64,000 nt of DNA from Heliopora coerulea (lineage: Eukaryota > Cnidaria > Anthozoa > Scleralcyonacea > Helioporidae): NCBI GenBank assembly GCA_030142905.1, contig JASJOG010000215.1:1-64000 (forward strand). Direction: 5' to 3'. Positions 1 through 64,000 of the stretch are shown in pieces. Position 1 is the first letter of the stretch. Each line of letters starts with the position of its first letter. Below the pieces are notes generated by a model. It had not been told where the DNA came from. It saw only the letters and a list, made by a program, of their open reading frames with translations, and ran no database searches. The translations under genes and the position numbers were made by a program.

Positions 1-336
1 TTTGGCTACAGCCCACTTGATTAACAGTCTCCCGTTATGACTAACTTTTCCTTCACTTTCAAGGCTGATCTTTGGCCTTAGACCCATGATCTTGCAAGTT
101 GCTTGAAATTCTTGTTTTACCAACAATTAAAAGTAATCTCCTGGGGAACCAGGAATACATCTTGACTTGCCCATAAAAAATTCTTTAAAATGACTGGAGC
201 TCAATTAAAAACCGTGGGAGATACGTTCACATTATCTGAAATTTACTGTTTTGTCGTAGCGGTGAGAAAAAACCATTGCTGTAACACTTCATTACCCAAG
301 AAACGGAGCTTGAGCAGTTCTTTTTGACCGCCAGTG
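1..336 (-). mobile_element. Tc1/mariner-like element, partial copy cut by window edge
   Basis: This stretch repeats with few differences at 9722-10064, inside a complete element whose two ends can be seen. Its right end, read outward-in, begins CACTGGCGGTCAAAAAG and is followed by TA at 337-338, the target dinucleotide of the Tc1/mariner superfamily. The rest of the copy lies before base 1. No intact reading frame is visible; the second copy carries a fragment resembling the Tc1 N-terminal DNA-binding region on the minus strand. Confidence 0.65.
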
Positions 337-338
337 TA

Positions 339-1285
339 TAAACGGGTCGCTAACTTGTTCGACGGGCGTAGTTTCCGTGAATTTAGTAGGACATTGACAA
401 AGCGCCCAATAGACTGGGACTTTCTGTATATTTTGAAAAGATATTCAATTTAAAGTTGAGTGAAATCTTATAATTAAATATAACTTAAATATAGTTATAG
501 TTGGCTTTGCTTTAGGCTTGAATGACTTATCGTTCGAAAAACGCACTAATCATTCATCATCAAATTATTGCGGTTTAGAAACCTTAATTTTAAAACTTTC
601 TTCGTAATAAACGTATGAGAGATTCGTTTATAAATAAATAAGATATCAAGGCGATAGCCTCGTGTTCTAAATTCAATAAAGCCCTCTGACTCCTTATTTT
701 TCACTCATGTCAGTAAATTAAGAGTGTTAAATCACTTCTATGCATACGAAGAAAAAATCATGTATCGTATATAAATGCCTCAAAAGCCCTCAAAGAAGCG
801 ATGTACCTGCAAGCCATTCGCGAAAACTACTCTGCCGAATTTGAAGCGAAAACTTTAAAACAAGGACATGATCTACCGGTTTACAAATGGGAACTTGTAC
901 AGATCCTCTTGAAAGCAGACCTTACGACAGAAAAAGGTGCAAAAACAGCATTGCTTACCAGACAATTCATGAAAGTCCTACGGAAAAATCAAGCTGTTGG
1001 AGAGCGAGCCGTTGACCGATATTCAAAAGAACCTTTCATTTGTGCAACGTTATCGAGCCATTCAAAACTACACCACCAAACCGGCACAGTGACTACGCCA
1101 GGAGTATCGACATGGCATCCCCAAGACTGGGTGGAAAGATGGAATGAACAACCTGGAAGCAATGGTGTCGGACCCGGCAGTGAGGCAAACGTGCTTCGAA
1201 GAAGAACTGACTGCGGGAAAGGGTGAAAACTCTTCCCACAGAACCAACTGAGGTTTAAGATGTGATTGCCACCCCTATTTTTTGT
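339..1285. other. no recognised gene
   Basis: AT-rich sequence. An open frame at 801-1226 (plus, 141 codons) is not recognised; it lies directly upstream of the gypsy RNase H remnant and could be decayed upstream retroelement coding, but no retroelement motif is visible in it. Confidence 0.4.
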
Positions 1286-3640
1286 GGTCCAAAAACCAAG
1301 CCTTACCAATTCTTGAATACCCGAAATTTGATCGTGACTTTGTTCTCTACAGGGATGCCTCTTCCTCAGATGTCGACCTTGCTGCTGTGCTACTGCAACT
1401 CGACGATAAATCCCTGGACAAACGAATGTAACATCGCGATTCAACATGGTTGAACATTGTTGAGTGTAACATTTTCTCACTTAGCTACCATAATGCATCA
1501 CGTTGCATGATGTTGTATGATGTTGAACGAAGTTTGATTTCCATCAAACATAAGATGCAACATCGTTCAACATTTCTTTTGTTCTCATGTGTGAACGACA
1601 AATTTGCACTCGTTTGGCCGCCCACTTCAACATTGTTGCACTGGCGCACGCTCAGCAAGTCCTTACTCCCCTTTTTTGAAGCAAGGCCAACGGGTAGATT
1701 GGCCTAAAATTCGGGATCATTATCAATCCAAGATCCTTAATCTTCAGATTTCGAGTATGCACTGCACAACATATCGCATTTGTTTCTTCACGCAGTCCGG
1801 CACTATCCAACTAAGTCGAAGTCAACAATGTTAAATGTTGAATTCATTTGGCAGGGGCTTAAGGATGTCGAAAGAGTGGCAGCTTATGCCTCCCAATCCC
1901 AAACACCTCGCAAAAGAAACTATGCTACGACTGAAAAGGAGGCATTTGCGATTCATTAACAGACGCAATATTTACGACTCATCGGCCATAAATGCTGCAT
2001 AGTCCCTGATCACACTACTCTTCGTTACTTAAATAATATGGAACACAAGAGGCAAGTGGCAGGGTGATTGATCGACTTACAGGTAATAGGCTTTTCGATC
2101 CACCATAGGGCTGGGAAAATTCACCATTATGCGGACACGTTATCACGGTTAATTGACGCAAATATCCAACAAGGAACCAAATGTCGCGTAGCAGCGTTGA
2201 CCGCTACATCATTAGGTCAACAGGAATCATGCGCCCCTTGTGTTTGGCAATTAGCGTGTTCTCACATTACTATATTTTTAACGTTTGTGCTCGAAACCAT
2301 GAAATCAGTTCTATCAAATTTCCTTGGGCAGTGGAGACATTAAGCGCTACAAGGCAGGACAGATTTATCACCTAGTTCCGGTAATACATTGTTGGGATCT
2401 TCAAACTGTATTCAATTTGTTGCCACCAAAACTAATGCAATTTCAGTAAGTCCGACCATCAACTTACAAGAGGTGCAACGACGAGACGAACTCGTCCGGA
2501 AGTAATCGAGTGTAAGATTAATAAAAGGCCAAGACTAAATTTTAATTATTGGAAGCATGATTCAGTGCTCATTCATTATGAGCGATTGTATATGCGTGGC
2601 AGTTTACTCGAGCATTCTCGTAACATTCAATCCGCGCATCCAGATTACGCAGTCGTAATCCCACAATCTACCATACCTGACATACTCAAGGGTATGCATG
2701 ACAGTCTCTCGTATGGACATCTCCGTGTCACACCAACAGAGGAAAGAATCCGAAAGAGATTTTACTGGCCAGGTATTCGGCAGTCAGTTAAAGATCATGT
2801 TGGGCAATGTTTCGCTTGCTATCAACACAATGAAAACTATTGACGTACGACAACCTTTCACATTCTGGACATTATATTACATGGGGACTATCCCACTGAC
2901 AACCCGAAGTAATAAGTACATACTCGTTGTTATGGACCACTTCACCAAGTGGTGAAAAACGTTTCCAACTAGAGATCAAAAATTCAGTTCAGATGCAGAA
3001 ATCGTGCTGCGCAAGAATCACGCTTCGGACCTTCTGTCGTCCTTAATTCGGTTTAAGTGCACACTTCGAAAGCAATCTTATGCATGAGATTTGCAATATC
3101 ATGCATGTAACTAAGACACCCACCACTGCTTACCACCCAAGTGGGGACGATCCGGTGGAACAGTAAAAATTCCATACCACAGGACATTCTTGCAACTTAG
3201 GTTTCCCAGAGGGAACATGATTGGGACATGTGGTTGGACCTTAACATATATGCACGGAACACTAGTAAAAACGACTCCACAGGTCTTAGTCCTTACGAAT
3301 TGGTGTTTGGCACATTACCCCGCATGCCTGTAGAATTAGAATTAGGAGTGGAACTTCCGAACCCTAGTTCCCAGACCAAGTATGCAGAGACGTTGCGTCT
3401 GATCTTCCCAACACCAGGCAAATAGTGAAAAGTCCACTCGGACAAGTCAGAGCAGATGTGCACCGACGGCCGGAAAATCCGAAATGGAAACCATATGAGG
3501 CAGTACAAGTATTTGGGGAGAAACGTTCCACGATGGTCAGAAAAAAATGGTCCTTATCCTGCAGTCAGCAGGTGAGGCATCAACGATCAAGTCTGATTAC
3601 CAGCAAGCAAACACATGGTGGTTTACCACGACCATTTTAA
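1286..3640 (+). pseudogene. Ty3/gypsy pol remnant (RNase H and integrase)
   Basis: Frames broken by many stops and shifts together spell a gypsy-type polyprotein in the correct order. The connection to RNase H is at about 1326-1375 (FVLYRDASSSD). A second RNase H block at about 1865-2160 includes ATTEKEAFAIH and HHRAGKIHHYADTLSR. The integrase zinc-binding region is at about 2600-2830 (His pair followed by CFACYQ), the start of the catalytic core at about 2914-2955 (KYILVVMDHFTKW), and the C-terminal part at about 3270-3420 (STGLSPYELVFGTLPRMP). The reverse transcriptase, gag and LTRs are not seen. A roughly 446-bp MITE splits the RNase H region at 1412-1857. The copy is an old, dead fragment. 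Confidence 0.8.
1412..1857. mobile_element. MITE inserted in gypsy RNase H remnant
   Basis: The gypsy RNase H frame stops being readable near 1412 and resumes near 1858. The insert starts CCCTGGACAAACGAAT and ends with an imperfect inverted match (CCCTGCCAAATGAAT when read inward). It is filled with variants of TTGAACATTGTTGA and GCATGATGTTG. No transposase is encoded. I could not fix a target-site duplication, so the superfamily is open. Confidence 0.55.
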
Positions 3641-4021
3641 GTTGTGTCACGTTCCCCTCTGATTAGAGACGGATAGAGCTTCGTGGGCATGAATCGGTAC
3701 ATTTCACCGTGGTCCACAGTTTGCCACAAAGTCCAGAAACACCACTCCCAAACAGGCTTATTGGCAAAGCCCGACCCCGACCTGTGCATCTTCGGTAAGT
3801 GATACGTTTAGCAGAACGCTACTCATACAATCACCATTAAGTTATTTGTAGTAAAAAATTTTTCGGCACGGACGCCTAAGATGGGAATGGGTGAAACAGG
3901 CATTAACACGAATATTGCATGCTATTAGTTTCATGACTTACACATGTCATCAGTTTCGTATCTTAGGACTTAATGTTTTAGTTATTGGGTGTGAAGTATT
4001 TTAATTTCTTTATTGAACTTA
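3641..4021. other. no gene seen
   Basis: Non-coding tail beyond the gypsy integrase remnant. A 3' LTR would be expected here, but no second LTR exists in the window for comparison. Confidence 0.3.
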
Positions 4022-4029
4022 CGCTGATT

Positions 4030-4255
4030 CAGGCCCGCAGAGGTTTGGGGCCAAGGAGGGCAGATTGCCCCAGGGCCTCGTACTCTGAGGGACCTCAGAT
4101 TGTAACGGCCTCATTCTTAAGAATTCCTCAAAATGCCTTAAAGGCCTTAATCCCGAATAAAACTCTTTTTGGCGCATAGGCCATAATCTGAAGGTTGGGG
4201 AGGCCTCTACATGACCACTTTGCCCCGGGCCTCTTGTTGTATCTCTGCGGGTCTG
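4030..4255. mobile_element. hAT-type MITE (226 bp) with 8-bp target duplication
   Basis: The left end is CAGGCCCGCAGAGGT. The right end, read inward, is CAGACCCGCAGAGAT, matching at 13 of 15 positions. The flanks are CGCTGATT (4022-4029) and CGCAGATT (4256-4263), an 8-bp direct repeat with one mismatch, the size expected for hAT. The interior is GC-rich and has no coding potential. Confidence 0.75.
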
Positions 4256-4263
4256 CGCAGATT

Positions 4264-5236
4264 GTTACTCTTTGTTCCTTCCTGGACAGACAATATATTT
4301 TGGTTCAGTTGTAAAAATAACGATATTAAGTACTTTGTCTTGTTAGTCAGTAGGAAATAAAAATATATAAAACGAAAGTGGTAAAATAGCATAAAAAAAG
4401 AGATTGAGGGAAATAAAGACAGACTTTGACCTGTTGGCAAGACTGTGATCGCTACTTGGTCGGCACACAACACTACTACGTCCTTGTGATCTTAGTTTCA
4501 TTGCACAAATCAACGACTAACCAGATCATTTTTTAGATTTCATGCACATGTAGCGCCTTTCCTTCTTCGTAAATTGATTATTTTTTATACAAAAAGGGCA
4601 ACATGATGATCATCGAATTCGGTACTTTGCGAGTTATTCCTGTCAGTTGTCACCTACGATAGTCAAATTGATATTTTTTTTGCACACGTTAATCTATTTG
4701 TTTAGCGATTACGCAAGAAGTGCAATTAAATATTTTGTTATCATAAAATAGACAAAACGTAATTTCTCAAAAAGAATCGTAATTTTCTTTTCAACATACT
4801 ATATGAAGCAGGAAGGAGAGTCTGCGACTTAATAACCAGACCTGGTAAATTGTCAAAAAAAGATTGCGGCTTTGTGAATCTACAGGTGTATTTATTTCCA
4901 TAGACACACAAAATTCACACGACTAACCCACGAAAAAGTGCCCAGGGAACCACCCTACTTAAAACCTGGTTCACAGGAGCAATATGAGGGCAAGCACTAT
5001 TAAAATGTAACGTGTCAACCAGGGGTGAAACAACCGCAGGTAGAAGCACGCTTATTTCACGCATCTGCTTGCACTTATTTTGTGTGCTTGAGTTTGGCCT
5101 TGTGTCGCACTCTAGGAATACCCGCTTAAATTCTGTAATCGACTGTTTGCATCTCGTGTTTGTGCTCGCTTCGCTGGTGTTTATCAGATTTAATAAAGAA
5201 ACGTTCATGCGGTTAAATTACTATCAAAATACTCAC
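4264..5236. other. no recognised gene (3' side of Rab-like exon)
   Basis: If the Rab-like gene on the minus strand continues, its last exon with the prenylated C-terminal cysteines would lie here or further left. I examined 4915-5208 on the minus strand and saw no convincing Rab C-terminus. Confidence 0.3.
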
Positions 5237-5520
5237 TTATGTCCTCGTATTTTAAAGCATTTTCCACAACTTTAAAGAAGGCGAGTTCAACGTTGATACC
5301 TTCTTTTTCAGAACGTTCCAAATGTTTGACATTATTTTCCTTGGCAAACGTCTTCACCTCATTAACATTCACTTTTCGTTGATCCACTAAGTCGGATTTG
5401 TTCCCAATAATGAATACCGTTGAATTAGGTTTATAACTTAGGAAATGTTGAATATCGTCACAGATGCGAAGGAATGACTCTTCATTAGTGATATCATAAA
5501 CGAAGATTGCTCCATTGGAT
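5237..5520 (-). CDS. Rab-like small GTPase, one internal exon (partial gene)
   Basis: The minus-strand translation reads as the C-terminal half of a Rab-type GTPase. It contains VYDITNEESF (switch-distal strand), IIGNKSDL (the G4 guanine-specificity motif NKxD), RKVNVNEVKTFAKEN, and the region where G5 (ETSAK) should be, here LERSEKEGINVELAF. The exon is bounded by an acceptor (TTTCAG before 5520) and a consensus donor (GTGAGT, 5236-5231), so the stop codon at 5205 probably lies in the intron. The P-loop and switch exons upstream (higher coordinates) and the C-terminal cysteine exon were not found in the window. Rab proteins act in membrane traffic; which Rab this is cannot be said. The SEK in place of SAK is unusual and may signal a divergent or decaying gene. 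Confidence 0.7.
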
Positions 5521-8500
5521 CTGAAAGGTTAAAAAATTCAAAATTAGAACCTAAAGACACCAGTTGTGCCATATTAGGGTCAACACCGAAAAATTGGAAA
5601 AGTACTGTCATATTTCAAAGAAAACCACGGCTATTTCTAATATTTTTACGGAAACAAATTCAACCAAGGAACAATTTGAAACTTTTCTTAATTTACTATA
5701 CATTAAGTACGAGAAAAGTTTTTCCCTCTCAAACAAAACAAAATTTCTTTAACTCAAAAATTCTACGTAAGGCATAAGATTGCGACTTTTATGCAATCGT
5801 AATAGAAAGAAAATTAGATCTATGGAATATTAACATTGTATTTCTTTAAAAAAATTTAAAGAGTAAAGAGTAGGGTGTTTACTTTAGGTGAACATAGAGC
5901 AAGACAAAAAAGCAAGCAAGGAACGAAGAGCACTATCTTCAGGAAACAAAACGCATTCAGTGTAAAGTAATTTAACCAGCTCGGACCTTCTGTTAAATTT
6001 TTGCTTTCGTTTTTTTCATGGCATTTACTTTCCCGGACTAGAGATGCTTCGGTGATCCCAACGTCAAATACAACAAAAATATGAGCGATACAAACCCATT
6101 TTTGAAATAATATTAATATCTCTTGCTTCCGGCCAGACAGACCACGATTTCTCAACATTTATATACGATTGCTTAATTTTCCCATTATCATCATTTCTCC
6201 AGTCTAGTCTGCAGCAATCGAGCACCTCCGTGTAGAGTTCTTTTAAAAGGGAGAATCTAACTTAATTAATTAAACAGAATTTAAGGGAGCTCCAAGATTT
6301 TCTTTCTATTGAAATTCTAACTATTTGGGCTTCCGAAACTTCATTTCTAGCATTTTTAAAGTAAAAAGTCCTTTTCATTAAGATTTTGCTCTGTATTTCC
6401 AGTATACAGGTCGCGTTTTAAAATTTGAGCAATCCATCATTTTGGCGTGAAATGCAACAGGTGGTGGAACGTATGAATTAATTGAAAAACTCGGACAAAC
6501 ATTTCAAGATAATTCCTTTGCAAAAAAGGATTGGTGTCATCAATTGGTGCTTTGACGGCCTTGTTGGTGTACACATTTGCTTATAAGAAATGCTAGTGGA
6601 AATGAAGTATTCTTTATATTATCGCCGATTAACAATTTTAAAGAGGAACAAGAACGATAAGTTAGCTAATGTCACCGCTGCCGTGGCCGGTTTCATGGGT
6701 AGCAACGAATTGACTTAACGTAATCTCCGTTTTACCGGCAACGGTACGGTGGAAAGACAGGATTGTCTCACAACTAAGGCAAAAGGTCAAAACGTATGTC
6801 TTATAAAATTTTCTCTACCCTAATGCTTCACCAAGAATGACACGCAAGCGTAAACAAAACTCTCTTATGCACAACATGTTCAAAGTGGTACTGCATTCCA
6901 GGGAAATATGATACCTCGTTAAGCTGACTAGCATGATACGTGAGTCCGGTCCTCATAAAGATCGGTGGTTACGGCTGCGTTTAAGTTTCTTATTTCAGGC
7001 ACTTTAGCGGTAGCCAGTATTAGAAGGTCGATAGCTGCTGCTGGATTAGGAACAGATCCGAACTAAATGATTGATTTAATCGATCAACACAGCTATAATT
7101 CGATAAAGTAAACATCAGGTTAAAAACAATTATTTTACGTGACTTTTGTCTACAATGACTGAACGTTTCAATCATACGACATTTGATATTATTTGTGTTT
7201 TCTGCACTTCTTGGACCGCGGAAAAATCCCGAAGATATTTTTCCCAATAAAATCAATCGGCGATAAGCTCGCACTTATCGCTCTAGTTTCTGTTTATTAA
7301 ACTTAATGCCCAAAATGAGAGTGAAAATTATTCATTTGTATTTGTATTTCTCGTTACCTAACGCAGGCGCCTTGTAAAGTTCTCCAAGAACACCCTCTAC
7401 AGGCAACAATCGTTAGTTAGAGGGCCGTTGTATTGCAGTGTTTGTCTGAGTTTTCTAATCAACAAACAAGCGTAACCAGCGTGACGTTTCACGCCAAAGT
7501 TATGGATTAAGGCCCCTTCACGATTTGGTCCTCAGTGAAGGTGACCCGTTTTTGCACAAGGTTTATCCTCCCATTTCGTACAGATCTCAAAATTTATCAC
7601 ATATCACGAACCCAGCGGACAAGAATTAAGATGTCGATTCGACCTTGTTAATCGACGTTGAAACTACGTCGAAAAACAGGTCAATAACCCAAATCAAATC
7701 GGCCTTGAAATTTCGACGTCGACGCCACGTCGACACGAAAATCCCAATCAATAATTTCGTCGACGTCCGTTGTTTATTTCAACAAAATTCACTAGCTGGT
7801 GAATATAAGCGAAATAGCACAAAATATGAAAGATATTTAAGAACTCATGCAATGTCCATAATCTTGCTCATGATGAAACGTTAATATAACACAGGTTTTT
7901 CATCATATTATACATGAGCCAGTTCATTCAAAGAAAGATTCAAGTAACATCTAAAATAATCGACCTTCGTTCAGAATATAACTGCAAAAGACAAGACATC
8001 CGGACCAGAAACCCGATATCACTCATAAATGGTCGCAATTTGACCAGCATGAAGGTATTTGGTTATCGAGTAAAATTTTCATTTAAAAATGCCACCACTA
8101 TCTGGCCATCGTTTATGAACATTCTATATAACTACGACCTACTTTGTTACCAAGAAAAAGATAACAAAATTCGTCAGAGGTTGAAAACAATTAAATCCAG
8201 ATTAGTTCTTGAAATCGGAATCATTGTCAAGCCAAATTCATAAATATATATTTTCAGGAGTAAGAGCTAAACAGTTATATGAAGAAAGAAGCCAACTAGA
8301 ATATATTTTCAAATTGCCAATATTCGTAACTTTGCCGTTTAGCTATCGTGTATTGCTAGAGAATATTTAATAAAAAATAATGAATGTAATAGCACAGCAA
8401 ATGAGACTTTAAATTAACACAAATGAGCAACAAGTTCGAAATAAAAGATAGAAGAGACAGGTTCTCGTTACTGTAGTGGATATGAGACCACAGGGATCGA

Positions 8501-8968
8501 TAGGATTTTCTCAAGCAAGGGGAGGTGCAAAATACCGGTCAAACGTAATTGCCTTAACGACTAAAGAACCAAAAGGGTTTAAAACGTCTCACCACGGTCG
8601 ACATATTAGTGGCGAAATTTTTGATACGGGACTCTGTTGCAGTTCAGAAGCGTGTTTATTTGCCCCATTAACTTTCGAAGTACACGGAACCTGTTGAAAT
8701 GCTAAAGAATAGAATTAGTTAAATATGAGTAATTTTTCAGGTTATGTATCCAGAGTGACGTTGAAGTTAAAAAAAATTGATTTGTATATCACCGAGAATC
8801 GGTGGGACTTCAGTTTATAAGGAGGTAGTCTTAACATCAAAAATATTCGTTCTCCTTTTTTTTTTTTCAATTATGGAGCAGAAAAGGTCAGTCGACAAAC
8901 TAGACGGGAATAACTAGACTACTTAGAAATTCGAAAATAAAAACGCTTCTACAATTGGCGACTGGTCT
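5521..8968. other. no recognised gene (intron or intergenic)
   Basis: If the Rab-like gene is real, part of this is its upstream intron. Open frames at 7645-7884, 7914-8243 and 8476-8697 match no family I recognise and have no clear splice context. A cluster of TCGACGT/GTCGAC motifs occurs at about 7630-7765, possibly a decayed repeat. Confidence 0.35.
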
Positions 8969-9437
8969 TTGAGTTTAGTAGTTGGTTCTGAGACACTCAA
9001 AAACGAAGCGTCGTCAAGAAAAACGACAGAATTTCAGTTACAATCGCAGAAACTGCTATCGACATTGATCATTAATACTGCTGTAGTATATTTTGTAAAG
9101 TCATGCGAGGAGACGAAGAAAGTACTGGGGCCTGGCAACATGCATATGAGCATTTTTCTTCGGGGAAGAACGTCCTAAAGAGCTGAATTCTACGACGTAT
9201 TGTACGTACCTAAACTCTTCAGCAACCTGTTTCCTGTGCGACCAGCAGTTTTTGAAGGCAACAAGGGGAGGTTTGGTCGCAATCAGTGTTGGATCAGAGA
9301 CAAGAGTGGAAAGCCCAGGGTATGGGCTCCTTAGAGAACAAATTGTATCAGTTAAATAGTACAGCGGTGTCTGATGCACCCCCTTCAGCAGCGACAATTG
9401 AAAATATCGATTTATGGCAATCAACACAAAGGTCATA
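8969..9437 (+). pseudogene. Ty1/copia pol remnant, GAG-pre-integrase part
   Basis: One frame, interrupted by a stop at 9176-9178, reads into EFYDVLYVPKLFSNLFPVRP and shortly after into a degenerate CWIRDKSGK segment. This is the pattern of the copia protease-to-integrase linker (LYVPxL...N L...). A shifted frame continues with NKLYQL and DLW, the motif preceding the copia integrase zinc finger. The sequence stops at a Tc1-like insertion (9440-10064) and resumes at 10067. Confidence 0.7.
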
Positions 9438-9439
9438 TA

Positions 9440-10064
9440 CACTGGCGGTCAAAAAGAACTGCTCATTTGTGGTGCAGATAGTAACTTAGTTTGCGTCCGT
9501 TGGGACCAGCTTCTCTCAGTCTTCGTCGGGTAGTGAAAGTAGAGACACTCTCACCATGTTCAATCTACATCTCTGCTTAATTTTCCGGTGCCGTCTTAGA
9601 GCGATTGGACATGCTTTTCTTACCATGATTCTGTCCTCTCTCTTCATAGTTTTCCTTTTTTGTCCAGGGATCTTCAAATCTTTAACACTTCCAGTAAGTC
9701 TTGGCTTCTTCAAAATATTGCTTACACTTTGGCTACAGCCAACTTGATCAGCAGTTTCCCGTTATGAGTAACTCTCTCTCCATTTTCAAGGTTGATCCTT
9801 GGCCTTAGACCCATGGTTTTGCATGCTGCTTGAAATTCTTGTTTTACCAACAATTAAAAGTAATCTCTTGGGGAACCAGGAATAAATCGTGACTTTCCCA
9901 TAAAGATTTCCTTAAAATGACTGGAGCTTTCTCAAAAATTGTGGGACATAACGTTAAAATGATCTGAAATTGACTGTTTTGCCATAGGAGTGAGAAAAAC
10001 CCATTGCTGCAACCCTTCATTACCGAAGAAATGGAGCTTGAACAGTTCTTTTTGACCGCCAGTG
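9440..10064 (-). mobile_element. Tc1/mariner-like element (625 bp) inside copia remnant
   Basis: The two ends are inverted copies of CACTGGCGGTCAAAAAG plus about eight more bases, each flanked by TA (9438-9439 and 10065-10066). The minus-strand frame 9516-9713 contains KRKTMKREDRIMVRK, resembling the Tc1 N-terminal linker (RKTxxREDRxIVR). The catalytic domain is not readable, so this is a decayed or internally deleted copy. The copia frame is interrupted exactly here. The right 340 bases match window positions 1-336. Confidence 0.75.
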
Positions 10065-10066
10065 TA

Positions 10067-11080
10067 TGCACGAGTTACGTCTGAAGAAATGTATTGAATA
10101 AGAACTTGCACTAACTTGTACTAGGTATTACCGCTGAGTTACTGATGGGTCTGTCATTTTCTGAAAAATGTTTGGCAGGACAGATGCAACGTAATCCGCT
10201 TCCTTCTGTACTAGAGATTCGGTTAAAGGGGAAATTATGACTGGTGTGTAGACGTGTGTGCTCCAAAATATAGTGAATGAATAGTTCGAGAAAAAACTCG
10301 TTTACTGATGACCACAACCAATGTTGTCCTGCCTATTTCATAAAAAACAAGTCCGAAGTACTTGATAAATCCAAATTAAGAGTTTGAAACCATGACAAAG
10401 AATGATGCCGATGTGACGATGTCAACTCTGCGAACATACAATGGTGGCGAGAACCTGTAGACTGTGTTTCACAATTATCTGGAGGAAAAAGGAATGAGAA
10501 GTGAGTTTACTGTGCCACATTCACCTCAGTAGCACTGCGTAGTAGAATGGACGAATCAAACTGTGACTCATCTCTCTCAATGATCATGTATGTGGGGTTG
10601 CCGAACCTGTATTAGACCTCAGCCAACTGGCCGAAGACTGCCTACGAGATCAACCACATGCCTATGACGGCGATAAAGTACAACAAAACTCCATAGGAGC
10701 GGTTGTGCGGAAAGAAAGCAGATGCGAGCTACCTACGAGTATTGGGATCACGGGTTATGCGTCCGCACCGTACGATGACCGACGAAAGTTTAAAAGATAC
10801 GGAACAAAATGCACATCGTTGACTACAGCTTGACGTCGGAAGGATGTTGTCTGTTTGATGAGACGAAACGGTGTTTGTTCGCAGAGATGTCCAATTTAAA
10901 CAAAACGACTTTAGTCACAAGGAAACAATATAAATGACATATCGAGTCATACAACAAAAGCAAGGAGTCGAAGAAGTGAAACAAGCAGAAGCCAAAATTA
11001 TGAGAGGCACAGAAGAAAAAACAGAGGAATTGGAAGAAGATGAAGAGGAGCAACAATCCCATGAGTCACGTTGATCTACA
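10067..11080 (+). pseudogene. Ty1/copia integrase remnant
   Basis: The stretch continues the copia element after the Tc1-like insertion. At about 10425-10565 it reads LRTYNGGENL, NYLEEKGMRSEFTVPHSPQ and CVVEWTNQT. These match the second catalytic Asp region (LRTDNGGE) and the catalytic Glu region (PHSPQQNGVVERMNRT) of copia integrases, with the Glu followed by W instead of R. Further on, SYLRVLGSRV and FDETKRCLF resemble the copia integrase C-terminus. There are numerous stops and shifts. The reverse transcriptase and RNase H parts are absent. Confidence 0.75.
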
Positions 11081-11268
11081 AGATTGGAAAGAGTTCACTG
11101 GTTAGACAGGGTTAGGATTAACACAGAGACTGCGAAGACAAGTCATCAAAATCATCATCTCGCTTCCAATGTACGTGAGATTGACCGACATTCAACCATA
11201 CAATAAACAATAACAACTGACCACACCTAAGAATGGAAGCTTGTTGCTAAAAGATGGAATCAAAGCTG

Positions 11269-11320
11269 GGTTAGCGTTAGGATTAGAGTTAAGGTTAGGG
11301 TTAGATTTAGGGATAGATGT
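11269..11320. repeat. degenerate telomere-like (TTAGGG) tract
   Basis: Successive variants GTTAGCGTTAGGATTAGAG, TTAAGGTTAGGG and TTAGATTTAGGG abut the PLE-3 copy A segment. It is too degenerate and short to be a telomere. Similar short tracts on the other strand lie at about 20455-20530, 30770-30850 and 61855-61920, and a TTAGGG-strand tract lies at 59578-59612. Confidence 0.5.
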
Positions 11321-11576
11321 GCACCAGCATATGTGTGAAAATCACAGATCTATTCATAAGGTAGATTGCACTTAACCAGAGACGCATACAGGCGCTAGCT
11401 GAGAAGGGCTCGTACTCATCCCATTATTGGCAGATACTTATCAGCACAACCGCGTGCCTCTAATAATCTCGGAAATTAAGTATGTACCCGGAGGAATTCT
11501 CTATGTTAGTTTATGCATTGTCTACCCATGGTGGAATGCGGAGACTCAAGAAAATGGCCTAAACATAAGAGTTTAA
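11313..11576 (-). mobile_element. PLE-3 copy A, 3' part (beyond the Kolobok insertion)
   Basis: Bases 11313-11572 align along their length with 24017-24250, from GGGATAGATGTGCACCAGCA through CTACCCATGGTGGAATG. In that second copy the sequence runs directly into a PLE GIY-YIG remnant. Here the continuation is displaced to 16655-17066 by the transposon at 11577-16654. TTAA at 11573-11576 is the target duplication of that insertion. Confidence 0.75.
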
Positions 11577-11596
11577 AGTGCCTATGACATGAATTT
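11577..11596 (+). repeat. Kolobok left terminal inverted repeat
   Basis: AGTGCCTATGAC, two variable bases, then GAATTT; the partner is at 16635-16654. It is preceded by TTAA. Confidence 0.85.
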
Positions 11597-11759
11597 GTTT
11601 TTTTCACTTTTCAGTACATTTTATAGCGTAGAATTGGAATATAATACTAAAAATTTTATTTTCGCAAAATATTTCGATGTGCGAACGAGTTAAAACAGCA
11701 AAAATTATAACATAAATGGGACGGAGCCTGGGACTAGTTAATTACCAATAACCAAGCAT

Positions 11760-11779
11760 GTGACGTAAAGAACAGGGCA
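11760..11779 (+). promoter_or_regulatory. subterminal 20-bp repeat just upstream of the cargo gene start
   Basis: GTGACGTAAAGAACAGGGCA occurs here, 9 bases before the ATG at 11789, and as a perfect reverse complement at 16451-16470, about 24 bases before the transposase ATG at 16426. The core TGACGTAA resembles a CRE/bZIP site. It may be a shared promoter or 5' UTR element, or a subterminal transposase-binding site. Confidence 0.55.
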
Positions 11780-11788
11780 TCTTGCTGT

Positions 11789-12639
11789 ATGAGCAATATG
11801 TCGTTGATTAGCGAAGAGATTGTTTCAAGCGATATAAGCGATGTCTCAAGCTGTTCTTCACAATCGAATGATTCACAATCGAGCGAAGATGAAGTATTTT
11901 TATCTGAGACACAGTTCGTACCGTATCAAGATGAGCCACTGGCAGATTCAGACGAAGAAAATGATGAAACGAGCGACGAAGAAAATGATCTTGATGGGCT
12001 TACTCAAAGCGTTTTGGTTGCTCGTCTTGAGCAAAAGATCAAATTAGATTCGTGGTAAGAAGTTTTTATTGAAATGAGAAAGTATGCATTCTTCAATTTT
12101 AAAATATCAATCAGCCATGTTTACTTGAACTTAGGTGCTCCTGTGGAAAATGTCGCACTGATCATTTGGTTGGTGCTCGAGAGTATAGATGCTGTCGTGA
12201 AGTAACCGAGGCGCTGGGGAAACTAACTTTTGACGGCAGCATTGAAAAGATATCATGTGTAACGCTGCACAAAGATTACGAAGCCCTCACTAACGAAACG
12301 GTCCTTCTTCAAGTCGGTCCTTTGCTAAACGACAAGCATGGGAGAAGTTATCGACGTCGTTCTTCGGTTTCAATCAAGGCGTAAGGATATAAATTAAAAT
12401 AAAGTTGCTATTAAAGAAATGTCAGTAATCTTGGCAACGCTACAATCAAATGAATTTATACCTTTGATTCATTAAGGTATCTTCGTGCCGTGGGATATCG
12501 TTGGCTTGCTCGCTGGTTGTTTGGTTACATGGGTCCAGAAAACACAAGACCTTTGCCAGCATGCACATACAACCAAATAAGGGAAAAATACAGAACTGGC
12601 GGTTCAACTGGTTATGCTGAAAGCAATGAACGGAGTTGA
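11789..12639 (+). CDS. P2X7-C-terminal ('ballast')-domain protein carried in the transposon, 3 exons, 224 aa
   Basis: Exons 11789-12054, 12135-12380 and 12477-12639 join in frame (675 nt including TGA) through GTAAGA and GTAAGG donors and TTAG and TTAAG acceptors. Residues 1-88 are acidic and serine-rich (SDEENDETSDEEND) with a short FVPYQDEP motif. Exon 2 begins W89-C-S-C-G-K-C95, then Y-R-C108-C109, and continues SCVTLHKDYEALTNETVLL. Exon 3 reads YRWLARWLFGYMG, LPACTYNQIREKY and GSTGYAESN. This WCxCGxC / CCxE / CxxxH / IR pattern is the signature I know from the cytoplasmic ballast domain of vertebrate P2X7 receptors and from many stand-alone cnidarian proteins. In P2X7 the domain coordinates zinc and binds guanine nucleotide; its role alone is unknown. 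The gene lies between the Kolobok ends and converges on the transposase. No membrane segments are visible, so this is not a receptor. Confidence 0.85.
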
Positions 12640-12759
12640 TACTAAAAGTACTGCTATATTAAAATACTTTTTTCCCTTCAACCATATTTAATGGAAATAG
12701 TTTATTAACGGCAAGACCAAGCATTAAAACAAATTGACTTTATATGTACAAAAGCATAA

Positions 12760-15700
12760 TTATGTGGGACAACTTTTTGCTGGATGTCCTTTTCTAGGTT
12801 GACCGCATTTCCGGCATGTAGGAGCTTTTCTAGATTTTTCACTTGAATGTGGGCCATTATTTATTGCAGCACAAGCATCTTGCATCCTGGTTTGTTCAAT
12901 TTCTACAGAAAAGCATAACACAAAAAGATTAGGGACAAACAATCCATTAGACTTTTGATAATAATTATACTGGGTACCACCTTTTAGAACTACGAGTAAA
13001 TGTATGAAACTTACCAGAGGGGAAAAGCTTAACTGGATTGATACTTCTTTCGGTCTCAGCTTTCTTTATGACATCATCTTTGCTGGCTCTGTTTGGAAAT
13101 TGTGTCACCAATGGCAAAGGTTGAGCTGCCTGATACCTTTTGGTAACGGCAGCTAGGTCAGAAATAGAAGTGGAGAAAAGCACTTTTCGGATCTCAGTTA
13201 CGTACTCTAAAAGTAATATAAAATTATTTAAACAATGAAAAGATGTTTGCTTATGTGTAATTGAAGCTTTTTACAGTAATCTTTTGCCTTACCATAAGTG
13301 TGTGGTGTTCTTACATCTCGAACAATTTCTTCTCCCAGTTTGTATTTGGGATAGGATACTTTTTTATACACTTCTCCACTTTTGCTTGTTGCCTTTTTCC
13401 TTCTCAGGTTTTCATTAAAATGCAATGCTGCCAGCACAATCCTACATACAAAAAAATACTATATTTTACTGTCATGTTCTGATTTGTGAAAGCATTGCAC
13501 ATTGGAAAGTACTTATAATATTGACTAAAGGATGTTGCAACCTGCCATATGAGCCCATCCATGAGAAGAAAAGCATTTTTGGATGCCAAAAGTTAAGTGT
13601 GGAATGAAAGCCCTCGAGGCAGCTGGTTTGAGCATCAGGTGAAAGCTTTTTAACAGCATTTTGAAGAGGCTTGTTGTTGAATATTGCTGTCATCTTCTCA
13701 TGTGCAATAGTGCCTATAATGTAAATGAGCAGGGTTTTTGTACTGTCCATAAACAGCTGCAGGTCTGTAGCCAACAGGGGTGTGTGATACACCAAATTTC
13801 AAAAGCATATCATTCTATGATATTATTTTTCTCACCAGTCTAGTTGAGCCTAATTTATAAATTAGACTAAATTCCATATTATAATAACTTCCCAGTAAAA
13901 TAAACAAGATGTAAATAGTTCCTGATTTTTACAAGTTCACTCACCATTTTTTATCCATTGCCGGGGTTTGATCAATTCCTCATGTGCACATTTACTAAAT
14001 AATTCATTTTCATGATCTTCATGGACATTTGAAACATGTTTTAAAAATGAATAGAACTTAGCATGAATCATTTCACCAAAACCTTCCTTTGTGGAAATTG
14101 CAGACCAGTATAAATGTCTCCTGACACCTTTAACCCAGCTAAGTATAATTTCACAACCTTTCTCCTTCCCTGCTTGGAGCATTTTCTTGGTGACAGACCT
14201 AGCAACATGCCATATGCCATAGAAGTGTTTTGTGCTTTTCTGGGTCTCTCTTATCCACTTTGCAATGCTGGTATGGCGATCCGACACAAACTTCTGAATA
14301 CAAATTCCAGCTTTCTGGAGAAATGAAAAACATCGCTTTGCCCCTTCCAATTCCATTTGATTACTACCACCAGTTTCATTGGCCTAAAAGCAATTAAATT
14401 TTGAACTATAATTACTGTAATACTTGATAAAAATAATAACGGTATTTCAACACAAAGCAATTATTGAAATAGCACTAATATTGTACTAGGAACAAGGAAC
14501 GTTTGCTGAAATGTGTTGACATAACATACCTGGAGTAGCTCAAAATGCACTAGTTTGTCCAATGGTGAACAAAACATGGAATAACAGCAGTATTTAGCAG
14601 AATGGCCCATTGAATCAAATCTGCCATCACCACTCCAAGTAACATTTTCCATACTTCTTATTTTGCTTAGGAGCTTCCCTTGATGTGCTTCCCAATGCTT
14701 TAGGATTGATGGCAGAATAAATTTTTTCTGGTGTCGGAAAAATGTTCTGATGCTAATGGCTGATATCCCAATATGTTTGAGTGTAAGTAATATCTTGCTC
14801 ACAGAAGCACCAGCCAACAAAATACCAAAACTCAGCATCATATTCCCCATGGGATATTTTCCAAAAGCCAATGGCTGGGAATCCCATTTGAATGCACCAT
14901 CGCCACATTCTGGACAATTTTGAATCATTGTTACCATTGTTCCATTTTTTACTGTCTTAACTGAGGGCTTGTTGTTACGGCATTTGAAACAAAACATTGA
15001 AAACAAGTTAAGGAGAACACTGTAGAATACCAGGAATTTTGGCTCTTCTTCAGGTTCCACATTTTGGCTAAAACTACAAACACAGTGATTGTTATACATT
15101 AATAATTTAATGATCACAATGGTAATATAAGTTATTGTACAACCCCCACCAAATGGTACATCCAGTGGTAACAATTTTCCTTCCAAACTAAGGGCCCCAG
15201 GTTAATATTTATAGGAGAGTGGGATTACATTTATTATGATGAAGGTGCTTACCTAACACAATTTCTTGGTTTCTTTGGAGATGCTTCACCACATGTATCT
15301 ACCTCACTCTCTGTCATTGATTCATCTTCAGGAGCATATTCTTCAGAGCTATCATCAACTTTCTCGGGTTCTTGAAATTCATGTTCAGTCTCACTTCCAT
15401 CTTTTAAATTTAAAGCAATGCATTCTTCTCCCGTGTGGTCTTCATTTTCCTATTGACGAATAGAAAGTGATTTATTTGACCCTATAGTGCAGTATGATAA
15501 GCTATGTATGTTTTGCCAAAAAACTTTTCTTAAGATTATAACTTCTATTAACTTACTAGTTTGCCTTCCTGGTCCTTGAGTTTTTCTTGTAACTTCATTG
15601 TTTTTGCTCTAAGTCGCTCAAGTTTTCTTTTCAAATTTTTCTTGTCACTTTTGTGCTTTGGACACCTTTCACATGTCTTAGCTTTGCTGTTTTGTGATGT

Positions 15701-16426
15701 TGTCAGTGTGTTATGGGGGGAGACACAAGCAGCTAGAGCTGAGGGAAAATTATTGGATAATGACACTAGGGACGATGGGGGTTGACCCGAGGAAAGTTCG
15801 GTTGTTGGTAGCTCTGGTGGTGATATTGGTAGTTGAAGTGTGGGCAAGGAAGGTTCAGATAGTGACTGTGGTTCTATTGGTGATGAAATGGTTCTTGTTT
15901 GTGGCAGATAGTCGCGGGCAGCAGCACGGATAAGCTGTAAAAATATTCATAAAGAAATAAAAAAAAACCAGAGAAATACTAAGTCTGTGAGGTAAAAGGC
16001 AAGAATTTGCACTATATAAATATTTACCAATCTTTTTTCTTTGGTCGATATTGTTTCATTGCAATCAGTATCTGATGATCCCGCCGTATCGATCGTTGGC
16101 ACAGAGCCCCGAGCCAAAAAGCATTTTGTATCACGTGAATCAAAACTTGTAAGTTCCTTAGCGAAGCGCTTCGTAAAGCAGCTGTCAGCGAAATGAGCAG
16201 AACATAAAAAGATTTTACTTGAGTATTTGGACGGATCGAAATCCGTTCGATGCCGCCTAACAAATTGCACCCATTTCTTTCTCACAGCTGGGTCTTTTGG
16301 AAAACAATGCATGGAAATCCCCTGAGTATCACCACTATTTGTGCATGATACTTTATTTGGTCCACCAGCAACACAAAAGGTCTTACAACGTCTTTGTTTA
16401 GCGATAGAAACATTGCATTCATCCAT
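12760..16426 (-). CDS. THAP-domain DDE transposase (Kolobok-type), 9 exons, 885 aa
   Basis: Exons (minus): 16028-16426, 15557-15934, 15253-15449, 14530-15067, 13945-14383, 13542-13764, 13293-13441, 13015-13206, 12760-12902. They sum to 2658 nt with matching phases and no stop, so the frame looks intact. Eight introns have AG acceptors and GT donors; the exon 6 donor (GTTGCA) is weak. Domains: THAP C2CH finger at residues 14-80 (C14, C18, W52, C75, H78); a proline/serine stretch and a lysine-rich coiled coil at about 210-259; an acidic segment at about 260-320; zinc-like CFKC (351-354) and CPEC (376-379). In the DDE core D472 lies in WSGDGRFD, D539 in FVSDRH and E701 in CLEGFHSTLNFW, with GIWHVARS between. 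A C-terminal zinc knuckle has CRKC, then His and Cys. It should bind the element ends and catalyse cut-and-paste transposition in the nucleus. Confidence 0.88.
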
Positions 16427-16450
16427 ATTCGTGACTCTTCCTGAAACATG

Positions 16451-16470
16451 TGCCCTGTTCTTTACGTCAC
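16451..16470 (-). promoter_or_regulatory. subterminal 20-bp repeat upstream of transposase start
   Basis: Perfect reverse complement of 11760-11779, placed just upstream of the transposase ATG. See the partner entry. Confidence 0.55.
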
Positions 16471-16634
16471 AATAAGTAATTCGACACTTTTTGACCGCGC
16501 GTGTAGTGAACCCGATTTTAACGCTAAAGCAGACATCTCTAAAGCTTTATAACTTTTTTTCTATTTACTTCTAGAATTTCTGCTTTTCAAATTCGTTTTT
16601 AGCACAGTCTAATCTACAATATTATGGTCTGAAA

Positions 16635-16654
16635 AAATTCGGGTCATAGGCACT
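16635..16654 (-). repeat. Kolobok right terminal inverted repeat
   Basis: Read inward it is AGTGCCTATGAC, CC, GAATTT. It is followed by TTAA at 16655-16658, the second half of the target duplication. Confidence 0.85.
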
Positions 16655-16658
16655 TTAA

Positions 16659-17066
16659 TGTCTTGCCCCATTCTCTGAAAATAGTATTTGACTGCAGATT
16701 CGTTCTTTCGTCTTCTATCTGGTTAATATTCAGCCAACGTGAGCTCCGGGACCTTTTACTCTCTCCAGTATAAGTGAAGCAACAGGATTTATATTCTACT
16801 TTGTACACAACTCCTGTAATTTGTGCATCTGACGGCAGATCTTTTGGCTGACGAAAAATATTGGCTAAGGTTAAAAACGGTTTGTACTCTTTGTACACGG
16901 AACCCCTTTGACGTATTGATGTTGTATCTGCAATAAATTTACAGGATGTGTTTAGCTGTGATGAATTTTCCATGGTGCCGTGACTTACACCTTCTATAAA
17001 TTTTGATGTACGGCCATTTATTCTAAGATCGTTCAAAACCTTGTATTTTTTTTTCTTGTCTTTCAC
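16659..17066 (-). pseudogene. PLE-3 copy A, GIY-YIG endonuclease remnant
   Basis: The minus-strand frame reads FLTLANIFRQPKDLPSDAQI, then GVVYKVEYKSCCFTYTGESK. This is the linker and GIY-YIG core of a Penelope-like element (xYK...C..C...YIGES..), with Cys-Cys in place of the usual spaced pair and degenerate residues afterwards. No reverse transcriptase is present. The downstream part was displaced to 11313-11572 by the Kolobok insertion. It is about as decayed as copy B at 24.3-24.7 kb. Confidence 0.75.
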
Positions 17067-17070
17067 GACT

Positions 17071-18930
17071 GAAGGTGAATGGTCTTCGCCAGGTGGGGAA
17101 AAGAAACTGTTTACTAGTGATAAGGTTACCTTAACGTGGTTAAGGAATAAGAAATATTTATCTATTCCTGGAAAAGATGAAAGAGAGGTGACCTATCTTG
17201 TATTGTCCCAGCTTTGTGGTGAACCTAAAGAGGATAGAGCTACAAACCAAGCACCAGTAGAGACTGTGGCCATCCAGCAGTATCGATGTAATGACCTTGT
17301 GCAGGAGTGTGAAGAAACAAACCAGGAACTTGTTATCTTTGAATCTCGAGTTAATAGAACAATACAGGAGAATGCGAATAATATAGCCAAACTCAAATGA
17401 GAATTTTCAGATATTATAAAGTCAGTGGCATGTAAAATCAGTGGCAGGATAAATTATCGGGTGATAGTGGAGATAACGCGAATGTACAAGTTGGAGTGGA
17501 GGAGCAGTACAAGTTGTATGGTGATAAACTCGACAACATGTTAGATTTGTGTAATGCTTTACAAACTGATGTACGAAACCATAAAGAAGATTTGACAATA
17601 ACATTGCATTCTTTGGATGAATGTCCAAGCTTCTTACAAATATCGGAAGATAGAGTTTTGAGCCTCTTGGTAAAACTCAACTCTACCAAAGCCTCTGGCC
17701 CAGATGGAATTTCAAATCGATTTTTGAAAGACTAAGCGGGCTTCCTGGCATCTCCTATTTGTATGATGATAAATGCATCTTTTCGCGAACGTCTTCCTAC
17801 TCAATGGAAACGAGCGGAAATATGTCAACTGCCGAAGAAAAAAGTTGTCATAAATCTCCAAAAAGACCCGAGACCAATATGATTGATCTCATGTATCTTG
17901 AACGTCGCTGAAGATTTTGGGGTACGCGATTATCTTAAACCTGCGATTCTTAAGATTGCCGATTATAAACAATTTGGCGCGATACCTAAATCATCTACTA
18001 CGCTTGCCATGGTGTCAATTATCCATAGATGGCTATCTCAAACCGATGGTAATAGAGCTACTACACGGATTATCTTATTTGATTATCGTAAAGCATTTGA
18101 CCTTATCGATCGTGAGATTTTGGCGGGTAAACTATGCTTTTTAGATTTACCGGTCAGTGTAGTTAACTGGATTATTGATTCTATAAGCGACCGATACCAA
18201 AGGATCAAACTTGCAGACGACTGTTTCTCCGAGTGGTGTAAAGTACCTTCAGGCCTCCCTCAACGCACAATTATGGTTAACGGCAAAGAACTTGAGATTG
18301 TTCCAATAGCAAAGTTACTTGGTCTTAGTATCTCTAGTAATTCAACCTGGAATGCGCACGTTTGAGATGTGATTAAGAAGGCATCCAAAAGAATCTACTT
18401 CTTAATCCAATTAAAGAGGGCAAATGTTTCTTACGACAATTTAAAATTATTTTACACTACGTGTATTAGATCAATTCTGGATTATGCTGTACCTGTTTTC
18501 CATTATTCTACCAAAATATTTGATGAATGAAATGGAACGTATTCAAAAACGTGTAACAGGAGTCATCCTTCCTGATCTTGAATATAGTAGAGTATTAGAA
18601 AGACCAGGTATAGATCATCTTGATGTACATCATAAAACTCCTTGTAAATCCCATTTTAAGTCAATTAAGAACAATGAAAATCATCGCCTCCATTGTCTTT
18701 TACCGCCATCTTATGATTACAGAATAATCTTAGATTCCAATTCCAAATTTTAAAACTAATCGTTGTAAGAACTCTTTCATATATTTTTCTTGTTATGATA
18801 CAAATTGTAGGGATTAATATAATTTGTAAACACGCAATTCAGGTGTTACTGGCTGTACATGTATTTCTTTTATAAGCTCAACAAACAATAAACAAACAAT
18901 AAATAATAAACAATTAACAATAAGGAATCA
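17071..18930 (+). pseudogene. non-LTR retrotransposon (CR1/L2-like LINE) with internal deletion
   Basis: From about 17600 broken frames read LLVKLNSTKASGPDGISNRF (RT finger), then from 17883 ILNVAEDFGVRDYLKPAILK and DYRKAFDLIDREILAGKL (RT motif A), up to KVPSGLPQ (start of motif B). Instead of the expected GTxLGP...YADD block the frame passes directly into VNGKELEIVPIAKLLGLSIS near 18262, so motif C has been deleted. The C-terminal part follows with stops (LFYTTCIRSILDYAVPVF; MNEMERIQKRVTG). The 3' end is an AACAATAAACAA-type microsatellite at about 18880-18930, as in CR1/L2-like tails. The frame 17041-17400 upstream (TLTWLRNKKYLSIPGKDE; coiled-coil-like end) is unrecognised and may be an ORF1 or another repeat. 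Confidence 0.72.
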
Positions 18931-19924
18931 ATATTTCTGTATTCTAATATTAAACGAAATTGAGGTCACTTGTGTCTCTTTTTACTCTTAGAAACAACGT
19001 GGTTCAACACGTCAGAAATCACGTATCATGCTTCATGTCTCTTAAATATCTTGACGATACCCTATCACGTTCGAAATAAAATGAAAAATTTGCCTGCATT
19101 GACTGGTGCTTAGCCCAGTTTTTCCAGTTAATTTTACCCATTACGAAACTTAACATACCAACAACAAGTGATGAGTTATGTGACAGACATTTTGTTCGAT
19201 CATGACACGACAGAGTATTCTTACATATTAATATTCGATATCGCCAAATTCAATTTACGACCCAAGTTCTAACATGGTAATAATCATCATACGTTTACCG
19301 CAAAAAGGAAAATCCATAAAACATTGACATTCGGTATCTCTTGCTTCACTACTTAGGCACTTACCTCATTCTCAACAGTCTGCAAAACAAAGGAAAATAA
19401 GCATTAGTTAAACGTTGTATCGTCCGTCACAGAGTAAGCCGTCCTCACGCACCAACTGAACTCTAGGTGTACCTCCTTAGATTTTTCCATGATGATCTGT
19501 GTGAGAGCGATGGATGAATATCAGGAAGTAGTGGCCCCTGATAAGACCCCACTCGCTTATATGTAGAAGTGAACGACCCCTCAGAATTAATCGAAATCGA
19601 GATTCCACGGAAGACAAAAAGACCTGGGACAGTGTCTCGCACCATGTAGAATTTTCTTTGGCTGTGGCTCCATAAACCATAAACCAATTGACAATTACAC
19701 CATCAGCTCTATTAATTTCCATGAGGTGATAATTGATTACAGTACATCCGAGTCAATTATTAATTCGAACAAATTAGCAGTGAATAAACCGATTGTTTTA
19801 GTAGAAACGAACAGATGTTAGTTTTCCAAAGTTTTAACGAATAACTCGGTATCGTAGCATTTTTTTACCGGAAAACTGATCTTAATTTACTGAGTTACTT
19901 GCGTTTACACTATTAATATCTGAG

Positions 19925-20130
19925 ATATATGCTGGAAATGCGGAAACTTGGAGATATGTTGAATAATCGATATGAACGTTCGTCAAGCTCTAATCTCAGA
20001 AAAACGATATCTGACCTCCAGACGGGGACCGAACTCGCAACTTTCTCATGACCAGCAAGGCGCTTTAACCATTGAGCTACCCAGACTGTGATGGCAAGCT
20101 AGGATTCAAATTTGATATAGCTGCGACCTA
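19925..20130 (-). mobile_element. tRNA-derived SINE, copy 1
   Basis: Read on the minus strand, a tRNA-like head has an A-box-like TAGCTCAATGGTTAAAGCGC and a B-box-like GAGTTCGGTCCCCGTC, followed by the family body containing GAGCTTGACGAACGTTCAT variants. The same body occurs in the copies at 20160, 22650 and 22881. Confidence 0.65.
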
Positions 20131-20159
20131 AGCGGCAGCCACGATATGTTAATAATATT

Positions 20160-20360
20160 ATTAGTGCGATATATGTTGGAAATGTCGGAGCTTGGTGATA
20201 TTTTCAATGATCGATGAGCGTTTGTCAAGCTTTAACCTCAAGTAAAACGATTTCGCAGTCCCAGACGGGGATCGAATCAGGAACCTTATGATGAACGGTG
20301 AGATGCTCTAACCATTGACCTACCGAGATTTAGATGGCGAGCTAAGGTGCAATTGACTAT
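20160..20360 (-). mobile_element. tRNA-derived SINE, copy 2
   Basis: Same family as the neighbour at 19925-20130: a minus-strand tRNA-like head (TAGGTCAATGGTTAGAGC; TTCGATCCCCGTCTGGGAC), then the shared body. The two sit head to tail. Confidence 0.65.
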
Positions 20361-22221
20361 ACCCGTTAACTAGAAGATGTCCAATAACATAGCCCATCAG
20401 ATTGCAGTATTTGCATTAGACTTCAGTAAGTTTATACCTCTAATGATTTGTATCGCTAAACCTAACTTTAATCCTTACTGTAAAAATAACACTAACAGTA
20501 ATTTTAACCCTAATCTTTATCTAAACCCTAGAAGTTTATTTCGAGCTAGATGTGAATGACCAGGAGGTCACTAACTACAGAAGTCACTTATCCCTATGGC
20601 ACCGGCTCTCCGTATTCAAAATCCCAATGGTCTCAACTCGGGTTCACGAGCCGAACGCAGCCTGCGGGCTAAATGTTGGCCTGACGATGAACAAATAGAG
20701 TTTTATTCTTACATCGAATACTTACTCTTTTTAAACTGTAAAGGGATCACCTCAAACATCAAATCGCTAATTGATGACGATTTCAAGCACGCTCAAACTC
20801 CACGTAGTTCCCAATTTTATTTTCGGCTTTCAGCTCAAGTTGCGCTTTTTTCAGGGAGTTTTGGTTCTACAGGTGATCCAGCTCTACTTAAAATTTCGCG
20901 TCCCCATCTACGTGAGGGGACGAACTTTGAACAAAAATTATTTTCAACTTAACAATATGAAAAGAGATTGTATATATTATTATATAGGTTTCTTTCTTTT
21001 TCTTATAAAGAAGAAACGCCAATGCTGTGTCATGTGCGTACAATAAAACTTTCGTGGTGGCTACATAAACACCGCTTCAAACATTACGATAGGTGTAGGT
21101 TTGTAAGATTTTATAGGTTGTTTCAGCTGTTCAATGCTAACCAATGCTAACAACAAAAAGAACACCAAGCAACAACCATTTGCTTATCACAGATTTTTAT
21201 GTTGGAAAATTAAACTATTTGAAGGGCTAAAATTGAATGTTTTAGAACGCTATTAATGAAGTTATGTAGTAAACAGATGAATTTGAAAATTTTAACTGAC
21301 AAAACTTAATATGTTCAGCTGTCGGGCCGTAATAAAAGACGACAGAGTTTCTCCCTATTCTCTAAACTACGACTTTGAAACCTAAACACGCATGTGCAGT
21401 TTGGCACAGGTGTTGGCTAAACAAATGACAAAACACTTCTTTTGTCACCAAATATTTTACTCGTCCGATTTCTTAGAACAATTTTGTGCTCCTTTTACAG
21501 CAGTCCGGCCATCCGTGCAAAAGCGGCTACCCATGCTACTCTTGTTGTTGATTTGGGACAAGAGTTTTCAAAATATTGCATTGCACGCAAAAGGTAAAAA
21601 AATCCCGTGCGGAGCTGCTACTCGATATTTATAAACAAAAATCCGAATCAGTGGGAAACATAATGGAGCCCAATTTACTATATACCGAAGATCTGTTTTC
21701 TAAGTAGGCGGAGCCTAACATGACTAAGAGCTCTACAATCCTTCAAAATTAACGACAACTTAGTTGTTTGACCAATTAAAAGCACAATTTTACTATTCTG
21801 CATTCCAGCAATCTGTCACAGTATAATGAGCGGAAATTAACGAACCAGTCAGAGATGGTTTCTTTTGCATCTACGCAACCTATCTTATTTCGCGGGTCTG
21901 TAAGCAGCCCCATACGATTGCGAACTCTTGATGCCAACAACAACCGGAGTAACGCAGAGATTTTCGATTGCGTTTTCTTAAAAATAGTTACTAAGCTAAA
22001 AACGATGAAACGGAAGTCTACCGGCATACATCGTCATCGGTTCGTTTCAGAAGTCCAACTTGACATATGCTTAACGTCAATCAACTTGAAGGAATATTAT
22101 ATGAGCTTTTTTACATTCACACTTGATTACATAAATGCCTACTATTGCTTGATCCGACTCTTCTATTCACCGGCATTATCACTTCAATAAATTCACGAAT
22201 TGTGTAGAAGCCCTGGACAAT

Positions 22222-22340
22222 GACCGTCGTAGCTCAGTTGCCGGAGACCTCAGTACATTTGGAGGGTCACTGGTACAATTCTCATCCGATGGCCCGAGAG
22301 TTGCATTTTTTACTTCTGATCCGGGTTAGACCTTGATATC
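22222..22340 (+). mobile_element. tRNA-derived SINE of a second family
   Basis: CGTAGCTCAGTTGCCGGAG (A-box-like) and, further on, GGTACAATTCTCATCC (B-box-like) are followed by GGCCCGAGAGTTGCATTTTT. The counterpart in the duplicated segment is split by a LINE at 32608-33655. Confidence 0.6.
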
Positions 22341-22649
22341 GACTCTAATTCACGTTAAGTTCGACAGAGTATCACCCGTGTCTCAAACACAATATTTATT
22401 AAGTCGAGATTAGTCATCACATTCAAACAATCGTTTGCAATCATCAGATGAGGTGTACTTTATCTTGAAGAATTCATTTCTATTTTCTTGCTGTTACTTT
22501 TTCGGCGGGACGTTTTGCGAAGACGGGATCGCTTACCCAGCAAATACATCCTAACAAGTAAACAGCTATTTCAATTTTCTGAAAAAAATTTTATCCAGCT
22601 AATGGCACTATAAAGTTAATAAGACTCAATTCGGTGAAAAAGATTTTAG

Positions 22650-22880
22650 TTTGAGATATGTGTTTTGGAAATGTGGGAGCTTGGAGATATCTTGAATGAT
22701 AAATAAACGTTCGTCAAGCTCTTTCTTCAGAAAAGCGATTTCCGAGCCTGAGATGGGGATCCAATCTGTAACCTTCTGATGACCGGTGTAACGTTCTAAC
22801 CATTGAGCTACCACGACTCAATCAGATGGTGAGCTAAGGTGCAAGTTCGACATATGTGTGACCTGAGTGGAAGCCACTGA
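22650..22880 (-). mobile_element. tRNA-derived SINE, copy 3
   Basis: The minus-strand head GTAGCTCAATGGTTAGAACG and GGTTACAGATTGGATCCCC mark the A and B boxes; the shared body (GAGCTTGACGAACGTTTAT, CAAGCTCCCACATTTCC) follows. It lies just outside the end of duplicated copy 1. Confidence 0.7.
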
Positions 22881-22978
22881 ATGTTTTTGGAAATGTGGGA
22901 GCTTGGAGATATCTTTAATGACAAATGAACGTTGGTCAAGCTCTATCGTCAGTGAAACGATTTCTGAGCTCCAAACGG
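22881..22978 (-). mobile_element. tRNA-derived SINE, copy 4, body only
   Basis: The body matches copy 3 closely (TTTGGAAATGTGGGAGCTTG through AAACGATTTC), but the tRNA-like head is missing because another repeat beginning GTGGTGGGCGATACCGG starts at about 22980. Confidence 0.55.
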
Positions 22979-24014
22979 TAGTGGTGGGCGATACCGGTGC
23001 TAAAATTTCGGTACTTTCGATACTCACAATTCAAACAACGGTATCGATTACATTTTTAAAATATCGATCTTGTCGATACCGGTCAGGTGATGTAGGAATA
23101 TTTTTGATATTCGATAAACCCCGCGGATAAACAAAGCTTTGAACTTTTGTCCGACTTCTTCAACAGCAGAAGCGGAATACGTAGCGTTCAGTATAGCTAC
23201 CCAAGACGCAATCTGACTTCGAAGGCTACTTCCGGATATTGGAATGCAACTCAACAGACAAACTGTATACACGAAGACAACCAAGGAGGTATATTGCAAT
23301 AGAGAGGAATGCCATGGCTCAAGCAAGTTCGAAGCACGACCATATTGGTTACCACTTCTTTTGGTAGACCATACACAACTATACCAATTGATCTGAAGTT
23401 TGTGCCCAAAGACGAGGTCGTCGCACACATCCTAAAAAAGTCTCGGTAAAAATATTTCTTCAATAAACTTTCCAATCCACTGGAAATAGAAACTGTCAAA
23501 CAAGTAACATCAAAAACGGCGAAAGCTGTTGTTGTTATTGAATTATTTGGCGATTATTCTTTGACTTGTAATTTTACAACATACGCCTTTGCCTAATAGT
23601 GAATCGAGGGCACAGTATAGCTGTCTAATTTACTCAACACTTGTAGTCTTATATGACAACCATGATTCCCAAATTATCTAGCAATAATCTGTTCATATCT
23701 TTGACGACTGATGGCTACACCTACTGCCGCTAAATACTTGTTTTGGCTGACGTCCCTTAAACAGATACGTAGCAACGTAGTTTAACAAAAGAAAAAAGCT
23801 TCCTGACCACAAGTTGTTGCACAAATGCAAGCATTACCGCTCTAGATTTGGAGGAAACAGTGATAATGACCGGCGAATAACTTTAATCCATGTACAGTAA
23901 TATCATGACTACGGTCGACATAAAATTTCAGAAAAGTGAGGTACGTGGAAAAGCTTATATGGCATACATTGAATTAACTACGGACTTCGTTTGTTTCCTA
24001 GTTTAGTTTATTGC
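22979..24014. other. no gene; possible hAT-like terminus at the left
   Basis: TAGTGGTGGGCGATACCGG followed by repeats of CGATACC / TATCGAT to about 23110 looks like the end of a DNA transposon, perhaps hAT-like, but no partner end or transposase was found. The minus frames 23048-23428 and 23251-23499 are unrecognised. Confidence 0.3.
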
Positions 24015-24690
24015 TGTAGGGATAGATGTGCACCAGCATATGTGTGAAAATGACAGATCTATTCAGGAGGTAGATTGTACTTAACCAGAGACGAATGCAG
24101 GCGGTAAGTGAAAAGGGCTCGTGCCCATCCCATTACTGGCAGATATTCAGCAATAGACTGTGTACCCTGAGGAATTCTTTATGTTCGTTTATCTATTGTC
24201 TACCCATGGTGGAATGGGGAGACTCAAAAAAAAAAGCCTAAATAAAAGAGCTAATGTCTTGCCCCGTTCTCTAAAAATAGTATTTGACTGCTGGTTCACT
24301 CTTTCGTCTTGTATCTAGTAAGTATTCAGCCAACGTGAGCTTCGGGACCTTTTACTCTCTCCAATATAAATGAAGCAACAGGATTTATATTCTATTTTGT
24401 ACACAACTCCTTTAATTTGTCCACGTGACGGCCAATTTCTTGGCTTACGGAAGATATTGCCGACGGTTACAAACGGTTTGTACGCTTTATAATGCGCTCG
24501 ACTCTTACCAGGACTCCTTTGACTTACGGATGTTGCAACTGCAATGAATTTCTAGAATGTTGTAGCTGCGATGAGTTTCCCATGGTACCCTCATCTACAC
24601 CTTCTACAAATTTTGATGTACGGCCATTTATTCTAAGATCCTTCAAAACATTGCATTTCTTTTTGGTTTCTTACCAGCACTGGATGATAT
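24015..24690 (-). pseudogene. PLE-3 copy B (GIY-YIG remnant plus downstream region), uninterrupted
   Basis: The minus-strand translation includes PFVTVGNIFRKPRNWPS and GVVYKIEYKSCCFIYIGESK, a better preserved GIY-YIG core than copy A, then stops. The 3' part aligns with 11313-11572 and the 5' part with 16659-17066, joined here at GAGCTAATGTC (about 24250-24260). This copy therefore shows the state of the locus before the Kolobok insertion. Confidence 0.78.
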
Positions 24691-25226
24691 ACTCATCACG
24701 AGATCAATTACTATTTTGACAGCCGTCACTTTACTTTGTACTGCAATGTGCGTGTCAAACAATAGACTTTTATTTGTGTGAGTAACTTTTCAGTAAATTC
24801 CGAGCGCCACCTCTATGTCTGTAAGTACTGTGCACATACTGTTGAGAAATGCAATTGTTGCATTATCTTCGGAGTCTGAATCCAACTCGACGGTAAACTG
24901 TATGTACAGATTTATTGAACTCAAGTATAATGCAGGAGGTTCTTCACACCAATGCGCTCGGGAGATGAATTAAAATGACCGACATACCGTCGCAACCAAC
25001 GCACCAGAACTAATGTTGTTTCGAAAGCAATGGATTCAATTTTTTGCATAATCAGTTCTGCTAAAAGTGCACTTACTAATGAACCCGCAGCATGTCCAGC
25101 AGTCTGGTGCTAATTATCTCCTTCACATGAACACCGTTAAACAATTATCAAAACAATGAACTATACACCAAAATTTCACAACAAAGTCTGCCGTCCATTC
25201 ACAAAAAAGAATCACCGTCCAAACCA
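24691..25226. other. no gene seen
   Basis: AT-rich, without recognisable coding. If the ballast-type exon to its right belongs to a transposon, the rest of that element should lie here, but no further exon or left terminus was identified. Confidence 0.3.
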
Positions 25227-25466
25227 TCATACCAGTTTAAGTTGTCCAGTCGGCGTTTCAATAGCCTGTTCAATTTCTTCGTCAAAAACCAAAATCTCAT
25301 CGTCATCATCAGGTTGTCTTACTGGTTCAAATTGATACGGTGTCACCCCCAAATCGTCAATCGGCTCGGCAATGTTGTGCTTATTCAAGCTCTCTGTATC
25401 GTTTTCCTCAGAGTTACTTGAACTTGATGACCAGCTTTTATCACTGGTTGTTAAATCCACATACAC
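25227..25466 (-). pseudogene. first exon of a second ballast-type gene, isolated
   Basis: The minus frame is serine- and acid-rich (SSSSSNSEENDTES), then GVTPYQFEPVRQ and DDDDEILVFDEE. It has the same layout as exon 1 of the transposon-borne gene at 11789 (acidic serine-rich leader, then FVPYQDEPLADSDEEN). PYxFEP leaders are common in cnidarian ballast-domain proteins. A GT follows QLKL, as expected for a donor. The zinc-binding second exon was not found. It may be the relic of a second Kolobok-type element whose end is at 25758. Confidence 0.45.
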
Positions 25467-25734
25467 GTTATAAGAATCCTACTAACCAAGGGAGTCAAAC
25501 AACCATGCTAATTGCTAAACGCAATAAAGCAATAGAAGCTAAACACTCAACTGAAGTCACACTCGAGACACCGCTGATTTTAGGCGCCCGCCGACAGAGA
25601 GAAAATAGCGGCGCTGTATTTCAAAATTTTCCATTTGCTTCATTGCTTATCTCTCGTCAATGAATGACGGCTGGAGAAATATATTTAGGGCTTCCATTTT
25701 TTTGTAATATAGATAAAAATTCATATAGATAAAA

Positions 25735-25758
25735 ATTCATTGGAGTGGCAGTTCCCCT
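25735..25758. repeat. possible transposon terminus next to TTAA
   Basis: The sequence ends GGAGTGGCAGTTCCCCT and is followed by TTAA (25759-25762). Read inward it starts AGGGGAACTGCCACTCC, which looks like a Kolobok or piggyBac-type end. No left end was found, so it is tentative. Confidence 0.35.
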
Positions 25759-26049
25759 TTAAAACAACTGTTGTTAAGTACCAGGAAAAGAAATCCCAAA
25801 ACTTGGGTAAAAGTTCTAAAAAGCTTTCACTTGACCACGTCCACAGTTAATGGAACTGGAATAGATGTAAACAGAGGAATCAAATAGAAAGATGCAATTG
25901 CTTCACCTGTGTCGACCTTCTGTGCACTCACAAATTCTCAAAACTCTCTTCTTATCTTGACAGAATTTTTACTCCCACCACAGAGACGTTTAAAGAGAGA
26001 GAAGCCAAATACTTTGACAACTGGTAGGTCAGCTATCACATACAACTAT

Positions 26050-27050
26050 TAATTGGTCGTAAAACAATTCTCGTAGACGCTTCCTCTTCAATGCTAAAAT
26101 GGTCGTGTTCAGAAATTAAGGGGACCTTATTGATTTTCGGAATAGCATAAAATCAGACTGTACTTGAGTCGAAAGGTCTTAATTTGCGGTACTCTGATTT
26201 CGACAAGTTTCCTCATTTTCGTGCTTTCAAAAGCTTTTCTTCCAGTTCTATTTCCGTCTTCCTTGTCGGATTCTTTTATCCGTAATCTTTTCGTACATCT
26301 CCTGTTAAAGCATTTGAACACGTGCTCCACATAGTTTTGTTCAGAACAGTCGAGTTTCCTTTATCCGCCTTTATCATTAAAATACTGTTATCAGCCCTGA
26401 GATCAATACCTGTCTCTCTTGTCGAGTAAAATTCTGCTTTAGCGCAGTTCTTGGTTCTTTAACGGTGCTTTTAGTTCTGCTCGATCGGCGTATTACTCCC
26501 AAAAAAGCGTAAAAGATTTTTTTTGGATTGAAAAATCTCGATGATTGTTTCTGAAGTATCGGGCATTTTTTCTTAAGTATTGTGGATAGTTCGAATTTCT
26601 TTCTAAAGAAGTTTTTGTCATATGCCGTTGCTGACTTCTCTAACACTGCAACCTCTTACGTTTCCGACTGTTGCCAAGTTACGAGAAGGAAAAAATTGTT
26701 CTCAACCTCACCACCACAGAAACTCGTTCCTACAGCATTTCTTGAAGTGGCACGAAGTTCAGCAAATCTCTAGGAAAAATATCTGCATATTATCGAAACG
26801 TGATCACGATTTTTTGCATTCGACATTAATTTTAACAAATTTGGATTTCAGATTTGGACTGTTTTTGTTTTTAATTTCGGAATTTTTCGAAATACCCTTC
26901 GCTTTTTCTAGTATATTATCCTTTTTGTCAGATGGTAAATTACTTGAGCCATGTTCCACCGAACTAACGATTTCTTTAAATGGTATTCGTCTAGGCGTCA
27001 TTAAAAAATTGAGTCCTTTTCAAAGTAAACAAATTTCAATATTTTAAATT
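26050..27050 (-). pseudogene. PLE-2, N-terminal and early RT region, decayed
   Basis: The minus frames read KGLNFLMTPRRIPFKEIVSS, then DKKDNILEKAKG, and after several shifts ADNSILMIKADKGNSTV (the DKG motif of Penelope-like proteins), then LSKSEYRKLRPFDSST and FYAIPKINK (the LPKxHK region), ending with IVLRPINS near 26050. The RT catalytic motifs are absent. It lies downstream, in element orientation, of a PLE-2 GIY-YIG end at 27430-27960, as in the tandem layout usual for PLEs. Confidence 0.75.
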
Positions 27051-27383
27051 CCCTTTGAGACGTACTAAGTACTCACCACTTTCCTGACTAGTTGACTTTT
27101 TGAATTTCTTATACGAAAAATCGTATTAGACAATCGTATCATGTATATTGGCCTTAAAATTTTCTGGATTTGTTGAATTTATTATGATCAATTAGAGCTT
27201 ATGTAACAAAAATAAGTCACCAAAATGTATGATATAAATGAAGAAAACGGAACCGAAGCTTGTCTTGTATTTTTTAAATGTTGCGCCTTTCCCTCGACTT
27301 TTTTAGAAGTATTAGCATGGTAGAATAAAGTCATCTTGAGAACTCAAGATATGAGTCAATGCAAGATAAAACTATAGTTGGAA

Positions 27384-27424
27384 CTGTGATATTTCGACTT
27401 TATTCCAAAGTCATCTTCAGACAG
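27384..27424 (-). ncRNA. hammerhead ribozyme core of PLE-2
   Basis: On the minus strand: CTGT, core CTGAAGA, helix II strand TGACTTT, loop GGAAT, AAAGTC, GAAA, TATC, then ACAG. CTGT pairs with ACAG (helix I, 4 bp) and GACTTT with AAAGTC (helix II, 6 bp). CUGANGA and GAAA are the invariant core of hammerhead ribozymes, and the UC before ACAG is the cleavage position. Helix III is almost absent, the minimal form reported for PLEs. It sits between the PLE-2 C-terminal coding end and the next N-terminal region. Confidence 0.75.
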
Positions 27425-27429
27425 AATGA

Positions 27430-27960
27430 TAATTACAATAAAATGCCAGTGTCTATATACAGGTGTGATGACATCATCGAGACGGAATTAGAAAACACTA
27501 CCGATAATCCCTAATTTACATGCTGAGATGTTGAGATGCTAATGCTAATTAGAAGTTCTCACCACCATTAATAAAGCGGTTGGGCGTGAATAGAACTAAC
27601 GGGCTAACTGATAACAAATGGCCATAATATCTAATTAAAAAGGTTGAGTTCTTTGCTAGCTTTGAGCCCAGAATTAAGCTCAGGTTTATTGAACTTAATG
27701 TGGAGTGCTTCAATTATTAGAAGTTTATTGGTGTTAGTAGACTTACTCGTATAAAGAATTTTATAGTTATTAAAGATTAAATTTTTAATGGAGGTAGATG
27801 TGTTAGAAGAAAAGGGAAGGTCATTTAGTCGGTCGTACTGATCATATAAGTCATTAATGAAGTGAGCGTGTTCACATTCGAGAAAATGTTGGGCAACTGC
27901 TCTGGTGTTAAAACGCCTTTCCGAACATTCTACTCAACATAACATTCTTTACGTGCGACT
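27430..27960 (-). pseudogene. PLE-2, GIY-YIG C-terminal end
   Basis: The minus-strand translation reads AVAQHFLECEHAHFINDLY, KNLIFNNYKILY, KLLIIEALHIKFNKPELN and SGLKASKELNLFN, then a stop at about 27640. This is the usual end of coral-type PLE proteins (catalytic Glu in IEALxI...KPxLN). The 3' non-coding region that follows carries the hammerhead at 27384-27424. The 5' part of this unit is missing. Confidence 0.75.
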
Positions 27961-29391
27961 CTTTCGTCAAATTTTCACCTAATAGAGAGGCTAAGGAAGT
28001 TCTTTAAAGAAAACTTGGCGAAACAAATGTTTCCTAATCAAAAAGTTGTTAACAATATGCTGTATTGGACTACAATTTGTAAAACAGGAGAAGAGAACCC
28101 GGATAAATAACCGTGATAACTTAACCTCCATTTTGACCTCTTGATTTACGCACGTTTGTTATTGGAGCTTGGTCTGCTTAATCTGAACGTCGTAGTAGCC
28201 CATGAATTCATGAAAATCACGTCGTTCACTCTTTGTTAAAACGAAGGGAGTACCTCTTAAATGAATTTCAAAGGACGATGATCGCATAATTTTAAAAAAG
28301 AATACAAGTGCTTCGAGTGATTGACTTCCACAAGTTCACGGAGTACAGTTTATTTATTCAATCATACAACAAAATCGTGAAATACAACACAGATAAACGA
28401 GCTTATCATAGAACAATCACGTGATCGTTCCAAGGTGAACGAGTAAAACGAAAACTGTCGCAGGATCGCTTCAAAATAAATGAATATTAAAAAAAAAACA
28501 AATAAATATTCTGGTGATTTTGTGTACAATGTTCGCTGAATATTTTTAATCATTAAGAAGCATAAACGGGTTTGATTAGAAATGCTTTGATCTTCATTTG
28601 TTTAAATAAAGTTAACACCTATCTTCCACATTTTAACAGTTGATTAAGATTTGGCCAAACACAACTGCCGGAGATAGGGACTAAATCTTGTTTTGAAAAA
28701 CCTTCAACAGAGAAGGATATCCCAAGCTAGTTATTGCGAGCGAAAGCAAGCCAATCACATCATTCCTAAGCTTCCATTGTTTTGCTGTTTGTTAAAACCA
28801 AACACCTCAAAGTTTAAGTTGCTCCAAAGTATGGCGTCAACATGCCTCAATACAGTCCTTAGTATGCAAACTGAAATTAATAGAACGTTCGTGTACGAGC
28901 ATTTCTGTCTTTCAAATAATTAGAAGTCCACTACGGAGTGTACGTATCTTTAAAATAAATGTAATAAAAATAAAAGATATGTCATATAGTACAATGTAGT
29001 TTTGTTGCCATGGTACCAATAATTTGGGAGCTGGGTAATATTTTCACGATTATCACAACTTGGTCCGTGCATATATAATTCAGTGAAGTATAAAATAGCA
29101 AAATATACGACGACATTGTTCAAAAAAAAAATTTACAATAAAGCTTGCGGGTTTCAAATTATCGAGTGTGAAGAAGAATTTTAAAAATTATGTACCTTTA
29201 TTCAGTTACTTTGTATCCTTATTTACTGGACGCTGCTGGTGTAATAGAATAACAACTCGACAAGATCACTATTTACGCGTGCGTCATTAGAAATATTCAT
29301 CTACCACCACACAGACAAATTACCAGAAGGAAGCATGTTAAGTGTTTTTGACTGTGGTGTAGAAGTCTCCTATGCCAGTTTAAGGGATTTG
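27961..29391. other. no recognised gene
   Basis: AT-rich; short frames only (for example 28693-28923), none with a known motif. Confidence 0.3.
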
Positions 29392-29512
29392 GCCTAAAAA
29401 AGCTCCTAAGCTAAGGAGCCTAAGAGCTTAAGCTAAAGAGCCTAAGAGTTAAAGAGCTTAAGCTAAAGAGCCTAAGCTAAAAAGCTCCTAAGCTAAAAAG
29501 CTAAAGAGATCC
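29392..29512. repeat. short minisatellite of AAGAGCCTAAG/AGCTAA units
   Basis: Reiterated variants of AAGCTAAAGAGCCTAAGAG and AAGCTCCTAAGCTAA over about 120 bases. Unit boundaries are irregular. Confidence 0.7.
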
Positions 29513-30134
29513 AGAAAATTCCAACTGCTAAATGATACCTGTATGGGCAGAAAGTCTGCTACGGAGCCAGTGAACAAAAGAGAACATTACGCCATATGAT
29601 CAGTAACTATATCCGTACCATTTTCCATTATTTTGTATTAAGGATGACAAATCTACTGGTCAATCAACCTCGTATTCAGAAGTTTCATAATTTTTCATCA
29701 CCCTTTGTGTATCATCTTCTGTCCTTGTAGCTTAGAATTTTTACTCCATAAAGTTGATATCATCTTTTATCTGATCAAGTATTTCATTTTTCCTGAGTAC
29801 AAGTTTCATTTTCACTCTTGCCACATTCGTTCGAAGCTTGAACAATTCCAAGCTGCATCATGTCGTTGATAGAACTATGACTGATTTAAGGATGTCATTA
29901 ACACTTTTCGATCTATCCGAAATTTTCTTTCGAAACGAGCAACCCCCTTCTTCATATGAAAGTCCCAACTTGGCAAGTTATAGGTGGGTACCCGAAAGTA
30001 ATCTTACGAATATTCATTTGATAAATGTTGAATCACTGACGACACTCGTGTCATTTGGAAGTTATGGAAATTTCCTAGATCAACTAAAGAAAACACCGAA
30101 CTTCGAAACACTTCTACCCAAAAATTCTTATCGA
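29513..30134. other. no recognised gene
   Basis: The frame 29838-30155 (plus, 105 codons) overlaps the start of duplicated copy 2; it has no known domain and no open counterpart at 19.2 kb. Confidence 0.3.
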
Positions 30135-30599
30135 TTCTCAAACATTAATATTTGATATGTCCTAATTTAATGTACGATCCAACTTGTAGTTTGGCAATAA
30201 TTGTCGTAAACTCACAGAAAAAAAAAAAAAAAAAGAAAAAAAGCCATACTACGCTAATATCCGATTTCTGCTGCTTCACTACTCAGGCACTTACCTGAAC
30301 AAATTTTCCATCCTGCAAAACAAGGAAAAATGTACATTAGTTCATGGATCGACTGCCCGCCATGGGGCAATTTACCCCCACACACGACCTCCACTCTTCA
30401 TACAACTTTGCCTGATTGCCTCTCGCACAACCTGAACTCCCGAAAAAGCTTTGCCTGCTAGACGGCGTGAGAGCGATGGACGAATATCAGGGTTGAGTGA
30501 CCCCTGATATGATCACAAGCACTTATACTTACTGGTGAACGATACCCTAGAATTGAAATGGATAGTACACGATAAATGGAGAAATCTAAGACAGTGTCT

Positions 30600-30690
30600 C
30601 ATGCCCTGTGACGACCCGTGAGACGCTCTGACCATTGAGCTCAAGAGACTCACATGTCGAACTAACGTCCAATTGACTGTGTCTTTTAAC
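30600..30690 (-). mobile_element. tRNA-derived SINE, head fragment
   Basis: GACGACCCGTGAGACGCTCT followed by GACCATTGAGCTCAAGAGACT corresponds to the minus-strand tRNA-like head of the SINE at 20160-20360. The body is missing. Confidence 0.45.
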
Positions 30691-32607
30691 TGGAAGATAT
30701 CGAATACCATTGCCAATCACACTGCAGTTTTTGCATTGGGCTTTATTAAATTCAGACTAGTCATTTGTATTGCTAAACCTAACCCTAATCCTGACTGTTC
30801 ACCTAACACTATGAACAATTCTAACCTTAATCTTTATCTAAGCCTAAAAAGCTGATTTCTAGTTAGATGTGAAGGTCTAGGAGGTCACTAACTACCGAAG
30901 TCGCTTATCTTAACGAGACCGGCTCTTCTTATTCAAAACGCCAATGGCCTAACTTCGGGTACTGGGGCCGAGAGCAGCCTGCGGGCCAAATGTTCGGCTG
31001 ACGACGAACAAATAAGATTTTATTCCCACGTCGAATACTTACTCTTCCTCATTTGTAATGCAATTGCATTAAACATGGAATCGTTTACTGATGACGATAT
31101 GATAAACATTCATGCAGTTCCTAATGTTATTTTCGGATTTCAGCTTAAGCCGCGGTTTTACAGCAATGTTGCTCGTACATGTCATGAAACTTTTCTTAAA
31201 ATTTAACGTGAACGATCTACGTGAGGGGAAGAACTTTGATCAACTATTATCTGCCACTTAATAATATGAAGGAGACTGTATATGTTTCTTTCTTTTTCTT
31301 ATACAGAAGAAACGCTTAAGTTTCGCCACGTGCGCACAATAAAAATTTCGTGCTGACAACATAAACGTCGCTTGAAAGATGAGGGCCACTGTAAGTTTCT
31401 ATGATTTTACAGGTATTATTAGCGCTTCAATTTTTGCCGATGCTAACAACATAGAGAACTCCGAACAAGACGCATTTGCTTATCACAGATTCTTAAAGAT
31501 GAAGAGTGAAAATTGTTTCAGGGACCAAAATAGAATATTTTAAAGCGCTATGAATGATTTCATGTTGCAAGAAGATGAATTATAGAATTTTAAACTGTTT
31601 TCAGTGTAGTCATGTAAGAATTATCGATATTAATTTTCGAAAGGTTTTCTATAGTTCGAGCAAACTCAGTATGTTAGGCTGTCGGGCCCATAAAAAACGA
31701 CACAGTTTCTCCCTATTCGAAACTACGACGTTTAAGTCTAAACAAGCATATGAAGTTTGACAGAGATATTGGATACACAAACGACAATGTACCTGTTTTG
31801 TCACCAAATATTTCACTCGTAGGATTTTCTGCAACTTTTTTGTGCTTATTTTGCAGGAGTCGTGTCTTCCATGACAAAGCGGCTACACTTGTAACTTTGT
31901 AGTGTAGTGGCACTTTGGTTTTCAAAACATTGCATTGCATGTAGAAAGTAACAAATGCCATGCAGTGTTGCTGCTTTTTAATTAGGAACAAAAATCCGAG
32001 TGTCAGATGCCATACATGATGGTAGTCCAACTGACCAGTCTCTTACCTAGAACCTTCTTTAGGTGTGGGCGCAGCCCAACATATTAAGATTTAATCAATC
32101 CTTCCAGACTTAAGATAACTTCGTTGTTTGACGAACTAGAAGCTTAATTTTAGTATTCTGTATTCTAGCGACCTGTCAGTTGTATAATGCGCGCTCTTTA
32201 AAGAGCTAGTTAGATGGAAGGGAGGTTTCCTTCGCATATACGTAACCTGTCTAACTTGGCGGATCTGTTATTAACCCCATAAGAATGCAAATTCTTGGTG
32301 ACAACAACAAACTGAGTAACGCAGAAGTTTCCCGCTGCGTTTTCTTAAAAATACTTACTCAGTTAAGAAAGACAAAACGGAAGTCTGGGAGCATACATCG
32401 TCATTGGTACGTTTAAAACGTAGAATTGGAGATATGTGTGATAAAAATCACATCGAGAGAATATTACGAGGTTTTTTCACATTCACACTCTATCACATAA
32501 ATGACTACCATTCATTGAATCTACCCGTCTCTTCAATAGCAATTTCACTTCTATAAATACACAACTTATAACCAAGCTCTTTTCAACGACCTTCAAAGCT
32601 CAGTTGG

Positions 32608-33655
32608 ACAAATAAAAAAGGACAAATGAAATAGGACAATATAAGACGAACATAAGAGTCATTATGTCCATAGTACGATATACATTGAGTACATTTACAA
32701 TTAAAAGAAGAATCAGTTAGTTCCAAGTCTTGTAAATAAGTGCGAAATATATTAACCGAATCAGCGCCTCTAATATAGGGAGGAAGTTGATTCCACATAT
32801 GGGACGTTATATAAGTAAATGAATTATGCAAGTAGAGATTCCGATATGAGGGTTGTTCAATTTTGTCAGTATTACCCCTACGATTATACGGGATTTACGT
32901 CGGTTAAAAAACTATAAAATGTATGAGGGTCCATTTGACTTTAAACATGTATATAACAGGACTAATGACTGTAGTCGTCTTCTGTGGTTAAGTGATCGCA
33001 AGGAACAGGTGTTTAATACTTGATCATAATCCACACTTTTAGGAATATTCAAAATTGTTCTTATAGCATACTAGTGGGTAGATTCCAGTTTCTTTGCCAG
33101 TGACTTACTAATACCAAGTAGAATGGGACTACATTACTCAAGTTGAGGAAGAACATAGGCTATATAAAGTTTCAGTGCGACTTGCTCTGGGATGAATTTT
33201 CTTATCCGTCTAAGAGCTCCTATTTTCGCGTTGGATTTACTGCTAGATTCTTCCAGATGTTGTTCGAAGGATAATTGATTGTCAAGTGTGACAACGAGTA
33301 TTTTGAGGGAGTCTTTAATAGTTTTGGTCTCATCTTCTATCACCAAGTCATAACTGTACTTTGTGCCCCCAATCACCATAGCTTGAGTCTTTTATATATT
33401 TAGAATAAGAAAGCTGTCAATTAACCAGTCGGACAAAGTCCTTAAGTCTTTGTTCGAGATGAATTCCAGTACTGCCGGACTTGAATCTGGTGCGTAATTA
33501 GTAGTGTCGTCAGCATATAATAGTAGGCACGATAACGTAATAATAAAATTTAAATCATTAATAAAAATATTGAAAAGTAATGGCCCCAGAACACTTCCCT
33601 GAGGAACACCACACCTAATTGTTGTCCAGTTTGAATATACGCCATTAACTTCAAG
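32608..33655 (-). pseudogene. 5'-truncated non-LTR retrotransposon (CR1/L2-like LINE)
   Basis: The minus frame 33392-33661 reads VYSNWTTIRCGVPQGSVLGP, NIFINDLN and LLLYADDTTNY, that is, RT motifs B and C with the YADD catalytic Asp pair. The next frame (33134-33379) reads LVVTLDNQLSFEQHLEESSS and ALKLYIAYVLPQLE (thumb region). After several stops the terminal frame at 32583-32831 reads SFTYITSHMWNQLPPYIRGA, the usual C-terminal end of L2/CR1-like ORF2. The endonuclease and early RT motifs are missing through 5' truncation. It is inserted inside the second-family tRNA-SINE of duplicated copy 2: GCTCAGTTGG on one side, AGGGTCAAAGG on the other, while copy 1 is continuous. Confidence 0.78.
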
Positions 33656-34084
33656 GGTCAAAGGTTTGATTCTTATCCAATGGCTCGAGGGTTGTATTTT
33701 TTACTTCTGGTCTGGGTTGGGCCTTAACACCCACTCTAAAGCACATTAATTTCGACAGAGAACCATCTTGGTTTTAACTGTAGTACTTGATAAATTGAGC
33801 TTAATTATCAGTTTCAAACAATCGTTAGTGCTGGTCAGAAGACATGTCTTTATCTTCGTGAATCCATTTCTATTTTCTTATGATTACATTTCAGTGGTTG
33901 GTTTTACGAACACGGGATCACTTGCGCTGCAGATATGGCCTAACGAGTAAACACGGTCTTTACGTGATTTGAACAAAATTTTATCCTCCAAAAATGGCAC
34001 TATAAAGTTTATAATACGCAATTTGGCGGACAAACTTTAAGAACAGTTTTTCAATTCATGGATATTGCTGATTATTTACTGGGA

Positions 34085-34560
34085 CTAGGGGGGTAGCGTA
34101 ATGGATGCTAGCCGGGGCTGAGATCCATGGAAGTCAAGTTGTAGCCCACTCAGCATGCCTCCCTTCTCCACACAACAGAAGAGGCCAGGAGGAATGACGG
34201 GGTCATTACGTACTGGTTTCTGCTGTGTCGCAGGAGTTGCCAGGATAGCGACACGATTTGCCGCTAGGCTGCCTACGGGACTCCGACCCCTGATTATCTG
34301 TCTGGGTTTATTCCCTTAGCCTTAGACTATCCAAAGCCACCCACAAGGCAGTGGGACTATTTGAGCCATTGCTGGCACCCTAGACAGGTGCTACCTCTCC
34401 GGGTCAGAGTGGACCTGGGAGTGATGGTGATTAAGGGGCCACTCCACTTTCCCCAGAACTCCGGTCTTCCCAGACTGGAGACTCACCATCGGATGCAGTT
34501 TAATGTCATGCTCAAGACATTACTGGTACCAATGTACTAAATACGGTATCCGGCTTCATT
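34085..34560. repeat. GC-rich module, possible SINE
   Basis: It contrasts with its AT-rich surroundings. It begins GGGGGTAGCGTAATGGATGC (A-box-like) and GGGGCTGAGATCCATGG, then unrelated GC-rich sequence to GGTATCCGGCTTC. No reading frame. The tRNA-like resemblance is weak and no second copy exists in the window. Confidence 0.35.
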
Positions 34561-35667
34561 CCACCTGCCTCAGATAACAAGAAAAATGGCGAACAAACGG
34601 CGCAAGTCGTCAATAAACAGCAGGATTACTGTGGTGAAGTGCATCCTGGAAGTTGTGCGCAAACTCAGAATAAAGTTGAAGTAAATGTTATATGTCATCC
34701 TGAACAGAAGAAATGTGAGATGGAGGTTACTGCAGTTTACGTTCTCATACAAGTGTTATAGATAAGATTGTGTGCTTGTGATACCACATTGTAGCTGAAT
34801 TCGCCTTCTTGCGGGAAATGCTGCCAAGTAAAACAAGTCATAATCTCGCCAAGCTACTCTGATGTAGGGCTTACAAAAACGTGTCGAGCTTCACGCGAAA
34901 GTTTCACTTTCATTCTTAGTCGATTAAATCCTCTTCTTATACCAGGATCATACAGCATTTAAAATGCCATTTCCAATAAAGTTGAGCTAGGTATTTAGCT
35001 TTACCGTAATTGCAGAGGTTTGTATTCTTTTACAAAGCAAAAAAAAAAGTATTAGCTTACATGGCAAGCATTAATTTTTGTAGCTTTTCCTAAATTATTT
35101 CGATCACGATGCCTCATATTCGAAACAAAGTAAAGTCAAAGGTTGAGCTTACGTCAAACTTTGCACATTATATATAGTCAGCCGCATATGCCCAACTGAC
35201 TGTTCAGTCTAAACCTAATTAAAACATAGAAGAAAAGCTAAACCGAAATTATCCATCTTGGAGCTTCATATTCTAGTAAAGACACGAAAAGACACACCAT
35301 TCGTGAATACCGTGTCTTTTGTTTACTTGAATATCAGACATTCAAAGATGAACATTTTCGGTTTAGTTTTCCTGCTATATTTTCTTAAGTTGTCTCCTGG
35401 TTATGGTTGGTAAATCCCAACTTATTTCCCGCGTCAAAAATAAACCAAATATCTGCATGTTTTTTTTCTTAACGGAAAACGGAATACGTTCAGGCTTCCT
35501 CGTATCTAAAAGTTAGACAGTTTTTAGTGATCAACAGTCCGTTTTACAAGTTTCAAAACTATTTTATATTTTTCTTCGACCAGTATCAGTCAGCAATGAC
35601 AAGCTAGTTACAAGTTTGGATCTCTGTATCTTTCACATACCTCTAATTCAGTTAAAGTCCTATACAG
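34561..35667. other. no gene seen
   Basis: AT-rich intergenic sequence without recognisable coding or repeat structure. Confidence 0.3.
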
Positions 35668-35812
35668 TGTATGCACTTGACGTCATAGCCACCATGTTGG
35701 TGTACCTTAACAAAACAATTTTCATCATCTTCTTTTTCCTCATCCGTACACCAACATGACGACCATGGGCTTTTGTTATTCGAATCCCGGATGACTGAGT
35801 GCATACTCGGTA
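35668..35812. repeat. foldback element (MITE-like)
   Basis: Outer inverted pair GTGTATGCACT / AGTGCATACTC and inner pair CATGTTGGTGTAC / GTACACCAACATG surround an AT-rich loop. No target duplication was identified. Confidence 0.5.
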
Positions 35813-36490
35813 GTTTTTGAAACAAGATGCTCCATCACTAAGTCACGTATTAGGCAGGATTACACTCAAGATCTGCACGGCCATTTAAAAGATTTTTGAT
35901 ACTGTGAATACGTAGTCGTACGCTAGAGGCAGCCAAATGTTCAATATGGACTGATACGGGCTCATTGCGAATTTTAACACATAACTGTAAATAGCTGAAA
36001 TTCCGTTTCCATCACATATGTTGTAAAATGTTTACAAACTGAAACGAAAGCTAAGACTCTATGTTCAGGGTGAGAATTAGATCTCAAAGGTGAGATAATT
36101 GATCGACTATGCATTGAAATATAACGAATACAACATAATATTTGCAATATTTACCAACATGAATGATACAAGTAACTAACCATCCGTTTTATAGCACGAA
36201 CCATTGTCTAGGTGTCTCTACCTGATTAGAAAGTCAAAATACTATTTTAAGCAAATTTGCTTGTAAATTTTCAAAAGTTTTTAGGCGGCTGAAAATCTAA
36301 ACATCTTCAACTTCTCTTTGCGTTAGCCTGGCATTCTGGTTACTCAAAACTGGAGTAATATTTAAAATGAAGTGCTATGTACATAGGCAGTTCTGAACGA
36401 AGACGATCAGAGATAGAACTCTTCCAAAACGCGAGAGAACAAGATGCTGCCTAAGTACTTTGTTCTCTCGATTTTTGGCAGACTGTTAAC
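35813..36490. other. no gene; left flank of PLE-1 array
   Basis: Single-copy AT-rich sequence up to the 12-bp direct repeat. It differs from the sequence right of the array, so the array joins two distinct flanks. Confidence 0.4.
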
Positions 36491-36502
36491 TTTAAACTTT
36501 TT
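36491..36502. repeat. target-site duplication, left copy (12 bp)
   Basis: TTTAAACTTTTT, identical to 48643-48654 on the other side of the array. The outermost base at each junction can also be read as element, so the duplication is 10-12 bp. Confidence 0.85.
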
Positions 36503-36744
36503 AAAGTAAATGGTTTGAACCTGGGAGAATCGTGACATGTTTGAGGAAGTTGATCGTCCAGGTTAGTGTAGTCTTGAGAAAGACTGTTGGTTGAAGTGAC
36601 TGACGTTTCGACAGCCTTAGCGGCGGTCATCTTCAGAGTCAAAAGGAGAGTAAAGGTCAGGTTCGCCTGTATTTGTATCTGGCTCGTCCGTGATAAGTGG
36701 GCGGTTGTATTAGTCATGGAGGTGTGATATTTGGCGAGAAGCAA
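36503..36744 (-). pseudogene. PLE-1 partial unit L3 (leader only)
   Basis: Outermost fragment of the left arm: the start of a third unit (first 80 or so codons of the frame plus hammerhead), ending at TTTACTTTA where the host flank begins. In element orientation this is the 3' end of the tandem. Confidence 0.85.
36598..36640 (-). ncRNA. hammerhead ribozyme core, PLE-1 unit L3
   Basis: Same sequence as the copy described at 43224-43266. Confidence 0.78.
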
Positions 36745-36792
36745 TGGGTGTGGTTGTGTAGGCGTTAATTATCAGTTTGTCGAAGTGTAAGT

Positions 36793-39402
36793 CTATTGGC
36801 TGCTCGCACGTTTGACTTTGTGAATTAGTCGTTTGTAAGGTCCCGGTAATTGTTGTGATCGGTTTAATGGATTTTGTTCTAAGTTCGTATACCAGCTTTC
36901 TAGTGTGAGTCGCTGTTTGTAGTTGGTGCTGTACGTAATGCATTTTGCCGAATCCCAGTCAATGTTGTGTTTGGTTTGTCGGTGGTGTTCGGCAATGTGG
37001 TTGGTTTTGTCTCCGTTTTTTGTCGCTCGTTTGTGTTCTGTGAGTCGTATATTTAAGTTTCTGCTAGTCTCACCTATATAAGTGGCTTGGCAGTCGGAGC
37101 AATTAATTTTGTAAATTGCACCTTGTCTTTCGTGCGGTTGTTCTCTGTCCTTAACGTTAGTCAGTACATGTCGTAAAGTTGTGATGGGTTTGTGCGCTAC
37201 TCGTATGTTGTATGGTCGTAAGATACGCGAGATAATCTCAGACGTACCTTTTATGTAGGGTATCGTTGCTGTAGTTGTTGTCGGACTGTTGTTTTTGTCG
37301 CGTTCATTGTCTTTGTAAGTGTTAAGTTTGATGAAGTCAGAGTTATAGTTGTTTTTGTGGAAAACGCATTGTAGGTAGTCATTTTCTTGGCGTAGAGCGT
37401 TGGGTGAGTTACAAATGAGTTGTGCGCGTCTCGTCAATGTTTTGATGGTGGTAGCTTTGTGTGAGGTTGGATTGTACGACGATTGGTCAAGTAGTCTGTC
37501 AGTATGCGTTGGTTTCCTGTAGACAGTGGTCTGTAGTTTGTTATTGTCACGACTTACCAAACAGTCAAGGAACGGAATAGCTCCGTCTTCTTCAATTTCT
37601 TTGGTAAATTGTATGTGACTGTTCTGTTCGTTAATGTGTTTGTGAAACTCGTCAATCTCGTCTTCGGGTAGTGCAGTAATCGTGTCGTCAACGTAACGAA
37701 ACCAAAAAGGTAACGTGTGTTTGTAAGTTGCAAGAGCTCGTTCCTCTATGGATTGCATTACAATTTCAGCAACCACAACAGAAACGGGTGAGCCCATTGC
37801 CGTGCCATGTAACTGTTTGTAGTGTTTACCGTTGTATTGAAAGTAAGTTGATGTGAGACAAAGTTCCAGTAGTTCCACGATGTCCCCTGTAGGTAAAGGA
37901 AGTGCGTCAGTAAATTCGTTGATGGCAGTTTTGGTGCATTCTAGCGCCAGTTGAAGCGGAATACTGGTAAACAGTGATTTCACGTCAAAAGACACTAGCT
38001 TGTGGTTGTGTGGTATTTGTACTGTTTTGAGATTGTTGATGAAGTTTTCAGTCGATCGTAGTCTATGTTGTGACTTGTTGGTTAGTGGTTGCAGTATGGT
38101 TGTTAAGTATTTGGAAAGTTCGTAAGTAGGCGACCCACAGAACGAAACTATAGGTCGCATGGGTATTTGTGGCTTGTGAAGTTTCGGTAGTCCGTACAGC
38201 TTTGGTGATCGCGGTACCGAACACCTGAGTCGATAGTAGGTTTGTTGAGTGATCGTGTTAGTTTTTCTCATTGAGAAAATTTTGTTGTTAAGTTTTCGTT
38301 GAAGTGATGGTGCAGGGTCTCGTTTAAGTAGTTCGTAGGTTTGTTTGTCGTTAACTAGTTCGTCCATTTTGTCGTAGTAATCGGTCTTGTCCATAACAAC
38401 AGTAACGCGTCCTTTGTCTGCTGGTAGTATGACAATGTTTTCGTCATGTTTTAGTCGTTTGAGTGCTTGTTTTTCGACTGTCGTCAAGTTAGTATCACGT
38501 ATAGAGGCCGATTGTACGGTGGAGGCGACCCTACTCCTGATCTCGTCTTTTGTTGCCTCTGCCAAATCTCTTTGAGAAGCTAAGACAGCCTCGACACTCG
38601 ATATAATCGCCTCAGTCGGTATATGTTTGGGTGTTATAGAGTGTTTTAGTCCGTAGGATAGTAATCGAGTTTCAGTTTCGTCTAAAGGGCGCGAGGAAAT
38701 ATTCTTGACCCAGTTATCGTCATGCTTTTGTCGTTTACGTGTTCTGCTGCGTTGTAATCGTTCAAGTTTCTGTTGGTATTTCGCTCGATATTTTGTTTCG
38801 TTTTTGAGAGCTCGTTTGTCAGCAATGGTTTGTACAGTAGAAAGTAAGTCGGCACTCACGTTTGTTGGTATCAGTTGTCTCAGCTTGTCCAGTCTTCGTT
38901 GCTGTTGGTTTTTGTAGAAGTTGAGTCGTCTGTGGCAGTCGTTAATCCGCGCTCGGATCAGTCGTCTGCTGGTGGAGTTGACGATCTGAATAGCCTCTTG
39001 TGTGTTCAACGGGGACTTAATTCTAAGTCCTGCGGGAACGAGACCAAAATCCTTGCAGCGGTGGTTGAACCAGAGTTGTTGGCGAGTACGTCTGACCTTG
39101 CTTGCGAAACGGATGTAGTCGTTGGCAAGCTGTTCGCTCTGTCGTCCAAATGATCGTAATAAAGTAAATGGTTTGAACCTGGGAGAATCGTGACATGTTT
39201 GAGGAAGTTGATCGTCCAGGTTAGTGTAGTCTTGAGAAAGACTGTTGGTTGAAGTGACTGACGTTTCGACAGCCTTAGCGGCGGTCATCTTCAGAGTCAA
39301 AAGGAGAGTAAAGGTCAGGTTCGCCTGTATTTGTATCTGGCTCGTCCGTGATAAGTGGGCGGTTGTATTAGTCATGGAGGTGTGATATTTGGCGAGAAGC
39401 AA
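36793..39402 (-). CDS. PLE-1 reverse transcriptase/GIY-YIG protein, unit L2 (full length)
   Basis: The open frame of 869 codons is identical to units R2 and R3. It begins at a TTG; the first ATG is codon 10 and the next is codon 39, which lies inside the hammerhead, so the true start is uncertain. Residues 80-300: basic, helical N-terminal region. DKG motif at 327-332 (PADKGR), LPKLHK at 405-410, RT motif A FDVKSLF at 472-478, motif B GTAMGSPVS at 533-541, catalytic YVDD at 570-573, RT thumb to about 700. The GIY-YIG endonuclease is at about 760-850: IYK at 763-765, CSDC at 768-771, YIGETSR at 775-781, RLTEHKR, and catalytic Glu at 835 (LESWY). No stops or shifts. Function: target-primed reverse transcription with its own endonuclease. 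Confidence 0.93.
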   Translation of the reverse strand: MLLAKYHTSMTNTTAHLSRTSQIQIQANLTFTLLLTLKMTAAKAVETSVTSTNSLSQDYTNLDDQLPQTCHDSPRFKPFTLLRSFGRQSEQLANDYIRFASKVRRTRQQLWFNHRCKDFGLVPAGLRIKSPLNTQEAIQIVNSTSRRLIRARINDCHRRLNFYKNQQQRRLDKLRQLIPTNVSADLLSTVQTIADKRALKNETKYRAKYQQKLERLQRSRTRKRQKHDDNWVKNISSRPLDETETRLLSYGLKHSITPKHIPTEAIISSVEAVLASQRDLAEATKDEIRSRVASTVQSASIRDTNLTTVEKQALKRLKHDENIVILPADKGRVTVVMDKTDYYDKMDELVNDKQTYELLKRDPAPSLQRKLNNKIFSMRKTNTITQQTYYRLRCSVPRSPKLYGLPKLHKPQIPMRPIVSFCGSPTYELSKYLTTILQPLTNKSQHRLRSTENFINNLKTVQIPHNHKLVSFDVKSLFTSIPLQLALECTKTAINEFTDALPLPTGDIVELLELCLTSTYFQYNGKHYKQLHGTAMGSPVSVVVAEIVMQSIEERALATYKHTLPFWFRYVDDTITALPEDEIDEFHKHINEQNSHIQFTKEIEEDGAIPFLDCLVSRDNNKLQTTVYRKPTHTDRLLDQSSYNPTSHKATTIKTLTRRAQLICNSPNALRQENDYLQCVFHKNNYNSDFIKLNTYKDNERDKNNSPTTTTATIPYIKGTSEIISRILRPYNIRVAHKPITTLRHVLTNVKDREQPHERQGAIYKINCSDCQATYIGETSRNLNIRLTEHKRATKNGDKTNHIAEHHRQTKHNIDWDSAKCITYSTNYKQRLTLESWYTNLEQNPLNRSQQLPGPYKRLIHKVKRASSQ
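39256..39298 (-). ncRNA. hammerhead ribozyme core, PLE-1 unit L2
   Basis: Mirror image of the copy at 43224-43266 across the array centre. Confidence 0.78.
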
Positions 39403-39450
39403 TGGGTGTGGTTGTGTAGGCGTTAATTATCAGTTTGTCGAAGTGTAAGT

Positions 39451-41259
39451 CTATTGGCTGCTCGCACGTTTGACTTTGTGAATTAGTCGTTTGTAAGGTC
39501 CCGGTAATTGTTGTGATCGGTTTAATGGATTTTGTTCTAAGTTCGTATACCAGCTTTCTAGTGTGAGTCGCTGTTTGTAGTTGGTGCTGTACGTAATGCA
39601 TTTTGCCGAATCCCAGTCAATGTTGTGTTTGGTTTGTCGGTGGTGTTCGGCAATGTGGTTGGTTTTGTCTCCGTTTTTTGTCGCTCGTTTGTGTTCTGTG
39701 AGTCGTATATTTAAGTTTCTGCTAGTCTCACCTATATAAGTGGCTTGGCAGTCGGAGCAATTAATTTTGTAAATTGCACCTTGTCTTTCGTGCGGTTGTT
39801 CTCTGTCCTTAACGTTAGTCAGTACATGTCGTAAAGTTGTGATGGGTTTGTGCGCTACTCGTATGTTGTATGGTCGTAAGATACGCGAGATAATCTCAGA
39901 CGTACCTTTTATGTAGGGTATCGTTGCTGTAGTTGTTGTCGGACTGTTGTTTTTGTCGCGTTCATTGTCTTTGTAAGTGTTAAGTTTGATGAAGTCAGAG
40001 TTATAGTTGTTTTTGTGGAAAACGCATTGTAGGTAGTCATTTTCTTGGCGTAGAGCGTTGGGTGAGTTACAAATGAGTTGTGCGCGTCTCGTCAATGTTT
40101 TGATGGTGGTAGCTTTGTGTGAGGTTGGATTGTACGACGATTGGTCAAGTAGTCTGTCAGTATGCGTTGGTTTCCTGTAGACAGTGGTCTGTAGTTTGTT
40201 ATTGTCACGACTTACCAAACAGTCAAGGAACGGAATAGCTCCGTCTTCTTCAATTTCTTTGGTAAATTGTATGTGACTGTTCTGTTCGTTAATGTGTTTG
40301 TGAAACTCGTCAATCTCGTCTTCGGGTAGTGCAGTAATCGTGTCGTCAACGTAACGAAACCAAAAAGGTAACGTGTGTTTGTAAGTTGCAAGAGCTCGTT
40401 CCTCTATGGATTGCATTACAATTTCAGCAACCACAACAGAAACGGGTGAGCCCATTGCCGTGCCATGTAACTGTTTGTAGTGTTTACCGTTGTATTGAAA
40501 GTAAGTTGATGTGAGACAAAGTTCCAGTAGTTCCACGATGTCCCCTGTAGGTAAAGGAAGTGCGTCAGTAAATTCGTTGATGGCAGTTTTGGTGCATTCT
40601 AGCGCCAGTTGAAGCGGAATACTGGTAAACAGTGATTTCACGTCAAAAGACACTAGCTTGTGGTTGTGTGGTATTTGTACTGTTTTGAGATTGTTGATGA
40701 AGTTTTCAGTCGATCGTAGTCTATGTTGTGACTTGTTGGTTAGTGGTTGCAGTATGGTTGTTAAGTATTTGGAAAGTTCGTAAGTAGGCGACCCACAGAA
40801 CGAAACTATAGGTCGCATGGGTATTTGTGGCTTGTGAAGTTTCGGTAGTCCGTACAGCTTTGGTGATCGCGGTACCGAACACCTGAGTCGATAGTAGGTT
40901 TGTTGAGTGATCGTGTTAGTTTTTCTCATTGAGAAAATTTTGTTGTTAAGTTTTCGTTGAAGTGATGGTGCAGGGTCTCGTTTAAGTAGTTCGTAGGTTT
41001 GTTTGTCGTTAACTAGTTCGTCCATTTTGTCGTAGTAATCGGTCTTGTCCATAACAACAGTAACGCGTCCTTTGTCTGCTGGTAGTATGACAATGTTTTC
41101 GTCATGTTTTAGTCGTTTGAGTGCTTGTTTTTCGACTGTCGTCAAGTTAGTATCACGTATAGAGGCCGATTGTACGGTGGAGGCGACCCTACTCCTGATC
41201 TCGTCTTTTGTTGCCTCTGCCAAATCTCTTTGAGAAGCTAAGACAGCCTCGACACTCGA
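39451..41259 (-). CDS. PLE-1 protein, unit L1, 5'-truncated at the palindrome centre
   Basis: The frame equals residues 268-869 of the full protein and is open to its TAG at 39451-39453. It lacks the N-terminal region but keeps DKG, all RT motifs and GIY-YIG. The unit is cut at TCGAGTGTCGAG (element reading), exactly where the opposite arm is cut. Any product would need a start from internal codons. Confidence 0.85.
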   Translation of the reverse strand, partial: SSVEAVLASQRDLAEATKDEIRSRVASTVQSASIRDTNLTTVEKQALKRLKHDENIVILPADKGRVTVVMDKTDYYDKMDELVNDKQTYELLKRDPAPSLQRKLNNKIFSMRKTNTITQQTYYRLRCSVPRSPKLYGLPKLHKPQIPMRPIVSFCGSPTYELSKYLTTILQPLTNKSQHRLRSTENFINNLKTVQIPHNHKLVSFDVKSLFTSIPLQLALECTKTAINEFTDALPLPTGDIVELLELCLTSTYFQYNGKHYKQLHGTAMGSPVSVVVAEIVMQSIEERALATYKHTLPFWFRYVDDTITALPEDEIDEFHKHINEQNSHIQFTKEIEEDGAIPFLDCLVSRDNNKLQTTVYRKPTHTDRLLDQSSYNPTSHKATTIKTLTRRAQLICNSPNALRQENDYLQCVFHKNNYNSDFIKLNTYKDNERDKNNSPTTTTATIPYIKGTSEIISRILRPYNIRVAHKPITTLRHVLTNVKDREQPHERQGAIYKINCSDCQATYIGETSRNLNIRLTEHKRATKNGDKTNHIAEHHRQTKHNIDWDSAKCITYSTNYKQRLTLESWYTNLEQNPLNRSQQLPGPYKRLIHKVKRASSQ

Positions 41260-41271
41260 GTGTCGAGTGTC
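41251..41271. repeat. centre of the palindromic array
   Basis: The sequence around the centre is CTCGAGTGTCGAGTGTCGAG, in which GAGTGTC occurs twice. In the main register the arms end at 41259 and 41263 with a 3-base spacer (GTG). A second, local register forms a perfect 20-bp palindrome at 41248-41267. Both arms correspond to the same internal element position (38601 on the left, 43921 on the right), so neither extends beyond the other into upstream element sequence. Confidence 0.9.
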
Positions 41272-43071
41272 GAGGCTGTCTTAGCTTCTCAAAGAGATTT
41301 GGCAGAGGCAACAAAAGACGAGATCAGGAGTAGGGTCGCCTCCACCGTACAATCGGCCTCTATACGTGATACTAACTTGACGACAGTCGAAAAACAAGCA
41401 CTCAAACGACTAAAACATGACGAAAACATTGTCATACTACCAGCAGACAAAGGACGCGTTACTGTTGTTATGGACAAGACCGATTACTACGACAAAATGG
41501 ACGAACTAGTTAACGACAAACAAACCTACGAACTACTTAAACGAGACCCTGCACCATCACTTCAACGAAAACTTAACAACAAAATTTTCTCAATGAGAAA
41601 AACTAACACGATCACTCAACAAACCTACTATCGACTCAGGTGTTCGGTACCGCGATCACCAAAGCTGTACGGACTACCGAAACTTCACAAGCCACAAATA
41701 CCCATGCGACCTATAGTTTCGTTCTGTGGGTCGCCTACTTACGAACTTTCCAAATACTTAACAACCATACTGCAACCACTAACCAACAAGTCACAACATA
41801 GACTACGATCGACTGAAAACTTCATCAACAATCTCAAAACAGTACAAATACCACACAACCACAAGCTAGTGTCTTTTGACGTGAAATCACTGTTTACCAG
41901 TATTCCGCTTCAACTGGCGCTAGAATGCACCAAAACTGCCATCAACGAATTTACTGACGCACTTCCTTTACCTACAGGGGACATCGTGGAACTACTGGAA
42001 CTTTGTCTCACATCAACTTACTTTCAATACAACGGTAAACACTACAAACAGTTACATGGCACGGCAATGGGCTCACCCGTTTCTGTTGTGGTTGCTGAAA
42101 TTGTAATGCAATCCATAGAGGAACGAGCTCTTGCAACTTACAAACACACGTTACCTTTTTGGTTTCGTTACGTTGACGACACGATTACTGCACTACCCGA
42201 AGACGAGATTGACGAGTTTCACAAACACATTAACGAACAGAACAGTCACATACAATTTACCAAAGAAATTGAAGAAGACGGAGCTATTCCGTTCCTTGAC
42301 TGTTTGGTAAGTCGTGACAATAACAAACTACAGACCACTGTCTACAGGAAACCAACGCATACTGACAGACTACTTGACCAATCGTCGTACAATCCAACCT
42401 CACACAAAGCTACCACCATCAAAACATTGACGAGACGCGCACAACTCATTTGTAACTCACCCAACGCTCTACGCCAAGAAAATGACTACCTACAATGCGT
42501 TTTCCACAAAAACAACTATAACTCTGACTTCATCAAACTTAACACTTACAAAGACAATGAACGCGACAAAAACAACAGTCCGACAACAACTACAGCAACG
42601 ATACCCTACATAAAAGGTACGTCTGAGATTATCTCGCGTATCTTACGACCATACAACATACGAGTAGCGCACAAACCCATCACAACTTTACGACATGTAC
42701 TGACTAACGTTAAGGACAGAGAACAACCGCACGAAAGACAAGGTGCAATTTACAAAATTAATTGCTCCGACTGCCAAGCCACTTATATAGGTGAGACTAG
42801 CAGAAACTTAAATATACGACTCACAGAACACAAACGAGCGACAAAAAACGGAGACAAAACCAACCACATTGCCGAACACCACCGACAAACCAAACACAAC
42901 ATTGACTGGGATTCGGCAAAATGCATTACGTACAGCACCAACTACAAACAGCGACTCACACTAGAAAGCTGGTATACGAACTTAGAACAAAATCCATTAA
43001 ACCGATCACAACAATTACCGGGACCTTACAAACGACTAATTCACAAAGTCAAACGTGCGAGCAGCCAATAG
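41263..43071 (+). CDS. PLE-1 protein, unit R1, 5'-truncated at the palindrome centre
   Basis: Mirror of unit L1, with residues 268-869 of the full protein and all catalytic motifs. The frame can be read from GTG at 41260 in the spacer. It ends with TAG at 43069-43071, and 48 bases later the frame of the next unit opens in the same phase. Confidence 0.85.
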   Translation, partial: SSVEAVLASQRDLAEATKDEIRSRVASTVQSASIRDTNLTTVEKQALKRLKHDENIVILPADKGRVTVVMDKTDYYDKMDELVNDKQTYELLKRDPAPSLQRKLNNKIFSMRKTNTITQQTYYRLRCSVPRSPKLYGLPKLHKPQIPMRPIVSFCGSPTYELSKYLTTILQPLTNKSQHRLRSTENFINNLKTVQIPHNHKLVSFDVKSLFTSIPLQLALECTKTAINEFTDALPLPTGDIVELLELCLTSTYFQYNGKHYKQLHGTAMGSPVSVVVAEIVMQSIEERALATYKHTLPFWFRYVDDTITALPEDEIDEFHKHINEQNSHIQFTKEIEEDGAIPFLDCLVSRDNNKLQTTVYRKPTHTDRLLDQSSYNPTSHKATTIKTLTRRAQLICNSPNALRQENDYLQCVFHKNNYNSDFIKLNTYKDNERDKNNSPTTTTATIPYIKGTSEIISRILRPYNIRVAHKPITTLRHVLTNVKDREQPHERQGAIYKINCSDCQATYIGETSRNLNIRLTEHKRATKNGDKTNHIAEHHRQTKHNIDWDSAKCITYSTNYKQRLTLESWYTNLEQNPLNRSQQLPGPYKRLIHKVKRASSQ

Positions 43072-43119
43072 ACTTACACTTCGACAAACTGATAATTAAC
43101 GCCTACACAACCACACCCA

Positions 43120-45729
43120 TTGCTTCTCGCCAAATATCACACCTCCATGACTAATACAACCGCCCACTTATCACGGACGAGCCAGATACAAATACAGGCG
43201 AACCTGACCTTTACTCTCCTTTTGACTCTGAAGATGACCGCCGCTAAGGCTGTCGAAACGTCAGTCACTTCAACCAACAGTCTTTCTCAAGACTACACTA
43301 ACCTGGACGATCAACTTCCTCAAACATGTCACGATTCTCCCAGGTTCAAACCATTTACTTTATTACGATCATTTGGACGACAGAGCGAACAGCTTGCCAA
43401 CGACTACATCCGTTTCGCAAGCAAGGTCAGACGTACTCGCCAACAACTCTGGTTCAACCACCGCTGCAAGGATTTTGGTCTCGTTCCCGCAGGACTTAGA
43501 ATTAAGTCCCCGTTGAACACACAAGAGGCTATTCAGATCGTCAACTCCACCAGCAGACGACTGATCCGAGCGCGGATTAACGACTGCCACAGACGACTCA
43601 ACTTCTACAAAAACCAACAGCAACGAAGACTGGACAAGCTGAGACAACTGATACCAACAAACGTGAGTGCCGACTTACTTTCTACTGTACAAACCATTGC
43701 TGACAAACGAGCTCTCAAAAACGAAACAAAATATCGAGCGAAATACCAACAGAAACTTGAACGATTACAACGCAGCAGAACACGTAAACGACAAAAGCAT
43801 GACGATAACTGGGTCAAGAATATTTCCTCGCGCCCTTTAGACGAAACTGAAACTCGATTACTATCCTACGGACTAAAACACTCTATAACACCCAAACATA
43901 TACCGACTGAGGCGATTATATCGAGTGTCGAGGCTGTCTTAGCTTCTCAAAGAGATTTGGCAGAGGCAACAAAAGACGAGATCAGGAGTAGGGTCGCCTC
44001 CACCGTACAATCGGCCTCTATACGTGATACTAACTTGACGACAGTCGAAAAACAAGCACTCAAACGACTAAAACATGACGAAAACATTGTCATACTACCA
44101 GCAGACAAAGGACGCGTTACTGTTGTTATGGACAAGACCGATTACTACGACAAAATGGACGAACTAGTTAACGACAAACAAACCTACGAACTACTTAAAC
44201 GAGACCCTGCACCATCACTTCAACGAAAACTTAACAACAAAATTTTCTCAATGAGAAAAACTAACACGATCACTCAACAAACCTACTATCGACTCAGGTG
44301 TTCGGTACCGCGATCACCAAAGCTGTACGGACTACCGAAACTTCACAAGCCACAAATACCCATGCGACCTATAGTTTCGTTCTGTGGGTCGCCTACTTAC
44401 GAACTTTCCAAATACTTAACAACCATACTGCAACCACTAACCAACAAGTCACAACATAGACTACGATCGACTGAAAACTTCATCAACAATCTCAAAACAG
44501 TACAAATACCACACAACCACAAGCTAGTGTCTTTTGACGTGAAATCACTGTTTACCAGTATTCCGCTTCAACTGGCGCTAGAATGCACCAAAACTGCCAT
44601 CAACGAATTTACTGACGCACTTCCTTTACCTACAGGGGACATCGTGGAACTACTGGAACTTTGTCTCACATCAACTTACTTTCAATACAACGGTAAACAC
44701 TACAAACAGTTACATGGCACGGCAATGGGCTCACCCGTTTCTGTTGTGGTTGCTGAAATTGTAATGCAATCCATAGAGGAACGAGCTCTTGCAACTTACA
44801 AACACACGTTACCTTTTTGGTTTCGTTACGTTGACGACACGATTACTGCACTACCCGAAGACGAGATTGACGAGTTTCACAAACACATTAACGAACAGAA
44901 CAGTCACATACAATTTACCAAAGAAATTGAAGAAGACGGAGCTATTCCGTTCCTTGACTGTTTGGTAAGTCGTGACAATAACAAACTACAGACCACTGTC
45001 TACAGGAAACCAACGCATACTGACAGACTACTTGACCAATCGTCGTACAATCCAACCTCACACAAAGCTACCACCATCAAAACATTGACGAGACGCGCAC
45101 AACTCATTTGTAACTCACCCAACGCTCTACGCCAAGAAAATGACTACCTACAATGCGTTTTCCACAAAAACAACTATAACTCTGACTTCATCAAACTTAA
45201 CACTTACAAAGACAATGAACGCGACAAAAACAACAGTCCGACAACAACTACAGCAACGATACCCTACATAAAAGGTACGTCTGAGATTATCTCGCGTATC
45301 TTACGACCATACAACATACGAGTAGCGCACAAACCCATCACAACTTTACGACATGTACTGACTAACGTTAAGGACAGAGAACAACCGCACGAAAGACAAG
45401 GTGCAATTTACAAAATTAATTGCTCCGACTGCCAAGCCACTTATATAGGTGAGACTAGCAGAAACTTAAATATACGACTCACAGAACACAAACGAGCGAC
45501 AAAAAACGGAGACAAAACCAACCACATTGCCGAACACCACCGACAAACCAAACACAACATTGACTGGGATTCGGCAAAATGCATTACGTACAGCACCAAC
45601 TACAAACAGCGACTCACACTAGAAAGCTGGTATACGAACTTAGAACAAAATCCATTAAACCGATCACAACAATTACCGGGACCTTACAAACGACTAATTC
45701 ACAAAGTCAAACGTGCGAGCAGCCAATAG
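43120..45729 (+). CDS. PLE-1 reverse transcriptase/GIY-YIG protein, unit R2 (full length)
   Basis: 869-codon frame identical to unit L2, where motifs are listed. The TTG at 43120 is the first codon of the frame; candidate ATGs are at 43147 and 43234. Stop TAG at 45727-45729. Unit length 2658 is a multiple of three, so consecutive units share one frame, separated only by TAG and TGA-TAA. Confidence 0.93.
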   Translation: MLLAKYHTSMTNTTAHLSRTSQIQIQANLTFTLLLTLKMTAAKAVETSVTSTNSLSQDYTNLDDQLPQTCHDSPRFKPFTLLRSFGRQSEQLANDYIRFASKVRRTRQQLWFNHRCKDFGLVPAGLRIKSPLNTQEAIQIVNSTSRRLIRARINDCHRRLNFYKNQQQRRLDKLRQLIPTNVSADLLSTVQTIADKRALKNETKYRAKYQQKLERLQRSRTRKRQKHDDNWVKNISSRPLDETETRLLSYGLKHSITPKHIPTEAIISSVEAVLASQRDLAEATKDEIRSRVASTVQSASIRDTNLTTVEKQALKRLKHDENIVILPADKGRVTVVMDKTDYYDKMDELVNDKQTYELLKRDPAPSLQRKLNNKIFSMRKTNTITQQTYYRLRCSVPRSPKLYGLPKLHKPQIPMRPIVSFCGSPTYELSKYLTTILQPLTNKSQHRLRSTENFINNLKTVQIPHNHKLVSFDVKSLFTSIPLQLALECTKTAINEFTDALPLPTGDIVELLELCLTSTYFQYNGKHYKQLHGTAMGSPVSVVVAEIVMQSIEERALATYKHTLPFWFRYVDDTITALPEDEIDEFHKHINEQNSHIQFTKEIEEDGAIPFLDCLVSRDNNKLQTTVYRKPTHTDRLLDQSSYNPTSHKATTIKTLTRRAQLICNSPNALRQENDYLQCVFHKNNYNSDFIKLNTYKDNERDKNNSPTTTTATIPYIKGTSEIISRILRPYNIRVAHKPITTLRHVLTNVKDREQPHERQGAIYKINCSDCQATYIGETSRNLNIRLTEHKRATKNGDKTNHIAEHHRQTKHNIDWDSAKCITYSTNYKQRLTLESWYTNLEQNPLNRSQQLPGPYKRLIHKVKRASSQ
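43224..43266 (+). ncRNA. hammerhead ribozyme core of PLE-1, unit R2
   Basis: GACT (43224-43227), core CTGAAGA (43228-43234), helix II from GAC-C-GCC pairing with GGC-T-GTC (43236-43254, one mismatch), GAAA (43255-43258), CGTC with predicted cleavage after 43262, then AGTC (43263-43266) pairing with GACT as helix I. CUGANGA and GAAA are the hammerhead invariants. Helix III is reduced to the palindromic ACGT, a form thought to work as a dimer in PLEs. PLE-2 (27384-27424) has the same architecture with compensating changes in helices I and II, which supports the fold. It overlaps the N-terminal part of the open frame. Confidence 0.82.
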
Positions 45730-45777
45730 ACTTACACTTCGACAAACTGATAATTAACGCCTACACAACCACACCCA

Positions 45778-48387
45778 TTGCTTCTCGCCAAATATCACAC
45801 CTCCATGACTAATACAACCGCCCACTTATCACGGACGAGCCAGATACAAATACAGGCGAACCTGACCTTTACTCTCCTTTTGACTCTGAAGATGACCGCC
45901 GCTAAGGCTGTCGAAACGTCAGTCACTTCAACCAACAGTCTTTCTCAAGACTACACTAACCTGGACGATCAACTTCCTCAAACATGTCACGATTCTCCCA
46001 GGTTCAAACCATTTACTTTATTACGATCATTTGGACGACAGAGCGAACAGCTTGCCAACGACTACATCCGTTTCGCAAGCAAGGTCAGACGTACTCGCCA
46101 ACAACTCTGGTTCAACCACCGCTGCAAGGATTTTGGTCTCGTTCCCGCAGGACTTAGAATTAAGTCCCCGTTGAACACACAAGAGGCTATTCAGATCGTC
46201 AACTCCACCAGCAGACGACTGATCCGAGCGCGGATTAACGACTGCCACAGACGACTCAACTTCTACAAAAACCAACAGCAACGAAGACTGGACAAGCTGA
46301 GACAACTGATACCAACAAACGTGAGTGCCGACTTACTTTCTACTGTACAAACCATTGCTGACAAACGAGCTCTCAAAAACGAAACAAAATATCGAGCGAA
46401 ATACCAACAGAAACTTGAACGATTACAACGCAGCAGAACACGTAAACGACAAAAGCATGACGATAACTGGGTCAAGAATATTTCCTCGCGCCCTTTAGAC
46501 GAAACTGAAACTCGATTACTATCCTACGGACTAAAACACTCTATAACACCCAAACATATACCGACTGAGGCGATTATATCGAGTGTCGAGGCTGTCTTAG
46601 CTTCTCAAAGAGATTTGGCAGAGGCAACAAAAGACGAGATCAGGAGTAGGGTCGCCTCCACCGTACAATCGGCCTCTATACGTGATACTAACTTGACGAC
46701 AGTCGAAAAACAAGCACTCAAACGACTAAAACATGACGAAAACATTGTCATACTACCAGCAGACAAAGGACGCGTTACTGTTGTTATGGACAAGACCGAT
46801 TACTACGACAAAATGGACGAACTAGTTAACGACAAACAAACCTACGAACTACTTAAACGAGACCCTGCACCATCACTTCAACGAAAACTTAACAACAAAA
46901 TTTTCTCAATGAGAAAAACTAACACGATCACTCAACAAACCTACTATCGACTCAGGTGTTCGGTACCGCGATCACCAAAGCTGTACGGACTACCGAAACT
47001 TCACAAGCCACAAATACCCATGCGACCTATAGTTTCGTTCTGTGGGTCGCCTACTTACGAACTTTCCAAATACTTAACAACCATACTGCAACCACTAACC
47101 AACAAGTCACAACATAGACTACGATCGACTGAAAACTTCATCAACAATCTCAAAACAGTACAAATACCACACAACCACAAGCTAGTGTCTTTTGACGTGA
47201 AATCACTGTTTACCAGTATTCCGCTTCAACTGGCGCTAGAATGCACCAAAACTGCCATCAACGAATTTACTGACGCACTTCCTTTACCTACAGGGGACAT
47301 CGTGGAACTACTGGAACTTTGTCTCACATCAACTTACTTTCAATACAACGGTAAACACTACAAACAGTTACATGGCACGGCAATGGGCTCACCCGTTTCT
47401 GTTGTGGTTGCTGAAATTGTAATGCAATCCATAGAGGAACGAGCTCTTGCAACTTACAAACACACGTTACCTTTTTGGTTTCGTTACGTTGACGACACGA
47501 TTACTGCACTACCCGAAGACGAGATTGACGAGTTTCACAAACACATTAACGAACAGAACAGTCACATACAATTTACCAAAGAAATTGAAGAAGACGGAGC
47601 TATTCCGTTCCTTGACTGTTTGGTAAGTCGTGACAATAACAAACTACAGACCACTGTCTACAGGAAACCAACGCATACTGACAGACTACTTGACCAATCG
47701 TCGTACAATCCAACCTCACACAAAGCTACCACCATCAAAACATTGACGAGACGCGCACAACTCATTTGTAACTCACCCAACGCTCTACGCCAAGAAAATG
47801 ACTACCTACAATGCGTTTTCCACAAAAACAACTATAACTCTGACTTCATCAAACTTAACACTTACAAAGACAATGAACGCGACAAAAACAACAGTCCGAC
47901 AACAACTACAGCAACGATACCCTACATAAAAGGTACGTCTGAGATTATCTCGCGTATCTTACGACCATACAACATACGAGTAGCGCACAAACCCATCACA
48001 ACTTTACGACATGTACTGACTAACGTTAAGGACAGAGAACAACCGCACGAAAGACAAGGTGCAATTTACAAAATTAATTGCTCCGACTGCCAAGCCACTT
48101 ATATAGGTGAGACTAGCAGAAACTTAAATATACGACTCACAGAACACAAACGAGCGACAAAAAACGGAGACAAAACCAACCACATTGCCGAACACCACCG
48201 ACAAACCAAACACAACATTGACTGGGATTCGGCAAAATGCATTACGTACAGCACCAACTACAAACAGCGACTCACACTAGAAAGCTGGTATACGAACTTA
48301 GAACAAAATCCATTAAACCGATCACAACAATTACCGGGACCTTACAAACGACTAATTCACAAAGTCAAACGTGCGAGCAGCCAATAG
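45778..48387 (+). CDS. PLE-1 reverse transcriptase/GIY-YIG protein, unit R3 (full length)
   Basis: Third complete 869-codon frame, identical in translation to R2 and L2. It has no counterpart in the left arm, which is one unit shorter. All RT and GIY-YIG motifs are present. Confidence 0.93.
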   Translation: MLLAKYHTSMTNTTAHLSRTSQIQIQANLTFTLLLTLKMTAAKAVETSVTSTNSLSQDYTNLDDQLPQTCHDSPRFKPFTLLRSFGRQSEQLANDYIRFASKVRRTRQQLWFNHRCKDFGLVPAGLRIKSPLNTQEAIQIVNSTSRRLIRARINDCHRRLNFYKNQQQRRLDKLRQLIPTNVSADLLSTVQTIADKRALKNETKYRAKYQQKLERLQRSRTRKRQKHDDNWVKNISSRPLDETETRLLSYGLKHSITPKHIPTEAIISSVEAVLASQRDLAEATKDEIRSRVASTVQSASIRDTNLTTVEKQALKRLKHDENIVILPADKGRVTVVMDKTDYYDKMDELVNDKQTYELLKRDPAPSLQRKLNNKIFSMRKTNTITQQTYYRLRCSVPRSPKLYGLPKLHKPQIPMRPIVSFCGSPTYELSKYLTTILQPLTNKSQHRLRSTENFINNLKTVQIPHNHKLVSFDVKSLFTSIPLQLALECTKTAINEFTDALPLPTGDIVELLELCLTSTYFQYNGKHYKQLHGTAMGSPVSVVVAEIVMQSIEERALATYKHTLPFWFRYVDDTITALPEDEIDEFHKHINEQNSHIQFTKEIEEDGAIPFLDCLVSRDNNKLQTTVYRKPTHTDRLLDQSSYNPTSHKATTIKTLTRRAQLICNSPNALRQENDYLQCVFHKNNYNSDFIKLNTYKDNERDKNNSPTTTTATIPYIKGTSEIISRILRPYNIRVAHKPITTLRHVLTNVKDREQPHERQGAIYKINCSDCQATYIGETSRNLNIRLTEHKRATKNGDKTNHIAEHHRQTKHNIDWDSAKCITYSTNYKQRLTLESWYTNLEQNPLNRSQQLPGPYKRLIHKVKRASSQ
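45882..45924 (+). ncRNA. hammerhead ribozyme core, PLE-1 unit R3
   Basis: Exact repeat of 43224-43266, one period (2658) downstream. Confidence 0.8.
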
Positions 48388-48435
48388 ACTTACACTTCGA
48401 CAAACTGATAATTAACGCCTACACAACCACACCCA

Positions 48436-48642
48436 TTGCTTCTCGCCAAATATCACACCTCCATGACTAATACAACCGCCCACTTATCACGGACGAGCCA
48501 GATACAAATACAGGCGAACCTGACCTTTACTCTCCTTTTGACTCTGAAGATGACCGCCGCTAAGGCTGTCGAAACGTCAGTCACTTCAACCAACAGTCTT
48601 TCTCAAGACTACACTAACCTGGACGATCAACTTCCTCAAACA
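48436..48642 (+). pseudogene. PLE-1 partial unit R4 (leader only)
   Basis: Start of a fourth unit, cut after CTTCCTCAAACA, where the 12-bp target repeat and right flank begin. It ends 35 bases earlier in element coordinates than the left outer end. Confidence 0.85.
48540..48582 (+). ncRNA. hammerhead ribozyme core, PLE-1 unit R4
   Basis: Exact repeat of 43224-43266, two periods downstream. With this copy the transcribed tandem would be bounded by ribozymes. Confidence 0.8.
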
Positions 48643-48654
48643 TTTAAACTTTTT
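48643..48654. repeat. target-site duplication, right copy (12 bp)
   Basis: TTTAAACTTTTT, identical to 36491-36502. Confidence 0.85.
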
Positions 48655-50100
48655 CTACCTATCCTGGATACGATCGATAATTACGCAATAGTTAAGCCCA
48701 GCAATATTCTGAGACTTATGGAAATTTAGCGACTAACAAACGTTCTCATGCATTTCGGTATACATGACACAGCTAGACTCTTCTACTATTCGCTAAATGT
48801 TGACAAATATTTGCATGAAGTACAGGTATATATCAACTAATGTTTCTCAAAACAACTTGATCTCTTGACAAAATCTTTACTAACAACAAATTGACAGATT
48901 TCACTCTGAAAAAAAAGTTAACGCGTCAATAAAGACGTTGGTTTAGAAGAGGCCAAAAGTGCTCAAGATCCGCCTGGAGAATCTAAAATGTCAACAGGCA
49001 GAAACATTCCTGTATTGATATCTGTTGCTCTTCTCCATTAAATATTTCTTTTCTGACTTTTCAGAGACCTATGGGGTTGTCATTCTAACAATCACAGTTA
49101 ATTGATAAAAATTGTGTGCGTTGTCATAATTTCTGTTCAGCATTGTGACGTGCGACTGATGGCATTTACCATCTTATGTCTGCGTTCTTTTTTGTCTCTC
49201 ATTCAACCTCATCCAATTGCAAACAACAGGGGTATTTAAGGTCCAATTAAAAAGGTTGGTGTCATGCATGGTGACTAGCGACGTGGCTCCTTCGTTCTCC
49301 GTTCCGCACTGATCGTCTATGTTCTTTCAGCCTTTTCCTCTAAAAGCTCGCAGAGCTATTGGCGCAGCTGATTTTGTAGACGACAGTCTGTCTTATGTAT
49401 GGTATTGGTCTTATTCTTTACGTCAACTGGCGCATCACGTAAGAATAGAATATTGGTTTTATTAATTGCCACTTTGATATTGTAGCATTGAACTCTCATT
49501 AAGTTTATACAGAAGTATTTTGCACTGAAGGTACAGTTGCGATGGCCTGCCGTTCTTATTCTTTACCAGTGTTTGAACGTTCGCATCTCGTTTTTACAGC
49601 ACGTTCCATAGACTTTTCTCTAAATAATTGCGTATAATTCTTTACACGTGTTTGTCTACACTTTTGGCAGGATATTTTCAGCAAACGACTCACGTTACTT
49701 TATAAAATATTGTAACTGCGTTCAAGTTAACCAACAGAAAATTGTTTCCTTTTTCTTTCATGTAAGAGGTGGAAAAAATTAGAAAGCGTTTTGATATCTT
49801 GAGGAAAACGAGCTGAAACCCAGTGTTGAAGCGAATTCCCCGTTTCACAAAAGCTATTCCCATTTTTATTTTTCGTCGGCTATAGCCTCGTGTTTTAAAT
49901 ACGAAAAACACTCTTACTCGTTTATTAAATATTACAAAGCAAGGCATAATGAACTACCAGACAGTACAACCAACATATTCAAAGTAACTAACAAATGTAG
50001 TTACAGCGTACGCAGCAATAACCTTAACTATACACTGCCAAAACTCAATACAAATTTTACAAACAAGCAAGATTTAACAATTATTCATCGAAGTGGAGGT
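48655..50100. other. no gene; right flank of PLE-1 array
   Basis: AT-rich single-copy sequence. The minus frame 49690-49947 is unrecognised. Confidence 0.35.
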
Positions 50101-50112
50101 GAAAAATTTTTT

Positions 50113-50488
50113 TAGTATATACCTCGCATGATTGTTTTCACACACTTACTTCTTAGAATTCTTAAAACAATTTTACGGAAAGTCGGTCTGCCGCACGCTC
50201 GTCGTTGGTAAACAAAACATTTTGAAACACATTCTGAGTACATTTATCGTTAAATTTTAAACGAAACACGTATCCCTGGATAATTTAGTGTCAAATTTCG
50301 TTACTTCTTACGTATTGTCTGGCACCATGGCTTAGTTTATTCAAATTAATTTCCTTCTTCCGTAACTGAAACAAAACTGGACGCCATATTGTCTTGGTTC
50401 AAGGTGAATAGTGCTGGATATTCCGAGATAGACGAACCAATCAGATTGCGCAAAAAAACACTATTCACTTGCGAGGTATATACTAAAT
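50113..50488. repeat. foldback / MITE-like element
   Basis: AGTATATACCTCGCA near 50115 is inverted at 50471-50486 (TGCGAGGTATATACT). Just inside the right arm a second inverted pair, GTGAATAGTG / CACTATTCAC, brackets about 45 bases near 50405-50470. No coding. Confidence 0.5.
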
Positions 50489-53113
50489 TAAGCTATTCAG
50501 CTGCAAGGTTATGGAGCCGAGCAATCTACCAAAGTCCACAACAGTGAGAAAGAAGTTTCTTCATAAAAGATACGACAACACTCTCGGCCAATATATAATT
50601 ACACATCTCGGGTAGCAACGATAGCTTTAAGATACAAGAAAGGCGACTCATTTTTAAGCTAAGAACCACTCATCCCTATGGACTCAGCAAAACATTTTGT
50701 TTTCATCTATCATGGGCAGATAAAAACATCAGCTTCCCCACTGTTTACCTTATTTTAGCGAATACACATTTCTATTTTCCCCGGGTCTTTGGTGGTTTAA
50801 CCCAATGCCGATTTGCTGATTGTCGTTAAAAATAACAAATGACTTCCTTGTCGTCACTTAGCAATTCGTTTGTTTGTTTTTGTTACTCACATTTCGCTGG
50901 TTAACCTTTTATCACATGACGCCTTTTCGTTTAAACTCTAGCTTAGTTGCTTTTCCTATTTCAGAACACGTTTCTTTCGCTGACAAAAGATCTTTGCTCG
51001 AAAACGTTTGAGATCAGTCACGGCAGTTGCCAACCTTTGAACTTCTTAACTTATTTGACACTGTATACGCAGTATCCTGTTCTTATATCATTGACTAAAT
51101 TAGATATTGGCTAGATTATATACATATATGTATATATGTGAGAAGTTATATATTTCGGGAAGACGTTTTTTAATATTTTTAGGTTTTGAGCACTTATCTG
51201 GGCGTAAACCTCGCAATGTTTGTCAAGAAATAATATAAATAATTCCCATGCTCAGAAAATTATGAGATGACGTGCGTTGGACATGCTTGTTCCTGTCCAA
51301 GACGTGCCCGCGCCCGCCCAATACGTGCACGTTCTCATTCACAGCATACTCCTAGTTGCAAGGACACAATATAAACATGACAAATATAAATAAATTAACA
51401 CTACACTGTGTAAATGGTGACGTTATCAATAGTGATTTTTGCACAACCAGGACCACCGACTGTAGAACCCTCTTCCCTATACTATTATTGAATTTGATAA
51501 AAATCCAAGTAAGCAAAACCAACATGGCGCTCTAAGGGCATTCCGTATCTTGCTTTAGAGCTTTTTGTACATGATTGTCCTTGAAATATCACAAAATGTA
51601 AGGACAGATAGTTTTACACTGTCTTTTTTTATTTCTGATTCTTTAATCTCTCCCACCCCTAGCAGAACACATGCACCAATAAAAAGCAAATCTTCAAATA
51701 CATACACAATTACTTGAGTCACGGTTTCCCTGATCTCACCAAATGCCCAATTATTGTCTATTTGCAAATCAATAGCAAGACTGTCAGACAGAAATGCTAA
51801 CAACGCTCGTTTTTATTTTGAAGTCGTCGACATGATGTATGTGATGAAATAAGGTATCCCAATGATCATGCAAAGCCAAGTCTAGTGAGATTACGTAAGT
51901 GTTAAAACCCCAAAAACAGACGCTTTACGCAAATACATCCCGAGTGCGTAGCTCGAGGGGTGTATCTGGCGTAACCTCAATAACATTCAAATCATGATTA
52001 CATGTATTTTCTAACAAAAACTTGGATTCTTTTGGGAAAACATGTCTGAAATCCGAATGTGTTTTCGGAACGTAATATTCGTTCCATGTTTAATCTAACT
52101 TACACACTCGGTGATATATTCGATGAAGAGGTCGGTGGTGAATCGAAAACGACGATCTGCGTATAATTAAAGGAGGTAAAAGACAATACATCCGTAAGTA
52201 ATTTAAAAGATGGGAGAAGCATTTCATTTGTAACGACTGAGGAGCCTGGAAAAGGAGTCCACGGTTCATGCAAATACTAAAATCAACACTACTTTGGCAA
52301 CTCATTATTGGGTGAATGGGACCCCAAACGTAACATTAAAACTAAATCCGTCAGTCTTATTGGGAAATATAGAAAAGTCGATCCGGATATTCTGAACATT
52401 GGCTCAGCAAATTTGTTGTAGAAACTCGGAAGAAACAAGCACCAGAAGCCGTGTATCCTCAAACACCTTGTATACCAAATTTGCTGTGGCCTACAACGGG
52501 GTTCCTTAAAGATAATGGTCGCCAAGAATTGAATATCTTCGAGCACTCCGTATTCTAAGGCTTTTAAGAGAAACAATCAGAAAAACTTGTCTACCCTTTA
52601 AGTCTCCTTGTGAAAAGAAAACGTTGCGAAAATAAAAAGAAAGGATTTTTTAACCGAGTATTGCATGAATGCGAATTTTAAATTGTGCCCTAAAATAGTA
52701 GAAAGTAATGAGAATTTTAATAACCTAACATAGTTGTAATTGGTTTTTTGTGCTGTATAGTTTCGTATACTGCCAATCCAGTTGGCCATAGCAAGCCAGG
52801 ACAAACATTTCGTAGAATATGTAAGGAGGCCGGCATCCAAAGTCGGTTTACTAACGACAGTAGTGAGGTTACGAAATCACGACGACAACCAGGTGAACTC
52901 GATTTCCATATCTGGAATGCTAACTGACCAACGAAATATAAAGCCAAGAAGGCTGCCCATGGAGGGCAATTTAATACGTAAGTTTTAGTCTCCCACGCTA
53001 CTTTTTACATTTTCTGTAGATCCTTTTTTATAAATACAATCAAAACATCTCTTCAAATGATAGAAATAAGTTCAATAATTTCAAATATATTTCAACAAAG
53101 TCAAACCGAGTTT
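50489..53113. other. no recognised gene
   Basis: AT-rich, with a short TA/TATG-rich palindromic tract near 51115-51140. Minus frames 51555-51803, 52090-52305, 52289-52576 and 52598-52840 show no known domain. Confidence 0.3.
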
Positions 53114-53119
53114 CAGATT
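53114..53119. repeat. candidate 6-bp target duplication, left (IS3EU-like element)
   Basis: CAGATT here and CAGGTT at 56586-56591 immediately flank the TATGG...CCATA ends, matching at 5 of 6 bases. Confidence 0.55.
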
Positions 53120-53346
53120 TATGGTGGCCCAACGTTATCAAACAATTTTTTTTTTTTTTTTTATTTTCTATCCTTTTTTTTTTACGTATACTAATTTACG
53201 ACATGACTTAAAAATTACACAGCATGTCATACGCAGCATTAAAAAATATAAGGCAGACCAACGTTACCATTAAAAAAAAAAATATAAATAAAAAAATATT
53301 GAAAGGCCTAGCGTTATCAAATGACGCGGCCAAAAAGCCTGGGTTA
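53120..53346 (+). repeat. IS3EU-like left terminal inverted repeat
   Basis: Long imperfect TIR pairing with 56367-56585, with T- and A-homopolymer length differences. Confidence 0.82.
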
Positions 53347-53468
53347 CTTCAACAACCACTTAACAAACCACTCCTGCGAATTCTTGTGGACTCCTGCAAA
53401 TTCTTGTGGACTCCTTCTGTGTTCTTCATTTTACAGAAGTGTAGTCGAAATTTAAGTCAAAGGAAGAG

Positions 53469-54720
53469 ATGAAACGTAAAGGAAAAGAAACCTGGGAAGA
53501 CTTTGAGGCAAGAATTGGCATGAAGACGACGGGAAATATTGCCAAAAAATCCGGGATGAAGCCACCGAACGACATCCTTGAGCAAAGGATGTCGCCCACT
53601 ACGTCGGGCCGCCTGAAGAAATATGAACCCTTAGATACACGCGACGTTATCCCGTTCGACGACTCTGGCGAGTTTACCTTAAACAATATCAAAGAAGCTT
53701 GCGAAAAGTTTTACAAAGCTCCAGAAGGGTCATGTGATATCCTTGCATCCGACAGAGGGCCCTCGTGTACGAAATTAGAGCAGCTAAAAGGTAAAAAGGT
53801 TTTCTTTATTCGATTTATTCCTCTTGGCGATGTGGATATAAAAGATCAAGCGCAAAATTTGCCTCCAAAGATGGGTTTATCAGTTCCTATCAACCTCTCA
53901 AACTCACCTGATAAATCGAGCGCTGCACCAAAGTCCCTGTCGATCAGTCAATTACTTAAAGCTGGGAAACTTGTCAAACCATCTAAACAAAGTCTGGTTG
54001 ATATAGAGCTCGAAGCATTTGATATAGAAAGAATGAAATGGATTAAAAAAGGTTTGTATCACTTTGATGTTAAAGAAGATAAATTTGCTAGTGGAGCGTT
54101 TAGAGATGCATTTGAAGCTACAGTCACTAATCTGTAAGTAAAGCCTGGTCTATGGGTTCTAAAACAGTATCAAGAACAAGCTGTAGATGCCATCACAAGC
54201 GACCTCAACATGACACTGGAGGACCATACCAGGAAACAAGTTCAAATGCACATGGCAGCAAGGAGTATTACAAAGTTATTTTCTATGAAGGTGCCATCAG
54301 AATTTGGTGAGACCTTCCAGTGCAATAAAGCATACTATGCAGTTTATAAAGATCAGCCTGTAACAGTTGAGGAATTTGTGGACGGAGAGTTTCACAAATA
54401 TGTAAACAATGATGGAAGTTGCATGATCCCCCCCTAGTGAAGAATTTCATTCAATCTATAAGAAGGCAGAATGTCTGCTGCATTACAGCTACATTAAGTT
54501 CCAAAAGAAGTTAATGCTGCTTGATATCCAGAGATCCTCAAACACCTTATATGATCCAGAAATTGCCACGTCTGATTTGGTTAACAGAAATGAGGAGTTG
54601 GGTAGAGATGAAATTTACCATTGTGCAGGAAATTTATCAACCATTGGAATCCAGCACTTTATCTCACAGCTCCATCAGTGTAATGAATATTGTGACATGA
54701 TTGACCTGGAACTATTATAA
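53469..54720 (+). pseudogene. alpha-kinase-domain protein carried in the transposon (one stop, one frameshift)
   Basis: The frame opens at ATG 53469 with a basic leader, then a conserved-looking segment (FTLNNIKEACEKFYKAPEGS; KGKKVFFIRFIPLG). The alpha-kinase domain begins near residue 175: KFASGAFRDAFEAT (nucleotide-loop region of MHCK/eEF2K-type kinases); in the same frame after a TAA at 54135-54137, GLWVLKQYQ (catalytic Lys strand); QVQMHMAARSI; VTVEEFVDGEFHKYVNNDG; after a one-base shift in a C7 run (54428-54434), LMLLDIQ and LYDPEIA; finally GNLSTIGIQHFI and LHQCNEYCDM, the zinc His/Cys site. DIQR replaces the usual DIQG. Alpha-kinases phosphorylate Ser/Thr and are structurally distinct from conventional kinases. 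The gene sits wholly between the TIRs. The stop and shift suggest a pseudogene, though a homopolymer error could explain the shift. Confidence 0.85.
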
Positions 54721-55103
54721 ACACATGTCCTGGTGAACACATCAGGTGTACATTGTTGACATGTGATTAAAAGTATATGAGGTAGAACAAGTTTGTTGTT
54801 AAAAGTAAAAATGAACACATTTGTTGATATTGATATTTTCAACTAGTTTTTATCATAGATTTACAGTTTAACATACTGACATATTAACCTTAGAACATTG
54901 AACCAAGTATATACTGAGCTTGAAAGGTGAATATAATTGTACATAAATTAGATAGTTTAGCTTAGTGAAATCTCCAAGTTCACCTAAATATATTATGATG
55001 TTTCTGAACTAATTATGATGTTAGTTATGTGAAAAGAGTACTACATTAATTAGGGAATACGTACATCAAAAAAGAATAAATTGTTCAGTTTCTGTTGGCA
55101 TTT
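54721..55103. other. intergenic gap between convergent cargo and transposase genes
   Basis: AT-rich. It presumably holds the 3' UTRs and polyadenylation signals of both genes. No coding. Confidence 0.5.
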
Positions 55104-56313
55104 TTAACTCACTACCTTGGTCTTAATGAGTCTATAGGCATCAATAGCATTCTTACACTCAACTGTTTCAACATGAGGAGGGTATTGTAAGCATTGCCTT
55201 GCAATATTGCCTTCCATGTAATCAAACTTGTCTGCATCCATGACACCAGAAACCTCAGCAACATCTTGTAACTGATCAATAATCAATGGAATCCCCATAT
55301 TTTTGCCACCATATTGCTCAGGAAAGTTGAACATATGATCTGGCACTCCTATTCCAATTTCCAAATTATCCTGATTGCGAATCCTGTGACTGTTCCAGTA
55401 ACTTATAAATATGTCACATTCAATCTGTACAATTGGTAAATAGACATACGGTAACAGTTGCCTTTCAGTAAGATTGTGGGGGTCATACTGTCTCCCTCTT
55501 AGTAGTCTTGTTAATTGTGCCTTGAAATATCTTTCAAGTCTTTTATGGAGGTCTCTCCACCAACGCTCTATTTTATTAGTTGTTGAGGGGCCACAAATTA
55601 TGAAATGAAGTGGATCATCCATGAGGTCAAACTGATTCATTAGGTAAGTGTGGATTGTTGTCATTTTACCTGTTTCAGTCCCTTTGTCTATTCTCAGAAA
55701 CCGTGGTAATACCTCTGCCCTGTAAAGGTATTCCAAGTATTTCTTTCCCACTATTAAGGGATTAGAGTTGGAATACCAGACAAAAAGGAAAAGAATTTTT
55801 CGAGAAAATGTGTTTACTCGGTATGCATCCATATACACCAATGGGAAACGTGCAATTCTGGAAACCGCAAAGTTTGTCATGGCCATCTAAGGAAACAACC
55901 CACAACGGCCCTTCAGCTGTGTAAGGATTTTCTTGCTTTTTGCCCCTCTCCTGTAAGTTCCTGCCTTCAAGGCCATCAGGGCCTAACTCGTACATCACGT
56001 TGTAGACAAGATGTCGAGGTACTTTGATATTAAATTAAGTTCTCAACTTTTGGTTCATGCCCCTGTATCCAAGAAGTTTTCTTGGCCCTTCTAATTCTTT
56101 TTGGACAGCTTCGGTTACGGTTTGGAGGGGAATACAATAATCTATATAGCTGATGTCAAAGAACCGAAGAGGTCTGTCCAGAGTTGGTAGGCTCCACTTA
56201 TAGTGTGGATAATCACGCTGAACAAAATCTAAAACTTCAGATCTCTTTAATTTTTGCCGCACATATCTAGATAAATCGTCCCTTAAGTGACAGTCCTCCT
56301 TCCAGTTCGCCAT
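55104..56313 (-). pseudogene. IS3EU-like integrase-type transposase (one stop, one frameshift)
   Basis: The minus frame from ATG 56313 (MANWKEDCHLRDDLSRYVRQ) resembles the helix-turn-helix leader of invertebrate 'integrase core domain' proteins. It is interrupted by TAA at 56035-56037, then continues KVPRHLVYNVMYELGPDGLE to the first catalytic Asp in WVVSLDGHDKLCGF. A frameshift lies between about 55820 and 55860. The second frame (to 55104) carries YRVNTFSRKILFLFVWYSNS, the second Asp in FLRIDKGTETGK and the Glu in TNKIERWWRDLHKRL, then a conserved tail (YWNSHRIRNQDN). The DDE triad is preserved. It would bind the long TIRs and catalyse cut-and-paste; this copy should not make full-length protein. 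Confidence 0.83.
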
Positions 56314-56366
56314 TTTGAAATATTAGCGGGAAAAGAAGAAAACACGCGGGAAAGGTTATGAATTAT

Positions 56367-56585
56367 CATATGACCCAGTCTTTTTGGCCGTGTCATTAGA
56401 TAACGCTGGACTGTTAAATATTTTTTTTTTGAATGACAACGTTGGTCCGTCTTATTATTTTTTAATGCTGCGCATGACATGCTGTGTAATTTTTTCAGTC
56501 ATCTCATAAATTAGCATAGGTAAAAAAAAGATACAAAATAAAACAATACACGAATTAAATTGTTTGATAACGTTGGGCCACCATA
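56367..56585 (-). repeat. IS3EU-like right terminal inverted repeat
   Basis: Partner of 53120-53346, ending GGGCCACCATA. It is followed by CAGGTT, the probable target duplication. Confidence 0.82.
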
Positions 56586-56591
56586 CAGGTT

Positions 56592-57485
56592 ATATATTTT
56601 CACGAAAATAAATTACCAAACTCACAAGAAAGCTGATAAAATAGTCTCGAACGATTACTTGAGGAAACTAGAAAGCGCACGTCCTTTTTTCACAGTCACT
56701 TAGCCATCTTTAGACACTTCAGGACAGTTCTCAGCCAATACGGAAATAATGCATCGTTTTAAACACTCGATTATGTAAAACTGGTCCAGTAATATTTCGT
56801 CTGCGCACTTTTTCCATGGTCGTGAATGTTTTAGAAGCCGAACCAAACAAAAACTGAAAATTAAAGTCGTGTAAAGGACTGGAACTGACGTACAAGACCG
56901 CAGACTGAAACTGACGTACAAAATTTCCTTACATGGGTAGCAACCTTAGCTTCACTTTTTGCCCCAGCAAATGAGTGGGAGTTAGCATTCCGGATATGGA
57001 AATCTTGTTCACTGCGGCAACCACGACGCGACGTCAACCGGAAGCAGCTAACTCCCTCGAAATGTTACTGCGCATGAATTCGGTGACGTTGACGTTCTCA
57101 TGGACGCAGCCCCAACTTCATTTTCGTTCCTTTGACGTCCTGTCAACAACGCCAGTAAAATTATGGAAAGGTACGATATGTCCAAACGACATACAACAAG
57201 GATACGTAAAACTGTCTTTTTATTTATTTCGGTACAATAAGGCAAAGATATCTAATATTGAGAAATGTTTTCATTTCATTAACAATCTTTGAATATGAAT
57301 CTAAAACTTGTACAAGTAAAACTATGACACTGTTGTAATTATGATTTAAATCTCTTACTTTACTTTATCTTACGAAACACAAACACTCGCAACAGATTTT
57401 TACTGGGTTTGTAGACATTTTTGTAGGTCTATCACGGCACTAACTACTTTTAAAACACTAACAATTTTGCTTTTAAATTTTTTAC
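56592..57485. other. no recognised gene
   Basis: The frame 56975-57292 is unrecognised. It may belong to the upstream part of the decayed Harbinger-like gene that follows. Confidence 0.3.
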
Positions 57486-58281
57486 AACACGAAATAACAC
57501 ATATATGCAGTTGACTGACGAACATGACCAGATTTTTGTGTGATAAATTCTCCTTACAACTCCTTGGAACGAGGACAAGTATGGACAAGAGTGGCCGTGT
57601 CTTTGTGCGAACAGGAAACTCCGAAATATAAAGTAACGCAAAGGTCAGTTCGAGACAGGTTTTCGTTGCAGAAAAAAAAAATACATGCGAAAATTTGCTG
57701 CCAAAGAAAAAGCAAGTGGAATTAGTTCTCACGACATAGAGCTCGACATTGCTATGCGTGGTATCCTTGAGCGATTTAGCAAAGCAGATTCAGAACACGC
57801 GAAAGCGAGCGACAAAAAGAAGAAAACTGCTGAAGACCGCAGTGGTAAAGCAGAACAGATGAGGAAAAGATCTCAAGAGACGTTTGCTGAGACATTGCAT
57901 TGGAACGAGAATAGTGTGCCGAAAAAGAAGGAACCGAAATCAGGATCCCATGCAGTGTAATGAGAATAGTGCACCAAAAAAGGACAGAAATCAGGATCCG
58001 ATGCCCTGGAATACCTGAGAGAAAAGGGGTTCAGGGATGAACAGTTTCGAAAGGCTAAATGGATCTTGAAAGAAACCGAAAACAAAGAAAGGGTGAAACA
58101 ACAAGACAGGCCGTTCGAAAAACAGCAGTCGATGTTACAACATTTGGCTGGAAGTCAAAATCGACAAACTGAACAGATTTGCCAAATAAATCAAATAAAT
58201 CAGCAACAACAACAATTTGCTTTATAACTACAGCAAAGTGCCATCATGATGGCTTTACTAGAGAAAATCGTTAAAAAGTGA
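57486..58281 (+). pseudogene. Myb/SANT-like accessory protein of a Harbinger-like transposon, decayed
   Basis: Broken frames read KVTQRSVRDRFS, then after a shift in an A10 run (about 57671-57680) MRKFAAKEKASGISSHDIEL, GILERFSKADSEHAKASDKK, TAEDRSGKAEQMRKRSQETF and further on EYLREKG, NQINQQQQQFAL, a stop, and ALLEKIVKK. This charged coiled-coil protein with a glutamine-rich end and a SANT-like N-terminus recurs in coral genomes as an accessory ORF next to Harbinger-type transposases. The transposase-like fragment at 58805-59020 supports the pairing. The frame is broken at least three times. Confidence 0.6.
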
Positions 58282-58804
58282 AGCCAGGAAATTAACTTGA
58301 CGCGAAGACTGAAAATGAACACCGACAAGTGTCAATATATTTTTTTTTGCTGGCATTTTCAGCTGCATGGTTTCTTTCTAGTTTTTCTTTGTTGCTGAAA
58401 GACTGTCTTTAAGATCAATAAGTTCAAATAAAATTTCAAACAAAATATTTTCAAAGATCTGGAGGAGCTAAATCAAAATACTTAGACGTACTTGATCCAT
58501 AAATACAGGAATGTGCATTTCTGAGCACAACACAAACAAAGTACATTTTCCCTGCAGAGCTAAGTCCAATTTTTTAAATTTCTCTTGAAATCAAGAAATT
58601 TAAAACAGTTCGTAATGTCTCCAAAATGCCATTCGACGGAAATTCTGACTTATCTCATTGACTTGTTCCAAGCTTTTTGCACAGGGGTCAACCTTGATCC
58701 TCTCAAGGCGCTTGTAAATGAGATTGTAATGGGGAAGTTAGGTCACGACAAATACTCAAGAAACTGCAATCAGGTGTAAAAGCGTATTGCTGAAATTGTT
58801 CTAT
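58282..58804. other. no recognised gene between accessory and transposase remnants
   Basis: The frame 58585-58779 (plus, 64 codons) has no known motif. Confidence 0.3.
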
Positions 58805-59020
58805 AGCTAGCTAGAGTCGACTAACATACTGCTGTCATGTCTTTTCCACTCCACTGTCCCGTAAAGATTAGCAACAAGGCCACTAGTTGCAGCAACAGCT
58901 TGAAATTTAAGAGAGTATACTTTTTTGTGACCATTGTATAAAGTTCAATGGTGACATCCCGAACAACAAACAGGTACTACAGTTCCATCGATAAAACTCC
59001 ATGTGCATGTATCGATTTGG
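58805..59020 (-). pseudogene. HARBI1/PIF-Harbinger-type DDE fragment
   Basis: The minus-strand frames read CTWSFIDGTVVPV (first catalytic Asp, compare WGFIDGTxRPI) and, after a shift, YNGHKKVYSLKFQAV, SGLVANLYGTVEWKRHDSSM (second Asp region, compare GPxEGRRHDxxM). The remaining transposase is missing. It is convergent with the accessory-type remnant at 57486-58281. Confidence 0.65.
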
Positions 59021-59734
59021 TAGAAATTTTTAAATTAGCTGGAGACAACAAGGGTTGATCAACGGCAACGCGTGCTTTTACAGAAACAAATCGCAGATAA
59101 GTTTGTGATGTAAAGGACAGGCCAGAGGGTCATTAGGCCGCAAAGATCACCAGTATTTCCACCAAGTTAATATTTCTAAAGCATTTGAGTGTGGATCTAG
59201 TTTACCTAAATAAGCTGTCGTTCAGAAGGATAGCAAGGCATCGTTAAAAAAAGTTTATCGATGCATATAGGAAGAAGTGATGTAAGTGAAGTAAGGAAAT
59301 CTGCCCAAACTTATAGTATTAAGGAAACGAAATGTCTTGTTGTCTTTGAGAAGTGTACACTTTTGCTGTTTCGAATGATTTGAGGTTAAACAGCAGTTTA
59401 GCGGACACCAGAGTGTCGCTGACCGTTTCAGGTGGATTTCCAATTGGAGGAAAATATCGTGCACGCGACTTTTTCCTTTAGCGTTGGGCGCTGTCGAATA
59501 GAACCAAGCAGAAATCTATTCAATTTTTCCAATGCAATTGTCCCGCGCGCGACATTTTACACCAAGTGAATTCCACCTTCAGGGTAAGGGTTTGTATTAG
59601 GGTTAGTAAGCCTGCGATACGGTCAAGGTTATATTGGTGTCCACTAAACTGCAGTTGTATCGGACTTAAATTTACCTTAAATACGGACAATGTGGAATTT
59701 GTTAGAGACAGTGCATGTAACTTCAAAGTAATGA
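59021..59734. other. no gene; short telomere-like tract
   Basis: The only feature is GGGTAAGGGTTTGTATTAGGG at 59582-59602 and the adjoining GTTAG. Confidence 0.3.
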
Positions 59735-60057
59735 TCGTATTATAAATATGATGGCCTACACAATATATTTAAATAAAGGCAAAACGAAGACAAATTGAGA
59801 TAAAAGAATTTAATAAACTGACGCTTCGTCAACTCCGAAACTTGTGCAGTGTGATATTATTTTTAATTGATCGGCTTAAATATAGTAGGTTAATTACAAT
59901 AACCAATTTAAGCCACTACATTGTAAATTATATCACACATTGAAGATGTTGCGGGTTTAGCGAAGAAACGTCATTTTATTAAATTCTTTTATTTCAATCT
60001 ATGTCTTCGTTATGGCTTTATATAAATTTATTGTCTGGGCCATCATATCTATAACAA
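59735..60057. repeat. inverted pair of PLE-terminal-like fragments
   Basis: The arms pair over about 100 bases (GATGGCC...ACAATA, AACGAAGACA, ATAAAAGAATTTAATAAA, TGACG) around a centre near 59895. The inner part of each arm contains a degenerate hammerhead-like string: TTGAAGA...GCGAAGAAACGTC on the right, and on the left, read on minus, CACAAG...GACGAAGCGTCAGT. That pattern recalls PLE pseudo-LTRs, which often occur inverted. No coding. Confidence 0.45.
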
Positions 60058-61437
60058 GATTAATTTAAGATTTCCATTTAGATCGCCTATAAATACTATT
60101 TTAATTCTATAAATTTTTAGGAATGTATACATATTCGTCTTTGGGAATTTCACTATACATACATAAATTTATAATACGAAACTTTATTTATTTCATCAGC
60201 CCCACTCTCCCCTCCTGAATATGTAACTCTCTCCGCGGGCTTTTCGACACTTGATTGCGTAATGAGTGTGTAAGTTAACTAAAGGATTACGAATAAGAAA
60301 CAGAACGTCGTCCATTTTGAGAAAAAGAAATTGGCGAGGTAGATGCTTGAAATTATCCCATGAACCATTTTATATCAGATTATACCTTTTTCCTGTTTTG
60401 ACACATTCAATCAGGAATCACGAAAAATATACATATCAAATAGCGTATTTGAACAAGAAATAAAAATACAATGGAAACGGAAGTTCGCAACTGAGGTAAG
60501 GGACTGTTAGTTAAAGTGTTAACTGATATCGTCTCCATATACCCTTGTAAACAGACACAGGATAATGTAAAAAAAAGTTAAAAAAAATCACGTACCTCCG
60601 CTCCCATATCGAAATTTTTACAGTCTTGTTTGCTAAAAGCGAATAAATAATTTTTATGAAATTAAGAAATTAATTTACAAAGACATAAATCTTTTAAATC
60701 TAACTGGGGACTTTTAAAATGGAGGAAGGTTTCATATTCTGAAATAGGAGAATGTCCATTCTAAATGTAACTTATGGAATTAAATTTCAGGTTTACACTG
60801 CCGGTAAGTATATTGCACTGAGCAGCTTAATTAATTTTTTTTTAAATTTCGCCCCTCTGATAATTCGTCCTCATAAGCTAATTTAGAAATAATTAAATTG
60901 GAATGCGTTTCAAAATCCATTACACAAAATATATCAAACATGAAGATTCTGTCCGATTTTCAAGTACCGAGAAGAATTGGAAAAAATGTGACACAGCGGA
61001 GACCTTTTTCGTATTTTTGTTTTTAATAAACTTCTTTTTTCGTTTAACCCTTTTCTGTCCAAGACGTCTTGCTTTGATGATTAAAATCGTCTGGCGTTAA
61101 CCAAAGCAAAATTATTTAACTTTAGCCAGAGTATAAGTCGGGTATGCGTCGACAATATCAAGCAGGAAACATCAACGTATCTCTTTTCTCCCAAACGTGA
61201 GCAAGTAAGATTTGTGGTATAGAAAGATATTCTTTTTAACTTCGAATATCAGTTGTATTTCATCCATTACATAATAACACGTGTACGCTGTAGAAGAAAA
61301 ATTGTCGTGATTTTGAGCATCTAAAAAGAGTAACAAAAAACTGAACACAAAAGTCGTGAAAGACTTAGAAATGTATCGTTATTCTCACTCCTGAATAAAT
61401 CGCCGGAGTGGACCTTTTAATTTTCGTTACAAACACT
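60058..61437. other. no recognised gene
   Basis: AT-rich; frames 60266-60463 and 60903-61100 have no known domain. Confidence 0.3.
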
Positions 61438-61639
61438 CCAACCGTCAGTGGCGTAGCTAGCATTTTTTCTTGGGGAGGCAAGCATTCAAATTTTCCGACA
61501 AATCAATGTTTGGCGTGGTCGAATATTTGTAAATGTGCGTGGTCATATATTCCTAGAAATAGCTACATATAGCCATAATCATAAGCAGCTGAACATGTTT
61601 ACCATATATATTAGTATATTTACAGTATTCTTCTAATGT

Positions 61640-61745
61640 TTGAGAAACATGAGAGTTTGGATATATTAAGGTAGATGAACGATCTTCAAGCTCGATACTC
61701 AGAAATCATTTTCTTAGTATCGAGATTGAAGATCGTTCATTTACC
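61640..61745. repeat. hairpin from a SINE body and its inverted partial copy, inside hAT element
   Basis: GATGAACGATCTTCAAGCTC is inverted shortly after (near 61720-61740) with a loop of about 20 bases. The left arm and the bases before it resemble the body of the SINE family at 22650-22880 (GGGAGCTTGGAGATATC..., AACGTTCGTCAAGCTC). Confidence 0.5.
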
Positions 61746-61854
61746 ATATTTACAGTATTAATAATGGTGGCTAAAGGCCAAAGGGTATAAGTGAGTTTTT
61801 AATGAAGATTGTGGCAAATTGTTAAATTGTAAACTAGACTTCCTGCATCATTGA

Positions 61855-61920
61855 CGTATACCTAAACCAACCCCAACGGTGATCACAACCCTAACCAGTA
61901 CAGTAACCCTTGCTTTAGTG
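61855..61920. repeat. degenerate telomere-like (CCCTAA) tract inside hAT element
   Basis: CCTAAACCAACCCCAACGG, then ACAACCCTAACCAG and AGTAACCC. Too degenerate for a telomere. Confidence 0.4.
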
Positions 61921-62534
61921 AAAGAACATAAACTTAGTATAGTTAATTTTGGATGCCATTTAATCATACATTATCTTATCTGTAAACTTATCATTTCCTC
62001 AATTATTTCGTTTCTCGTTACCTGTTCCTCACTTTGACTAAGTTAGAAAGTTACAATAATAACAATATTAATAATAATAATAATCTTTATTTTGACAGGT
62101 TAACCACATTTTGCTTAAGGAACTGTTGTAAATACGGGAATTGTATTGGTCATTGCAGTACTTTTTTGGACATAGTCAATCGAGACGTGGCTGGAAACTC
62201 GGCAAACTAAAAAGCTTCTATAATGAGGCTAAATGAGCTTCGATTTTAATTTTATGTTGAAAAGGATATATCGTGATGTTATTGGATTATTGCTTCATTA
62301 CGCATAAAATTCATTTTCTACACCGTGCACAAGTTTACATAAACTTGAACAAAAAGATAAAACAAAGACTTTGGCCAAGTTTCCAGACCATATTTCCATT
62401 GACTATGGTTTACATGACCCAATTGTTCTTGGGAGTTGTAGTTTATAGATGAATGCATTTATCACAAGTGTCATTTAAATATTTTTCTCGTTTTCTTGTT
62501 TAAAAATGGTTTCTGAAGTTCTCTAACGGTAAGA

Positions 62535-62691
62535 GATGAAACACGTTCTCGATTTACAGAGATGCACGCCAGATTTGATAGCCGCTTTCCAGACATTGTG
62601 CTCCTCAGGTAGGTTTCAACACGCTTTAAACAGCTGAATGCTCTTTCATCGTGGGCTGAAGGGAGAGTTTCAAAAGCGTTACATTGTTCAC
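62535..62691 (-). pseudogene. hAT transposase C-terminal dimerisation fragment
   Basis: On minus: TLPSAHDERAFSCLKRVETY, then LRSTMSGKRLSNLACISVNR. The pattern ERxFSxLKRxKxxLRSTMxxxRLxxLAxLS is the hAT dimerisation motif. The DDE part upstream is not readable; the frame 62626-62880 shows decayed remnants only. Confidence 0.75.
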
Positions 62692-63081
62692 AAATTCAGC
62701 CGTCAATTTGCGCTTTATTAAAAATAACAACAAATCTTCAGCATCTATTGGAACAGCGTCCCCTAATGCGCAAATAGCTGGCGAATGACATATGTCAAAA
62801 TAGCGAAAATAGCGAAAATTTGCAAATGCCAAATGATGTAAATAGTGCGAGTAGTGTGGATATTGAGTCATCAAAGTCATTATTAGAATTTTTCTGAGCG
62901 TTTGACTTGAATTGCAATTAAATTACAATTTTTAGACAGTTTCTTTTCAACCATCAGCTTTCCTGACAACCCTAATTTTTCGACTGAGGACAGAAATTTT
63001 CCGACAAACAGCTCTGCGAGGCGAATTGGTGGGGGGAGCGCACCTCCCCCAGCCCCCTCTGGCTACGCCACTGTCAACCGT

Positions 63082-64000
63082 GACCACATAAACACATTTT
63101 AGATCGTTCAAGAATATGTTAGCGCGTATTATATACTATATCGAGGAAAATCCTCGTCGTGAAGTACTACGAAGAAGTTCAACAGCGCCTAAGTCATAAC
63201 AAGCCAAACCACTCCCCATAAGTGTTTAAAGATGTAGCAGTGCACCTATCTAGACACATCAAAACGTATCCAAAAGTTTCCTTCAGAAATAACTCATAAT
63301 ACCCATAAAATTAGCTCACTGAAATACCCGTCATACGCATTGGATTTCGATGCCTTTTAGAAGCGAGAGGAGCTGATAAATTTGAAAGTAATCGGAGGGT
63401 ATATTTTGAGTTTGAAGGTAAGATTATGTTAGAAAATACATTACCATCCTTGATTCTAAAATTCAAAACTTATACTTCCCTAATGTTCCGACTTTTAAGC
63501 TTTCTGTTAATCAAAGATAAATTCTACAACAGTACACAATTACTTCATCCTGCAAAACCAACTGTCCTTGCTGCTTGTATCATAAGATTGCTGAGCCATC
63601 ACCTCAACGATTCAGAATAGGTTTACCCTCATTTCATGAATAAAAAGAGCATTCAATCCTCTAAATTTAACCGTAATGATTCCCTACAGAGTTGATACCT
63701 ATTAAATAAATATCTATTGTGATGCCCACAAGTGAGGACCACAAGTTTATCACCATATGGTGTAAAGTGTTACCCTCTATAAGTAAAGTTCTTATCTCAT
63801 TTTATCTTATCATTCATACATTCAGATCACACGCGGTTGCTGCTGTCAGCAAATACTCAAAGTCTTAAAGATATATATTAATTTCATTTTCTCTTCTGAG
63901 AACGGCTTCTTGGCTGTACATAATATATTGATGCCTAAATGCTAAATAGTTGTTTTTTTCAAGCATTTTAATATCAATTACAGTTCATTCCACTCTTGGC
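63082..64000. other. no recognised gene
   Basis: AT-rich; the frame 63426-63620 is unrecognised. Confidence 0.3.

Follow-up and report, generated by a model that had tools for sequence, protein, structure and literature searches.

Among the nearest published parallels to the element studied here are the Penelope elements of bdelloid rotifers (Pen2a_Av and others; PMC3846280). In the passages of that report that were covered, these elements carry a single ORF with reverse transcriptase (RT) and endonuclease (EN), and direct pseudo-LTRs (pLTRs) with an adjacent inverted pLTR, as does the Heliopora coerulea element. Palindromes at the inverted joint and an optional tail on one inverted pLTR (31 bp in the rotifers) are further shared traits, and the target-site duplications (TSDs) are short in both, 8–10 bp in the rotifers. 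The rotifer inverted pLTRs measure ~180–220 bp, whereas the opposed arms reach 4.8 kb and 7.4 kb at the locus described here. In 2013 the rotifer authors proposed self-priming on an antisense template, and a rule of exactly one tail per insert is not stated in the passages covered. For Poseidon PAc of Anolis carolinensis, the covered part of the 2024 biochemical study leaves the validation of repair and of second-strand synthesis to later work (PMC11167929). Twin priming has been described for L1 (PMC2837659, in part).

The window examined was the 64,000-nucleotide stretch at positions 1–64,000 (forward strand) of H. coerulea contig JASJOG010000215.1, assembly GCA_030142905.1. It contains an insert of a Penelope-like element (PLE) at 36491..48654. 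A sequence-only reading had described this insert as head-to-tail units of 2658 bp in two opposed arms, with a 12-bp word on both outer edges. Self-comparison confirmed the units to the base, with the 3' ends of both arms facing outward, and the word was found at both edges. The true TSD is 10–12 bp long, because one T at each inner edge fits the element too. The parts of the insert are as follows.

36491..36502, no strand: left TSD copy, TTTAAACTTTTT; T36502 fits the element too
36502..41259, minus strand: left arm, 4758 bp (1.79 units), the 'tail' arm; its 3' end faces host DNA at ORF +129
41260..41262, no strand: GTG between the arms
41263..48643, plus strand: right arm of 7381 bp (2.78 units), the 'no-tail' arm; its 3' end faces host DNA at ORF +94
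48643..48654, no strand: right TSD copy, TTTAAACTTTTT; T48643 fits the element too

TTTAAACTTTTT was found in the 64 kb at 36491 and 48643 only, with both strands searched. When 19,864 random breakpoint pairs were drawn from the host DNA of the window, the shared word never exceeded 9 bp (narrow search, ±2 bases). A probability of 2.8e-5 calculated for the window was set aside, since its sites had been defined from the window itself; the arm lengths reproduced alongside it follow from that definition too.

The two arms are 100% identical, every base agrees between units across the 12.1 kb, and the right arm begins with 4758 bases that equal the left arm read in sense. The outer 3' ends lie 35 nt apart, at +94 (right) versus +129 (left) of an 831-aa ORF, while the inner stop of both arms is the same base, ORF +688. 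Despite this common stop the arm lengths differ by one unit less 35 bp, which needs either starts in different units or a miscount of units in the assembly. How many whole units each arm holds is taken from the assembly, a number on which neither the inversion nor the two outer edges nor the TSD depend. The GTG at the centre is compatible with a 3-nt filler, or with one 7-nt slip after TCGA/TCGA annealing of two cDNA ends, and incompatible with the one-strand hairpin expected from the local sequence (TCGA-CAC-TCGA).

The coding content of the arms, together with a candidate ribozyme fold, is listed below.

36793..39288, minus strand: intact 831-aa RT + GIY-YIG ORF, left arm
39451..41259, minus strand: inner end of the left arm, ORF lacking its 5' part
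41263..43071, plus strand: inner end of the right arm, ORF lacking its 5' part
43234..45729, plus strand: intact 831-aa ORF, right arm, with RVT_1 and a weak GIY-YIG match under the Pfam cut-off
45882..45924, plus strand: hammerhead-ribozyme-like fold over the ORF start, recurring with the 2658-bp unit
45892..48387, plus strand: second intact copy of the 831-aa ORF, right arm
45985..46020, plus strand: internal copy, in ORF 45892, of the stretch between end positions A (+94, 45985) and B (+129, 46020)

The single 831-aa ORF matches RVT_1 (E 3.3e-9) with a RYVDD motif and is ~75% identical to anthozoan relatives. From the PLE literature we take its RT to be telomerase-like. The C-terminal GIY-YIG match (residues 723–774, E 0.002) scores 18.8 bits against a Pfam gathering score of 22.6, so this hallmark of canonical (EN+) PLEs is present but weakly matched; within the region C730, C733, Y737, G739, E740, R748, E751 and H752 are invariant in 11 aligned sequences. 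The other hallmarks of canonical PLEs were found, namely a single-ORF RT, tandem or partial-tandem pLTR copies, an optional tail, an inverted pLTR, and short TSDs (at least 9 bp in 55/57 two-armed loci, mostly 12–14). The element protein had no match among solved structures, and no DNA-level relatives were found in the viral contigs or genome contigs scanned.

To place the window among other copies, 66 loci of the genome were examined, window included, of which 57 could be evaluated as two-armed, outward-facing inserts. The long-copy set comprised 30 loci plus the window, and 26 of these 31 were outward and two-armed; the five exceptions (C179, C390, C62b, C277, C468) were not outward pairs. 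A sequence mark near the element 3' end has 2306 copies in the genome. Among the first 100 of these sites, adjacent marks within 15 kb were outward in 27 cases, inward in 1 and on the same strand in 2, and the 27 pairs had a median distance of 179 bp. The census set was made of 25 outward pairs plus the first 10 unpaired sites listed; 31 of these 35 were evaluable as two-armed, and site L091 is apparently single. Most census inserts measure a few hundred bases, and the palindromic inserts examined range from ~120 bp to 12 kb.

In 56/57 loci a single 'tail' arm, with its end at ~+129 in the ORF, is paired with one no-tail arm that usually ends at ~+94. The long set had one end at unit position 2062–2070 and the other at 2090–2104 in 26/26 loci, and the census set had one tail in 30/31, L095 with its two tail arms being the sole exception overall. 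In three loci the no-tail arm falls short of site A (q2033, 2042 and 2058). The earlier reading had placed the 3' ends of the window arms within 35 bases of one element position; the 35-nt spacing holds, but it is not slack around one site, and reflects two preferred end positions instead. A tendency for the tail arm to be the longer was seen in 15/20 loci (P 0.04); the no-tail arm was longer in six further loci and the idea was dropped, because the overall count was 15/26.

The shared flanking word was 11–17 bp in 25 long-set loci and 8 bp in C557, and a TSD of at least 9 bp was present in 30/31 census loci, L079 having no clear duplication (6 bp). Overall 55/57 loci had at least 9 bp, compared with 13/2550 combinations of mispaired flanks. 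With a wide search, an insert's own flanks shared at least 11 bp in 48/51 cases and mispaired flanks in 0/2550. Symmetry of the target is weak (P 0.018). The window locus is the largest examined example of the family's usual product, not a special event.

Within loci, the arms differ at 26 of 29,705 positions. They are mutually closest among the sampled arms in 13/23 compared loci and not in 6; in these 6/23 the arms are about as different as copies from separate loci, which suggests two RNAs or age. The proposal that both arms copied the same tandem RNA therefore stands as far as a common source goes, while a single RNA molecule and two RNAs from one source copy would look alike. The arms overlap by 448–2658 unit positions in 19/23 compared loci, and in the window the overlap takes in the whole left arm. 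Of the 51 central joints, 20 have microhomology of at least 2 bp and 20 have filler of at least 6 nt; 13/20 long fillers are templated (shuffle P<0.05) and 7/20 lack a clear template. Microhomology of a few bases with templated insertions, as in polymerase-theta-type joining, thus occurs at the sampled joints. Four mini loci have palindromic AGT-S-ACT joints.

Reverse transcription primed from both strands of the target very probably explains the window and the family inserts, and seems to be the way in which the family ordinarily inserts. The earlier suggestion of a single event, in which both nicked strands prime and the cDNAs are joined at their 5' ends, is supported by the window and by 56 further two-armed loci. 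The element protein would nick the two strands ~12 bp apart, and each 3' end, with its 12-bp overhang, would prime reverse transcription on element RNA, the putative template. One strand would start at site A (~+94 of the ORF) and the other at site B (~+129), the latter leaving the tail. Both enzymes would then proceed toward the RNA 5' end, and the cDNA 3' ends would be joined head to head, either at a short self-complementary stretch or by microhomology, and in many cases with templated filler. Such a joint would be polymerase-theta-like, and second strands would then be filled in. The expected product is a pair of arms whose 3' ends point outward, only one of them tailed, within one TSD. 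An RNA starting near the ORF start would give a mini insert of ~110 + 145 bp, and a multi-unit RNA would give arms like those of the window. A rolling-circle origin of the tandem units, from a circular RNA, was also weighed and set aside, because the two window arms share one stop base although the number of rounds would differ between them; the common stop fits the 5' end of a linear RNA or a joint at a palindrome.

Self-priming, in which one cDNA, or an antisense template, turns back at its end and serves as its own template to give a head-to-head inverted repeat, has been proposed for rotifer Penelope (PMC3846280, in the part covered) and would account for the near-identity of the arms in most loci and for the palindromic joints (TCGA in the window, AGT-S-ACT in the four mini loci). 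As we interpreted it, this model predicts mirror-equal arms, yet those of the window measure 4758 and 7381 bp. It also leaves unexplained why the second outer end should coincide with an RT start site. One outer end is tailed and the other is not in 56/57 loci, the hairpin joint expected from TCGA-CAC-TCGA was not found in the window, and the templated filler in 13/20 filled centres fits the joining of two ends. We consider self-priming improbable.

Two further explanations are more improbable still. Twin priming of the LINE type, in which one RNA is split between two cDNAs and the second primer anneals inside the RNA, would give the same arm orientation and one TSD. In twin priming each arm copies a different, complementary portion of a single RNA, without overlap; here the arms copy the same stretch, and the overlap in 19/23 loci contradicts twin priming unless long tandem RNAs were split at matching phases. 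The outer ends, moreover, lie at two positions and are not scattered. That the arms are 100% identical across 12.1 kb could also point to an assembly artefact or later rearrangement (a false inversion, two nested insertions or a unit miscount), but a false or later inversion would not place two end positions and one TSD at the edges, and the anatomy recurs in the 56 other two-armed loci, of which many are <500 bp. We regard both as very unlikely.

The fold over the ORF start consists of stem I (GACT/AGTC), CUGAAGA, stem II and GAAAC-GUC, and includes what we take to be the hammerhead core motif (CUGANGA, GAAA). Its fold z-score is only -1.47, and Rfam gave no match in the whole window or the ORF-start region. 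A predicted hammerhead cut is expected 26 nt after the ATG. The fold and spacing of the candidate fit the PLE-type layout in the covered part of PMC11167929, although its stem III has no loop. The inner end lies at q2001 in one arm of 4/31 census loci, and that of the other arm at 2001 or 2005, according to the scoring of the central base; reading these ends as hammerhead cuts was set aside, being confounded with a near-palindrome at the same spot.

A wider reading, which we offer tentatively and at slightly less than even confidence, is that EN+ Penelope elements generally integrate through a symmetric mechanism that uses both strands and differs from the target-primed reverse transcription of LINEs. 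A protein dimer would cut a target of weak two-fold symmetry, with the cuts staggered by 12 bp, and each protomer would prime from a different strand and use a different one of the two RNA start sites, hence one tail per insert. The hammerhead would trim the RNA such that cDNAs end in the near-self-complementary heptamer AGT-S-ACT, and the second strand would need no further priming because the cDNA 3' ends would prime on each other. Tandem organisation would be a necessity: with initiation close to the RNA 5' end, a monomeric RNA would yield a mini palindrome only.

Parts of this picture are already published: the inverted, TSD-flanked, optionally tailed PLE anatomy (PMC3846280) and two-site extension of both strands in vitro (PMC11167929), each in the passages covered. 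The one-tail-per-insert rule and the both-strand route as the in vivo default were not found in the open-access literature searched. In the sampled inserts that rule separates self-priming from the both-strand model, which would jointly explain inverted PLE copies, a tail on one end only, and tandem arrays. The family would thus be an EN-bearing retroelement whose usual product is a palindrome, from ~120 bp to 12 kb among the inserts examined.

Coral retrozymes with type I hammerheads (PMC7229834, in part) place hammerheads in cnidarian genome repeats, as the candidate fold would; they are 200–400 nt long, non-autonomous and have circular RNA, whereas the present element has an intact RT ORF and its arms need no circle. 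The 'dual priming' of L1 resembles our model in that cDNAs from the bottom and top nicks give a head-to-head product with one TSD. It was speculated and was indistinguishable from twin priming in those data (PMC2837659, as covered); here the two are separable because the arms largely overlap. A further parallel is PAc (PMC11167929, in part). There a hammerhead spans the ORF start with a cut 26 nt after the start codon, the position predicted for the candidate fold here. Reverse transcription of PAc begins at two neighbouring internal sites, chiefly 111–118 nt into the ORF, and the tail is the stretch between these sites. In the part covered no difference in start site between strands is reported, unlike in the model proposed here. 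Purified PAc protein cleaves and extends both strands in vitro, a precedent for the both-strand model, which yields concrete predictions for purified PLE protein.

The Penelope-like element (PLE) array consists of 2658-bp units in two opposed arms, with the 3' ends outward:

36502-41259, minus strand sense, left arm
between the arms, GTG, three bases
41263-48643, plus strand sense, right arm

Zero base differences were found between units or between arms, which bears out the exact units claimed by the sequence-only reading. Five ORFs lie in the array, three of them full-length (831 aa) and two truncated. A 12-bp word present at both flanks of the whole array is absent elsewhere in the window; a single duplication flanks the whole palindrome, as had been proposed. 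Between breakpoints drawn at random from host DNA (19,864 pairs, narrow search), no shared word was as long as 10 bp. An imperfect inverted repeat with 43-nt arms (72%) occupies 36400-36502, at the insertion's left edge. The duplicated word makes up its final 12 bases, and the repeat may have been a hairpin-prone target.

The 831-aa ORF encodes a reverse transcriptase domain and, at its C-terminus, matches GIY-YIG weakly, under the Pfam gathering score. Its best protein matches, those named being from Porites lutea, Oculina patagonica and Stylophora pistillata, are ~75% identical. A putative hammerhead-like fold, which was not recognised in an Rfam search, spans the ATG with an expected cut 26 nt past the start codon. 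With the ATG as origin, the outer end of the right arm falls at +94 and that of the left at +129. The two 3' ends are 35 nt apart, as claimed, but they do not mark one site; they resemble a pair of start sites, A without and B with a 'tail'.

Other copies were located by searching the genome assembly (429.8 Mb, 769 contigs) with one unit. Of 1818 candidates, 30 were scored, and this set is therefore biased to long copies. It yielded 30 further loci, which together with the window make 31; 26/31 had two arms whose 3' ends both face outward. Each of these 26 pairs an arm end within positions 2062-2070 of the unit (site A, 2065) with one within 2090-2104 (site B, 2100). The tail side was variable, 11 left and 9 right in 20 long-set loci. 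A shared flanking word was present in all 26, 8 bp long in C557 and 11-17 bp in the other 25. The five exceptions were C179, C390, C62b and C277, which are single-armed, and C468, with a right arm ending at position 237. Host duplications were not found in C179, C390, C62b and C468 (shared words 4, 4, 6 and 5 bp) or in C277, where a 9-bp shared word falls within the element. The single-arm copy of C179 (L031:925-6390), about two units without a duplication, meets ~32 contig-internal TTAGGG repeats at its inner end, oriented as if telomerase had extended a cDNA 3' end. It is perhaps an orphan cDNA end healed by telomerase.

A census not chosen by length used the 22-mer just upstream of site A, allowing at most one mismatch and counting copies in tandem units. 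The genome contained 2306 matches, and the reversed control gave 0. Within the first 100 sites of the list, neighbours at most 15 kb apart were outward in 27 cases, inward in 1 and on the same strand in 2, with a median distance of 179 bp within outward pairs. The 35 census loci comprised 25/27 outward pairs plus the first 10 unpaired sites. Evaluable two-armed inserts were found at 31/35, seven of them at 'unpaired' sites whose partner arm lacks the 22-mer; L091 is an exception that looks single. One tail arm and one no-tail arm were present in 30/31. The other insert, L095 (G000:C13:2002070-2002560), has tails on both ends, the sole case among 57 evaluable two-armed inserts. In 3/30 one-tail inserts the no-tail arm ends before site A (positions 2033, 2042 and 2058); L087, L088 and L090 are the loci with such early ends. 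A duplication of at least 9 bp flanks 30/31; L079 has only a 6-bp shared word.

Across both sets, 56/57 evaluable two-armed loci have exactly one tail, where independent 50:50 end choice would predict about half. Flanks mispaired among 51 inserts (2550 combinations, wide search) shared at least 9 bp in 13/2550 versus 49/51 own pairs, and at least 11 bp in 0/2550 versus 48/51. The suggested survey of family copies for outward arms with a shared duplication, made on a sample, gave 57 evaluable two-armed loci among 66 examined, mostly duplication-flanked, in one family and one genome that probably holds on the order of a thousand loci.

Overlapping arms at 23 loci had 26 differences in 29,705 positions. 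At 13/23 loci the nearest sampled arm was the partner arm, often via private variants; at 6/23 (C112, C244, C25, C266, C468, C99) it was not. C557, C568, C64 and C87 had zero differences, but at too low a resolution. Because of this comparison, a same source for both arms is considered usual. The claim of one tandem RNA holds to that extent, one RNA molecule and two of the same source being inseparable.

Of 51 central joints, 20 have microhomology of at least 2 bp, 20 have filler of at least 6 nt, 6 have 2-5 nt and 5 are near-blunt. In 13/20 long fillers, the words in common with the neighbouring 40 nt were longer than after shuffling. We interpret these joints as two ends joined in a polymerase-theta-like manner. 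The filler of L070 (91 nt) is partly templated, and that of L073 (72 nt) was not traced to a source. At the centre of the window array, either a 3-nt filler or TCGA/TCGA annealing plus a single 7-nt slip would fit. Among census inner ends, 28/62 cluster shortly before the ATG (unit position 1972), between positions 1950 and 1970, and may represent the RNA 5' end. The joint GGTTGAAGT-S-ACTTCAACC occurs in four census loci with different duplications, at least one arm extending exactly to the base that follows the predicted hammerhead cleavage; it is read as a possible hammerhead product, with the near-palindrome at the cut as a confounder. Inner ends are scattered in the 20 long-set loci; only in the window do they share the same phase, the gap being 7 bases in C344 and 29 in C3.

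The anatomy, one-tail rule, duplications and joints of the sampled loci support the dual target-primed insertion advanced by the sequence-only reading. The nicked strands would both serve as primers on element RNA, one starting at A and the other at B; each cDNA would grow in the direction of the RNA 5' end, and the two cDNA ends would then be joined. A template starting near the ATG would produce mini palindromes of ~250 bp, and a tandem template kilobase arms, because only a second unit puts a start site downstream of the whole ORF.

Self-priming, as interpreted here from part of its source (PMC3846280), predicts neither start-site ends on both sides nor unequal arms, and the centre of the window array differs from the sequence that a one-strand hairpin predicts. 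Under classical twin priming, arms that overlap would not be expected. The two arms of the window end at the same base, but their lengths differ by one unit minus 35 bp, so dual priming needs either starts in two units or an assembly miscount of the units. The longest contig was 2828-2829 bp, just over one unit, in 8/120 listed relatives (P0002, P0003, P0005, P0006, P0008, P0013, P0014, P0022), as would be expected if tandem arrays collapse in assembly.

The window contains other features:

15950-16546, minus strand, THAP domain
17883-18362, plus strand, RT fragment, below the Pfam cut-off
53445-54134, plus strand, exon with matches named TRPM6-like, some with PF02816 (alpha-kinase)
55107-55886, minus strand, integrase-core (rva_4) ORF

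The named exon matches are in Paramuricea, Actinostola and also Ciona, from which the host is taken to be a cnidarian, probably an anthozoan. Decayed relics of other PLEs lie at 24330-27058, 16704-16886 and 49268-49402, all on the minus strand (23-42% protein identity, E 6e-8 to 0.01, some matches weak).

'Dual priming' was speculated for L1 (PMC2837659). A further comparison is a purified Anolis PLE (PMC11167929). Its hammerhead cuts 26 nt after the start codon, and its protein performs cleavage and extension of both strands. It has two adjacent internal reverse transcription start sites, of which the main one lies 111-118 nt inside the ORF, and its optional 30-40 bp 'tail' is the stretch between them. 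The layout of the window element, with its putative hammerhead and two end positions, is alike, and because of this match the outer ends of the array look like start sites A and B.
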